Shown here one piece after another: positions 1 to 64,000 of a stretch of DNA of 64,000 nucleotides; the stretch's first letter is position 1, and the number at the start of each line of letters is the position of its first letter. The notes beneath the pieces were generated by a model. The model did no database searches. It was not told the DNA's origin and saw only the letters and a list, made by a program, of their open reading frames with translations. The translations under genes and the position numbers were made by a program. The DNA is from Bolinopsis microptera (taxonomy: Eukaryota; Ctenophora; Tentaculata; Lobata; Bolinopsidae). The stretch is from positions 2,893,096 to 2,957,095 of the forward strand of contig NC_087080.1 in assembly GCF_026151205.1 (NCBI RefSeq), in the 5' to 3' direction.

Positions 1-294
1 ATTACTATAGAAATACACTAATAGCTCCCGAAACTTAGTGGCCAGCTCTTCTTGGCTGTGGTACTTGCTGGCGCTAAACTCAGTGGTCTACAACTTACTA
101 ACGTTGCCTTATACGTTTACAATCTTCTCATTCTGATAAACAGTACATTTACAGTTGAATTTACTCGATTTTATACATTATAGATCAAGTTCAATGCGAG
201 AAAAAGAACCCTTAATCTGCCCTCAACAACCCCTAATGGCCTGAACCTCTCTCTTCTGGTCACATCAACGGAACCGCTCCCCACCACCCTCATC

Positions 295-3174
295 ATGCTC
301 CTCCTCCTCCTCCTCTTCCCTCTCACCTCACCCACCCTGCTGTTCTTTGTTCCCGAGGGCCCTGATTCTACAGAACTCCGTTCCTCAATAAAACACGGCA
401 TCAAGCACCTCAGCAGAGGGTTATGGTACGACCTGGACCACAAGATAGTGAGCCTGCGTCCGGACACTATGGTGAGAACCTTGGTTGGGTCCGTTGAGGA
501 CGGTGTGACGGCCGTGTTGGGCGTCTTCTCTGATCAGCAGATAGAGAATATAACTGCTATTGTGGATGCTTTTGATGTTCCTACCTTCGTTTTGAATCAG
601 GTCACAAGGACGCCAAGTTCGCCCAATGTTTTCCTGACCACGCCCAGTATTGAGTTTGAGATGAAGACCCTTGAAAAAGTTCTGGACTTTTACCAATGGC
701 AGGAGGTGAGTTACTATGTGCAGGCTAACACTTCAGTAACCAACTTGCTCCAAGGGAAGGGACCTTGTTGGGACAAACTAGTGTTGGACCCGGCCCAGAT
801 AACAGAACAAACCTGCAGGAACTTTTCAGTGGTCATCCTAGTGGGTTACTCCACGTTTCAGGGCCAGTTTCTAGATCATTACACTCGATCAGGGTGCAGG
901 AGCATGGTTGTGATGCAGTATTTCTTGGAGGATCAGCCGTCAGCGTCCATCACAACGGTCAGCAACCGATCAGAGATAGGTGATCTGATCATGTTGTTTC
1001 CTAAGAGTTATCCTATGATCAACACTGGGTCCAGCCCTAAGGAGAACACCAAATATTCTTGTCTTCTACCCAGGTAATAACTTACCATCTCTGATGACTT
1101 ACTTGATATATTTTTCAAGCTTACAGTTTCAATGACAGAATTTCATTTCGATATTATATTCTATGACAATTTTTAGTTAAATAACCTGTATAATATCGTC
1201 AAATCTTTCAGTTGTATGCAGTATAAAGTAAACAATAAGTATCGCCAGAGTGAGTCAGTGCGCCTCCTCCTCGACAGTTTGAAACTTATCGAGATGCTCC
1301 TTCGTCAACAGGGAACACTTCAGTCAGCCCAAATTCGTGATGTCGCTTTCAACTCTATAACTGGTGAACAGACAGAGCTTTTAGACAACGGCTTCTCGTA
1401 CAACAGGATGAATATTTTCAAATCAGGCACTACCCCGGGCGTGGAGTTGTTGGGTTGGGCGGATGAGAGGGGTACACAGATCGTGCCTACCACTTGGAAA
1501 TCCTCCGCCAGGACAAAACCGTTACGATCCTCCGGAGGATGTTTGAATAACTTTAGCACTCCAGCAAACTCTATTGTACCTGTCGAAAAGGTTCTGAGCA
1601 GCGCCTTAGACTTGAAGGGACCCACTAGGATTGTGGCGATCTTGTTGATTCTAATCATGTTGATCGCTGTTCTGACTCTCTACGTCAGCAGACGGACCTA
1701 TCACACTCGCGTACCTGTGGGTTTCATGTTTCCCTACATGCTGGCCTGTCTGTCTATAGCTTTAACTTCTTGTTTTGTAATAGAAGAATACGACTCAGCT
1801 CGGTGCCTCATGGTTGTGCTGAGAGACACATTTGAATACATATTCTTCGCTCTAATTCTTTATCAGCTTCTCTCATATCAGTCAGAAAGCAAGGTAGCAC
1901 ACATAACGTTTACAGGGATTCTTTTACTAATAAAGTTCCTCGTTACCATTCAGACTATTATCAATAAAAACTCAACGGACTTTTGTCTGGCCATGTATTT
2001 TTCCCAGGCCAGCAGTCACCTGTTGTTTGCGCTCATGCCACTAAGTATTCTGCTGATAATCCTAAAACATTTTGCCGATGCCTTCAGTACCGTCAGATGG
2101 ATTCTTATAGCCCAGTTCACTGTCCTCCTCTCAGAGATGTTCCTTTACTATTCTGACATTCCCCTGCCTTGCAAAGTGGCGGTCTACTCCATCAGAGCCT
2201 TCGCAACCACAGTGGCTTACATATTCAGTGGCAGAGAAGGAGCTATGAACTTTGAGAAGGATGATCATCAGTCAGAAGACATCGAAACTGGAAAGCATCA
2301 TTATGAAGGTCACAATATGGACCACTCCTTGCACTGCATGGAGATGGAGGGGGATGGTCAGCAGCTGCTGCAGAACGAGCACACTTCCTGTCGGCACTGT
2401 GACCTCGCTCTCTCCCCACAAGAGTTAGTCTGCACGCCCGAAGGAGTCGCCGTCAGTTATGTGGAGTCGCCGTCTATGTACTGGGACGACGTGATCGAAC
2501 AAATTCCAGTTACCGAGGACTCTGGATCTGACCAGGATATTACAGATGATGTTTTGGCTGATAACATTCGAGTTCCTCCAAGCACTCCTAATAGTTTCCC
2601 CGAACGAGTCAAGCTCAATTCTCAAGTCATTCCTGAAAGGGAAGCATCTGAGCTTTCTAGCAAATCAGAAACATTTGCCGAAAGAGACGATATCACTTCA
2701 GAAGAAGAGGAAAGTGAACCTGAAGAGCAAACTGTTGACCCCTCCACTCTACCTGCCCTACCCACTATACCTGTTCAGGCTCTACCACAGATAATTGAGC
2801 CCCCGGAGTCTCTCGACTGGACCAAACCGCAAGAGTACGACGGCGAGGAGATCACATGTTACCAGGACTCCTTTGAGATGAAGTGTTACACCACAGGACC
2901 TCTATCCGGGATCTCAGAAGAAGATGAGTTCCGTGATGACACTGAAGAAGAAGAGACTCAGATACAGGTGGGGTTCAGAGGTGCTATAAATGGGGATCTA
3001 AGCGAACAGAAATCAGATCTTACTAACGGCGAGTCAGGGTTTTACTCCAGCAACAGCAACAGCACTGAACCGGACTATGTGAACGTGATCAATGGTCAGA
3101 GCATATTGGATGAGATTGTACTGATAAAAGCTAACTCCGGGGCAAAGAATGGTTATAATGGTCGAAATGATTAG
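295..3174 (+). CDS. Class C GPCR-like seven-transmembrane receptor
   Basis: Two exons, 295-1073 and 1212-3174, join in phase 2 (CCCAG|gtaata, tctttcag|TTG) to encode 913 residues. The start is the ATG before a leucine-rich signal peptide (MLLLLLLF, about residues 1-18). Residues 20-370 look like a periplasmic-binding/ANF-receptor extracellular domain with NxS/T sites. Seven hydrophobic segments follow at about 398-418, 428-450, 458-480, 488-510, 525-545, 551-571 and 580-600. A Cys at the top of TM3 (ARCLMVV) and one before TM5 (DFCLAMY) could form the family's conserved disulfide. There is no obvious cysteine-rich domain between the extracellular domain and the membrane core, so the layout is closer to GABA-B-type than mGluR-type receptors. 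The C-terminal tail of about 300 residues is acidic and Pro/Ser-rich. A role as a plasma-membrane receptor is inferred; the ligand is unknown. Confidence 0.72.
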
Positions 3175-3331
3175 GAAATGCAAATTATATGTAAGTGAAG
3201 GAGCTGATAGAAACGTTATCTATATAATTTTTGACGATTCTTTATAACTTATTTTGACAATGACAGTGGCAGAATGCAGAGAGAAATCGTGCCTGTTCTC
3301 CTCTGAAAAAAGCAAGGTTCTCTTCTACATA
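3175..3331. other. 3' flank of the receptor gene
   Basis: Short AT-rich flank between the receptor stop codon and the transposon. A weak open stretch at 3254-3330 has no convincing splice donor, and I could not place it as a TRAPPC10 exon. Confidence 0.3.
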
Positions 3332-4098
3332 CAGGGTGGGCCAAAAGTCAGTGTGCAAACGTTGGGTCTTATACCTCCGCCGTGTTTTATATTTGAGAGC
3401 TGTTGCTTTGCAGATGGCATACTGTACTTACTGGTTCGAGGATTCCGTCGTCAAAATTTGAAAATTCGAATATTTTAGACCACGCCCATTCAATATTAAA
3501 ACACCTATATTGTTTTCTCTGAACATGCTGAACGCCTAATTTTTTCAGAGACGGTAGATTATCAAATGTTGCATATGATCTGAAAACATGAGGCAAAACG
3601 GATTAGAAATGACGAAGTTATCAAGCATTTTGTGTATCTCGTTAACAAAATTGACTGGGTGATTATGTGACACCGTGACACGACACCTTAATTGGGCACC
3701 CTTAACAATTCCCATAATGTTTAACGGGGTAGTTAACGGGGTCACCTTATCACGTGATTAGGTAAACCAATCACCTGATCACACGTAATGAATAAACTCG
3801 TTATGCTTCATATCTCGGTCATCTGAGAAGCTACAGTTCTAATTTTTTCAGGACAAACGTAATTCGAATGGCCAAACACAATTCAATATAATTTAGCTTG
3901 ATCCGACTATCCAAACTATCAAATAAATGTGAAAATGAACCTCCATTTGAAAAAAATGAACGCGAATATTTTTCGAGTTGACAAATTCCTCGAACCAGTG
4001 GTGGTACTAAGTCATACCAGAAGAAAGTATTTCAATTGGGCACTCAGTGACTGAGCTATTAAGGCCAACGTTTGCACACTGACTTTTGGCCCACCCTG
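3332..4098. mobile_element. 767-bp non-autonomous TA-flanked DNA transposon (Tc1/mariner-like MITE), copy 1
   Basis: It is flanked by TA on both sides. Its terminal inverted repeats of about 34 bp begin CAGGGTGGGCCAAAAG and end with the exact complement. No transposase ORF is present. A second copy at 8485-12858 is the same length once its insertion is removed, and I find one base difference (T at 4037, C at 12797). The termini and TA target are typical of Tc1/mariner-class elements; the family assignment is inferred. The near-identity implies recent movement or gene conversion. Confidence 0.9.
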
Positions 4099-4100
4099 TA

Positions 4101-4625
4101 TATTGTGACGTTTGAGATATCTTGTTCGTAATGTTATCTATTTCATCATATTAATTTGTTTGCTGCCCATGTTTTAAACCAACCTGTTTTCTTATCACAT
4201 TCTGTACAATTAATCTATTCAATACAAAAGTGACAAATTTGAACAGAAACTTTAAGGAAGAATTAAAAGTGTGCGGAATTTAAGACATGGATCCGCCCCT
4301 GTCACTAAGTCTACATACTAAGTACTAAAATAGTAGTTGATATAATAAGTAATAATACTTAATGATAAGTTGAAATAGTACTGTTATTATCTAGTGGTAG
4401 CCTGGCGCGCCGTAGTACAGCTACAAAGTGACAAAATCAGTTGAACTTACTGAAGTCTGAGTGTGCCTTAACACCTCGTAATATCGTCGCTTATCAGTTA
4501 ATAAGTAGTTACTATTGATTTGTTTGGAGAGGCGAATCGCACACAGTTTAGGCTCTTGAAATCTTGCGAATAAAATATCATCTTTAGAGAACCTCCTCAA
4601 TAAATGTAATAGATTTGTAATTAGT
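4101..4625. other. AT-rich intergenic or intronic stretch, nothing recognised
   Basis: No ORF, RNA gene or repeat that I can support. It lies between the MITE and the 11-bp array and may hold the promoter or early exons of TRAPPC10, which I could not locate. Confidence 0.3.
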
Positions 4626-5108
4626 TTAAAATTAGTTACTAAGCAGTTACTAAGTAGTTACTTAGAAGTAGTTACTAAGTGGTTACTAAGTAGTAACTAA
4701 GTAGTTACTTAGAAGTAGTTACTAAGTAGTTACTGAGTAGTTACTAAGTGGTTACGAAGTGGTTACTGTTACAGTGTTGGTACAGATTCTGTGATTGTGT
4801 AACTTTAGGTCAGTGTTTAAGGCTCCCACGTTACTGGTGACTACATTATCAAGGATTTTTACAGAGTCTAAGTGGTTACTAAGTGGTTACTAAGTAGTTA
4901 CTACGTGGTTACTAAGTAGTTACTAAGTGGTTAATAAGTGGTTACTAAGTAGTTACTCAGTAGTTACTAAGTAGTTACCAAGTGGTTACTGAGTGATTAC
5001 TAAGTGGTTACTAAGTAGTTACTAAGTAGTTACTAAATAGTTACCAAGTGGTTACTAAGTGGTTACTGAGTGGTTACTAAGTGGTTACTAAGTGGTTACT
5101 AAGTAGTC
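4626..5108. repeat. 11-bp minisatellite ending just before a TRAPPC10 splice acceptor
   Basis: Imperfect tandem copies of GTTACTAAGTA/G in two blocks, 4626-4757 and 4862-5108, separated by about 100 bp of non-repeat sequence. Each unit contains TACTAAG, close to an intron branch-point consensus. The array stops about 22 bp upstream of the acceptor at 5130, so it forms the 3' end of the intron. Confidence 0.85.
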
Positions 5109-5130
5109 TAACAATATTTGGATATCTCAG

Positions 5131-8065
5131 GAACCACGTTAAAGAACAGCTAACCCTGTGGTTTGATAGACTCCAACAGTATAACTGTAACAACTTCCTT
5201 GTCGTCCACGCTACCTTTCAGGTTAAACACTTGTTAATTAATCTACATTTATTTTTATTGGATGATAATTGATAACTAGGTTATAGTACTCTCAAGATGC
5301 ACTTCATAAATTAGGGGAGACCAAGTAGTCGAATAAACTAAAAGCTGTTTCTTTTTTCAAATTTGATTCAGATGTTCCTAAGTCGAGGGGGGTTTCCAAA
5401 TGATAACGCTAGTGTAATTTTGACACAATAGCTATGTGTTAAACTGATAGTGATTACGGAGGGGGCCCCCGGGGGAGGGGGGGGGGGGTTAAAAATGGTC
5501 AAAAAATTGATAACGTAATAATATGTGAACGCCTCCTAAGTGATTAACTTATGATATTCACGGCGCAGGACAAAGCGGCCATACTCCACAAGTTTTCTGT
5601 AACCAGAACCTCCATGTCCGAACGAATAAGAAATGATTTTGGTTCTCAAAAAGCGGACAAAACGATCATGTTCAAAGCAGAGTCAAATAGCATCGCATCC
5701 TCGCAGGTAACGCGCAGTTTGATCAAAGTCGTCAAACGTTATTCAAAATTTTTGATTTTATGTGACATCTATGAGTCTATGTGAAACGCATTGTTAAAAT
5801 GGCAATTAAAACTGTCTTTAATATTGCATTCCATTTTTCTTCACGACGTTTTTCAAAACGGGACACGAAATGCTAATGATTTCAGTCGTGGCTGATAGCG
5901 GTGGGTAAAATCAGAGACTCTATCATCAAGTCAGTGACGATGAAATTAGCGGTGATGGAGAAAGGGGTTAACCAGATACGGGACACTCACGAGGTAATTT
6001 TCTTCTTTTGTTACACTCACGAGGTAAGCTGGTAACTTTCCTCTTTTGTTACTTATTTTCAAATAATTTGTTTAACTCGTTGGTTAATAATTATGATATA
6101 CTTTCTTAATGCAAGCAATAATTTATGAAGGTATGGCGATTTCAAGCGATATTTCTTATTATCTTAATCGATACAGCTTTTGGTACTGATAAGAAACGTG
6201 AAATAAATCGATTAAGATAATAAGAAATATCGCTTGTCATGTCAATATAAACGCGAATAAAATGACAAACTTTCCATTTAAATATTACTAAAAAACCAGA
6301 AATGATTAATCGTCATTAAAAATAATTTGGTTTCAACACTCATCAATCTTCATATACAATCATACCAGTTTGAAACCACTCCATACTGGGAATTGGGATG
6401 GATATCCCGCATTCAAAGCGAGCATATACTTCAATTTTGTGAAACCACTCTGAATAAATCAATTCATGATCAGTTTATGATCAGTCTATGATCAGGTTAT
6501 GATTCTACACTTCAACCTGAACCATTGTTGCTTTGAAAACATCGCTGCTCCCAGAATGTCCCTATGCTCTTGTTATAATGCTCCTCTATTACATGTGTGC
6601 GGTAAAGGTCGCCTAAATCGAACTCTTCTCCGCAAAATGTGCACTCAAAATTGTCTTTTCGTTTCTCCTTTTCTTGGCTTGACTTTGACTCCGCCACATC
6701 ATCTGAAGTCTCTAGTTCCGTAATAATTTCCTGAGGACCGCTTGTTTCGGAAGATAGCACTGCACACAGGTCCGAATAGGTTGTATTATATCCTGATGCT
6801 TTCCGCAATTCCTTGTTGTCTTGAAGCATAATGCTGTAATGATTTAGCATTTCTCCTGAAATGCTTTTTACATTCTCGGTATCCACCATAGTTTCTGGAT
6901 CGTCTATGAAGAAGGGGACAACACAAGTTTGCTCCTGAGAATAAATGTCATAAAAATCTCAAAACTCGTTTATAATTGTTTATCAATTTAGTTATCGATG
7001 ATAACTTAAAAGATCCAGGTATGATCTGCAGATGGTTAAAAAAGGAGTATGGAGGCTGAGGGCACTTTACTATCTTATAGTATCGAATATGTATTATTAC
7101 TTAAGTTGACTCTAACCTCAAATATCAGGCTTTTGTGTCTCTTGTTATCTTCTGCAATTGGATCAGGTGAAGTCATCGTGACTTTTTCATAAGATCCGTT
7201 GTCGTTTTTCATTCCCTGCCGTGAAGAGAGATTACTTACTTAAGGTTAACTAGCAGGACCCCGTCTAACCCTAAAATGGTGTCAAGACTCAAGAGACTAA
7301 AACAATTATTACCTATTTAATTCGCGTTTTTGACACCACTTGGGGTACCAAATTTTGGGCTCTAAAACTCCTATTTCTTGGCCAATTTTTTATTTTTTCA
7401 TGCTGATTTGGAGGCCATTAAAGCATTTGACCCAGTCAAAAAAGTTTCAGTTGTATATCTTTGACGGTTTTTGCAGAAATTGGCGTTAAAGTTGATGCCG
7501 TGGTGTCAGTAAAATGGCACAGATAAATATATATATATATATCGTCTCGCTTTATATTTAGTAAGATGATAGATTGCACCGTATTTTATCTTTGAAAACC
7601 TCTTCACCAAAACAGGTGTCCCACTTTTAGGAGGGGTATCGTGGCTAATATCTTTACTCATATCACTTATACTTTATCTCATATTATGTTCGTACCAAGT
7701 TCACCCCATACTTCTAAACTAAGTCACATCCACAGTCGGTAACACATTGCGAGTACATTGAAAATGAAAACATAAAAAACTCTCTGAATATAAACAACAT
7801 TTAAAAAAACTCACCTCTGAAATACTGGCCACGTCTCGCTTGAGATGTGTTACGTCCTGTAGTATCTGATGGAACTCTCTGTTTCCGTCCGCCTGTTTAA
7901 CCATGTTCATTGTTATGCGATCTTCTAACTTATGTTGCTTTTTCTGTTGCATGCCTGGTTATTGGCTAATAATCAACAAATTGTTCATTTAATTACACTA
8001 ACAATATCACGTGATTTGATACAAACTTTGAAAAATCACTATTTTACCTCCCACTTTTCTCAAAT

Positions 8066-8097
<32 letters not shown>

Positions 8098-11000
8098 CTA
8101 TATGATCATACAACATATTGCTATATTAATTGCAACTGCACTTAAATAAAAGTGGCATCAAATTGCTATTAAAACGTGTATTGTGATCGAACCTGAGCAC
8201 TAGAAATAAGAAAAGTAACAAACTAATATTGTACAACGCACAACTAAGGGTGGTCAATGTAATCATGTTGGAAGATAAGGAAAACAATATATTGTGTGGA
8301 GTGAGTCCTTAGGAATCCTTATATTTTCCAAGTTTTGCTTTCGCTTTTTTAATGCTTCCTATACAGTTTCAAAATAAATGTAGAACGAGTACAGTAACCG
8401 TCTCAATTATAGTATATTATGATATAAAATATACAGTGTAGTTTGGGTAGTGTTGTAGTAACTGAATGGCGCTGACTACAAATACAGGGTGGGCCAAAAG
8501 TCAGTGTGCAAACGTTGGGTCTTATACCTCCGCCGTGTTTTATATTTGAGAGCTGTTGCTTTGCAGATGGCATACTGTACTTACTGGTTCGAGGATTCCG
8601 TCGTCAAAATTTGAAAATTCGAATATTTTAGACCACGCCCATTCAATATTAAAACACCTATATTGTTTTCTCTGAACATGCTGAACGCCTAATTTTTTCA
8701 GAGACGGTAGATTATCAAATGTTGCATATGATCTGAAAACATGAGGCAAAACGGATTAGAAATGACGAAGTTATCAAGCATTTTGTGTATCTCGTTAACA
8801 AAATTGACTGGGTGATTATGAGTAGTATATGATGCATTTTTCAATAGCCATTTTGGGAAAAAGTGGGGCACACATAATGAAAGTAAGCATATTACGTAAT
8901 GTTACCGGCGGCGTCCTTGTAACTTGTGTGATATCATGTTCCATGTGGAAGCTATATTGGATGTAACTTGATTATTATGTCATGTTCATTGCTCACAGTA
9001 CTTTTGTGATCTTATCTTGTCTCGATCTTACCAGATTAGAGCGGGCCACAGTTAAGTTATAATGTGCCATTATTAATGATGGGTATTATTATTAATGACG
9101 GGTATTATTATTATTATTAATAATGGGTATTATTAATAATGACGGGTATTATTATCAATGACGGGTATTATTATTATTAATGACGGTATCATTATTATTA
9201 ATAATGACGGGTATTATTATTAATGACGGGTATTATTATTAATGACGGGTATTATTATCAATGACGGGTATTATTATTATTAATGACGGGTATTATTATT
9301 AATGACGGTATTATTAATAATGACGGGTATTATTATTAATGAATGGTATTATTATTATTAATGACGGGTATTATTATTATTAATGACGGGTATTATTATT
9401 AATGACGGTATTGTTAATAATGACGGGTATTTTTATAAATGACGGGTATTATTGTTAATGACGGGTATTATTATTATTAATGACGGGTATTATTATTTTA
9501 GTGACGGGTATTATTATTATTAATGACGGGTATTATTGTTAATGACGGGTATCATTATTAATGACGGGTATTATTATTATTAATGACGGTATCATTATTA
9601 TTAATAATGACGGGTATTATTATTAATGACGGGCATCATTATTAATGACGGTATTGTTAATAATGACGGGTATTATTGTTAATGACGGGTATTATTATTA
9701 TTAATGACGGGTATTATTATTATTAATGACGGGTATTATTGTACAAGTCACAAATAATAATAATAATAATAACCGTCACTAAAAATAATAATTCCCGTCA
9801 TTAACAATAATACCCGTCATTAATAATAATACCCGTCATTATTAACAATACCGTCATTAATAATAGTACCCGTCATTAATTATAATACCCGTCATTAATA
9901 ATAATACCCGTCATTAACAATAATACCCGTCATTAATAATAATAACCGTCACTAAAATAATAATACCCGTCATTAATAATAATAATACCCGTCATTAACA
10001 ATAATACCCGTCATTTATAAAAAATACCCGTCATTATTAACAATACCGTCATTAATAATAGGGTAATATTATTAATGACGGGTATCATTATTAATGACGG
10101 GTATTATTATTAATGACGGTATTGTTAATAATGACGGGTATTATTGTTAATGACGGGTATTATTATTTTTAGTGACGGGTATTATTATTATTATTATTTG
10201 TGACTTGTACAATAATACCCGCCATTAATAATAATAATACCCGTCATTTACAATAATACCCGTCATTATTAACAATACCCGTCATTATTAACAATACCGT
10301 CATTAATAATGATACCCGTCATTAATAATAATACCCGTCATTATTAATAATAATGATACCGTCATTAATAATAATAATACTCGTCATTTATAAAAATACC
10401 CGTCATTATTAACAATACCGTCATTATTAACAATACCGTCATTATTAACAATACCGTCATTAATAATAATACCCGTCATTAATAATAATAATACCCGTCA
10501 TTAATAATAATAATACCATTCATTAATAATAATACCTGTCATTAATAATAATACCCGTCATTAATAATAATATCCGTCATTAATAATAATATTCGTCATT
10601 AATAATAATACCCGTCTTAATAATAATACCCGTCATTGATAATAATACCCGTCATTATTAATAATACCGTCATTAATAATAATACCCGTCATTAATAATA
10701 ATAATACCCGTCATTAATAATAATACCCGTCATTAATAATAATACCCGTCATTATTAATAATAATGATACCGTCATTAATAATAATAATCCCGTCATTAA
10801 TAATGATACCCGTCTTAATAATAATACCCGTCATTGATAATAATACCCGTCATTATTAATAATACCCGTCATTATTAATAATACCCGTCATTATTAATAA
10901 TACCCATTATTAATAATAATCCCCGTCATTAATAATAATACCCGTCATTAATAATGGCACATTATAACTTAACTGTGGCCCGCTCTAATCTGGTAAGATC

Positions 11001-14000
11001 GAGACAAGATAAGATCACAAAAGTACTGTGAGCAATGAACATGACGTAATAATCAAGTTACATCCAATATAGCTTCCACATGGAACATGATATCACACAA
11101 GTTACAAGGACGCCGCCGGTAACATTACGTAATATGCTTACCTTACTCGGGAATATTATAGCGGGTTAATTTATGACTGGGAAAATTAATAACCGGGAAA
11201 AATATGGCGGAATTTCCCAAAACCCGCCAAATTATCCCGGTCATGTATTTACCGGTGGCCGACCTTTCAAGTTTTTTTTGAGAGGTCAACAAATTTTCAA
11301 CCGAAATTTCTGTTTTTGTTACTTGTTAAAGAAGTTATTTCAATTTACAGTTACTGATATTACTCAGAAATAGAAAAAAAGACACGTCTAGTATTTAAAG
11401 GAAAATAAATCTATAGCAATAATAAGTCAAATCTTCATTAAAGCGTATTCTCATTCTCATTATCGCTAATGTCCCCTCCATTATCATTATTGATATCCCC
11501 CTGCTGCTGCAGACCGTCAAATTCGAAGTTGTATTGTTGTCTTAACAAGACTTTCATTTTGTCCGCTAATGGGGCTACTGCTCTGAAGGTCAGCCGGACT
11601 CACCGGAGCTTAATTTCCTGCCCACCGCTTGGTATTGGGGAACGTCTTGGCTTTGCATCTTCAACTGCTCCAGTAATCAATCCACCGTGGACCATGAAAT
11701 AGTGGCACAGTTTACTCACTTCATGGGCAAGAAAAGTGAGAATCACGGTCCACCCTGAAATCTGATTTCTATAACCAAATTGTGATTTTTATAACGAAAT
11801 TATGGTAGCAACCGCCAATAAAGTTACAGCCCTCCATCCACTGCTTCAAAAGTCTTCTCTAGCACATATGAGACTTCAGGTAAAATATAATACTATAATA
11901 CCTCCGCCACTGAGTGCTGCGCGCTATAATTCCCGACAGCTTGCTGGAGGGAATTTGCGGGCACGAAGTTGCGGAGGTATTATATTTTATAATACGTTCC
12001 GGTTCCGATTGCAGAAGGGGTGTAATCCGATACGTGCGCATCATACAATATAGTGTCTAATATATAGAACGCCAGTGTTATTTGTTTTGAAACTTGCCGC
12101 CAGCCAGTCTGAGTCTGGGCTGATAATACCCTCGCTTCTCTTGCGGGAATAATGAGCAAATTATCAGCCCTCGGTGTCCCCGAGTTTTAGTGGATATAAT
12201 TCCCGGAAGGTATTATAATAATCACCACCCCCTTGGAACCCCATAATCTGAGTCGGCGGGTTTTTTTATGACTGGTAAAATTTTTGACCGGGAAAAATAT
12301 GGCGGAATCTTCCAAAACCCACCACTTTATCCCGGTTATAATAATCCCGAGTAAGGTACTTTCATTATGTGTGCCCCACTTTTTCCCAAAATGGCTATTG
12401 AAAAATGCATCATATACTACTATTATGTGACACCGTGACACGACACCTTAATTGGGCACCCTTAACAATTCCCATAATGTTTAACGGGGTAGTTAACGGG
12501 GTCACCTTATCACGTGATTAGGTAAACCAATCACCTGATCACACGTAATGAATAAACTCGTTATGCTTCATATCTCGGTCATCTGAGAAGCTACAGTTCT
12601 AATTTTTTCAGGACAAACGTAATTCGAATGGCCAAACACAATTCAATATAATTTAGCTTGATCCGACTATCCAAACTATCAAATAAATGTGAAAATGAAC
12701 CTCCATTTGAAAAAAATGAACGCGAATATTTTTCGAGTTGACAAATTCCTCGAACCAGTGGTGGTACTAAGTCATACCAGAAGAAAGTATTTCAATCGGG
12801 CACTCAGTGACTGAGCTATTAAGGCCAACGTTTGCACACTGACTTTTGGCCCACCCTGTATATTCTATAATATTGTGATTATTACTATTTTGGTGTAGCT
12901 GAGTCTAATTTATCACTTACAACAATGGATAAATACAGCAAACATAACAGCCGTTATTGATATTACCTCCCGAAAACTTATATTATAGATCCCAGCTTAC
13001 GAAGTCTGACCAAAAGTGTTTATTTTTAATAAATGATATCGTTTAGTTAGCAAGAACTAGTTTTTGCTTGGGCCAGCGTCCCGACTATGCTGCAGGGAAA
13101 TCTGTACCGAAAGGACCGTGGCCGAACGCTACACGAAAAGGAAATCGGCCCCTCGTTCCTAGCTTGCTAGGTTCGCCATATTGTTGTTGTTGTTGTAGTT
13201 AGCAAGAAAGGAACCATGAAAGCTTTTAAAAACGGAACAATGGTTTATTTTAAATATTAATGACATCAAAATATTGACACCTGCAAGATAAAGAAACTAC
13301 ACTGATTACAAGAAATAATGGTTGACAAGCAAAAAACGGAAACGTAGCTCTTCCTACGGAAACGTTCAGCTAATTTCCAGAGCCATGATTCCTGACCAAT
13401 TCAAATAATATAAAGTACACGTCATGCAAAGTGCTCAAAGTCCACATTGCATAGCCACACAGTATAGTGGTAGTTTTCCCAGATGTGAGTTAGTATACAG
13501 TAACCTCACTAGTATCCTGTGTTAATACTGAGGGGTACATGTGGTGTAATGTGGTGTAGTCTCCATGTACACCTGGTCTGAGGGCCCCTACGTTAATTGC
13601 TTTTCAGACTCTATAATGATGCTTTTCAGTGGGGAGGTCTCAATAGACAGTTAAAGAACACAATATAGAATATAGATTATATATATTTACTGTATAGATA
13701 TTAAATGTTTACTTTAAAGATGTTTTATACTGTATAGATGTTTACAATATTATACAATGTACAGTAAATGTTTCACAACTTTCGCTTTTGAAAATCTCAT
13801 GAATTGAGATTGGTTCAGGTATTAAAAAGTTAGTTCAAAATAAAAGAAATTAAATCGGGGCGTATGCAATAATAAGGCAGTCACTAAAATCAATAGAACT
13901 CCATCTGGTGGCATCTAAACTCGTTAATTACAACACCCATTATTACTGGATGGAGTATTTTGGCAGTCAACTTAAGAATAATTACTACTCCCACTGGCTG

Positions 14001-17000
14001 CCCTGCAGATTTGTTTAATAAACTTGCCGCATAGGATCATAATATATAATACTGGACGTCTATACAATGTGCATTTGTTGTGGGACACACGGCCCCCCCC
14101 CCCCCCCCCCCCCCCCCCGGGGACACACTCAACTAAGCGAGTAAGAAATGCCCTGCAGAATAAGTTAACACGGTCTTACCATTGGCTCTGAATCTAATTA
14201 ATTATTTATGTCTATTGTTTAATTAATTATGTCTAATTAATTGTGAATATCGGGCTCTATTCTAAATTAAATGTGTGTTAATGAACACAGCACGTTTTGG
14301 TATAGAGTAGATGCTACACTCTGCTCAGAGCTCACGTGCTCTACTAAACCTGAAAGACCCTTATCGGCGGAGTAGTGTATTGTTCAAATAAGTTAATGAC
14401 TAATAACATAAATGTTAGTACTCCTTAGCATAATGTGAATACTCTTATAACATAATTATAACAATTAACATAATGTAATAATAACATTACCCAGGAAGAA
14501 GATTTCAACTTATACAACTACATTTCTGCAAAAGAACAGCTCTGTCTACTATACGAACTCACAGGTAAAAGTCAAAAGTCCAGCAAATAATAATACAAAA
14601 GCCGATGAGTAACAATATATAACATTGAATAATGGTATCTATATATTTATAATCATAGGATTGTGGCATTATAATGTATAGCATTGTAGCACATATTATT
14701 ACATGTATTATTAGCAAATCCAATTAGTTACATGCCGATTGCAGATTATTAGAAGCAGACTATCAGAAGAAGAGGATTGCATTTCCGAGAATTTCCTTGA
14801 AAGATTATTTTTAAACCGCCTCCCGATTCACAATTTGAAAGGAAACATTACATAACAAGTTAAGTCATATCTATATCTCCTGAACCATCTCCGAGACGCT
14901 AACCCTAACCCCTGCCCCAGGTCTGTGCGAAGAAGCTAACCCTACCCCCTGCCCCAGGTCTGTACGAAGAAGCTAACCCTAACCCCTGCCCCAGGTCTGT
15001 ACGAAGAAGCTAACCCTAACCCCTGCCCCAGGTCTGTACGAAGAAGCTAACCCTAACCCCTGCCCCAGGTCTGTGCGAAGAAGCTAACCCTAACCCCTGT
15101 CCCAGGTCTGTACGAAGAAGTTAACCCTAACCCCTGCCCCAGGTCTGTGCGAAGAAGCTAACCCTAACCAGCTAACCCCTGCCCCAGGTCTGTACGAAGA
15201 AGTTAACCCTAACCCCTGCCCCAGGTCTGTGCGAAGAAGCTAACCCTAACCAGCTAACCCCTGCCCCAGGTCTGTACGAAGAAGCTAACCCTAACCCCTG
15301 CCCCAGGTCTGTACGAAGAAGCTAACCCTAACCCCTGCCCCAGGTCTGTACGAAGAAGCTAACCCTAACCCCCGCCCCAGGTCTGTACGAAGAAGCTAAC
15401 CCTAACCCCCGCCCCAGGTCTGTACGAAGAAGCTAACCGTAACCCCTGCCCAAGGTCTGTGCGAATAAGCTAACCTTAACCCCTGCCCCAGGTCTGTACG
15501 AAGAAGTTAACCCTAACCCCTGCCCCAGGTCTGTGCGAAGAAGCTAACCCTAACCCCTGCCCCAGGTCTGTACGAAGAAGCTAACCCTAACCCCTGCCCC
15601 AGGTCTGTACGAAGAAGCTAACCCAAACCCCTGCCCCAGGTCTGTGCGAAGAAGCTAACCCTAACCCCTGTCCCAGGTCTGTACGAAGAAGCTAACCCTA
15701 ACCTCTGCCCCAGGTCTGTACGAAGAAGCTAACCCTAACCCCTGCCCCAGGTCTGTACGAAGAAGTTAACCCTAACCCCTGCCCCAGGTCTGTGCGAAGA
15801 AGCTAACCCTAACCAGCTAACCCCTGCCCCAGGTCTGTACGAAGAAGCTAACCCTAACCCCTGCCCCAGGTCTGTACGAAGAAGCTAACCCTAACCCCTG
15901 CCCCAGGTCTGTACGAAGAAGCTAACCCTAACCCCCGCCCCAGGTCTGTACGAAGAAGCTAACCCTAACCCCTGCCCCAGGTCTGTACGAAGAAGCTAAC
16001 CCTAACCCCCGCCCCAGGTCTGTACGAAGAAGCTAACCCTAACCCCTGCTCCAGGTCTGTACGAAGAATCTAACCCTACCCCCTGCCCCAGGTCTGTACG
16101 AAGAAGCTAACCCTAACCCCTGCCCCTGGTCTGTACGAAGAAGCTAACCATAACCCCTGCTCCAGGTCTGTACGAAGAAGCTAACCCTAACCCCTGCCCC
16201 AGGTCTGTACGAAGAAGCTAACCCAAACCCCTGCCCCAGGTCTGTACGAAGAAGCTAACCCTAACCCCTGCCCCAGGTCTGTACGAAGAAGCTAACCCTA
16301 ACCCCTGCCCCAGGTCTGTACGAAGAAGCTAACCCTAACCCCTGCCCCAGGTCTGTGCGAAGAAGCTAACCCTAACCCCTGCCCCAGGTCTGTACGAAGA
16401 AGCTAACCTTAACCCCTGCCCCAGGTCTGTACGAAGAAGCTAACCCAAACCCCTGCCCCAGGTCTGTACGAAGAAGCTAACCCTAACCCCTGCTCCAGGT
16501 CTGTACGAAGAAGCTAACCCTAACCCCTGCCCCAGGTCTGTACGAAGAAGGTAACCATAACCCCTGCCCCAGGTCTGTACGAAGAAGCGTACCGAAGCAG
16601 CGAAGAAGTCCTCTCCCTTTTCCGACAGTACGTCTCTAATCTGAGACAATGTCAGATAGCACCCTGGATAGAGGAGTTCATTGAGAGGGATATATCCTCC
16701 TGGGCTGGGCTGTGTCTCAATGATGATGTGAGCGTCAAGGACCTGGCCTTGCAGCAATTCAACTCTCTGCAGCTCTGCTCCCTTATATTTAGACGGTTGG
16801 TTTACTGTTCAGTTGGTACGTTTTGTGGACGAAGTTGTGAGTGTCATGTTAGAGGAATTTTAGAGGAATTTCGGTACATTTTAGGGGAATTTCGGTACAT
16901 TTTATGGTAGTTGTTGGAGTAAGATGATCCCTAATTATAATAAGTGCACTATATAATTGCTGTACTGAGTAAGTCAATAACGTAGGTCAGGTTTCAACAG

Positions 17001-20000
17001 ACTCTTTTTACTACACACACTTATAACTTAACGATGATAAACACTGTTGCGGGCTTAGCTCTAACTTTTCAAACTTTTAAACTCTAAATGTTGAGAAAAG
17101 ATCTGTTTTATATCTGCTATTACTGGTGGTTACTGGTACTCCCGCAGGATAGCACATCAACTCTCTGCACTTCAAAACCCACGAGATCTCGCGAAGAAGG
17201 GGCTCAACTTTCTCCTGCAAACTGTTCAAGAATGTAAACTTCTCAAGGTGAAAACATACCCACTCAACATTTTACTTACCACTGCTCAAAATTTAAATCA
17301 TTGACGTTTGCCAACAATTTCCATGTAATGGCAAAAGATATAGTTTAAAGGATTTGATAAAAAATAGGCTCTTGAAGGTGCAGTACTCAATTTAACACAC
17401 TTAATCAAATATGTACCTAGTTTAACGTTCCAATAACCCCATTACCTCTGGTCCCCCAATAACCCAGTTACCTCTCCCAATAACCCAGTTAACTCCCCCA
17501 ATAACCCAGTTACCTCCCCCAATAACCCATTTACCTCCCCCAGTAACCCAGTTACCTCCCCCAGTAACCCAGTTACCTCCCCCAGTCACCCAGTTACCTC
17601 CCCCAATAACCCAGTTACCTCCCCCAATAACCCAGTTACCTCCCCAATAACCCAGTTACCTCTCCCAATAACCCAGTTACCTCCCCCAGTAACCCAGTTA
17701 CCTCCCCCAGTCCAAGTACCCCGAAGGAGCACTGGTAGTGTGGGTTTATATCGGATGTATTGAGCTACTTGAGGCTGTAAAGAAGAGTTCACCCCTCAAC
17801 AACATGGTAGGTTTAAGAGTAGGATTATTTAACGACTTTTTTTGTTGATACCTGTTAATAATAAAACTATTAAAAGGCTATGTGATTTGTCAGGAAATGT
17901 AGCAGTTTTATGCCTTTATATTACTATGACTAAATAATTTGTGAGACAGACGAAGAACTACATGAACTGTAATAAAATAAAATAAAGCAGCCTCATTGAA
18001 AATAAAAACTCGCATATAAATATAATAAACGAGTTGGCCATAGAAAGAAGAAACTTTGTATCTGGAAGGAAATTTTTGTATGTGGTCAAGTTGGTAACAA
18101 TAACAAAGTTAATCATATACACAAATAGATGTCTCATAGAAGAAGATTGGGCCAATCGCCAAAGGAACGTACGGTCTGCCGTCTGGGGTTAACAAATAAC
18201 GATGGCGCACTGTATATTACACATTATATTGTATCATGGGCACGTATCACATTACACATCTTCCAATATTTTAATGTTTGCCAGACCGGAACCGAGCTTT
18301 TGTTTTCTAAGCTAAAGTTGTTTCGGAGAACATTAAGCCATATTAAGGCACTTTGTAAGTAGTGTAGGCTCTCTGTAAGTAGTGTAGGCACTCTCTAAGC
18401 TTACAAACGTTGTCAAATTTCAAAAACTTGTCGATTACAACGAAACTCGCAATTACAACGAAACTCTAGTGGAGATTGATTATATTTTAGTATGTTAATT
18501 AATGCAATATATGTAATAGGGGCTACCAAGTCCCTACGACATTAACACATAACATGCGTGCAAGTTCAGACAAAAATAACATACAGGATGGGCCAGAAGA
18601 GACTGCCCACACGCAACCCTTAAATACCTTGAAATTTACCTAATTTAAGTAGGTTCAGAATTACACAAACATTTCAGAGGTTACAGGTATGGGTAAAAGT
18701 TAATGAAATATATAGGATTTCTTATTACATTACTAGAAAGCCCGTGATCACAGGGAGGAAGGTAATAGTATTCTTTGGTAGTCAGTTTTCATAATTATAG
18801 CATCAAAAAATATCCGTCACAACCGAGTATACAGCCCATTAAAATGTTGCTTGCACTGAAGTCTGAACACAACGTAATTACCACAAAACCGATCAAAATG
18901 ACGTTAAAACAATCATTGTACGTACGTACGTTTCAACCGCGTTACCATAGGTTACTATGCAACTACCTATTTCTCATCTAGTTTGTACGTGGGCGGTAGT
19001 GCAAACAAAAACAATTCTTTGAATTATAAGTAAGATAAACAAATTACACACAGGTTTGCTATTGCTGGGAGACTGCCAACCCCCTCTAGCCAGCATATGT
19101 AATAAGTGCAGAGTTGCTGGTCCATAAGGACCTTATCACATACGTACGTCTTAATCACATACGTACTTACCAGAAGAAACTGCCCACATACAACCATCTA
19201 ATAACTCGCATGATTGTGATCAGAATTACACAGAAATTTGAAAGGTTACAGATATGAGTCAAAGTGAGGTTCCCAAAAATTGTCGTAAAATTTTTCAATC
19301 GAAGCTGATTTGGCATTCCCTCTTTTTGTATAACCCTGGAATTGCTCACATTAGTCAGAATTGCACAAATTCTACGGAAATCGTGATATGGTTTTAAGTT
19401 AGGTTTCCAGAAAATGTTATCACCCAGGACCCCTAATATATATAATTGTATATTCAAATTCTCAGTTAACGTCTGTAATATTATATATTGGGAACCGACG
19501 GCGTAGGACACGAGGGTGAAGGGACGATCACATGACTCACTTAATCATGGAACCATACACCGTCCTTGGGTCCTTCACCCTCGTGACCTCTACCCTCGTG
19601 ACTTCCGCCATAGTGTCATCATATACCCTTAACTTAATATCATAATATGCTAGAACACCCCGTAGATTTACATGATCACCTCATCAAGAAGACACGGTAT
19701 TCTAGGATCGCTAATTGATACTCATATCACCTGTTCATTTACATGATCACCTTATCAAGAAGACTCACGTCACTTTACACAGCATAAACTGGTTACATGA
19801 TTGATAGAGAACGACTCATTAACATGATCACCTTATCATGAAGACAAGGTATTCTAGGATCGCTAATTGATACTCACGTCACTTTACACATCCAATCTTA
19901 GCATAAACTAGGCTATTAACTGGTCACATGATTGATAAAGAACGACGTAATTAGCCCCAATTAGAGAAGCTCAAGTTATATATAACTGACCCCATCCAGT

Positions 20001-23000
20001 ATTTCCATTCTATACCCCACCAGTTTTGTTACAAATTTTGAGTAGGTTTATCTCCTCCAGCACTTACTGTGCCGAATTTACATTATCATCACTGAGATTG
20101 CAGTTTAGTTTCTTTCGACATTTTGTGTCCAATACCTATTTCTATGTAAAATCCGGACTGGAATATTATTTATGAGTCGTATAGTTGAAATGTTTTCTTG
20201 GGTAAATTTCTATTGATCCCGTTTGATATTTTTAGATCATGAATACGATGGTGTCACATTGAAACGTTGAATAATTCCTTTCCTGATAAGAGCCTTTTCC
20301 TTGTCGCATCAAACGGGAAATTTACCCAAGAAAACACCTATTTCTATGTTCTATATCACTTACAGCGGTTAAAACTTCATTATTTGAATAAATTGTCGCC
20401 AGTTTTACATTTCCTAAGATTCAACTCGAAAACGTTAGTTCTTACTTACTGTCGTCCTGAAAGTGAGTTTTTCCTTGTTTCGTTCTCTGAAGCTACGGTA
20501 CCACTCCTCATCAGGTCTCAGATTTATAACAGGTGTGGGTGGGCGGTGATTTTTAACATACTCCTCAATTAAATCCAAGGTTTGCTCCTGTCCCATGTGA
20601 CAGCCAAGGTCGTTGTAGTACTGCAACAGTAGAACAATGTAATGCTCCTCCGCGTCTGATGGATGGAAAGTCTTCTGGACGAGCCTTCCTCTCAGTCGAC
20701 TGTATAAAGTTGATTTTTTGACGGCAAAATACTTGCTTGCATGGAGAACTGTCATACGACTTGATAAAACTTCTTCCACAGCTTTCTTTAGGCCATCTTT
20801 ATCGACAGGGGGCTTCTTTAATTCGTAGTCTTTCGGCATAGTTACAATCTTCTAACTAGCTTTAGAGGAAGAATATTTAATGTAAACAATCACTCGTGAA
20901 ATAGTTGTTTCTGCAGAAAACTTGAATGTTTTCACTAACGGGGCCGGGGTACAGAACAAAGAGAGAAAAATAACTAATAAGACAAAAAGCACTTAGATAA
21001 GGACCATAGATCATGATGCGTTGAATTTGATTTCAAAACTAAACTAATTTTCTCCCCCAATCACATACAATTCTAGTAGATAGGTAGATCACATACCACT
21101 ATAAACACAAATTGTAATCTATGTTATTTTATATGGTGAGCATTAGCTGACTTCTAAAATGAAATCTCCAGGTCAGTAATGGTGATATGCAGCTGCAGTC
21201 ACCCGACGATAAACGGGTGTACAATCTAAAGGTGGGAAAGGTTGATGGTAGTCATGTACACTTGAAAACGACGTAACTCGAGGATGGTCGCCTTTGATGT
21301 GAATACATGACTACCATCAATCGTGACCTATTATACATATATTGTATAATCATATTAATGACGTACGGCGGTGTAAGGCACAGACATATTGCATACGAAA
21401 CGACACACACTCTTTACCACCCCGCTGCTATGCGACAAAGATATTGTATAAAATATAACTAAATAATTTACACAATACGGTACCCATGTCTGAGCGGCTC
21501 TCCTCAAAAACTTTATCTTCTCATCGAGGCAAAAAGTTTAAAAAACACGGGTCTCATAAAATCAAAAAATACATATATAAGTCCGGAATCGCACTATTGA
21601 CCTAAAAATACACTTCGCAAATCGCATCCCCACAACAGATTGGACTTAAGTCACTTTAGTCGCCTATACACAATCTTATATTGTTAAGTTATAGAGTATA
21701 GCATTGAATCTTATAATTATTGTAAAACCTTCTATGAGGATAATTCTAGATTTATACATTCTGAATTGTCATGAACCGCAGTATAATACACGTAGTAAGT
21801 CACTTGGCATAAGTGAATGTGGCATACTGTATTCAGGGAAGTAGTTTTTACAGATTTTTGATAAAACGGAGTTGTGTTATTCACCTCCCCCACCTATTAA
21901 TTGTTTCACCCCCCCCCCCCAACTATTAATTGTCACACCCCCCTCAACTTTTAATTGTCTTACCCCCCCCCCTCAACTTTTAATTGTCTCACCCCCCCCA
22001 ACTATTAATTGTTTCACACCCCCCCCCCCAACTATTAATTGTCACCCCCCCCCCCCCCCAACTATTAATTGTTTCACCTCCCCCCCAACTATTAATTGTC
22101 ACCCCCCAACTATTAATTGTCTCGCCCCCCCCCCCCCCCCCCTCAACTTTAATTGTCTCGACCCCCCCCCCCCCCCCAACTATTAATTGTTTCACCCCCC
22201 CCCCCCCCCCCAACTAATTGTCACACCCCCCCTCAACTTTAATTGTCTCACCCCCGGCCCCCCCCCCCCCCCAACTATTAATTGTCTCGCCCCCCCCCCC
22301 CCCCCCCCCCTCAACTTTTAATTGTCTCACCCCCCCCCCCCCCCCAACTATTAATTGTTCACCCCCCCCCCCCCCCCCCCAACTATTAATTGTCACCCCC
22401 CCCCCAACTATTAATTGTTTCCCACAGGACGTGCCAGAACCACTAGCAGTAGCAAAGGGACAGTTGTACAACCTAGCAAGAGAGAAGCTGTACCAGCTGG
22501 GAGTCCTGGTGGGTCATGTGGGGACTGAGACCCCACTTTCAGAGAGTGACATTGAGAATCTCTTGGCTGGTACGTGTCTTTTTTGCTAATCTAATTTTAC
22601 AGCTACACAGTAAAATTAGCTTAGCATTGGTTACCAACAAGTCAATGACATAGCTATACGTATCCTTTCTCCGTACACAAGCTTGTGGCGCTGTTCCGAC
22701 AGGCACCACGGGTTTTAGCATGTAGCATTCTTTTACTTACTTTTAAAATTCTACAGGCTATCTATAAATATGATAATAGTGATAATATACCATGTTCAAT
22801 GTTCAATACATTTCGGCCCATTTTATATGTTTGTTTGCTGTACATTTGTATATTTGTTATTTTGTGAAAGTTTCAAATCAAATCAATCATTTGAATTAAC
22901 CCGCCCCCCAGGAGCGAAGAGAAGTGGTAACAGGCGCGGAAGTAGTGCGGAGACCAGACCCTCCTTTCCCAGCCCCGGCTCCAGCATCACCTCTGATCTC

Positions 23001-26000
23001 CAGAAGATTCTCACTGACAAATCATTTTTCCACAAACAGTATATCGACCTGTGTCAACTCTCCATCGTATCGTTTAAACAGGGTTCCTGGACCCACCACG
23101 CTCAGCTCATCATGATGCGACAAGCTCTCTACTTGAGACATAGGGGTGAGTTGTGGGGGTTTTTATATATACACAATTTGTTGGAATATTGTAAAGTTAT
23201 AATATTGAATGCTATGCCCCGCTGCCTCTTTTATGCTCATTTTGCCCATCTAATTGTAAAACATTCTATGAGGGTAATCCTTTATATTTATACATCTTGA
23301 ATTAATAAATAAACATCTTGAAATAATAAATAAACCAATAACCACATTAAATTCATTCAATATGTTGGAATCTTTTGTTGTAAAGTTATAATTACAATAT
23401 TGAACACTCTTTTTCAAATATGCTCGTCACCAGCTAGTTCATACATCTTGAATTGTTAGGAAACTCAGCGTAAAACATTACGCAAGATTCATTGTAAATT
23501 AATTGTCGTGTTAAGGCAACGTTATATACTACACTATCGAATAAACCAACCTGAGAGCACTTAACCAAATTTGGCAAATTGTTCAGCTTAATTGCGGTGT
23601 TTTTTGTCTCTAAATTTGCCACACATTTTGGGCAGGTGTGGAATCGCACTATTTGAAAAATATTACTACACACTACATGTTACCTCAGTACTTTACCCAT
23701 AAATTAATAACAACATAAATTAAATTCGCAAGTCAAACTCTGTGAAAACAACTCTTTTTCACGCAGGTATACAAGCTGAATGCCTAAACGCAGAGACCCA
23801 CCTCAGAGATGTTTGCCACGCTTACTACACGCAGGGATGGCACAAGCTGGCTGCTTACTCCAGAGTTAAACTATGTGATACTCAACGTCATCTCGGTTAG
23901 ATATTTTATATGGTTTTATTTTGAACTTGAAGCTTCTCTTTACATTTTCTATTGTTTTTATCTGGCCGGTGTGCCATTCTGGGTCTCGCTTTGTGTCTTG
24001 TAGCCAACGTCACCAATAAGTTGAATCAGATGACATTATCAGACCAGTGCTTGCTTCACGTCAGTATAAACAACGTACTCAGACATCACAACACCACAGT
24101 CGATATTATCGCATTCCAGACGAAAAATGTGGCGGATCACATATCGGCACGTAAGAGATCGCGTGTCAAGACGTCACAATCGCATACCCAGCGACATCCG
24201 ACTCTGCTGGGTCATTGGAGCTGGTCTCCAGTCTTGTGACCATAACGTATCGGATGTGTCTGACAAGCATTCCAGACTAGACGTGGTGCTTGTCAGCCGC
24301 AGTTACCAGTATAAAAGGTGGAAAACACAGATAGCAGAATATCATTTCTCAAACTCTCATTCCACTAACAGAACAACTAGCAAACAACCACAATGCAGAC
24401 TACCAGCAAGCCATTCTTCCTCCCTGGAATGTACCAGTATCTGGGAAGTGGTCCTGAACCTCAGTTCTACACCTCTCCTCTTCCCTCTCCTCCACTGTCT
24501 ACTGGTTCTCCTTCCTCCTGCACTGTCGGTGATCTCAGCGAGGACTTTTCGAGCGGGTACGACATGGTGCCTTCTCTCCAGCCTCTCATGGACATGAAGA
24601 TGAGCAATCTCTATAACCTTCCCTTGGGACAGCTTATGTCTTCCCTCTCTCGTCCTACACCCGACAACAACATCTCTGTCAGATTAGCTGGAACCCGTTC
24701 TGAGAAGACACCATCTTGGGAACAACATCTCCCTGGACTGCCTACTTTCGGAGAACTTCCTCTAGTTCCCGATCTCTCTCTTTTGTCGGACCTACCCGAC
24801 CTAGCCACCCTCCCTGGTCTGTCTTCACTAATACCCACTCCTTACATGTCAGCATCAATGTTACCCTGCTCCGCTGATTCTATGGTCCCTAACGTGAACT
24901 GCTCAGCGTTCTCGTCTACCTCCATTTCGCCCTGTCCATCACCACCTCCCTGCAGCAGTCCCTCCACCAAACCTCTGTCCTTCACCCAGTCCCACTACTC
25001 TCTTCCCTCACACACCCAGTCCAGAGCCGGACCCCTGAAATCTGACCGAAGGAACAGAACCAAGTTCACTGCCGAACAGCTGGAGTACCTGGAGTTGGAG
25101 TATCATAAGTTGGAGTTCGCGGTGGCAGACAGAAAGATGGAGATAGCTAAAGAGACCGGGGTACCTCCCAGGACTATTGCCTTGTGGTTCCAGAACAGAC
25201 GAGCTAAGGACCGACGGGATCAGATGAAGCGTGCTCAGAACTACAGTGGCGAATTGTAGTGGAGATTCAGTTGTTTTTGTTTGTCGTATGTGTATAGTTT
25301 TGGTAAACGTAAAGGTAATTTTTTTAATAGTAATAATTTAAGTAATAATTTAATCTTTAAGTAATAATTTAATTTTAATAATACCAGACAATATTTAAAT
25401 GTTTTTTGTATTAAGAATCTGTGATAGCGATAAATTCTATTATTTTTAACTTGCTTGATCTGAAAACCCGCTTATTTAATTTCGCTAGTCCATGACTATT
25501 GATCAATAATCAGTATTTATAAACATATTATGACTTCTTTATCAAATGCCATTTCTAACAATTCAAGTTCGTCCCACAAATTTTAAAAATTTGTCCCTTC
25601 GTCTACAAATTCCATTTCCAATTGTGCTATCAATTACAATGTAGTCTGAGGTCAGCGAAACACCAACTTGTAGTGATCATTAATCAACTGTCTCAATCAG
25701 CTCATATTCAGATTACATTCACACATATAGTTGAACAGCACGAGATAAGTGGCAAACAAACTAATTGACTTCAAGTTCGTCGTTTGGGATCGGAATAATA
25801 GATTGATAACCGACCATTTCGGGTCCGGCAGCCAACCCCAGACCGATCGGTTCCTAGTCCCGGCTATTCTAACCCACGTGATCTGCCTAACTTTCCTCAT
25901 TTATTCTCACTAGTAGCAATGTCTGATATTATCTTTGGAATATAGAAATATTTTTAAGTCTCCTATCCACACCACGTTCTTTATTCAGAACTGCTGGAAC

Positions 26001-29000
26001 GAGAACTAGTGACATGCTGTCATCTGAGCTCAGAACAGGACCATATCACTCAAACAGACAGACAAAGATACAGTGAGCGTTTGATGGAATGTGTGGAGAA
26101 GTTTAATGGAACTCAAAGAGAGGATCAAATTCTAGTTCCTTTCAACCCCCTCTTCCAGGTCGGTTTCTTATCTCTAGTTACTGAATGAAAATACTTTTGG
26201 TTAAACTAAAGCTTCAATAGTTTGTTCAATTCAAGAATGGATGAAGGCACTATGCTTATTTTTACGCTTGGGATAGCACAACTAACAATGATCATCTGTT
26301 TGCAGTACGAATTACTAAGTGATGACAATGAGGCGTGTATCGTGGCATTTGAAGATATAATCAGAGTAAAAAACAAGATCCTGATTAAAATGAAAGTTCA
26401 CAACTGCTCCACTGAGCCGATACCCAACGCTGTGGTTAGTTTTACTATATTTTCAGTTTTTCGCTTAATCTGGTGCTTTATCACTCCAGATGGTTTTCGA
26501 ACCATATTCGGTGTTATCACTACTCACTAGAATAAAGTAAAAGCAGTACATCAACTTATGTAATATTAAATAATATTATTGGTTCAAGACAAGTAGAAAA
26601 CCCACTGTATAATCATACAGGTAAGTATGAAGCTAGATACTGGTAAAGAGACGCTGAACAGAAGTAGATCCCAGATATCTGCAGATATCAACGACTTCTC
26701 AATGGTTCCTATTGAGAGCAACTCTTCAGATCTAGATGATGGACTGTACGGTATATCCCTGAAAGCCGAGACGGAGCTTATGAACGATGACTCGGAGAGA
26801 AGTGAAACAAGATATACAATGATTCTCTCTTCTGATCTTACCGAGCTAAAGCCAGGTCAGTATTGTAGTGCAGATATACAATGATACTCTCTTCTGACCT
26901 TACTGAGCTAAAGCCAGGTCAGTATTGTAGTGCAGATATACAATGATACTCTCTTCTGACCTTACTGAGCTAAAGCCAGGTCAGTATTGTAGTGCAGATA
27001 TACAATGATACTCTCTTCTGATCTTACCGAGCTAAAGCCAGGTCGGTATTGTAGTGCATGAAGTTACTCGACACCAGAGGCAATATATAAGTGCGGTGCG
27101 CAATCACAGTATTGATCTCACACTGCAATTTTTTGCACCCTCGGCCGCTATTCTTTCTATCAGATTAGTGCACTTTCTGACACTGTAGTGTGGATGGTTT
27201 TATCCGATTTTTGTAGATTTTTATGGAGGTTTTTTTTTTTAAATAAATAATTTAAAGAGAGGCTGGGCCTGGTTGGCCCACGAGAGGATAGCATATGAAT
27301 GCTTTGCCTACCTCTGGGGTATGGCAGTCCTGTGGGAGGATGCCAGTGGAATCAAGATGTGTAATCAAGGATGATGGTAAGTGTTGTGGGGTGTGTCATA
27401 GATAAACGCTTAAGTGGTGGTTGAGTGTGGATTTTATGGAGGTTGTATCATTGTAAAACGTACATTGTGACAGTCTAGATGGCGAAATATTTTTGAAAAT
27501 GGTTCTAACACAGCTTTGAGAATAACAATTACATTGGGTGAATAGATTAGGTGAACAATTACTATGATGCAGGCAATTATCTGCGCTGATCCAGCATTCT
27601 GCATATGTAAGTAGAGTAGTTTAATTGCTGATTCATACTTAATAGTTAATGGTGACTCGATAGAAGTCATGTTTTGCACCCTGAGCAAAATTTATTGTAG
27701 TTGTACAACAAATATGATCAATAACGCTAATTTTTCCTTATTGGACTTTATTTTTACGGACATAAGTTAAAAGTTGCAGATGCCAGATGCTACAAGTTAA
27801 GCCCTAGAGTTCATTTTAATGTCCTTTCATTTTAATATCCGTTCGCATTTTGGCGAACGTTTTGAATTGTAAGTAAATAGACCATTGAGCAGTCGCGTTT
27901 ATTTTAATGTCCGCTCAAAATTATGCCCGTTCATATTATTTCCGGTGGCGCTAGGATAAAATAACACCCGAAAAGCTATCCGATAAGCTCAGGCGGAGCT
28001 TTCGGACTGTAAGACTGAACAACTTGAAACGTTGAAGAACGCCGTTAAGACATTTGTTGTTGACTCACTTAAAACACAAACGTACCGTTCAATCGTGAAG
28101 AATTCACGGCCAACTGAGTAAGTCATCAGCTCAGAAACGCTTAAAAGCGTAGTAAAACGTGTTGTTGAGGAACCAGATATCAGTCGCAACGTCATTGTAT
28201 TTGGTCTTTCAGAAGGGAGCGATAGCGAACTCATTGACACAGTTAGCGAGATTTTCCAAAATATTGGACAGAAACAGAAGATCGTTGAAGCGTACAGAAT
28301 TGCCAGGAAATCTAAGGACAATTCAGTTACAGCATCATTGATAAATGAGCTTACGTTATTCGCTTAAGTTATTGCAAAATGGTCATTGATTCCAATAAAT
28401 ATAAAATAAACTCCGCTGTGCCGTGCGCTTATTTACTAATTCTGTACTCGCCTGCGTACACTGTACAGCAGGAGCAGGCCTGCAGGCATCGTGCTACATG
28501 CGATTTTACAAAAAATGTTCGACTTCAAGTTAGACTTTCAGTTGTTGTACTGTAATTCTGTATTCGTATTGAAACGTGCTTACTTGCAATGATGTTGATG
28601 TAGTAACGTCACTGAGAGCAGGAGTGATGTGATAAACTTGCACAGGGGCTTCAACTTCAAGTTTCTTCTTGGGTAGGACAACAAAAGGTTCATTTAGACT
28701 GTCGGTGAACTTGTCCATCGTAGACTGTGCCGTCAAAGCTGAGAGAGCTCGAAGTTTTATATTGATGATTCTGATTTTCCTGTAATAGTTTCAAATTACA
28801 AACAGCGTAACCAATTTGACAAGAAATATAAAGTTTAAACACAAAATATTAAGTAGTATATATTATATATAGAACAAATAATGAATATCAGTCACGATTG
28901 GCAATTATCCACATCGGACATGATCGCTAAACAGAAACTGATTAGATATTAACAAATCGGAAAAATCACTTGGATATGAAGTTTATGAACGGATAGTATG

Positions 29001-32000
29001 TACGTATATTGACACCAAATATGAAAACATAAAAATATGCAACTTACCCAGTAATAGTAGGTGAAATTCTACGAACTTCGGACTTTTCTGTGACATCGTA
29101 CAAAGCAAGCAGGTCGACAGCAACAGGACGGTAGAACTCAACAATCGAAAGTTTTTTCTTCCTACCAGTGTTAGCTTCTTCGACGAGAAAGAGTAAATGT
29201 GATAAAACATGACGTAGCAGAGTTGGACGACAAGTCACAAGAGAATTGAAACGATCTGGTTTAACAAAATCTTCAAGTTTCATGGTGGGCTCAAAAGTTC
29301 ATAAAACTGGTGTTATTGATGCAGATGGCGTTGTTTTATTTATAGTTATATATTTATTGAATATTGAGGCTAATTGTGCATGGGAATTGTGAAGCAAAGA
29401 TATTGGGCACATCAAACGATTTTTTTGCAGGGCATTGGAACTTCGGTAACATTAATTTAGTTACCTTGAACAATGTATTAAAAGTGTCTATTGATCAAAT
29501 TAACATCATGAGTTATGTCGTTTAATAAGCTTAGGGGCTATTAAGGTCCAAATTGTTACGAAGCTAATTGTTCGATCAACCGCAAGTTACATGATTATAA
29601 CAGTTTAACACCCCGTCATGGGTGGGTAGCACTAGCACCAATTTGTCACTAAATGGCAATTCCAGAAAAAATGAATCCATGGGTTCTAATTATTATTAAT
29701 AGTATTAGTATCATAGGTAAATTCTCGTGCTTACTCATTACACAAGAAGAATTTATAGCGTGATGAATGCAGATTAGCATATAAAATTCACATGGCATGA
29801 CCCAATTCATGATAATATTATGTTAGTATGATTCATTACCTTGGGACCTCAGCTTTAAATTGCAGTATTTTGGCATCCCCCTGCATGTTCCAACAGGAAA
29901 ATAGCTATTCAATCAGTCAGAGTAGAATGTAGATACTGCGATCTCTGATATATATACAAACATAGCCCGAGCTGCGACTGTTCACCACTACAATTAGTAC
30001 ATGATAGTTAAGTGTCATCAAACAAATGATACGACGTATTCCAGGGTGATCTGCTGAAGACTCAACTAGTTTCGGCCTTTGAGGGCCATCCACAGGAGTG
30101 TCACCTCAAATTATTTGTTATATAGTAGTGTTATGTTGAAAGTATTCCGGGGCGATTGTGGCTACAAAACTCGATATTGGCTTGTTTTTTCCACCTCAAC
30201 GTCAGCGAAAGCTCTAACGATTAGTACATACTACATACCTCAATACACATTACGGCCGGTTTATATTACCATGACCCATGCGATCCTGAGGGCTATAATT
30301 AGTGAAAGGTGTTATCACGTGATCTCCGTCACATGACTTCTATCGAGTCACCATTAAGTATGAATCAGCAATTAAACTACTGCAATTACATATGCAGAAT
30401 GCTGGATCAGCGCAGATAATTGCCTGCATCATAGTAATTGTTCACCTAATCTATTCACCCAATGTTATTGGTTTTCACAAAGCTGTGTTAGGACCATTTT
30501 CAAAAATATTTTGCCATCTAGACTGTCACAATGTACGTTTTACAATGGTACAACCTCCATAAAAATCTACAAAAATCGGATAAAACCATCCACACTGCTG
30601 TCAGTTGTGTACAATGAGATAAGATTGACAAGCTGACAACTATGGTTAAGGTCTAACGTTTTTGTGAGGTAACTTTAACAACATCGGAAAGAAAGAATTG
30701 CCTTGAATTCCTGATAAAGATCAGGAAAAACACATTTATAGAACAATGTTCTTCTAAAAACTGTTCTCAAAAAGTTCGCACTGACACCTTTATGTTGTCT
30801 CTGCTCGAGACCTAACCATTAAAAGAATCTAAGCAGACTAAGCACCTTAACCACATAAAATATGTATATTATTTTACCTACTCCTTTTTAGAGTTAAAAC
30901 TATAGGTCCTCGGCATTTCGACAGCTATCGAATTGCTATGATTTATTATTACTATTTAATATACAACATGAAACGGGTATATAACTAAAAAGCATTCGCA
31001 CATCAGGAAGTAACAACGTATCTATGTCCGTCCTGCCGTCCCACGCAGGTCTCTACGGAGTCTCCAGTCTCCAGATCCAGGTGGGCTGTGTTATCTTCAG
31101 ACTGAAGTCCCCGGTGGTGCCCTCCTGGCTGGAGGCGGTGGAGGTGGACATGGAAGCGTCTGGGGTGAGTGTAGAGGTGGTTCAGCCAGCTGCTGGGGTC
31201 TGGTTATCTGATAAACAACAGGTTAGAATTACTCTCTTTCCAACTCGGTCAACAGGTTCAACCTGCTGCTGGGGTCTGGTTATCTGATAAACAACAGGTT
31301 AGAAACTTTCTTTCCGCCTCGGTTCATCCTTTAAGCCGTAGTACATTTATATTACATTACACTGGAGCTTACGCAGTCAACACAGTGTAATTTCATCCAG
31401 TATGCGCCGCGTACGGCTACATAGGCGCGCGGCGCAGACTGGAGGAAATTACAGCTCGATTCAGTGTAATGTAATATGTATGTCCTACGGCTTAAATTTA
31501 ATACACAATTTTAAACTCTCTTTGTTGTGATACATTATTTTTCTTTGTGGTTGTGTTGGAAGTTTCACTGTGTATACCTAGTATTCCTTATTTTTCATAT
31601 AGGCTGACGTTTAAAACCTCCCAGTTCTGTACTCTAGCTATCAATACTGACAAAGCTAACGTTTAAAAACCTCCCAGTTCTGTACTCTAGCTATCAATAC
31701 TGACAAAGCTAACGTTTAAAAACCTCCCAGTTCTGCACTCTAGCTATCAATACTGACAAAGCCTTCCACTCGTTGAGTATCAGTATCAAAACTGCGACTG
31801 CTGGACTGGATCTAATCCCTGTGGAAAATGGAACATACTCTATAGAGGTATGATTGTGATAACGTTAATCCAGTGCCTCTACGTACTTGTTTGCATTTAT
31901 CAGTGTGAACTTGAATATTGAATAAAAGTCTACGGATTTCCCTATTGAGTGTCTACAAGTTCTGTATTTAACGATCTAATCTATCTTTTTCAATTCAGGG

Positions 32001-33119
32001 AGAAGAAGAACAAGGCCTGTTCACACTGCAGAAGACCGGGGAGACTTGGACTCTTACTTTACCAGCTCTACTTTCAAAAAGCTAATCCACTTACCTGTAC
32101 CAATGATATGTGACAGCAAAGAGTACTTTTGTCAGCATTTGCTTGATATATCCTGGATAGCAGGAAGTATCTCCCTCCTCCTCACTTTCTATCAACCTTT
32201 CCTCGTTCAGACAAAATACAGGTTCCAGGGTGAGCTGATGTATCTTATATCTGAGTGTACTTCTAATCTACCCACCGATATGGTCTTAACAGGGTGTCAC
32301 CTGGAGAACCCTGGTTCGTTCAAGAGTATCATGCCCTTTGCGGAGAGGAACTTGGTGCCAAAACAAAAGTATTGTTACATCTGGAGTATGGAAAAGTCTG
32401 CTGGCACATTTCCAAAAGAAGCTAAAGTTGAGTTGGAGTACAAGTTGCCAGGTTCAGCTGAGTGCTACTCTTTCATCTCTCCTGTTGAGATTCGTCCAAA
32501 GGACCCTCACTTTTCTGTGTCTCTATCCTGTCTGACCAGCGTACCACGTGAGGGTGAAACGTGTATGTTCGAGGTTAACATAGTGGCTCAGAAAACTGTA
32601 GCTTCCAATCATACCGAAGATAAAAGAATCTGGAGGCTGCTTTACGGCGTTGATTCTCAAAACGGGGAGTGGGCCGTCTGTGGGTACAAGCGGCGTCAAA
32701 TAGATATCGTTGAAAAGGTGACTTTTAGAGTAGAGCTGCTGGCACTCACAAAAGGGCTGCTTGAATATCCTAAAATCTTACTATGGGAATACAAAGATCC
32801 TCAACTCCAAACCACTGGTAACAGTCGTGACATGCTTTACATCACGACTGACGAACCTGACACCTCTGGAGAACTTAAGTCGTTGTCCTCCAGAGAGTCA
32901 GACCCGCTGATGGTACGATCCCCGAGTACCACGAGGAAGCGATCTATGACCACAATGCCTCGGGCAGAGAAGGTGGACTACACGGGGGGCAAGGAGCGGA
33001 TGAGGGTGGTGAGCTCGATCGTGCTGAACACTTTGACGAGCGAGAGTATCGCGGAAATCCCCCCTCACAGGATGTGCCTTTATAATGCACTGTCGTTGGT
33101 GGAAGTGTGCCCAGCATAG
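5131..33119 (+). CDS. TRAPPC10: TRAPPC10, trafficking protein particle complex subunit 10 (17 exons recognised, N-terminus missing)
   Basis: Exons: 5131-5221, 5569-5706, 5886-5993, 14495-14564, 16573-16795, 17148-17247, 17711-17806, 21172-21231 (weakest), 22428-22569, 22912-23145, 23767-23895, 25989-26158, 26306-26434, 26621-26855, 31049-31221, 31731-31847, 31999-33119. All junctions keep phase with AG/GT borders. The order and sequence follow animal TRAPPC10: VKEQLTLW, RIRNDFGSQKAD and EEDFNLYNYISAKEQL (N-terminal half), PEGALVVWVYIGCIELL, then the C-terminal beta-rich part with NGEWAVCGYKRR. About 1,112 codons are seen; the family is near 1,250, and roughly the first 130 residues are not found. 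TRAPPC10 is a core subunit of the TRAPPII tethering complex at the Golgi. The last exon needs one extra A near 32072-32076 to stay in frame. About 16 family residues have no match between 26855 and 31049, although the phases agree. Confidence 0.88.
5994..6054 (+). repeat. Duplicated 5' splice donor of TRAPPC10 (30-bp tandem copy)
   Basis: The last exon bases CACTCACGAG plus the donor GTAAT are repeated 30 bp downstream, where the donor reads GTAAGC and is closer to consensus. The flanking cttttgttac is duplicated too. Splicing at the second donor (intron from 6024) would add ten in-frame residues without a stop. This is the only decoy copy I translated that stays open. Confidence 0.75.
6144..6235. 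repeat. Hairpin with two perfect 29-bp arms
   Basis: The arms 6144-6172 and 6207-6235 are exact complements (AAGCGATATTTC... / ...GAAATATCGCTT) around a 34-bp loop. It looks like a small MITE or foldback remnant in a TRAPPC10 intron. Confidence 0.85.
6512..7952 (-). CDS. Small C2H2 zinc-finger protein nested in a TRAPPC10 intron
   Basis: Three exons on the minus strand, 7952-7815, 7215-7117 and 6934-6512, all phase 0 with good GT/AG borders, encode 219 residues. Exon 1 (MQQKKQHKLEDR...) looks helical and coiled-coil-like. Exon 3 carries one C2H2 finger near the C-terminus, C-x2-C-x12-H-x4-H (FECTFCGEEF...HVIEEH). An acidic Ser/Glu linker and a KEKRK basic patch precede it. The start at 7952 is the first Met; an AG just upstream (ataaccag|gcATG) leaves room for a 5' non-coding exon. 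It runs antisense to its host gene. Nucleic-acid or protein binding is inferred from the finger; the target is unknown. Confidence 0.72.
7953..8484. other. TRAPPC10 intron: poly-C tract and AT-rich DNA
   Basis: Contains an uninterrupted run of 29 C at 8066-8094. Otherwise nothing is recognised. It would be the 5' flank of the nested C2H2 gene. Confidence 0.5.
9060..10960. repeat. ATTATTATTAATGACGGGT minisatellite arranged as nested palindromes
   Basis: About 1.9 kb of 15-21-bp units (trinucleotide ATT runs plus AATGACGGGT). Orientation flips three times: forward 9060-9744, reverse about 9760-10060, forward 10063-10195, reverse 10212-10950. The inner segment is bounded by inverted copies of TTGTACAAGTCACAAATAAT. 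The array fills the Polinton-like element and its inverted repeats run into it, so most of the element could fold on itself. Confidence 0.9.
11141..12356. mobile_element. Third-level nested TA-flanked transposon (1,216 bp)
   Basis: It is inserted into the right inverted repeat of the Polinton-like element. The ends CCTTACTCGGG / CCCGAGTAAGG are complementary and are flanked by TA at 11139-11140 and 12357-12358. The uninterrupted target is visible in the left inverted repeat (GAAAGTAAGC). Subterminal sequence (TATGACTGG..AAAA..GACCGGGAAAAATATGGCGG) also recurs near the right end. An internal hairpin lies around 11880-11995. It is probably a decayed Tc1/mariner-type or other TA-targeting element. 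Confidence 0.78.
11438..11748 (-). pseudogene. Decayed ORF inside the nested transposon
   Basis: On the minus strand an open frame (FLAHEVSKLCHYFMVHGGL..., then LADKMKVLLRQQYNFEFDG... and an Asn/Asp-rich tail) runs about 100 codons with one TGA in the middle. The composition and acidic tail look like the end of a real protein. I cannot assign it. It may be the remnant of the element's own transposase or captured sequence. Confidence 0.35.
12859..14494. other. TRAPPC10 intron without recognised genes
   Basis: AT-rich intronic DNA with a 26-base poly-C run at 14093-14118. A GC-richer patch at about 13065-13170 is followed by a short TTG repeat near 13182-13196; this could be an old short retroposon, but I see no tail or target duplication. 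No ORF of note. Confidence 0.4.
14896..16587 (+). repeat. 37-bp minisatellite made of repeated TRAPPC10 splice acceptors
   Basis: Roughly 45 copies of a 37-bp unit containing GCTAACCCTAACCCC, TGCCCCAG and GTCTGTACGAAGAA. The last copy is the real acceptor and first 15 bases of the exon starting at 16573. Every unit therefore carries a branch-point-like CTAAC, a pyrimidine tract, CAG and exon sequence. CTAACCCTAACC also matches the animal telomere repeat CCCTAA. Some units carry an extra CCAGCTAACC. Because 37 is not a multiple of 3, splicing to an upstream copy reaches TAA in the next unit. Confidence 0.95.
17429..17710 (+). repeat. 21-bp minisatellite ending in a TRAPPC10 splice acceptor
   Basis: About 13-14 copies of CCCCCAATAACCCAGTTACCT. 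The final TTACCTCCCCCAG is the acceptor for the exon at 17711. Units with CCCCCAG repeat the same pyrimidine-tract-plus-AG several times upstream. Confidence 0.9.
17807..20434. other. TRAPPC10 intron with degenerate repeats
   Basis: No gene recognised. It holds a decayed TIR-like sequence at 18588-18620 (TACAGGATGGGCCAGAAGAG, similar to the 767-bp MITE ends) and a diverged direct copy of the following 100 bp at 19165-19270. A short hairpin has arms CACGAGGGTGAAGG / CCTTCACCCTCGTG near 19508-19583. Three imperfect tandem copies of an 80-120-bp unit (ATGATCACCTTATCA...) lie at 19668-19960. Confidence 0.55.
20192..20335. repeat. Foldback/MITE-like hairpin
   Basis: The 19-bp arms 20192-20210 and 20317-20335 are exact complements (GTTTTCTTGGGTAAATTTC). 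They are extended by ATCCCGTTTGAT / ATCAAACGGG inside, and CCTATTTCTATG is repeated outside. It lies just downstream of the pipsqueak-type gene. Confidence 0.8.
20435..20839 (-). CDS. Pipsqueak-type helix-turn-helix protein (pogo/Tigger-like N-terminus)
   Basis: A 134-residue ORF on the minus strand, nested in a TRAPPC10 intron. Residues about 15-50 (AVEEVLSSRMTVLHASKYFAV..STLYSRLRGR) fit the psq helix-turn-helix found in Pipsqueak proteins and in the DNA-binding part of pogo/Tigger transposases. Residues 66-100 are helical and hydrophobic, and a second motif near the end (EEWYRSFRERN) resembles the second HTH of these transposases. No DDE catalytic domain is in the window. The ORF end contains ACA|GTAAGTAAG, a strong splice donor, so the true protein may continue in an exon I did not find. 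It is either a host gene derived from a transposase or a remnant. Confidence 0.62.
   Translation of the reverse strand: MPKDYELKKPPVDKDGLKKAVEEVLSSRMTVLHASKYFAVKKSTLYSRLRGRLVQKTFHPSDAEEHYIVLLLQYYNDLGCHMGQEQTLDLIEEYVKNHRPPTPVINLRPDEEWYRSFRERNKEKLTFRTTVSKN
21242..21320. repeat. 17-bp hairpin
   Basis: Perfect arms TTGATGGTAGTCATGTA (21242-21258) and complement (21304-21320), immediately after the weak TRAPPC10 exon at 21172-21231. Confidence 0.7.
21883..22420 (+). repeat. Poly-C/AACTATTAATTGT minisatellite abutting a TRAPPC10 acceptor
   Basis: About 20 units of 20-35 bp alternate a C run (6-20) with AACTATTAATTGTTT or AACTTTTAATTGTCT. The last unit becomes AACTATTAATTGTTTCCCACAG, the acceptor of the exon at 22428. 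Each unit thus resembles a branch region plus pyrimidine tract. Proline- or glycine-rich ORFs read through it are artefacts of the repeat. Confidence 0.92.
22790..22880 (+). mobile_element. 3' end fragment of the retrotransposon also seen at 43.8 kb
   Basis: TTTCGGCCCATTTTATATG, then TTGCTGTACATTTGTATATTTG and GTTTCAAA match 43835-43907, where they sit directly before a poly-A tail. Here the tail is (AAATC)n-like. It is a short 5'-truncated insertion in a TRAPPC10 intron. Confidence 0.7.
23165..23565. repeat. Dispersed repeat, two tandem partial copies
   Basis: The motifs TTGGAATNTT..TTGTAAAGTTA, CTATGAGGGTAATCCT and TTATACATCTTGAATT occur here (about 23170-23300 and 23356-23560). They recur at 56240-56530 and in weaker form at 21690-21770. 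An uncharacterised interspersed repeat; class unknown. Confidence 0.55.
24310..24317 (+). promoter_or_regulatory. TATA box of the nested homeobox gene
   Basis: TATAAAAG, 75 bp upstream of the ATG at 24393 and preceded by GC-richer DNA. Its position fits a core promoter inside the host intron. Confidence 0.6.
24393..25259 (+). CDS. Homeobox transcription factor, divergent class
   Basis: A single-exon 288-residue ORF nested in a TRAPPC10 intron, same strand as the host. The homeodomain is at residues about 218-277: F8, L16, an aromatic at position 20, and recognition helix IALWFQNRRAKDRR with W48, F49, Q50, N51 and R53. VPPRT before helix 3 and DRR after it are unusual for ANTP or PRD classes, so I do not assign a family. 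The N-terminal 215 residues are Pro/Ser/Leu-rich, as in activation domains. The ATG follows a TATA box at a normal distance. It likely acts in the nucleus as a sequence-specific regulator. Confidence 0.88.
   Translation: MQTTSKPFFLPGMYQYLGSGPEPQFYTSPLPSPPLSTGSPSSCTVGDLSEDFSSGYDMVPSLQPLMDMKMSNLYNLPLGQLMSSLSRPTPDNNISVRLAGTRSEKTPSWEQHLPGLPTFGELPLVPDLSLLSDLPDLATLPGLSSLIPTPYMSASMLPCSADSMVPNVNCSAFSSTSISPCPSPPPCSSPSTKPLSFTQSHYSLPSHTQSRAGPLKSDRRNRTKFTAEQLEYLELEYHKLEFAVADRKMEIAKETGVPPRTIALWFQNRRAKDRRDQMKRAQNYSGEL
25260..25988. other. 3' flank of the homeobox gene within the TRAPPC10 intron
   Basis: AT-rich. A short GC-richer stretch at about 25790-25880 has no supported gene. Nothing else recognised. 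Confidence 0.4.
26816..27041 (+). repeat. 62-bp tandem copies of an exon end and splice donor (TRAPPC10)
   Basis: The last 40 or so bases of the exon ending at 26855, with its donor GTCAGT, are repeated three more times. Potential donors lie at 26856, 26918, 26980 and 27042 (the last is GTCGGT). Reading past the first donor reaches TGA after about ten codons. Confidence 0.93.
27232..27431 (-). mobile_element. Short retroposon (SINE-like) insertion, minus orientation
   Basis: A 200-bp insert is flanked by a 13-bp target duplication TTTTATGGAGGTT (27219-27231 and 27432-27444). It begins with a T run and TTTAAATAAATA-like sequence, i.e. an A-tail on the minus strand. The unbroken target is present in the inverted copy near 30555-30570. 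No coding capacity; the source RNA is unknown. Confidence 0.78.
27985..28345 (+). pseudogene. Fragment of a non-LTR retrotransposon ORF1
   Basis: An open stretch reads VVEEPDISRNVIVFGLSEGS... and EAYRIARKS, the same pattern as the ORF1 at 42.7 kb (RSKNLIVFGLKEEE...TRVGWKR). It has no start, no stop in the right place and no downstream ORF2. A decayed piece. Confidence 0.65.
28429..29283 (-). CDS. Unknown 160-residue protein, three exons, nested in TRAPPC10
   Basis: Minus-strand exons 29283-29048, 28779-28584 and 28479-28429 join in phase (GG|gtaagt; ttacag|G; CAA|gtaagc; ctgcag|GCC). The protein starts MKLEDFVKPDRFNSLV and has a leucine-rich helix (RHVLSHLLFLVEEA), a basic KIRIINIKLR segment and a short Cys-rich end. 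I recognise no domain. The last exon is the least certain. It lies between the arms of an inverted repeat, so it might be transposon cargo instead of a host gene. Confidence 0.45.
29284..30336. other. TRAPPC10 intron, nothing recognised
   Basis: AT-rich sequence inside the inverted-repeat segment, upstream of the small minus-strand gene. No ORF or repeat that I can support. Confidence 0.35.
31180..31331 (+). repeat. 76-bp tandem duplication spanning a TRAPPC10 exon end and donor
   Basis: GGGGTCTGGTTATCTGATAA plus ACAACAG|GTTAGAA occurs at the true exon end (donor at 31222) and again about 76 bp downstream. The exon tail, donor and adjoining intron are duplicated. Confidence 0.9.
31335..31491. 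mobile_element. Hairpin MITE, copy 1 (157 bp)
   Basis: Ends GCCGTAGTACATT / ATGTCCTACGGC with long complementary arms (ATTACATTACACTG.., TGCGCCGCG / CGCGGCGCA). A related 160-bp copy is at 53617-53776. It sits in the TRAPPC10 intron between two duplicated splice boundaries. Confidence 0.85.
31603..31760 (+). repeat. 53-bp triplicate of a TRAPPC10 acceptor and exon start
   Basis: Three copies of a unit reading GCTAACGTTTAAAAACC, TCCCAG, then TTCTGTACTCTAGC and ATCAATACTGACAAA. The third copy supplies the acceptor (31730) and first 30 bases of the exon 31731-31847. Each unit holds a CTAAC branch-like motif, pyrimidines and CAG. Splicing to copy 1 or 2 reaches TAA within the next unit. Confidence 0.95.
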
Positions 33120-33349
33120 AAACATTAACTTGCAAAACTTTGTGGTAGATATTTAAAACTTCAGATCTGTCTTATTGTTGTGGACTTTATACCACGATTG
33201 ATAATATAGATTTTGCAGAGAATACCGGATACATTTTAGGTTGATCCGAGAGGCCACAAGTTTTGTATATTTTCCGACATTTTAGAGCGAAAGGCTGAGC
33301 CTAGATGGTCAACGGCGAGTTAATGATGGTTGGCTGATTACGTAAACTC
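33120..33349 (+). other. TRAPPC10 3' UTR and flank
   Basis: AT-rich sequence after the TRAPPC10 stop. No clear AATAAA was seen. Confidence 0.4.
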
Positions 33350-33357
33350 TTCTTTAA

Positions 33358-33390
<33 letters not shown>

Positions 33391-34726
33391 AATGGATATT
33401 TTTTTGTGAAACTTGATTTCGAGATAGCAGTTGACCAAAAAACTAGGACCAGTGACCAAACTTTTGAGGGGGTCCCGGACCCCAACCGCCAAACGGTGCC
33501 CGCGGGGCAGCCACACCCATATTTGGTCCAAATTAGGCCTAATTTAACCAAATACCCTTAACATGCCCAAAACCCAGATTTTAGGTGCTCTACTTGTAGC
33601 TAGTGGTCTCCTGAACTCGTATATGAAATTTCATCAAGATTGGACAAAAAATGACTGAGTTATGAGCCAAAAACCATATGCCCATATTTGGGCATACGCA
33701 CCAAATTTGGTAGATGTCGTCCCATAAATTGGTCAAATATCAATATTTTTGAATGAAACTTACTTTATATGAAAGGTAAGCCTAAACTACATATTCCCTA
33801 TGAGTTATAGCTTTATATCTGTTTAAATGTGGATACTAAGGCGAACAAACCACAAAAAATGAACTAAATTGCCCGTATCTTGGTTCGCGATATTCGCGGA
33901 ATTGATTTCATTAAAATTGTAACAACTCAATCAGTTTTCAAAATTTTTCCATGAAATTTTTGGAATCGACTCAAAATCGCATTTCCACCTTATTTTGAGA
34001 ACAGATTTTTGATTTAGGCCTCAAAAAAAATTTGGGCGGCCAAATTCTGAATTTTTCCGGGAAAATTTTGGAATTTGGCCGCCAAATTTTTTTGGAGGCC
34101 TAAATCAAAAATCTGTTCTCAAAATAAGGTGGAAATGCGATTTCGAGTCGATTCCGAAAATTTCATGGAAAAATTTTGAAAACTGATTGAGTTGTTACAA
34201 TTTTAATGAGATCAATTCCGCGAATATCGCGAACCAAGATACGGGCAATTTAGTTCATTTTTTGTGGTTTTTTCGCCTTAGTATCCACATTTAAACAGAT
34301 ATAAAGCTATAACTTACAGAGAATATGTAGTTTAGGCGTACCTTTCTTATAAAGTAAGTTATATTCAAAAATGATGATATTTGCCCAATTTATGGGACGA
34401 AATCTACCAAATTTGGTGCGTATGCCCAAATATGGGCATATGGTTTTTGGCTCATAACTCAGTCATTTTTTGTCCAATCTTGATGAAATTTCATATACGA
34501 GTTCAGGAGACCACTAGCTACAAGTAGAGCACCTAAAATCTGGGTTTTGGGCATGTTAAGGGTATTTGGTTAAATTGGGCCTAATTTGGACCAAATATGT
34601 GCGTGGCTGCCCCGCGGGCACCGTTTGGCGGTTGCGGTCCGGGACCCCCTCAAAAGTTTGGTCACTGGTCCTAGTTTGTTGGTCAACTGCTATCTCGAAA
34701 TCAAGTTTCACAAAAAAATATCCATT

Positions 34727-34766
<40 letters not shown>

Positions 34767-34774
34767 TTAAAGAA
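33350..34774. repeat. Giant inverted repeat capped by poly-G and poly-C
   Basis: Two arms of about 700 bp (33350-34055 and 34069-34774) are nearly exact complements around a short centre near 34060. The outer caps are TTCTTTAA + G31 (33358-33388) and C38 (34729-34766) + TTAAAGAA. Diverged one-arm relatives occur at 56535-56700 and 60063-60096, so this is a dispersed foldback family. No coding potential; no clear target duplication. Confidence 0.92.
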
Positions 34775-35589
34775 ATTGTTATCTCTTAGGCCGGACACGC
34801 AGTGTGCAGGTAATAATTTCTGCATCTTGGCGATATATTTTCGTGCTGGGGAAGAAGTCACATTCACAATGCCAAGTTTCCTCTCTCAGTCGGCGTATGA
34901 GATTTAGGGCTTATTTCCCTTTCCTTGTGACCACAATTGGGCATGCATCCAGAATGGGCACCCAATTATCATAATTTCGCTCTTTTAAAATCCTTGAAAT
35001 TCTTGACACCTCTTGCTCTTCCTTGTTTTAGGAACCGTAAGCATCATCATTACAATACACTCCAAGTTATAAAAGTATTGAATTTGAATAAAATGATTTC
35101 GATTTTTGTGTTTTTGATTGACAAGTATTCGATGTTAAACTTTGATTATGTAAATTTGTTTTAAATATTCACAAAAGGATACGCAGTCTTTAAAATTGTC
35201 TTTTAATATTTAGTAAAGAATTGAAAAAATCACATCAGTTTTCTTGACAATTATCAGCGTCTACTGCAATTGTTGAGAAAATCTTAATTTAGTATATAAA
35301 ATCTAATTAAAAGCGGAGTTGAGTTTACTGCAATTAGGCACAATGTAATTCACAAATGGTTCTACAGCATTCATTTATCAGTTTTGCTACAAACAATCAC
35401 AAATCAACGCCTCGTTTTAAGTTGGCCCTGACATCTGTGGATTATTTCTGACAATTCGGAGACACATCCAGTGCACAGTTTACTCCATGTCGAATCTTTC
35501 TTTCGTTCATTTCTTTTTCTTATTAAATTTTAAAATGAACAAACTTAAAAATGTACATTTCCCTGGCTACCAGTCCCGTCATCTCCCAG
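34775..35589. other. Intergenic, nothing recognised
   Basis: AT-rich, between the giant palindrome and the 3' end of the minus-strand gene. It may include that gene's 3' UTR. Confidence 0.35.
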
Positions 35590-37985
35590 TCATCCTGCGG
35601 TTATGGGGGCCGAGGACCGTAATCTTCCGGTCCTTGTGAAGGTTGTGGTAGGTTTTCTGGGAGTGGTGGACATGAGGACTGGTTTGCTGACTGGCTGTTG
35701 TTGCTTGGTCGTTCTTATAACTCTACTTGTTATCGGTGGCCTGAAAGAATTGATAAGTTATTTTAAAATTATCTGTTCACGTGCGCGCGGCTCTTAAGCG
35801 CGCAATCACATAGCACGTACACTTTCAAACTTTGTTTATGAGGTTGACATTGCCGGCACCATAAAAATAAACAATGCTATCGTTTGCATCTGGTGGCTAT
35901 TGAATTTCAAACTAATTTGCTCTCCATGTACCATGGTAGCTTGATTCGTAGCAACGGTCAGAAACCAGACAAATACGAAGCGCAGTCGGAGTTATAAAGC
36001 GAGCATGAAATTAAAATGTTACAGTCAGTATGAGCATCACAAAAATTTAAATCATCGTCATATCTAGTTGCCTGTTGCATACTTATAACATATTGGGCAT
36101 ATTACTTACATGCTTATTCCGTGGATTGATCAAAGTGTATCTAGACGCAAAGACTAATGTACTATTAGAAAATGTGCGTAAACCAAAAGCCGGGCGAACA
36201 AAAGATTTGTATATTTTGCGGTAAATTCTTAGGACGCCGTGCTCCATGATCACAAATAACAAGACAGTCGAAAGATTTGATCATAATATTTCCAGCTTGT
36301 AAACGCAATAAATCTTCAAATCACGCCGGCAAATTCCAAGTTTGATGCACAAATTTCCTGTGCTACATTGTAAGTGAAGTACCCCAATATATCCCACCAC
36401 TATTATATACACAATATACATTATACACCGCAATAGGAAGCAAGGGCGTACCACGTGCTTTAACCACGTGCTTGAACCACGTGCCCTGACATCATCTTCC
36501 TGGGTCCTTGTGTTTTTATGATATTACTTATAGCTGTGGTCTTACCTTGTAGTAACTTGACCTGAACTCTTGCGCTGGAATGTTGTTGGCTGTAAATAGT
36601 TTATTTCAATTTAGTTTAATTTACTACATAGTGCGGAATTAGCATTGAAAATAGTACATTGTGCAGCTTCTTTTTAGGATTTTAGCAGTGTTTTATTTTA
36701 AAAGGCTAAATTACTAGAATACGTGCCTATCTGTTGTTTTATTTGTTTTGTAGGGCTACGATAAAATAGACGGTATATCATTATCTTAACAATAAGCAAA
36801 TAGTTGTGTTTATAAACACAACTATTTATATATGTGTTTATAAACACACATATAAATATATTGTAGCCTTAATGTGGTAATAATAGAAAATAAGTGTAGT
36901 GCTAATTATAGTGTGAAGTATACTTTGTTTTATAAAATATAACATATTATTTGCATAATAAGATAAATAGAACTGATATCTTAAATAATCAGCAGTTTGT
37001 AATAAAGATAACAACGTACTTGGCTGCTGTTAGAGGATGAAAAGTGCCGTTTTGGTATGGATGGCAGCTGATTTCCGCTAGACTTGTTTTGCTCTTTTAA
37101 TTTGGGCTTTTCTCGTGTCGCCGCCCTGAAATTGCAATTGTTAATAGCGTAATAAAAATTGAAATGCCTAAATTTCCGAAAGAGATCTTTCGGAAACTTC
37201 TCGAAAACTCTACAGCAAAATAAAGCTAGAACCAGATTTTAACTTTTTAAAAGGAGTGATATTATCCAGTTTAAAATGCACGTGACATGCATGACGTAAT
37301 GTGAACAATAGCTTTAAGTGGTTTAATAAAGGAAGAAGCGGTATCACGATTGCGTGCTAGACTCACTCATAGACTTTGTTGTATGTTCAACTGCCATACG
37401 TTGTGTATAACCGTTTAAGTTCGCAGAACTGTCTGCTAATACCTTTACTATTTGGTATTTACAGGGTATGTTCGACTTTTTATTTCCTATATTTGTCATT
37501 TGGTGTTCTTATGATGTTTATTATATCAGCCCCCTACAATGACTAAATTTGTCATAATCGTTTTCAATGTATTAAAAGAAGGATCTGAACGTTTCTGAGT
37601 CTCCAAGATTTAAAATGTTGAAGCAATAAATCAGATCTACACATTCAAGTTACTTCTCCACCTCAACTCAGTTTACAGTATTTGATAGCAGTATCATCAC
37701 CAAACCAGTTAAATGTTCATTAAGTGATCATATTTCGTGTCTATTACAGCCGATCCCCCGTCTGATAAATAACTCTATAACACGCCCCTACTGGTAGTTC
37801 CTCTCGTGTACACTTGATTCCGTTCTTTATTACCTTCTAAATCTCTACTTGTACAGCTGCAGCTGCTCGCTTATAATTAGAATTATCAATGGGGCTATGT
37901 CGTCATTACTCATTAAGAAGTCCATTAAATATAATTTACCTGTTCATTGGTTGTGTGCAAGTGAAAGAGTCTAATGTATTATCTA
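35590..37985 (-). CDS. 3' exons of an unidentified basic, Ser/Thr/Pro-rich protein (partial)
   Basis: Four minus-strand exons chain in phase: 37985-37940, 37125-37020, 36589-36546 and 35740-35590 (stop). The borders are good (AG|gtaaat, CAA|gtacgt, AG|gtaaga; acceptors acag, ttcag, ttacag, ttcag). The predicted tail is Lys/Arg-, Ser-, Thr- and Pro-rich (REKPKLKEQNKSSG, TTFQRKSSGQ, TPRKPTTTFTRTGRLR), likely disordered. Upstream exons were not found with certainty, and no homologue is recognised. The support is four consecutive phase matches plus low-complexity but stop-free coding. Confidence 0.55.
36798..36827. repeat. Perfect 30-bp palindrome
   Basis: AAATAGTTGTGTTTA and its complement with no spacer. 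It is followed at once by a second, imperfect palindrome sharing the same TGTTTATAAACA core (about 36832-36853). Confidence 0.85.
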
Positions 37986-38667
37986 CTGTTATCGACATTT
38001 TAAAAACGTAAATTTAGATAAAACTTTAATTTCATCTTTAAAAGATAAACCCTTAATCTTATCATTACCTCATTTCATTCTTGGTACAAAATATTGTCCT
38101 CGCTGCATCACCTTATGATATTTTTCTGTAAAACTTTTTAAAAATCTCAACATATATTTCATCTGAGTTTAAGATCACGTTTATTTGGGTAAGGTATTCA
38201 ACACATTATAACGTGAGGCAATGAATACTGCTGGTCAATTCTGTAGAATTAGATTCGATTATTATAATTTCCCAAATGTTTGATAAAGTTATTCTGCAAC
38301 ACTGCAGGTTGCTAACATTGCTTTAACTTTTAAGAATTATTACGCATTGTCTAAAATTCAACTGGATTATTAAAGAGCTTTCCCGTCAAGATTTTCGAGT
38401 AGCGATCACAAAACATCGTAGATTTACACATAATTCAGCGGATCTGGTCGAATGGTCCAAGACGATATTATTATGAGCATTATTTCATATTATGACAAAG
38501 AAGCCTGGGTTTAATCACATTATAGTATTGATCTATGTTTAGTTAAGTTGAGCAATTACAACATAATTAAGCAACCTGGCTCTACTTAAAACGAAGTAGG
38601 ATCATATTTTATTATCCAAACGTTGTATTATTAATATCTTCTCCAATGTAGTACCATGGGCGTGGAT

Positions 38668-38768
38668 ACTGGACATCCTGACCAGTATTCCAGTACTGAC
38701 CAGTATTCCAGTACTGACCAGTATTCCAGTACTGACCAGTATTCCAGTACTGACCAGTATTCCAGTAC
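38668..38768. repeat. 18-bp tandem repeat (about five copies)
   Basis: Near-perfect repeats of CCAGTATTCCAGTACTGA. A diverged duplicate of the preceding 130 bp occurs at about 39305-39430 (CCTGGCTCTAC..AAAACG, ..GGCGTGGA). Confidence 0.9.
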
Positions 38769-38884
38769 AATTCTATGATGTTTATCGCACATTATTGCAC
38801 AGATTGTGAGTTGTGATTGCATCTTAGAAGCTACTCAATAGTTGGTTTGAGTTGCATGCTTGACGGGATTTAGATGGAGCACAA

Positions 38885-39229
38885 CTTGAGATTCACTCAC
38901 ATCTTCCTGTCTAGGAATGTTTCAAACAGTTGTGTAAGGAATGCTGGACAACTTGAGATTCACTAAGATCTTCCTGTCTAGGAATGTTTCAAACAGTTGT
39001 GAACAACTTGAGATTCACTCAGATCTTCCTGTCTAGGAATGTTTCAAACAGTTGTGAACAACTTGAGATTCACTCAGATCTTCCTGTCTAGGAATGTTTC
39101 AAACAGTTGTGAACAACTTGAGATTCACTCAGATCTTCCTGTCTAGGAATGTTTCAAACAGTTGTGAACAACTTGAGATTCACTCAGATCTTCCTGTCTA
39201 GGAATGTTTCAAACAGTTGTGCAAGGAAT
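38885..39229 (-). repeat. 56-bp tandem array with repeated acceptor-like sequence
   Basis: About six copies; on the minus strand each holds GAAACATTCCTAG|ACAGGAAGAT. The last copy (minus orientation) runs into unique DNA that stays open (QEDVSESQVVLHLNP...), and its phase fits a candidate upstream exon at 39498-39386 (donor GCAG|gttatg). Structurally it resembles the TRAPPC10 acceptor arrays, but no gene is identified here. Confidence 0.75.
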
Positions 39230-40253
39230 GCTGGACACGTGAGCACAATTTCTATTTCATTTCTTGTTTAGCTTTTTATTGTCATTGTTGATGAACCTGT
39301 TTAGTTCAGTTGAACAGTCACAACATGATTATCAAAACTAGTGCAGCCTGGCTCTACATAAAACGGCAATAAACCATCCCATAACCTGCAGTACATACAC
39401 TGTTCAATGGTATAGGCGTGGACTTTGAAACCAGGTTTTGAGTAACTTCTCAGTCTATGAGTAGTTCCACACGTCTGTTGAGTTGTGAGTTTATCTTTCT
39501 GTCTCCTCAAACAGTTAAAGTTATGCAAAGAATTTTACTGGATGACACAATTTCTATTTCGATTTTGTTTCTCAGTATCCTGTCCCTCGGACATGTTAGG
39601 AATCACATTTGCAAATCACATTTCCATGACAACGTTATTCCCTGAATCACACACAGCGATGGTGATCACATTTCATTCATTAGCCAGCTAGAAGCACACT
39701 ATAGTAGTTCTATATTACATGCTATTGATACTACACACGGCGATGAGCCGCGTTCTATACACGTTCGCGTTCCTTTGTCACTCATTTCGCTACACGACGA
39801 TAATTTATCTAATTCAAGCGTTATCAGCTCGTAATTTTAAACTCTCCTAAAATGGCTACCAGCAATATCTGTTGATTAGTTACACAATGTAATTAATTTG
39901 CAGACACGTTTGTGCCGCTTTTCTGCCAGTGTAAATGTGATGCTTGCTAATTAGATTCGGCTGGATTTGCTATTTTTAGTGCACTTGTTAGCAATTCACA
40001 AAATTATCTCGTAGCTTGTTTGTACCACGAATTTTGCCTTATATGTTCATCATTTCGCCTTTGTCGAATATTCTAGTACAACATTTTGTGATGTCATTTG
40101 AAACCCAACCTTTATTCTTCTAGCGCAGAAAGTGCTAATACAATCTTGTATCTTGTACTGTGTAGACTATTCGAGAAATTTCTGGAATGTCGAACCCGTG
40201 ATTTATGACATCATTCACGCATTAGATCACGGGAGTATATAATTCCTCAGGTT

Positions 40254-40263
40254 TATATAAAAG
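40254..40263 (+). promoter_or_regulatory. Putative TATA box upstream of the 40.5-kb gene
   Basis: TATATAAAAG about 235 bp before the ATG at 40499. The 5' UTR may be spliced, since a tttttcag acceptor lies 37 bp before the ATG. Confidence 0.4.
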
Positions 40264-40498
40264 CAGTTTGTGTTTTCACGAACACATTTTCGTACCTCAT
40301 TTACATTCGTGCACTCTCTGGGTCTCGTGGGAATTGAGGGTTACTTATTTGTTGAGTTTTTGATACTTTAGTAATTTGTTCCTCTGGATCTTTCATAATA
40401 TTTAATTTTGCAATGTGGTTACGGATTGAATTATGGTTTTATATCATAATATATTGTTTTTCAGAAGGGCATGCTGTAACAATGTCACTTGAAGAAGA

Positions 40499-41921
40499 AT
40501 GTCGGAGCAAAAAGAAACGACTGATTTTGAAACCGTCGTATTTGAAGAAGAAGAAAACCAAGACATGCGATCGGAGGAAGTCACAAACGCATATTTCTTG
40601 CTTGACTTGAATATACCAAGTCCTAAAAAGGACGGCGGTACAGTCCGGAAAAGTAATCAGAACGAACCGAGCTCCAGCACAAAATTACACAAATTCGGGT
40701 TCCTTGAGTTGCTGGAAAAGATACACGGTAAAGATTTGAGAACCAACAACCCCTGGTTGAACCCTAAAGCAAGCAGAGTCCACTGGAAAGCGAAGACCAA
40801 GAAGCAGGTGCGGTTCAGCACAACAGAGATAAACAGCAAGCGAGCTGAACTGCCGTGGTGCAGAAAGAAAGGGGACCCCAGCATCAAGCCTGGCCAACTC
40901 CACGCTCCCAACTGTAGGAATGCTACTCAGGAAACAGTGGAGGTGTTAGGGGATCACGTGTGGCAGAACAGGGTGTTTATCCTGGACTCGTACGTGAGGA
41001 ACGCTCTGCATTCCTACTCCAGGTCACGTGATAACAGTGAGAGTGAGGGGGAGGAGGAGGACGGGTATTACAAGGGAACCGCGGAGAGCTTAGAGGAGAT
41101 TGGAGTGTTTGACAGTGTGGAACTGGCTAAACAGCGTATGTTTATGCTGTCAGGGAGAGATAATATCCAGGATACGAGTAATGATGCAGAACATCCGAGC
41201 ACATCGACTGATCAACAAGAGAAATGTCAGACACTACCCTGCTCCACCCAGATACTGCTAACCTTAATCTGGAGTTAGGATCTCCTATCTCTGATGAGGA
41301 CTGTCCCACAACTGCCAGCACTCTCAAACATTTATCCGATCACGCGTTTACTGATTCACCAGATAGTGTGTTCGTCTGGCCTCATCATTTAGCAGATAGT
41401 AACCAGAGCAGTCAAACTGCCAGTCAAACTGCCAGTCAAACTGAACCTGCGACTTCCTCTGACCAGGGACTTGATGCCGCTTTTCGCTCGACAGAAAACC
41501 AATTTAAGTTCGAGATGTTCGAACCTCCCAAGTTTCAAAAGCTTCTGTCTCACTCCGATTACGGCTCAGAGAAGCTGAAGAGAACTCTGACGATGATTCT
41601 GATCTCACCAAACTACTAGACGAACTGCCTAAGATATCACCGATGAAACCATCGCCGGGGACAACTGGAGCAAAACACTCAAAGAAAATCACAGTAAGAG
41701 TGGAACCACCGACTCCATCATCACATCCACCGGACGTTAGGACTAGTTTTATTAAACCAGCTGAATCAGCCAGGTTACGAGGGACTGTGAAGGTGAATGA
41801 GAAATCAGTTATTGGTAGGATGATGTCCCCAGAGAGTAGTTCCACAACAGAACCAAGGAATGATACTAGAATTAAACAACTTACAGAGTTTATGTTTGAT
41901 ACTCCATCTCCGCACGATTAA
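40499..41921 (+). CDS. Unknown acidic Ser-rich protein, broken by two -1 frameshifts
   Basis: Three consecutive reading frames (40499-41278, about 41212-41619, about 41560-41921) each look coding. Together they give about 474 residues if one base is restored at each break. Features: an acidic N-terminus (VVFEEEENQD), VRFSTTEIN near residue 103, an acidic patch SESEGEEEDG, TASQTASQT repeats, and a tail SPHD. No domain is recognised. Each break lies in or beside an A run (near 41220 and 41583), consistent with missing-base errors in the assembly. A decaying gene is the alternative. A short upstream ORF starts at 40483. Confidence 0.5.
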
Positions 41922-42682
41922 AGAGTAAAGAAATTAAAATAATAGGCTAGAAAAACTAGGCTATGGGCTTATCATTTTAAAAACATGATATGTATTTACC
42001 TATTGATTCCAGAAAATTCTTCCAATTGTTACTTAAATTTTTAAGACATGTAACTCATCAATTGTTTTTAAGTTCAATGATGCAACTTTATATCACTATT
42101 CGTATGTTTTTGTTTTACAGAAACGTTGTTAATATTTTTAAGTTCAAAAAGTTGCAGAATACGTGTTCATAGTTAATATTTACAATTTGGGATGGAATCC
42201 AAGAAACACAAACTTATAAGTTAATATTTTTAAATTTGTTGGCATTTTTATCATTATTTTCAATTTCGTTCTTAGTTGTTTGAATATTTATCGTACAATA
42301 AATTTAGAAATTGATGGAAAGTTTTTTGTGTTTTTATTGGATTAGTAAAGCTTGTACATATTATTATTACAATGCATTCCGTAAATTCTTCCGTAAATTC
42401 TTCAGGACAATAATTCCAGTTTAGTGGTGGCCCTGAACTTTCCAGTTTCCATAGTTGTTTAAATTTCAATTTTTATACAACACCGGTCGTTTTACTGAAT
42501 CCTTCGAACAAATAGTGTGTGTAATCAGTGTAGCTTGTGTTGTGTAGTGTGTGTAATCAGTGTAGCTTGTGTTGCAAATATCGAGCTCTCTTATCTTTTG
42601 TAAATTTGCAATAAGTTCAGTTTGCTGTTACCGCGTAGTTTACCTTTGCGTGTGTACTTGTACATTACTATACAAGTACACT
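41922..42682. other. AT-rich flank; short duplication
   Basis: No gene. A 32-bp direct duplication (GTGTGTAATCAGTGTAGCTT...) lies at about 42518-42574, just upstream of the retrotransposon ORF1. Confidence 0.5.
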
Positions 42683-43929
42683 ATGGGGGATGACCCAACT
42701 TTGACCCGATCCCAGGAGTTGATTAAGGAGTTCAACTATGATCAACAGGAAGATGTGGAAGGCTGTGTTGCACGCTGGTCCGATCAGTTAGAAAAAGACC
42801 TGCATATAGACTACCGTGAAATTGACTACGAAAGTCGTGAAAAGATCAAGACTAAGGATAAACAGACTCTGTCTAGATGGATTGTGGATGCAGTGGACCT
42901 TGTTCGTCGGCAGAGTAGTCAGATGTATCTCTTGAAGGAGATCATCGAGTGCTTCAAGACGGAAGCACTAGCAGACAAAGAAAAGGTGATCAGACTGCAG
43001 GGCCAGCTGCTGATGCAGAAGGACGAACAACTACAGTTGCTTAAGACGTCTGTTGAGGAGACAGTCCAAACAACGGTGGAGTCAGGGATTCAGAACTATA
43101 GTGCAGCTGTTCAACAGAACAGTGCAAGTGGTACGGTCTGCAACAGTAAAATCCTGAAGAAGGTGATGAAGAGTGTGGCTGCAGAGGAGGACAGGAGCAA
43201 GAACCTGATCGTGTTTGGGCTGAAAGAAGAGGAGGAAGAACAGCTTCCAGCGCTAGTTACCGCAGTTTTGGAGGAGATCGGGGAGAAACCTCACTTCGAA
43301 GCGACTAGAGTCGGTTGGAAGAGGCCAGGTAGTACGGCTATCCGACCAGTCAAGATCACCGTCCCAAGCTCAACAGCGGTTCATCAGATTCTGATGAAAA
43401 CAGGGAGACTGAGGGAGACGCACAAAGATGTATGGATATGTCCAGACAGATCCAGCGAAGAACGAGCAACAAGGAAGCATCTGGTCACTGACCTGAAGAA
43501 GAAGAGGGCGGAACAGACTCATCTCGACCACTACATCCGGTACGGGAAGGTATGTAGCCGTGATAAGAAGTCATCATGAGTTACACTCTCGGACACTGAT
43601 CAGTATATGAAGGAGTGATGATTATTTTAAGAATTTTCAGACGTTATCTGTATTTAAGAGACAACTATATATTTTGAATATTTTATTATTTGATTGTTTC
43701 ACACTTTTCATATTTCATAATTTTATTACTAGGTGGAGGTGATGTTATTGAGACTTTGGGCGGCCATAAAACTCCTGTTTTGAAAGTTGTCCTCTGTACT
43801 TGTTTCACTGACCCACGCTTTATAGCATTTATACATTTCGGCCCATTTTATATGTTTGTTCGACTTGCTGTACATTTGTATATTTGCTATTTTGTAAAAG
43901 TTTCAAAAAAAAAAAAAAAAAAAAAAAAT
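42683..43929 (+). mobile_element. Non-LTR retrotransposon ORF1 unit with poly-A tail
   Basis: The ORF 42683-43579 (298 residues from MGDDPTLTRSQ; an in-frame upstream Met at 42569 is hydrophobic and less likely) has a coiled-coil middle and an ORF1-type nucleic-acid-binding part (KNLIVFGLKEEEEE...TRVGWKRPG...VWICPDRSSEERATRK). No ORF2 follows. The sequence goes through a 3' end shared with 22.8 kb to an A run at 43907-43929. It is an ORF1-only or internally deleted LINE copy, possibly processed from a transcript. Intact coding suggests it is young or under selection. Confidence 0.72.
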
Positions 43930-45814
43930 ATGAATATAATTGTAAGTTATTATTTATGGACAGTAAATCTAAGAAATGTCTGATTAAATTAGTAAAGAGA
44001 GAGGTTTCATGACGTTATAAATATGTCGCCTGTAATTTGAAAATTCAATTTCTAAGCAACAATTCTCCGTATATTTGTCTGAAAGTGTAAATTACAATGA
44101 TACTTCCGACCCAAGTCGTACCATTTGCTACTATCCAGTAAGTTAACTTATCAACGTGTTGTCTGCAAAAGTTGCCAGAATTAATATTCCTATCGGAAAT
44201 AACTTCAAATATATCGAAGTTAATATCGGATATTAACTACACTTTTCATCTTTTTGGGCTGCTGAATATTTGACGCCAAGATTATCAAATGTGTGTTAAA
44301 ACTGTAAAATAAAGTGTGTACCGACGGCCGACAGTCAAAACAACTTGATTTTAAGGTAATTGGTGGCCACAAATTTGGAGTAGCATCTAGCACCATGGTA
44401 ACCACTGATTATCAATCGGAACTAAAGGTTCACTGTCAGCAGTTGGAAATTACCATTAATACCACCGAACATGACCTAACATGCCTAAACGGTTAACATG
44501 CCTACAGAAGTATGACTTAACTTTACCAGGTAGTTCAAGTAAAGGTAAAGGTAAATACCTCGAATTAGACCGTTAAGTCATGTCTTCTGTCTAAGGTAAT
44601 CTTACTAAATTTTGAGATTCGTGCATTGATACATATGATATCGGGTGTATGTATTAGGGTGTATATTGTATATAATATACATAATTACTATGCAGCGTTC
44701 TAATTTGCACTAGGGTCTAGGGCGGTCATACGTGCAGAAACATTCGAATAATAAGAGAAATTATTATATAATGAGGATGAATGAGAATTTTACATACTGA
44801 ATTGTTACTACGATATATATATAATGAGCAACTTTTTGACACGTTTTACATCAGATAGTATGGACGAAAATAAACGAGTTCTTTTCAACATACAATTTTT
44901 AAATCTTGAATGCTTTTGTTGTTGGGGACCGACCTGAAGTACCAGCCAATGTTTATTCAAAAATATATATAATAATTATTATCTAATATTTAAAAGTCAA
45001 AAACCCACACAAGATAAGATATTGTTGAAACTATTAAAATGGAGCTTATTTGCGTACGTGATTAAAGGGCCCACTGCCCAGTCAGGATATTAGAGCTTTA
45101 TATTGAATCTAATTACCATGGAAGGTAAAATCCAATACTTCGGCATTAAATTACTCGGTATTTAATTACGGTTTTTAATGGACGAAGGAAATTAAAGGAA
45201 TCAGGTGTTACAGTTTACAACGAAATAAGGGGGGAGGGGGGGGGGGGGGGGCGGGGGTGACATGTCCGCCAATATGGGCCTCAGTTCCATAAACTTCTCC
45301 CACGGTGCTCACTGTTCAGCCGATGAGGTGTAAGCTAACCTGATTGAACTTTTTTAAATAATTAAACCATTTCAAAGCTCTCTATGCGATCCAATTTGAC
45401 TGAAACCGTGATCAAAACGTAATTAAAGAGCTGAGAGTGGTGACCTGTTATAATATAACAGTATATATTATAATATGTAATTGCTTCATCTCTGATCGCT
45501 AAGATGGTGTTGTCATGTAACTGTATTTTTAACAGTGGGTAAATTTAGTTAGCTTACGACACTAACAGGATTTCCATAATCCGGCTTCAAAAAACTGACC
45601 AAATTGTGTCGTATGTGCCCAGGATTCCCTATTATGTAACGTGTGTATAATACAGTGGACATTGTTAGACAGTGGCTGTTCGACTTCAAGTGAGGTAGCA
45701 CATCTGAAGCAGAAAACACGTTTGTGACCTTGTGACCCGATAAATCAGTGTTTACAGCTGCTGCACACATGACAACACTGTTGTTGGAGTGCCTATTAGA
45801 ATTGCAGCACATTT
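43930..45814. other. AT-rich, gene-poor stretch
   Basis: Nothing coding that I can support. It contains a G-rich run (about 45230-45258) and weak copies of the 23-kb dispersed repeat (about 44690-44815). Confidence 0.4.
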
Positions 45815-46138
45815 AGTGTAGTAAAGTGTCGTAAATTGTAACTAATGGTGCAGTAAAGTGTAGTCAAGTTTAGTAAAAATGTTGCTAAGTGCAATAAAGT
45901 GTAGTAAAGTGTAGTAAATGTTGTTAAGTGCAGTAAAGTGCAGTAAACATTAGCTCTATTAGCGAATTCACCAGCTGTACTACCTACACACAAGTACTAA
46001 ACATACATGACACGTGCTCCACTCTTCACACGTGCTCAACTCTTAGTTACACGTGCTCAACTCTTAACACGTGCTCAACTCTTAACACGTGCTCAACTCT
46101 TAACACGTGCTCAACTCTTAACACGTGCTCAACTCTTA
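45815..46138. repeat. Two short tandem arrays
   Basis: 45815-45950: loose 10-12-bp repeats of AGTAAAGTGT / AGTAAAGTGC. 46010-46138: about seven copies of the 18-bp unit ACACGTGCTCAACTCTTA, nearly perfect. Confidence 0.85.
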
Positions 46139-46315
46139 GCACCTGTCCAGCTCACCACACCCAACTTATTCTTACATCACCCACCATTCTAACTAGCTAA
46201 AATTAGTTTTTAACTCCTGCCGTTGACGGTTCGCAGCTCACTTTATACTCTAAAATAACGAAATTATTGCTTTATTAAGAGCTCTGTATATCAAATGATG
46301 GAGAAGTTCGCTGAT

Positions 46316-46446
46316 TATTAGTCTCATGATTGAAATACTGATAGTTGGATAATATCCGGTTGGAAGGGATAAGGACAAATGTTTCATGTGTCCTTGTCTC
46401 TTCCAACCGGATATGATCCAACTATCAGTAAGCTGTATATGTAAGA
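46316..46446. mobile_element. Foldback MITE, family B copy 1
   Basis: Arms CTGATAGTTGGATAATATCC / GATATGATCCAACTATCAG and GGTTGGAAG / CTTCCAACC. The core GGATATTATCCGGTTGGAAG is shared with the copy at 50929-51095. Confidence 0.8.
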
Positions 46447-47139
46447 AGAAAGAATCCCGAGAAGTTAACATACAGAGACACCTTCATGTTTTGTTAGTCT
46501 CCCAATTTGGTGACCATGGCAACCGTTACAAGTTGCTACCAACCGTCCATTACGGTCATAGAATCACGAACTGTTTGCTTGCCAAAACCTGGCGGTCGTG
46601 ATCCGCGGGGAGATTATTTCGTGACATATCACTTCTTAGTAATTCAATCAGCGGAGGATTCAATTTATCGGTAATAGGATTTTAGTAATATTATGAACTT
46701 TTTATAGGTATGATAAAACACATTAACAAATAGTGAAGTAGTAGAAGGTTCGGCGATAATATATTGTAATACCCAAATATTTGAGCCACGAAACATTTGG
46801 GTGGCACTCTTGCTTACATTTTTCGCGTCCAAATTAATACCAAATAAATTCAATTAATAGAAATTAATAAAGTTCAAATCCCACGCCCAAATTTTAAGTA
46901 CTCAATTGTATTGTGCCCAATGTATTGGCACACAAATATAAATGGATCTTTTAAAAACAGTCCGAAAAGGAAATTCTAAGTTAGTGTATTTTATCTGTGA
47001 AACTGAAATGCTGGCGCAAATCTATCAAGATCATTGTGATCATAATATTTTATCAAAACAATTGTATTTTATTTGCTGTCTAGAGTGCTTCATCCTGTGT
47101 ACTTTGAAAACAACTTTCCCATAGAAATTAGCAAGTTAC

Positions 47140-48467
47140 CGTAAAACTAACGACTCTACAGAAGGGCGCGGTTTCAATGTAAAAGTTGAGGTTTTCCTGC
47201 AAGGTGAGGGTTTTGTATGGCCTCTTCTTCCAGGCTGCAGTCTTTGTTGAAATATTAGAACTATACAAATATGACGCAGATATCTGGCGACCTATACCAA
47301 TATTGTCTACTCTGCTGAATAGTACGGGGAATGACATGTTATTGATTACATGATGTGATGTGTTTTGTGTCGTCTGATGTGAGAATGTACCATGAATAGA
47401 ATAGAATAGATATAATATAGGTAGAATAGAATAGAATCGAATATTATTTATGCTAGTTAGAGAATATTAGCCTGTAAGCTCTGAGCGCGAGTTCTGATAT
47501 ATAGCTGTTTGTGACTTCATCACTAAGCACCAAATCCTGTAACTCATAGTTCTCGACGTTTCTTTATATTTACATTAAGAAACGTCGAGAGCTTTGAGTA
47601 TAAACCAACGGGTGACAAGTGAGTTTTATGTAAACGAATCAGAGTGGGCTCTTGTCATTACACACGGTGAGCTAATGGTCATGTAACGGGTAAATGTATG
47701 TTAACGGGCTTACCCAGGAAATATAACAAGTAGACCCAGGAAATATAACAAGTAGACCCAGGAAATATAACAAGTAGATCTAAATCTCTGTCGTAAATAT
47801 TATGCATGGTATTGAGTAAAACCTCGATTTATCGGGATATTTTGGGGAATGCATACTTGGGCCAATATTTTCGGTGAATCGTAAAGTCCGGTAAAATGTG
47901 GTTTTAATTTAAAAAGTTAAAAGTGAGATCGTTACGGTCAATACTCAATAAGGTGCAAATCAGTATATTGGGACACAGTAAACCGCGGTAAATCGTGGTT
48001 TTAACTTTTAAAACTGTTATACTAAAGTGGCGTCAGCGGCCACGAGGATTGGCCCTTCAGTATTACTGCTAAGCCTCTTCAAACCATTAATCGAAGCTCA
48101 GAAATTCGTATTTTATTTTAAACCAAATTATTTTACGGTAATTCATATTTTTGCATATTATGTCTGATTATAAAAGATAATAATGAAAAGTGTAAACCAG
48201 TGCTTGCTTTGAAATAACTACTCTTTAATAACCTTCCCAAACCCTCGTAATGAGCAGCTCCGGTCACGGTACCATCACAGAGGTTAAACATCCCCACACC
48301 TCTCTCTCTCTCTCTCCACTTACCCACACAGTCACCAGCCAACACCAACCACCCATTGTCCGACCACACAAAAGCGCATTGTAGCTCAATATCACTACTT
48401 TTTATAACTAGTAAACAGTATGGAGGCGAACAATGGAGTACTGCGGAGTGCTTACTGTTCTTCACGG
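47140..48467 (-). CDS. Two candidate exons of an unidentified minus-strand gene
   Basis: 48467-48324 (cacag|CC..., donor G|GTAAGT) encodes LHCSPPYCLLVIKSSDI and WSDNGWLVLAGDC, a beta-propeller-like texture. About 47311-47140 (acceptor cagcag, donor ACG|gtaact) encodes YKTLTLQENLNFYIETAPF. Their phases do not join directly, so at least one exon would be missing. No homologue is recognised. They may belong with the exons at 52-55.7 kb. Confidence 0.3.
47555..47620. repeat. Small hairpin
   Basis: CTCGACGTTTCTT / AAGAAACGTCGAG with further flanking complementarity (ACTCATAG / CTTTGAGT). Confidence 0.7.
47711..47776. repeat. 22-bp tandem triplicate
   Basis: ACCCAGGAAATATAACAAGTAG, three exact or nearly exact copies. 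Confidence 0.9.
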
Positions 48468-50928
48468 CTGTGTAGCGGAGAGTAGGAGAGTATAGAGTGC
48501 AGCAGATAAGTAGTAAGTACTGTTAATAATGGTGGGGAGGTGGTGTTAAAACATTGTGTAAATCATTACTTGTGATACATCCAACATGTTACATTGTTCG
48601 TTACTTGAAACAACGTGATATTAGCGATTCACGTTTTGTTTTAGAAAACATTACTGATTATGTTCAAACCGAAGATCATTATTTAGCAGGGGTATGTTTT
48701 GTTAAGGTTATGCAATGTCTTCCATTGTTTGCCACAAGCTTATTTCCGGACAAACATATAAGTTAAATATAGGATAGGTTTAAAAAAGAGATGCGTAGTA
48801 TTAATGATCCGCACTCATTGTCAATTCTACACACGATTAAGTAAAGCAACCATAAAAAATAAAACCAACCAATCAGTGATATTGTCAGTAAGATTGCTTC
48901 ATTGTCAAATAATTTACGAACATATTGTGTCACTCGCAATAACTTGCTGCTTTCCATAATGAGACTCAATAAAAATAAATCGATCCTGTTCTTAATAGCG
49001 GTAATATATCTGCCATGGAAACACACACGTTAGTGTTAATAGCCACATCCACCTAAAAAAGAATATTCCCTGACCATTATAATATGTTTAATAACACTCA
49101 ATTGTAGTGTACGTTTCCAGGCGCCCATATAAAGGCTGCCATCACCACTATGTCGCCACCATTCTGCCTGTATAATGTTAGTGTTCACCGCTGTGCTGCC
49201 ACCATTCTGCCTGTATAATGTTAGTGTTCACCGCTGTGCTGCCACCATGCTGCCACCATTATAATGTTCTAGTGTTGACCACTGTGCTCATGCTGCACAT
49301 TGTTATAAATTTGGGATTTGTGTTCGTCACTCGCCATGAATTCCAAAATTGTAAGTTTTTTTTGCTTTGGCAAAAATTACCGGGGAACAAACAGAACGTA
49401 AGCAGCAATTTTTGGCATTGTTACAACACTTAGCCACCACCAAGCTTCCGCAAAAACGGCTGTGTCACTGCACTGGTCGTGTATGTTTTACAAACGTCAA
49501 ACCGAGTTTATTTATAAAACAGGTGAAAATTGAGTGTATCCGCAAAATAACTTTTGGTATTTTCTACAGAAATCAAATAACAAATCACATATAAAACTTT
49601 TGGAAATTTTGGAGCCATGTAGACCGTACACCATTTATTAACTTATCAATAACGTTTATCAACTTATCTGTAACTTTTGCCATTTCATTTCAGTCGATAC
49701 TTTCTATTGTTGGACTATGAAAAAGACGATGGCGGCCATTCACATGTGAATTTCACATCACAATCATGGTCAAGCACATTGAGTTTCGTCCATACTATGT
49801 TTACTTTAAAACATGGCAAGTCTTGTTGTAGATATAGAATATTATGGATAAAATATGATGCAAGTACAGAGTGAGTGTATAATTTATATTTAACACATAC
49901 ACGAGCCTACAAGAGTTAAATATATGATAAACTGCACACTTGTTTTAAAGTAAATTATTCACGACAGCAATCAATTCGTATTAAGCACGTGACTCAGATA
50001 TTATTTTGTAATTCACTCAGAAAATAGAGATAAATTAGCGATTTTATTGCTGAGAAGAAGTAAATTTTACATTTGAATTACGTATTATTATGAAACTTAC
50101 CAAATCTGTACTTTATCTAAGATTTAAAATACATCCTAGTTCGTTTAGTAGATCCTTCCAAACTACGTAGAGACATCTCATACAGTCACTAGATGTACAG
50201 CAGCAGACACAGTTAATCAGCTATACAGCAGTTTACAATAGCTTGGGATGTGGGTTTGTACTTTGTAAGCGCTGTAACACTATTTCATAGGTAAGCTGAG
50301 CACTGCACAGCCACAGAGAATACAATAATATTTCCTTAATCCATAATATTCAATAGTGAAGTGGTAATTGGTGTAACTTTGTAGTTGCTTTAACCTGTGA
50401 GCTATTTGGTGGTATTATAAAGTATTGACATTTTGTACTGACTACTGATCAATAAACAAACATAACTAGGATTGAAACCGAAGTTGGTAATTTTTATATA
50501 TAATATAGTCAGGGCTGAAACCCTCATGTATGGTGAGTACTACCAAATTAATTGCCGTGAAAATTAATTCTAAATATTTAGAATGTTATATGAAAATGAG
50601 GACTGGAAAAATTAAAAATTTGGAAAAAATTCGGAAAATTTCACTTTTCACAGTATCCCCTTTACACCGGCCAATTAAAAAATAAAAAGTGACGGATAAG
50701 TCAATACACTCGCCGCCAAAACCACGACGATATTTATTAAAAACCTTCTCACACTGTTGGACAAAGGATGAACGGGTCATTTTCACATTTCCCACGGTCA
50801 AATTGAGCAATGTCCGTTCACATTCTTGGACAAAATACCGGATGTAATGAACCTATTTGAAATGTCGAGAAATTCTGTTCAATAAAACACTCTTTTTCAA
50901 TTTGGCGTATCAAAATATGGAATACTGA
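48468..50928. other. Gene-poor stretch
   Basis: Contains a duplicated 50-bp unit (GCTGCCACCATTCTGCCTG...) at 49136-49260. A possible open stretch on the minus strand at about 50840-50620 (FVQECERTLLNLTVG, SSFVQQCEKVFNKY) has no assignable function. Otherwise AT-rich. Confidence 0.35.
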
Positions 50929-51095
50929 TATCTGGATATTATCCGGTTGGAAGAGACAAGGACAAGTGAAACAAGGAAGTTAGGAGTAAGGGCAAATTTT
51001 CGGCGTCAACGCCATCTTAGCCTGAAGATGGCGTTGACGCCGAAAATTTGCCACCGAATAATATCCAGATATCAGTATTTCAATAATGAGACTAA
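50929..51095. mobile_element. Foldback MITE, family B copy 2
   Basis: Outer arms ATACTGATATCTGGATATTA / TAATATCCAGATATCAGTAT enclose a second hairpin GCAAATTTTCGGCGTCAACG / complement. The core is shared with 46316-46446. Confidence 0.85.
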
Positions 51096-51461
51096 TAAAC
51101 AGCGAACTACTCCGTTATTTGAAAATATGGAATGGGCTCGAATAAGCTATTACGATGTGGATGGAAAGATACTCTACTAAAGAGTCAATTAAAATGCATG
51201 TATTTAACAGGATTTATTAAATAATAATGATTTTAAGAGTTTATTCTGATTTCTGTGGCAGACAATTTTACTAACTGAGTCCATTATATTTATCAAGTAA
51301 AAATAAATTTCATTGATTTTAAGTGAGCTTGTTAACAAATTTTTTAATCTTTTGAGTCCTAGCGAAGTGAACAATCTATTATGTGATGATTTCGAAATCG
51401 AAAATCTCTTTTGAAAAATATAACAGTTCCGTCTGCTTGAAATGGCAAACGTTTCACTTTT

Positions 51462-51596
51462 CAGCCAGAATATAATTCTGTCCGGTTTACATGTTTACAG
51501 ATATTTTTTCCTTTTATTTGATACAATGTATCAAATAAAAGGAAAAAATATCTGTTAACATGTAAACCGGACAGAATTATATTCTGGCTGAAAAGG
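51462..51596. repeat. Near-perfect 135-bp hairpin
   Basis: CTTTTCAGCCAGAATATAAT.. pairs with ..ATTATATTCTGGCTGAAAAG along about 65 bp per arm with a tiny loop at ATACAATGTAT. It is a self-complementary MITE or the product of a recent inverted duplication. Confidence 0.9.
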
Positions 51597-51689
51597 TAAT
51601 GTACATGTCATGTAAATTACCTTATACCTGCCATCTACAGAAGACGATGAACATCTACCAAAATAAATAGGGTTTTCACCAATCTTTAA

Positions 51690-51840
51690 TTGAAGGACTA
51701 AAGACCAATTGAAATGTCGATTAAACTATTAAATTTTACGGAGGTTCATCATTTGTCGACATTTTAGTTGGTCTTTAGTCCTTGCATTATTTTTAGATAC
51801 AAAAGAGGTCACGCACATATCATTACGTGACCTCTTTTGA
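51690..51840. repeat. Two adjacent short inverted repeats
   Basis: AAGGACTAAAGACCAA / TTGGTCTTTAGTCCTT (about 51692-51784), then AAAAGAGGTCACG / CGTGACCTCTTTT (51801-51838). Confidence 0.8.
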
Positions 51841-52099
51841 TGGTCACGTAAATCATATATTGATCATATATTACATAATACAACAAGACAAGTTATATAC
51901 TACAGGGTTTGCCAAGCATTAACATTGACTGGGTCTCACTACATCACCTTAATGAATTTGATAGATTTACAGTGTGATCATATAATATGATCATGATAGA
52001 GCGTCTTTATAATAGTGTTGAAAAATATTTCATCGTCGTGTAAAAGCATTATCATTGTATCAATGAAACTAACAATAATTAAAGAAAGTAGAAACTAAC

Positions 52100-55000
52100 C
52101 TGTTACAGTTGTTGTTTCTAATGTTCTCGTGATCAGCCTGAGTGTACAGCCGGTGAACTGGGGCATGTGCCTGTCTGAAACGGAGCACTGTGTTTATACC
52201 ATGAACTAATCAGCAACCAATCAAATCACGTGTTAAAACTTCATGGCCTGTCTCCAAAAGTGTGATTTATAGTGTTATTTTAGATTATCCGACAATTGTT
52301 ATATAACAGAACCTGCTAGAATAAAAAACGACTGTGTGAGAGCTATTTGAGCTTATCTTAGGACACAGCTGATTAAGTCAGGCGCATACTGTTTTGACAT
52401 TTGGCCAGCATTGCATAGCTTAGGGACCTCGTAGTATCCAACTACTATGTGGTATTCTAAATTTCACTTTTGTGAAGAGGAGGTCTCCAGATCTCAATCG
52501 GACACTGTGAAATTCCAGTTTACACTTAAAATGTAAACAACGTATATTATTAATGCTGTAAATTGTAGTATGTTACAGTGCAGATGTGTGAATTTGTGTA
52601 CTGAACACTCCCGCAATACTCTACATCTTAACACTCCTACACACTCAGTGGAGTACATGTACTCCACATAGTGTGTAGGAGTGTTAAGATGTAGAGTATG
52701 TATACACAGAGGAACATGATTGCTGTTAATTCTAACTGTAATCGACATCATGATATTATAATAACTAACATAACGAAGTGATTTTATAGAATCATAGAAA
52801 ATTGGCGTGTTTTGTGTAAAATGTGACCTGGCAAAACACTGATATAATACCTTTAATACGATATGGCGATTAGTTGCCATGGTAACACTAATCTAAGGAG
52901 GGGTGTAAAGCTAGATTTAACTGCCCTAAATTTATTCTCGCGGTATTATGCTTTGTACAAGGATGGTTATTGATCTAAAAGACAAAATGTAGACCTCCAA
53001 TTTTTTGAGGAATTTCAAAGAAAGAATTATAAGATTCGGTAACCCTGAGAAACCGACTAGATAATGAAATTGAAATTTGTAATGATCAACTCACTTTGGA
53101 AAAATCTTATCTTTCTCTGTTTCCTCTCTAACATGCAGCTGAAACAATCAAGTATACATCGTTTTGATTTTATAAAACTACAGAAATCCCATTCCTTGGC
53201 TTTGTGGAAAGTCAAGTACACAACATTAATGGAGTTGCAGAAAGTCAAGTACACAACATTAATGGCAAGGATTACACCGCCGTAAACCCGATAAACGGCC
53301 AACAAGCATGATATTTAGTGCAATGTTGTTAATGACTTGGGCACACTGGCCAAGTTATGCGGAGTAAAAGTGTTTGACTCCTGGTTAACAGAAGATTTGT
53401 TTGTTTGTTTGTTTGTTTGTTTATAGAACCCGTCCCCAATCTCGTATCGGAAAATGACTAAACTCAGGTCTGAGTGTGAATACGGGTGGTACCTGCAAGA
53501 GTGTTCATTAAGCATTTAGAGTTCTGTAAAACTGCAGTTACAATTGTGCTAGAGTATTTTTAGTATATACGATTGGTATCAGATATATATCCCTACATGC
53601 TTCCAAAATTTGTAAAGCCGTCTTACATACATATCACATTACACCGGAGCCTACACAGTGCAATCTCCTCCAGTCGATCTGCGCCGCGTATGTTTATATA
53701 AGCGCGCTGCGCAGACTGGAGGAAACCACACTCTGCAAGTTCGATCCAGTGCAATGCTACATGTACGTACTACGGCTTCATCTCCAACTTTCTGCACAAT
53801 GTACTGGAATGTTTTGAAGGAAAAGAAAGAACAAAAAAAAGTGATATATAAATAAAATCAGCGATTTAATGTTAGCCTTAGGAGGGTAACTTTAATTCCC
53901 TGGTTTCTAAAATCAGCTTTAAAATAAAAAATAATAAAGTATGTAACGTCGATACCAAACCGATTATTGAGCGATAATAACTGAGTAGTTGATTCCTGGG
54001 TTGCGGAGTCATTTAGATGTTCCAGTTTTCGAATTTGGTTCTTGTTCAGTTCTTGACCAGAAGTGTCTAATGAAGTAAGTCAGACAAGCAAACTCTTCCT
54101 TTAATGCTGATATAAGTCGTCTCAATCCCAGAAATTATGAATGATGACCCAGTGTAAAAGTGCAGAAATCGGCCGAAAATAACAAAGACTAAAAACAGTT
54201 AAAAAGTGACAGGATTCAAACACAAGGAAAATTAATAACTTAGAGCGTAATAAGGAATATCTCCAAACGGAGTTTTCTGAGAGGGTGAGAGGTTCTTTAA
54301 TTAGAGCTAATGATTAAATGAGACCCACTAAAGGTACTAAATTAACCGGACTGCTAGCAAGGAATCGAGAGTCGAGTGGGAATAAAAATAAAAGCGGAAT
54401 AAATTTTAAGATAATGAAACAGAAACTGAAAGCTAAAATATATACCGTTCTAGAATGCCTCCGCAAACTATTGCTCCTTTGTAATATGCACGTGTTACTG
54501 TTAGTAAGTGTAGTAAAAAGATAAAAATAATAAAGCTATAAAAATGAACGGATCGGTGAAAATCTGAGAGGGTGAGACTGAGAGGTTCTTTAATTAGAGC
54601 TAATGATTAAATGAGACCCACTAAAGGTACTAAATTAACCGGACTGCTAGCAAGGAATCGAGAGTCGAGTGGGAATAAAAATAAAAGCGGAATAAATTTT
54701 AAGATAATGAAACAGAAACTGAAAGCTAAAATATATACCGTTCTAGAATGCCTCCGCAAACTATTGCTCCTTTGTAATATGCACGTGTTACTGTTAGTAA
54801 GTGTAGTAAAAAGATAAAAATAATAAAGCTATAAAAATGAACGGATCGGTGAAAATCTGAGAGGGTGAGACTGAGAGGTTCTTTAATTAGAGCTAATGAT
54901 TAAATGAGACCCACTAAAGGTACTAAATTAACCGGACTGCTAGCAAGGAATCGAGAGTCGAGTGGGAATAAAAATAAAAGCGGAATAAATTTTAAGATAA

Positions 55001-55666
55001 TGAAACAGAAACTGAAAGCTAAAATATATACCGTTCTAGAATGCCTCCGCAAACTATTGCTCCTTTGTAATATGCACGTGTTACTGTTAGTAAGTGTAGT
55101 AAAAAGATAAAAATAATAAAGCTATAAAAATGAACGGATCGGTGAAAATCTGAGAGGGTGAGACTGAGAGGTTCTTTAATTAGAGCTAATGATTAAATGA
55201 GACCCACTAAAGGTACTAAATTAACCGGACTGCTAGCAAGGAATCGAGAGTCGAGTGGGAATAAAAATAAAAGCGGAATAAATTTTAAGATAATCTAACA
55301 GAAGATTTAAGGCAAGGCCAATTCTAGATGCATCTTTTTGCAGCGTTTAGGACCTGTGCAGTTTGGAGCTTATTTTGGAGCGGTGTTTTTCAGAAACGAT
55401 ATCAAGTGTTTCAGCAACAGCAATGATTTTATAAACAAAGGTATGAACTGAAAGTGAACAAAAAAGTAATACCTACCTCAACATTCGAATAGAATTAAGT
55501 AAACACAAATCAGGCGACTTACCTTAATGGAGTGCTTTGAAAGATCAAGGTTTTTGTAGAGAACTTTGTGGACCTCGTTTAACCAATCAATAACTCGCTG
55601 ATGTTTTTGTTCAGGGGTGCACTCCGCCCGTGAAACTGCTTGTGTTAGAGCAGATGATCTTGTCAT
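52100..55666 (-). CDS. Candidate exons of an unidentified minus-strand gene (5' part)
   Basis: First exon 55666-55523: MTRSSALTQAVSRAEC.., IDWLNEVHKVLYKNLDL, donor AAG|gtaagt. Candidate 54066-53961: SGQELNKNQIRKLEHLND.., phase 1 in, 2 out. Candidate 52174-52100: tttcag|A CAG.., QAHAPVHRLYTQADHENI, phase 2 in and out; it joins the previous one exactly. One exon must be missing between the first two because the phases differ. The first exon is helical. No family is recognised. A 293-bp tandem array lies in the first intron. Confidence 0.4.
52616..52700. repeat. Hairpin with 35-bp arms
   Basis: ACTCTACATCTTAACACTCC.. and its complement around GGAGTACATGTACTCC, itself a palindrome. Confidence 0.85.
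53617..53776. mobile_element. Hairpin MITE, copy 2 (160 bp)
   Basis: GCCGTCTTACATAC ... GTACGTACTACGGC, with TCTGCGCCGCG / CGCTGCGCAGA inside. Related to the copy at 31335-31491 but diverged. Confidence 0.85.
54278..55294. repeat. 293-bp tandem array, three full copies and a partial fourth
   Basis: The full units are identical over the region I compared: a 68-codon ORF on the plus strand is repeated unchanged at 54318, 54611 and 54904. On the minus strand each unit has CTTACTAACAG followed by an open stretch and GAACG|GTATAT, so it could carry a decoy exon. The identity points to very recent amplification, homogenisation, or an assembly artefact. Confidence 0.93.
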
Positions 55667-56239
55667 GTCGCTTGTATTGACCCTCGTCCAAATAGCTAGA
55701 AAGAGATTGTATTAACGTTCCATCACTGATCTGGGGAGGTGACATTATATAATATATTTTGGCTCTTTACAGCGATCAACCGATCAGCCTGAAGCAGTAG
55801 CTAACCTAAATTGTAACTTGCTTCTACAGTTCTACCTGTCAAAACACATTACAACAAATTTGAGTTATGTCACCTTTTTCTGTTAAATTATATAATATAA
55901 ATGTCAAATTTATTAATTATTAATCTAGATCTAGACACTGGTTGGGAGGTGAGCCATATGTGTTGTACACAATATACCTATTGTGTTTATCATTAAGAAA
56001 CCCCCTCCCCCACTCAGTGATTACATAAAATGTGAACTTCCTCAACTGGGTCCAGATCTAAATATTTACATAATATATTATATACATATAATGTGTGAAG
56101 TGAGTGTACTACATCAGACATCAGTTGAAATAAAAGGTAAGGACAGTTAGTTGAATTTAGCATTTAGGCATAATTAATAATTATTTTAGTAATAAAATGA
56201 TATTATAGTTTGCATGCATTTTAGCTTATGCAAACAATG

Positions 56240-56530
56240 TGTTGGAATCTCATGTTGTAAAGTTACAATATCAAATACTCTGTCTCCATTACACTCATGG
56301 CCAGCTCGACTGGTCCCAAGCATCCTCTCCATCTTATCGTAAAAACTTCTATGAGGGTAATCCTACAATAATTATACATCTTGAATTGTCACTAAAGTCA
56401 GTGGAAGACATTAACTTTGTAAGTTATTTGTTGTGTTAAACTCAACAATCGTGTAATGAAACATTATATAAGTTACACTGAGGAATAATCTTACCTGAGA
56501 GTACATAAAGGCTGTTTTGGCGAATTTTTG
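56240..56530. repeat. Dispersed repeat (same family as 23.2-23.6 kb)
   Basis: Shares TTGGAATCT..TTGTAAAGTTAC, CTATGAGGGTAATCCT and TATACATCTTGAATTGT. It continues into TTACCTGAGAGTAC, which also matches the 23.5-kb copy (ACCTGAGAGCAC). Confidence 0.6.
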
Positions 56531-56534
56531 AGCT

Positions 56535-56700
56535 TAAGGGGGTTCACCCTAAATATTTTGTGAAACTTGTTTTAGAGATAGGCAAACAAACTAAGACCTG
56601 TGGCAACACTTTTTTATTGGTCCCAGACCCCAACTGCCCACTGGTGCTCACTGGTGCCAAATCACCTGAACATTCCCAAAACCCATGTCCTACCTATGTC
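56535..56700. repeat. Diverged one-arm copy of the giant palindrome element
   Basis: AAGGGGGTTCACC.., TTTTGTGAAACTTG, GGTCCCAGACCCCAACTGCC and CCCAAAACCCA follow the order of the left arm at 33358-33575. No inverted partner here. Confidence 0.65.
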
Positions 56701-56953
56701 CCAACACACTGGTGTTGGGATGTCTGTCCCCGGTACCTGTCCGGGTCAATAAAGCAGTCAAGCATCATGTATGTTATGTTGAGTATTCTCAACCAACAAA
56801 TGTGGGAACTCTCACGAAAGACCAAAACAGATCTAAAGACACACTTAACAACATTGGAAAAATAGACTTCAATTTGTTTATATAATTTATAAAGCGTATA
56901 TTATTCAGTTAAACAAAACAAAACAAAAATTCAATTTTATGCCATTTATTACA

Positions 56954-59440
56954 GAGAAATGAAATGAAATGAAATGAAATGAAATGAAATGAAATGAAAT
57001 GAAATGAAATGAAATGAAATGAAATGAAATGAAATGAAATGAAATGAAATGAAATGAGGTATTTATATCCCGCTCATATGATTAACCAACAACAGAAGGA
57101 AGAGGTTAACCATGTCAGAGCGGCTGACTGTGAGTAATGTGAGCAAATGTGTAAAATGAACAAAAGTATAACTCAAAAGTATAACACAAAATTAAAACAT
57201 CTTTTATTGTAAACACCACACTAAACTAAAAAGAAGCAGAAACCATACAATACGTGTAGGTATTATAAATGATAATACAGTGACATGATCAACAAAAAAG
57301 GGAGACAGATCCTAGAAGGTAGAGATCAAGACATAAAATGGAGTGCAGTAAAAAATAAAAGCCAATGTGTCTTGCAAAGTGAAGACAAAAGGGAAGAAAA
57401 AATATCAAAACTGATTATATAAATGGTTCTTTAACATTCACTTGAAGCAGTTGGTATCAGTAATACATCTCAACATCATTGGAAGAGAGTTCCATGCAAT
57501 CGGTGCATGGCTTGAGAAACGTCTGTCATCAACTTTGGACCTTTTATTCTTTGGTACCTTTAACATGAGATGGTCACCAGATCTTTTCGACCTGGTCATG
57601 GTGTTTGAAAGTTCTGTATCCACTACAGCCACATCTAGTAATGCTTTTAGGTAATCAGGTGCAGTACCGTGAACTGATTTGTGGGTTAAAAGACAAACCT
57701 TAAAGAAGATTCGTTGGTCTATAGGGAGTATGTGGGCCTTCTTATAGAAGGGAACCAAGTCCGTGGTTCTGTCTTCTATGTTATAGATGAAACGAACTGC
57801 CCCATTAAGGGTGGATCTAAGTTTGTTTAATCTGGTCTTGGGTAGATTCATGTACAGAGAATTACAGTAATCTAATTTAGATATAACCAGTTGTTTCACC
57901 AACATCAATTTAATGCCTTCATCCAGGTAACGACCAATAGTTCTTAAGTTCATCATTGTCCAGCTACATTTCCTTTTCACATTATTTATTTGTCTTTCCA
58001 TGTTTAAAGTTTCATCAAATTTGACACCTAGACTCTTCCAGCTGTCTCCTTTGCACTCCGTAGGTAGAATTTCAGTGCTTCCGAATTGTAGTCTGACACT
58101 GAGTTCACACTTTTTTAGAACATGGCTCTTTCCTAACACCAGTAGTTCTGTCTTTGTTTCATTCAGTTTCATGTAATTGTTCACCATCCACGTTTTGATC
58201 TCTGCAAGACATTTGTTTGTCCTGTCTTGGACATCAGTTATCTCAGATATTCTCTGTTATCTCAGAGAAATTATCAAAGATGAAGTCTTTATCAAGAACA
58301 GGAACTTTGTCTGTGTCTTTGTCTTTGTCTTTGTCTTTGTCTTTGTCTTTGTCTTTGTCTTTGTCTTTGTTTATATCTTTGTCTTTGTCTTTGTCTTTGT
58401 CTTTGTCTTTGTCTTTGTCTTTGTCTTTGTCTTTGTCTTTAACAGAATCTTTTCCTTCCTTCTCAATGGCTCGTCTGATGGTAGCAACCTTTTCAGCGAA
58501 AAAATCTTTAAAATCTTCTGATAGTTTAACAGGATCCTTGTAGTTTGGAAGGTTTTGGGTGTCATTTCCTAAAAGTCTGTTGACTTTTTTGTACAATGCT
58601 TTAGTATCTCCTGAAGAGGACCTAAGAGAGGTTTTGTGGTGAGCACATCTTTTAACAAACTCTACTCGGGAAAACTCATCTCTTAGCTTAACATAGTCAG
58701 ATCTCAAGTACTCAGATCTTTCACTGTCTATTATATAATCTACTTTATCTTTTCTCCAGGCACGTTCCGCAGTTCTTCTTTTTCGCCTGAGAATACGAAG
58801 TTCTAGATCTAACCAGGGCATTGGCTTCTTAGTAATCTTCTTTTTTATGTAGGGACAATGTTTATCCATTAACTGAGTGAGTACGGTGTTGTAAAGGACG
58901 ACAGCATCATTCGGAGACATATCTTTGGGAAAGTTTGTCAGTTTTGAAATTAGAATATCTTCTTTAAACTGTTCTGTATCAATTAAATTAAAGTTTCTGT
59001 AGTTCATAAATTTAACGTCTTCTTTGGTCTTTGTCTTGATGTCTGCATCGAAGAGGACAAGGAAATGGTCAGATTTGGTTCTTGAGGGACGGATTTCAAA
59101 TGAAGTCAGTTTTTCCTTGAAGGATCTATTAGTAACTACAAGATCTAGGGTTCCACCTTGGTCATGGGTTGGCTCAAGAGGAACATGTTGATAAAGGTCA
59201 TACTCCTCCAGGAGTTGGTAGAGCTTCTTTGGGTAGTGTTCTTCAGGCTTTTCCATGTGAAAGTTGAAATCTCCAGCGATAATAGGAAAACCCGGTTTGA
59301 CTGTGAGGTCTTTAAGGTAGTCTTCAAATTCTTCTAGAAAGGCACACTCCGTGTACCGAGCCTTCTTGGTATAAGGAGGCCGATACAAGTAAACAAGTTT
59401 ACAATAAATCAATTTGATATTTAAAGGAATCCTAATTCAA
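56954..59440 (-). mobile_element. CR1/jockey-type non-LTR retrotransposon lacking its RT core
   Basis: On the minus strand, 59412-58243 encodes the C-terminal half of an APE-type endonuclease (YRPPYTKKA.., IIAGDFNFH, GGTLDLVVTN, SDHFLVLF) and the linker before the reverse transcriptase. It is followed by a (Lys-Asp)n run from a GACAAA hexamer repeat. 58187-57438 encodes the region after the RT active site (WMVNNYMKLNETKTELL.., SKLDYCNSLY..). The RT fingers and palm are missing. The 5' end is truncated in the endonuclease. The 3' end is a (CATTT)n tail at 57055-56957. Not autonomous. Confidence 0.88.
58310..58442 (-). repeat. In-frame hexanucleotide (GACAAA)n encoding Asp-Lys repeats
   Basis: About 20 copies of GACAAA on the minus strand, interrupted once, lie within the retrotransposon ORF just before the deletion junction. 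Plus-strand ORFs with alternating Val-Phe or Ser-Leu are shadows. Confidence 0.95.
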
Positions 59441-60708
59441 TGTGTAGTATGGTTGTCACTCTTTAAATAGATTAGATATAGGTTGACGGGGCAAAGGAGT
59501 GTTCGTGCTGTTCGCTATTGCTCACACCAAACGGCAACCTAGTAAAATTTTTGTATGGACACCGGTCTCCATCACGATACAAAATTAGGATTGAAGAATT
59601 TATTGTATAACTTTTAGTGCAGTGGAGGAAGCGGTGTGGTGCATTAATAGAGTGACAGCCTACTGATTTAGAGTTGTTTTTACGTGAGCATAATGGGTAT
59701 ATTTTTGGACCTAAAGGCTTTACTATGGCAACTTTAAAATTGGTTCTTTTAATCATTTATTAAATATCACTTAAAAAATATATAAATCTGGAATCTGTTC
59801 ACACTGTGAACCAGTCCTATAAAAAAAAACCTCTTAAATCAAATATTTAAAACGTCTCAATAATGGAAATAGTCATACAATTAAGAAATTTACCAAATTC
59901 TTAATATCTACCTTAAGAGAAAAATACCTACCTAAGTCAATGTCTACCTGTAATACACTAAATATTAGGTTAAATACATAGGTGGTGGAGTCCCACGTTA
60001 AGAGGCCTGTTAATAATTTATTAAATTATTAGCTATTTTAGATTTAATAATAATAATAATAATCCCAAAACCCAGATTTTAGGTGCTCTACATAATATAG
60101 CCGTGCTATTCAATTAATTTCTATTTAATTATCATGATTTATAATGACATATATAATGGAGAATAAGTTAAAAATTTGGGAAAAAGAAATGTCTGTGGTA
60201 AGTGGGGGTTTGTGGTAAATCGTGGTTTCAATAGTGTATCACATCAAATCGTGTATCACATCAAACTGAAGACTCAAAAACAGATTTATACTAGAACTTT
60301 TAAGAGATTATATTCAAGCATCAAAATTTGGAAAATTTGCATTTTCGTGACCACCCCTACTTTAGTAGATATATTTTTTGTTTTTGATGATGTGTGATGA
60401 TGTTTGTGTCATTATATTTTGATTTGATTTGGTTTCAAAAACCTTAACCTGGTAACCTTGTTGCCTGCACAAGAGCAATTCTAACTGCACATCCAATTTT
60501 TTTGCGAACAAGTTACCTGGGGACCCCAGGCTATTATGTTCATTAACATAAAGATTAGGCGGAATGACAGGCTGAGCGCGGCCCAGTAACGAACAAGCTG
60601 ATATCAGATATGAATCCTATCTGCTCGAAATCGTACGAAATCGCCCAAATTCTAAGAATTTTTTTTGTGAAATGTGAAAAGGCCCTATATTTATGATTTA
60701 TATTTGTA
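59441..60708. other. Gene-poor AT-rich stretch
   Basis: Holds a 34-bp fragment of the giant palindrome family at 60063-60096 (CCCAAAACCCAGATTTTAGG..). An open minus-strand stretch at 59756-59472 has no recognisable domain. Confidence 0.4.
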
Positions 60709-61159
60709 TTGACGGATGTCACTCGTGTAAATTTATTCGAAGTAGCGCGCGCCGCTTTCTGCACTACTAACTAGGTTGCACCGCGCATCAAATAATTCTT
60801 TTCGCAACCCCTTCGATCTGGTAGATCAGTGAAATGCACCACTAAGCCTCGCCGAGCTGCGAAGAAATTGACATTTGCATCGTGACTCAATTTTCAATGA
60901 TCAAAGTTTATGTAAAACTGTTTTTCGGCTGCAAAATATCAGACAACCAAAATCGGTGATAATTTTTGGTCGAGCGAATTATTTAAAGCAAAGCCCAGTT
61001 CAATCAGTTAATTGACAATGTCAACTCATCGCAGCTCAGCGATGCCTTGACCATTGCTAATGATTTGGCCAGGCGCGCGCTACTTCGTAGCACTTGCCAT
61101 CGAAGAAAGAAAGCGGCGCGCGCTACTTCGAAGAAATTTAGACGAGTAACATCCGTCAA
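60709..61159. repeat. Inverted repeat with GCGCGCGC-rich arms
   Basis: Arms of about 50 bp, 60709-60758 and 61110-61159 (TTGACGGATGT.., GAAGTAGCGCGCGCCGCTTTC and complement). A third partial copy (GGCGCGCGCTACTTCG) is near 61070. Probably a decayed TIR element; GC content is far above the surroundings. Confidence 0.8.
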
Positions 61160-61464
61160 AGCGATGCACCCAGTAGCGCATCTCACCGATCTAGCGAGAA
61201 GCTTAATTGTGAATTGAGTGCGCGGCACGGACCAATAACGCATCGCGCTACAAAGTTCGAGTCATTATCCCCTTCTACTAGGTTATATGCCGGCCCATCG
61301 AGGAAAATCTTTTTACTTTGTTTTTTAACCATTACAAAGTATGATTAGTCGAATATAGTACTGAGTTCAAACAGTTCCCGAAACGAAAAAGCAAATATTT
61401 GATTTTTGTTTTCGGCGACAGTTTTAATACTTTCAACACTACTATATAACAAATAATTTGAGGG

Positions 61465-62480
61465 ATGGCAAGTAACAATGTACCCGAGAGGGTGTCGATA
61501 CGAAAAAAACGTGGAGTCAAGACGAGTCCCCCTAAGGATTCATCTTCTGATAATGTCCCAGTGCCAGAGGAAAAATACTGCCAATGTGATGTTTACATGT
61601 CAGAAGAACTATCAGTTGAATGTGAAGCTTGCCAATTATTTTGGCACCTGAGTTGTGTTGGTTTATCTGGCCTTAAAAACGAGATGTTACTGAATCTTAC
61701 AAACTGGAAGTGCCCATACTGTTTTGTGGCGCCTCATACCTCAGCTGACACTAAGGAAAACGGGGCTGTCAGGGCTATTATTAAAGAGGAACTCCAACAT
61801 TTGACCCCAGCCCTGACTAACTCGATTAAGGAAGCTATTAAAGGAAGTGCAGAGAAAACAGTTGATAAAGCTGTTCGTCTCTATTCTGAGGTAACAGCAC
61901 AAACCCAGAAGAAGGTTCTCGATGACATGAGTCGTGAACAAGCTTCTGAAACTGTTATTTCGGAAGTGCAAATGAAGATGCACACTGATACATTTGAGCG
62001 AAACAAACGAAAACTCAATCTGTGTGTGCTCAAGGTTCCAGAGAGCAAAAAGACTACCTCTAAGCAACGCCAGGAGGACGACTCCAAGTTCTGCAGGGAG
62101 ACCCTAAAGATTAAGAAGGACGACATGATAAGTTGCCATCGCTCTGGCAAGCTTGATGCTGACAAGCCAGATCACCGTCGCCCGCTCATCATCCAGACAC
62201 GAGATGAAGAGTCAGTAAATTTCTACGCTGACCATGGTAAGGGCTGGAAAGAGTCAACTTATTGGATCAACTTGGACCTCTGCAAGGCAGACAGAGATAT
62301 TCGTTTTTTAGCCAGAAAGGAGAGGAAGAAGAGGCAGGAGGAAGCGAAGAAAAGAGAGACAGAGAAGACGAAGGAGGAGGCAAAGAAAAGAGAGCCAGAG
62401 AAGACAGAGGACAAAGCGGAGGCCGCAGTGCCCAGCCGTTAAATATTTTTTATACCAATGCTAACGGCCTATTTAATTGA
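61465..62480 (+). mobile_element. Non-LTR retrotransposon: PHD-finger ORF1 and first residues of ORF2
   Basis: ORF1 (61465-62442, 325 residues) has a PHD-type zinc finger at residues about 38-92 (CQC...CEACQLFWHLSCVGLSG...WKCPYC), a coiled-coil middle, a basic region with WINLDLCKADRDIRF, and a Lys/Glu-rich tail. ORF2 begins in another frame near 62425 (PLNIFYTNANGL, the start of an APE-type endonuclease) and stops after a few residues, where unrelated AT-rich DNA starts. PHD-containing ORF1 proteins are known in CR1/L2-like elements. ORF1 is intact; ORF2 is cut off. Confidence 0.85.
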
Positions 62481-63370
62481 AATAAATTTTCGTGCACATA
62501 CAGAATGAATGGTTAATAATTTAATATATATGTAGACCAAGGTCTGTGCACGGGATGCTTCCTGGAAGAATCCAGTTCTTTTAGCGGGGCACCCTACCTA
62601 AAGCCAAATTGAGATATAATAATCATATTCCTAGAGAAATAATCAGAAATCGAATACCAATCAAATAATATGATATATAGGAGTAGTAACCATATTTACT
62701 ATGCAAAATGCCCCAACCACATAGTGTAAATTTATATAGAATTCAAATTCCATATCATCATTAAACCTCAATAGTCAATATAATAGCCCAAGCAAAATTA
62801 AATAACTACTTATATACCTTACTGTCATACTACAAATTAATTAAACATTTGAAATCTGTTAACCAGAGAATAAATTTCTAAACCTAATGCAAGTGAAATA
62901 ATTTAGATGCAATAATGAATGCCTAATGTGAGTATCATCTGTCAATAACCTTGTAAAAAAGTCTGTAAAAGAGATATGAGTAACTAATATAGAAGAAAAA
63001 ACAGGAAGTTGTCGTCTGTTGAAAAATAAATAAAATATCTAGAATATAAATTAGAATATAAAATAACATTCAGTCAATGTGTCGTTAATAAACTGTACAA
63101 TTATCAAATGTGAAAACTGGGTGATACAGTCACCAAAAATAAATACTAAGTATAATAAGTAAATAAATTAAATGTGGTCTATAAAACTACCACTAGGTAT
63201 AATAGGTCAATAAATTAAAAGTGGTTTATAAAACTACCACTGTGCGAACCCTTCCTCCAGTTAAAACATGTCAGTCATGTGCAAAATCAATCAAAAAAAG
63301 GTAAAAAAAGGGAAAATCCTTTCGATACATCAATTATATATGCCTCAGATTTAAAAGAATTAGAAGATAC
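62481..63370. other. AT-rich stretch, probably 3' UTR of the flanking minus-strand element
   Basis: A 50-60-bp unit (TAAGTAAATAAATTAAATGTGG.. / TAGGTCAATAAATTAAAAGTGG..) is duplicated at about 63145-63240. No coding. Confidence 0.45.
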
Positions 63371-64000
63371 TTAGTTATCGTCGACTATGATTGCAGTGTA
63401 AAATTTGTCATATGAATTGTCGACGGTATAATTAGGGTCTGTTGTTATAGATGAGAGTAGCTGTTTCTTATACGAATCACTTAAGCTTTTAACATCGGGC
63501 AGATTTCGTAGATCTGTTGGAACATTATTCCAACATTTTGCCCCCAAGTATTGAAAGTTTTTATGTGATGTTGATCTATTAACATATAGGTTGCAGCTTT
63601 CGCCGCTCCTACTACCTCCTGATATGTAACTAAATTTGTTCATAAAGTTTGTAGGACAATTTTCATGGATGATTCTAAACATATAATTTGACAGATGGAG
63701 TTGTCGTCTAAGATGGAGTGGTAACCATTTCATGTCTCTATAAACATTAAGGCTGCTCTCTGTTTGTGGAACGTTGAGAGCTATTTTGGCTACCTTTTTG
63801 TACAGAGTGTCAAGTTCAGCAAGTTTTGTCTTGCCAGCTCTACAATAGATCGTGTCTAAATAATCGAATTGTGGCAACATGAGTGCATTGGCAAACATTT
63901 TCCTATATTTAATGGGTAGCAGTGCTTTACTTCTATACATGGCACCAATTCTCTTCATGACCTTCTTAATAATATAATCTACATGGCTTTTGAAGTTTAA
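63371..64000 (-). mobile_element. C-terminal part of a second non-LTR retrotransposon ORF2, runs off the window
   Basis: Open from the right edge (NFKSHVDYIIKKVMKRIGAMYRSKALLP) to a stop at 63371. LPQFDYLDTIYC.., LDTLYKKVAKIAL, WLPLHLRRQLHLSNYMFRII and CWNNVPTDLRNLP are the usual post-RT region of CR1/L2-type elements. It differs from the 57-kb copy in sequence. The remainder lies outside the window. Confidence 0.82.

Follow-up and report, generated by a model that had tools for sequence, protein, structure and literature searches.

The repeats that run across splice junctions in the TRAPPC10 gene of Bolinopsis microptera are on balance best read as boundary minisatellites of the "mirage" kind, duplicated in place. 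Under this explanation, a short stretch crossing a resident splice site would have been tandemly duplicated where it stood, then expanded and homogenised, presumably via slippage or unequal exchange. New copies would land in the intron while the exon-proximal copy stays functional, and we infer from the sequence that this copy is the one used. The other copies are strong decoys whose use would introduce premature stops, yet the expansion would be tolerated, since what is added lies in the intron and the exon-proximal site still functions.

The window analysed here, the whole stretch of 64,000 nucleotides, occupies positions 2893096-2957095 in an assembly of 264.65 Mb and 232 contigs. TRAPPC10 lies on the + strand and was modelled with 17 exons, all of whose joins are in phase and whose reading frame is open. 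The model matches the Pfam families PF23036 (TRAPPC10_1st, E=1.4e-29) and PF12584 (E=1e-9), both above cut-offs, and a sequence search of solved structures returned no match. The single homologue found, TRAPPC10 of Lycorma delicatula (29% over 444 aligned columns), aligns across the junctions at 5993/14495, 16573, 17711 and 22428; those at 26855, 31221 and 31731 are placed by frame, phase and splice signals only. The first modelled exon spans 5131-5221 (+ strand, gene model), and the modelling found no exons 5' of 5131. The last exon shows an apparent 1-bp frameshift at an A-run at about 32079, which may be an assembly error or real. Intron 24151-25988 of TRAPPC10 contains an entire homeobox gene (PF00046, E 3.5e-15) at 24393-25260, which has the same orientation as TRAPPC10.

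The original prediction described repeats at eight TRAPPC10 boundaries in seven introns, with exon bases in the unit at five of them and with arrays of unrelated sequence. All eight are present as described, the count of five is right, and the arrays are unrelated to one another. At three of the five boundaries, TRF reports an array on the + strand that spans the border. The longest consists of 45 copies of a 37 bp unit (14894-16588), the last of which forms the acceptor at 16573 and extends over 16 exon bases, the first 16 of the exon at 16573-16795 (+ strand, model plus homologue alignment). Each part of a 3' splice region is represented in this unit: a branchpoint-like CTAAC, the pyrimidine-rich CCCCTGCCCCAG and the exon start GTCTGTACGAAGAAG. 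A 62 bp array of four copies (26810-27058) includes the donor at 26855 with 46 exon bases and supplies three more donor copies, and a 53 bp array of three copies (31603-31762) ends in a copy that forms the acceptor at 31731 with 32 exon bases. The other two borders, also on the + strand, are spanned by two-copy duplications with one extra copy each, downstream. One, of 30 bp, lies within 5886-6035, which comprises the exon 5886-5993, its donor and the second donor copy; the other, within 31175-31300 (limits approximate), pairs the donor at 31221 with a second copy at 31297, 76 bp on. Neither was listed by TRF down to a score of 30, and the border 24-mer agrees with its copy at 17/24 positions at donor 5993 and at 20/24 at donor 31221. 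The 37 bp unit also contains CTAACCCTAACCCC, which is similar to two telomere repeats, probably by chance.

The remaining three arrays, again on the + strand, end short of their borders and do not span them. Closest is the 21 bp array reported by TRF (12 copies, 17452-17709), which stops 1 bp short, reaching the AG of the acceptor at 17711. A poly-C array of AACTATTAATTGT units, 25-54 bp long (21880-22418), ends 9 bp before the acceptor at 22428; no AG was seen in its units, and its tail (22371-22418) scores 96. Both are merely adjacent to the junction, as is the 11 bp array (21.5 copies by TRF, 4868-5104), which lies 26 bp upstream of the acceptor at 5131.

A possible, if unlikely, alternative is that chance and the choice of the most striking window account for the pattern, one gene in a repeat-rich genome having gathered several arrays at its borders. 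TRF arrays (period at least 7) cover 1.6-18.6% of five sampled segments, as this explanation would have it. Against it, strong TRF clusters (score at least 100) within 30 bp of a TRAPPC10 border number 5/7 versus 0.52 expected (P 5e-5), a post hoc value for which both the cut-off and the gene were picked after the fact. The genome amounts to 4135 windows of 64 kb, so a P of 5e-5 is expected 0.2 times, which again favours chance. Of the two strong clusters off borders, one comprises the 19 bp arrays in a transposon and the other is the bulk of the poly-C array, which lies 121 bp from its acceptor; the poly-C tail falls under the cut-off. Chance also draws support from a second measure, in which the border-centred 24-mer is copied (at least 20/24, within 500 bp) at just 4/33 TRAPPC10 borders versus 4.6% of 2927 random noncoding positions. 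By this measure the TRAPPC10 excess is weak.

Beyond TRAPPC10, our general test covered the window plus 250 kb of genome, about 300 kb being obtained in total, with one 40 kb transposon-rich segment (C7) excluded from the counts. The exon caller recovers 14/15 internal TRAPPC10 exons exactly, those exons also being in its training. Per border there is no excess outside TRAPPC10: arrays scoring at least 50 lie within 50 bp of 5/101 acceptors and 4/102 donors. The combined 9/203 called borders compare with 485/5409 (9.0%) random noncoding positions that have an array within 50 bp, so that called borders carry fewer arrays than random ones (two-sided P 0.02); this absence of an excess speaks for chance. 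Copies of the border 24-mer outside TRAPPC10 likewise show no excess (10/314 borders, mostly of exons called inside arrays). A first border test (score at least 100, within 30 bp; 14/51 versus 5.3) was discarded, having included TRAPPC10 and exons called inside arrays.

Counting by array rather than by border gives a different picture, one that weighs against chance. Among independent intronic arrays scoring at least 150, 4/9 are found no more than 50 bp from an intron end versus 0.8 expected (P 0.005) in a test that was not blind, having been run after the gelsolin and ABC genes had been viewed. The corresponding counts are 5/12 versus 2.2 at a score of at least 100 (P 0.02) and 8/27 versus 4.9 at a score of at least 50 (P 0.07), the inputs being 75 called introns, with transposon filters set by hand and as many as 12 ABC-transporter exons listed by hand. 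An earlier run without the gelsolin and ABC introns placed 2/6 arrays (score at least 100) at borders, with 1.5 expected. The myosin genes, taken as 200-bp windows beside long introns, point the same way: an array lies within 50 bp of 4/15 acceptors and 0/17 donors, compared with 79/1204 random noncoding windows. This gives P 0.014 for acceptors, 0.16 for acceptors and donors together, and 0.051 for acceptors when the distance is tightened to 30 bp (3/15), in a set in which one acceptor (L061) was placed by eye and several acceptor calls are weak. Window L040 was excluded from the myosin set, as it has an upstream exon, with its donor directly followed by a 48 bp array of two copies. The myosin-gene intron that begins at this donor, about 100 bp long, consists nearly entirely of the two 48 bp copies.

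General enrichment of arrays at intron ends in this genome is suggestive, not shown, and the tendency of intronic arrays to sit near the ends of introns has the same suggestive standing. The original prediction had judged so many arrays at borders hard to put down to chance, and this is supported inside TRAPPC10 and, weakly, by arrays in other introns, but an enrichment per border is not seen outside TRAPPC10. A wider proposition, which we regard as doubtful, is that minisatellites in this lineage arise preferentially at splice junctions, chiefly at 3' modules made up of branchpoint, pyrimidine tract, AG and exon start. Genes would then carry dozens of full-strength decoys, with the exon-proximal copy alone being used, and the 37 bp ladder, each unit of which restores a donor-like CAG/GT, might be removed step by step through recursive splicing. 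If the intron-end preference were true genome-wide, it would suggest a source of minisatellites tied to splicing or transcription.

What the extra splice-site copies would do can be read from the reading frame. The 37 bp array keeps CAG in 42/44 units and CTAAC in 43/44, and 43/45 of its copies have acceptor scores of at least 11.0, the true site scoring 12.6. Use of an upstream acceptor copy would nonetheless lead to an early stop in every case (44/44 for the 37 bp array, whose last copy alone is open, and 2/2 for the 53 bp array), as would use of any CCCAG site upstream in the 21 bp array (15/15). Among extra donors, 4/5 would give a premature stop, namely 3/3 in the 62 bp array and the 76 bp copy; the 30 bp copy (6023) stays in frame and would add 10 residues. 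These outcomes contradict the suggestion that repeats persist where redundancy of the splice site safeguards the mRNA. With nearly all decoys breaking the frame, that idea is unsupported, and the gene would need its exon-proximal site to win. The 45-fold ladder of near-identical acceptors in a conserved gene offers a natural test of 3' site choice by the spliceosome.

The same decoys bear on the idea that selection retains additional modules of the 3' splice site (branchpoint, pyrimidine tract and AG) because they aid splicing of long introns, which we consider improbable. Retention of AG and CTAAC across the 37 bp units is what it would predict, as is the restriction of the myosin arrays to acceptors. 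Yet every position of the 37 bp unit is similarly conserved, as recent copying alone would yield; splicing to the decoy AGs would end in premature stops; and three of the TRAPPC10 borders concerned are donors. A further point cited in its favour is orientation. The branchpoint-like core CTAA occurs in the sense strand of 7/12 acceptor arrays and the antisense strand of 0/12, versus 7/90 strands of 45 other arrays, in a count of arrays that we collected, two of them by eye, and whose twelve acceptor arrays include the dispersed 11 bp one. Copying of resident 3' splice regions would produce this sense bias as well.

Searches of the whole genome (264.65 Mb) speak to where the arrays came from. 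The 37, 62 and 53 bp arrays match their own locus alone, in a DNA search that skips very common words, so that the lack of another match is not proof of uniqueness. The lack of matches elsewhere is strong evidence, if not complete, that these three arrays were probably made where they stand. For the 21 bp array, weaker relatives occur at other genome loci. The 11 bp array belongs to a family spread over many contigs and both strands, with at least 70 matches counting its own locus (from 40 scored among 88 candidates); judged by these matches, it is a dispersed satellite beside the acceptor at 5131 and no mirage. Insertion of mobile satellites or transposons beside exons, for which that family speaks, is a highly improbable and, on sequence grounds, largely refuted origin for the junction-spanning arrays, given that the 37, 53 and 62 bp units hold exon sequence and match nothing else.

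Boundary minisatellites have a precedent in amphioxus. Two papers (PMC3087553, PMC3902484) describe mirages in the globins BflGb6 and BflGb9, Adh3, TnC and PGBD5 as minisatellite-like tandem duplications over intron-exon boundaries, both 5' and 3', with units of tens of bases and splice signals in most copies. The TRAPPC10 junction-spanning arrays are alike in anatomy and, as far as anatomy defines the class, belong to it. They differ from the amphioxus cases as described there in copy number, which reaches 45, and in affecting as many as eight boundaries of a single gene, and they are known here from the DNA of one assembly. Boundary minisatellites as such were already known; in TRAPPC10 they are unusually concentrated, and the ladder of decoy acceptors is exceptionally long. 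A broader literature search for tandem repeats at splice sites found nothing on point.

The minisatellite of the human 6-16 gene (IFI6/G1P3) likewise consists of repeated donors arranged in tandem at the end of an exon. Several of its copies are reportedly used, in contrast to TRAPPC10, where the extra donors mostly break the frame. Tandem duplications carrying splice signals connect TRAPPC10 to intron gain as well, which is described for Drosophila (PMC2891723) and potato (PMC4974935) through tandem duplication of proto-splice sites. Creation or sliding of introns from duplicated borders, one of the causes the original prediction had offered, is a published model (PMC2891723). The Drosophila and potato accounts concern new introns, whereas in TRAPPC10 introns already present grow and nothing demonstrates a new one; the TRAPPC10 ladder is a natural test of whether tandem junction duplication feeds intron evolution. 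A last possible parallel lies in the ratchet points of recursive splicing, as outlined in PMC8605326, where an acceptor is immediately followed by a donor. The 37 bp unit reads CAG/GTCTGT, an acceptor followed at once by a donor-like GTCTGT, with a donor score of 7.8 versus 6.2-10.6 for real TRAPPC10 donors under a matrix partly trained on those donors. Speculatively, a wrong choice of 37 bp acceptor could be respliced in the manner of such points. TRAPPC10 is unlike the ratchet points of that account in forming a ladder of 37 bp steps, and it is known from sequence alone.

Several other elements were seen in the window and in the additional segments. In a gelsolin gene, a 32 bp array of 10 copies (L011:4637-4996) ends 10 bp before an acceptor and matches its own locus only; each unit carries TTACTAAG plus AATACAG. 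A 2.4 kb array with units of 9-60 bp (L010:2862-5241) was called coding at the end of a gelsolin-like gene, and could be either a repetitive protein or an artefact of the exon caller. In an ABC transporter gene (L023:9176-9240, L024:542-1184, L024:1820-2385), strong arrays stand 26 and 32 bp ahead of two acceptors, and another begins 3 bp past a donor; the last, of 15 bp units, matches its own locus only. Within the window, an element found whole at 3329-4104 recurs at 8482-12864, where it is split by an insert at 8821-12421. The insert has 65 bp perfect terminal inverted repeats and contains two long arrays of 19 bp units that are oppositely oriented.
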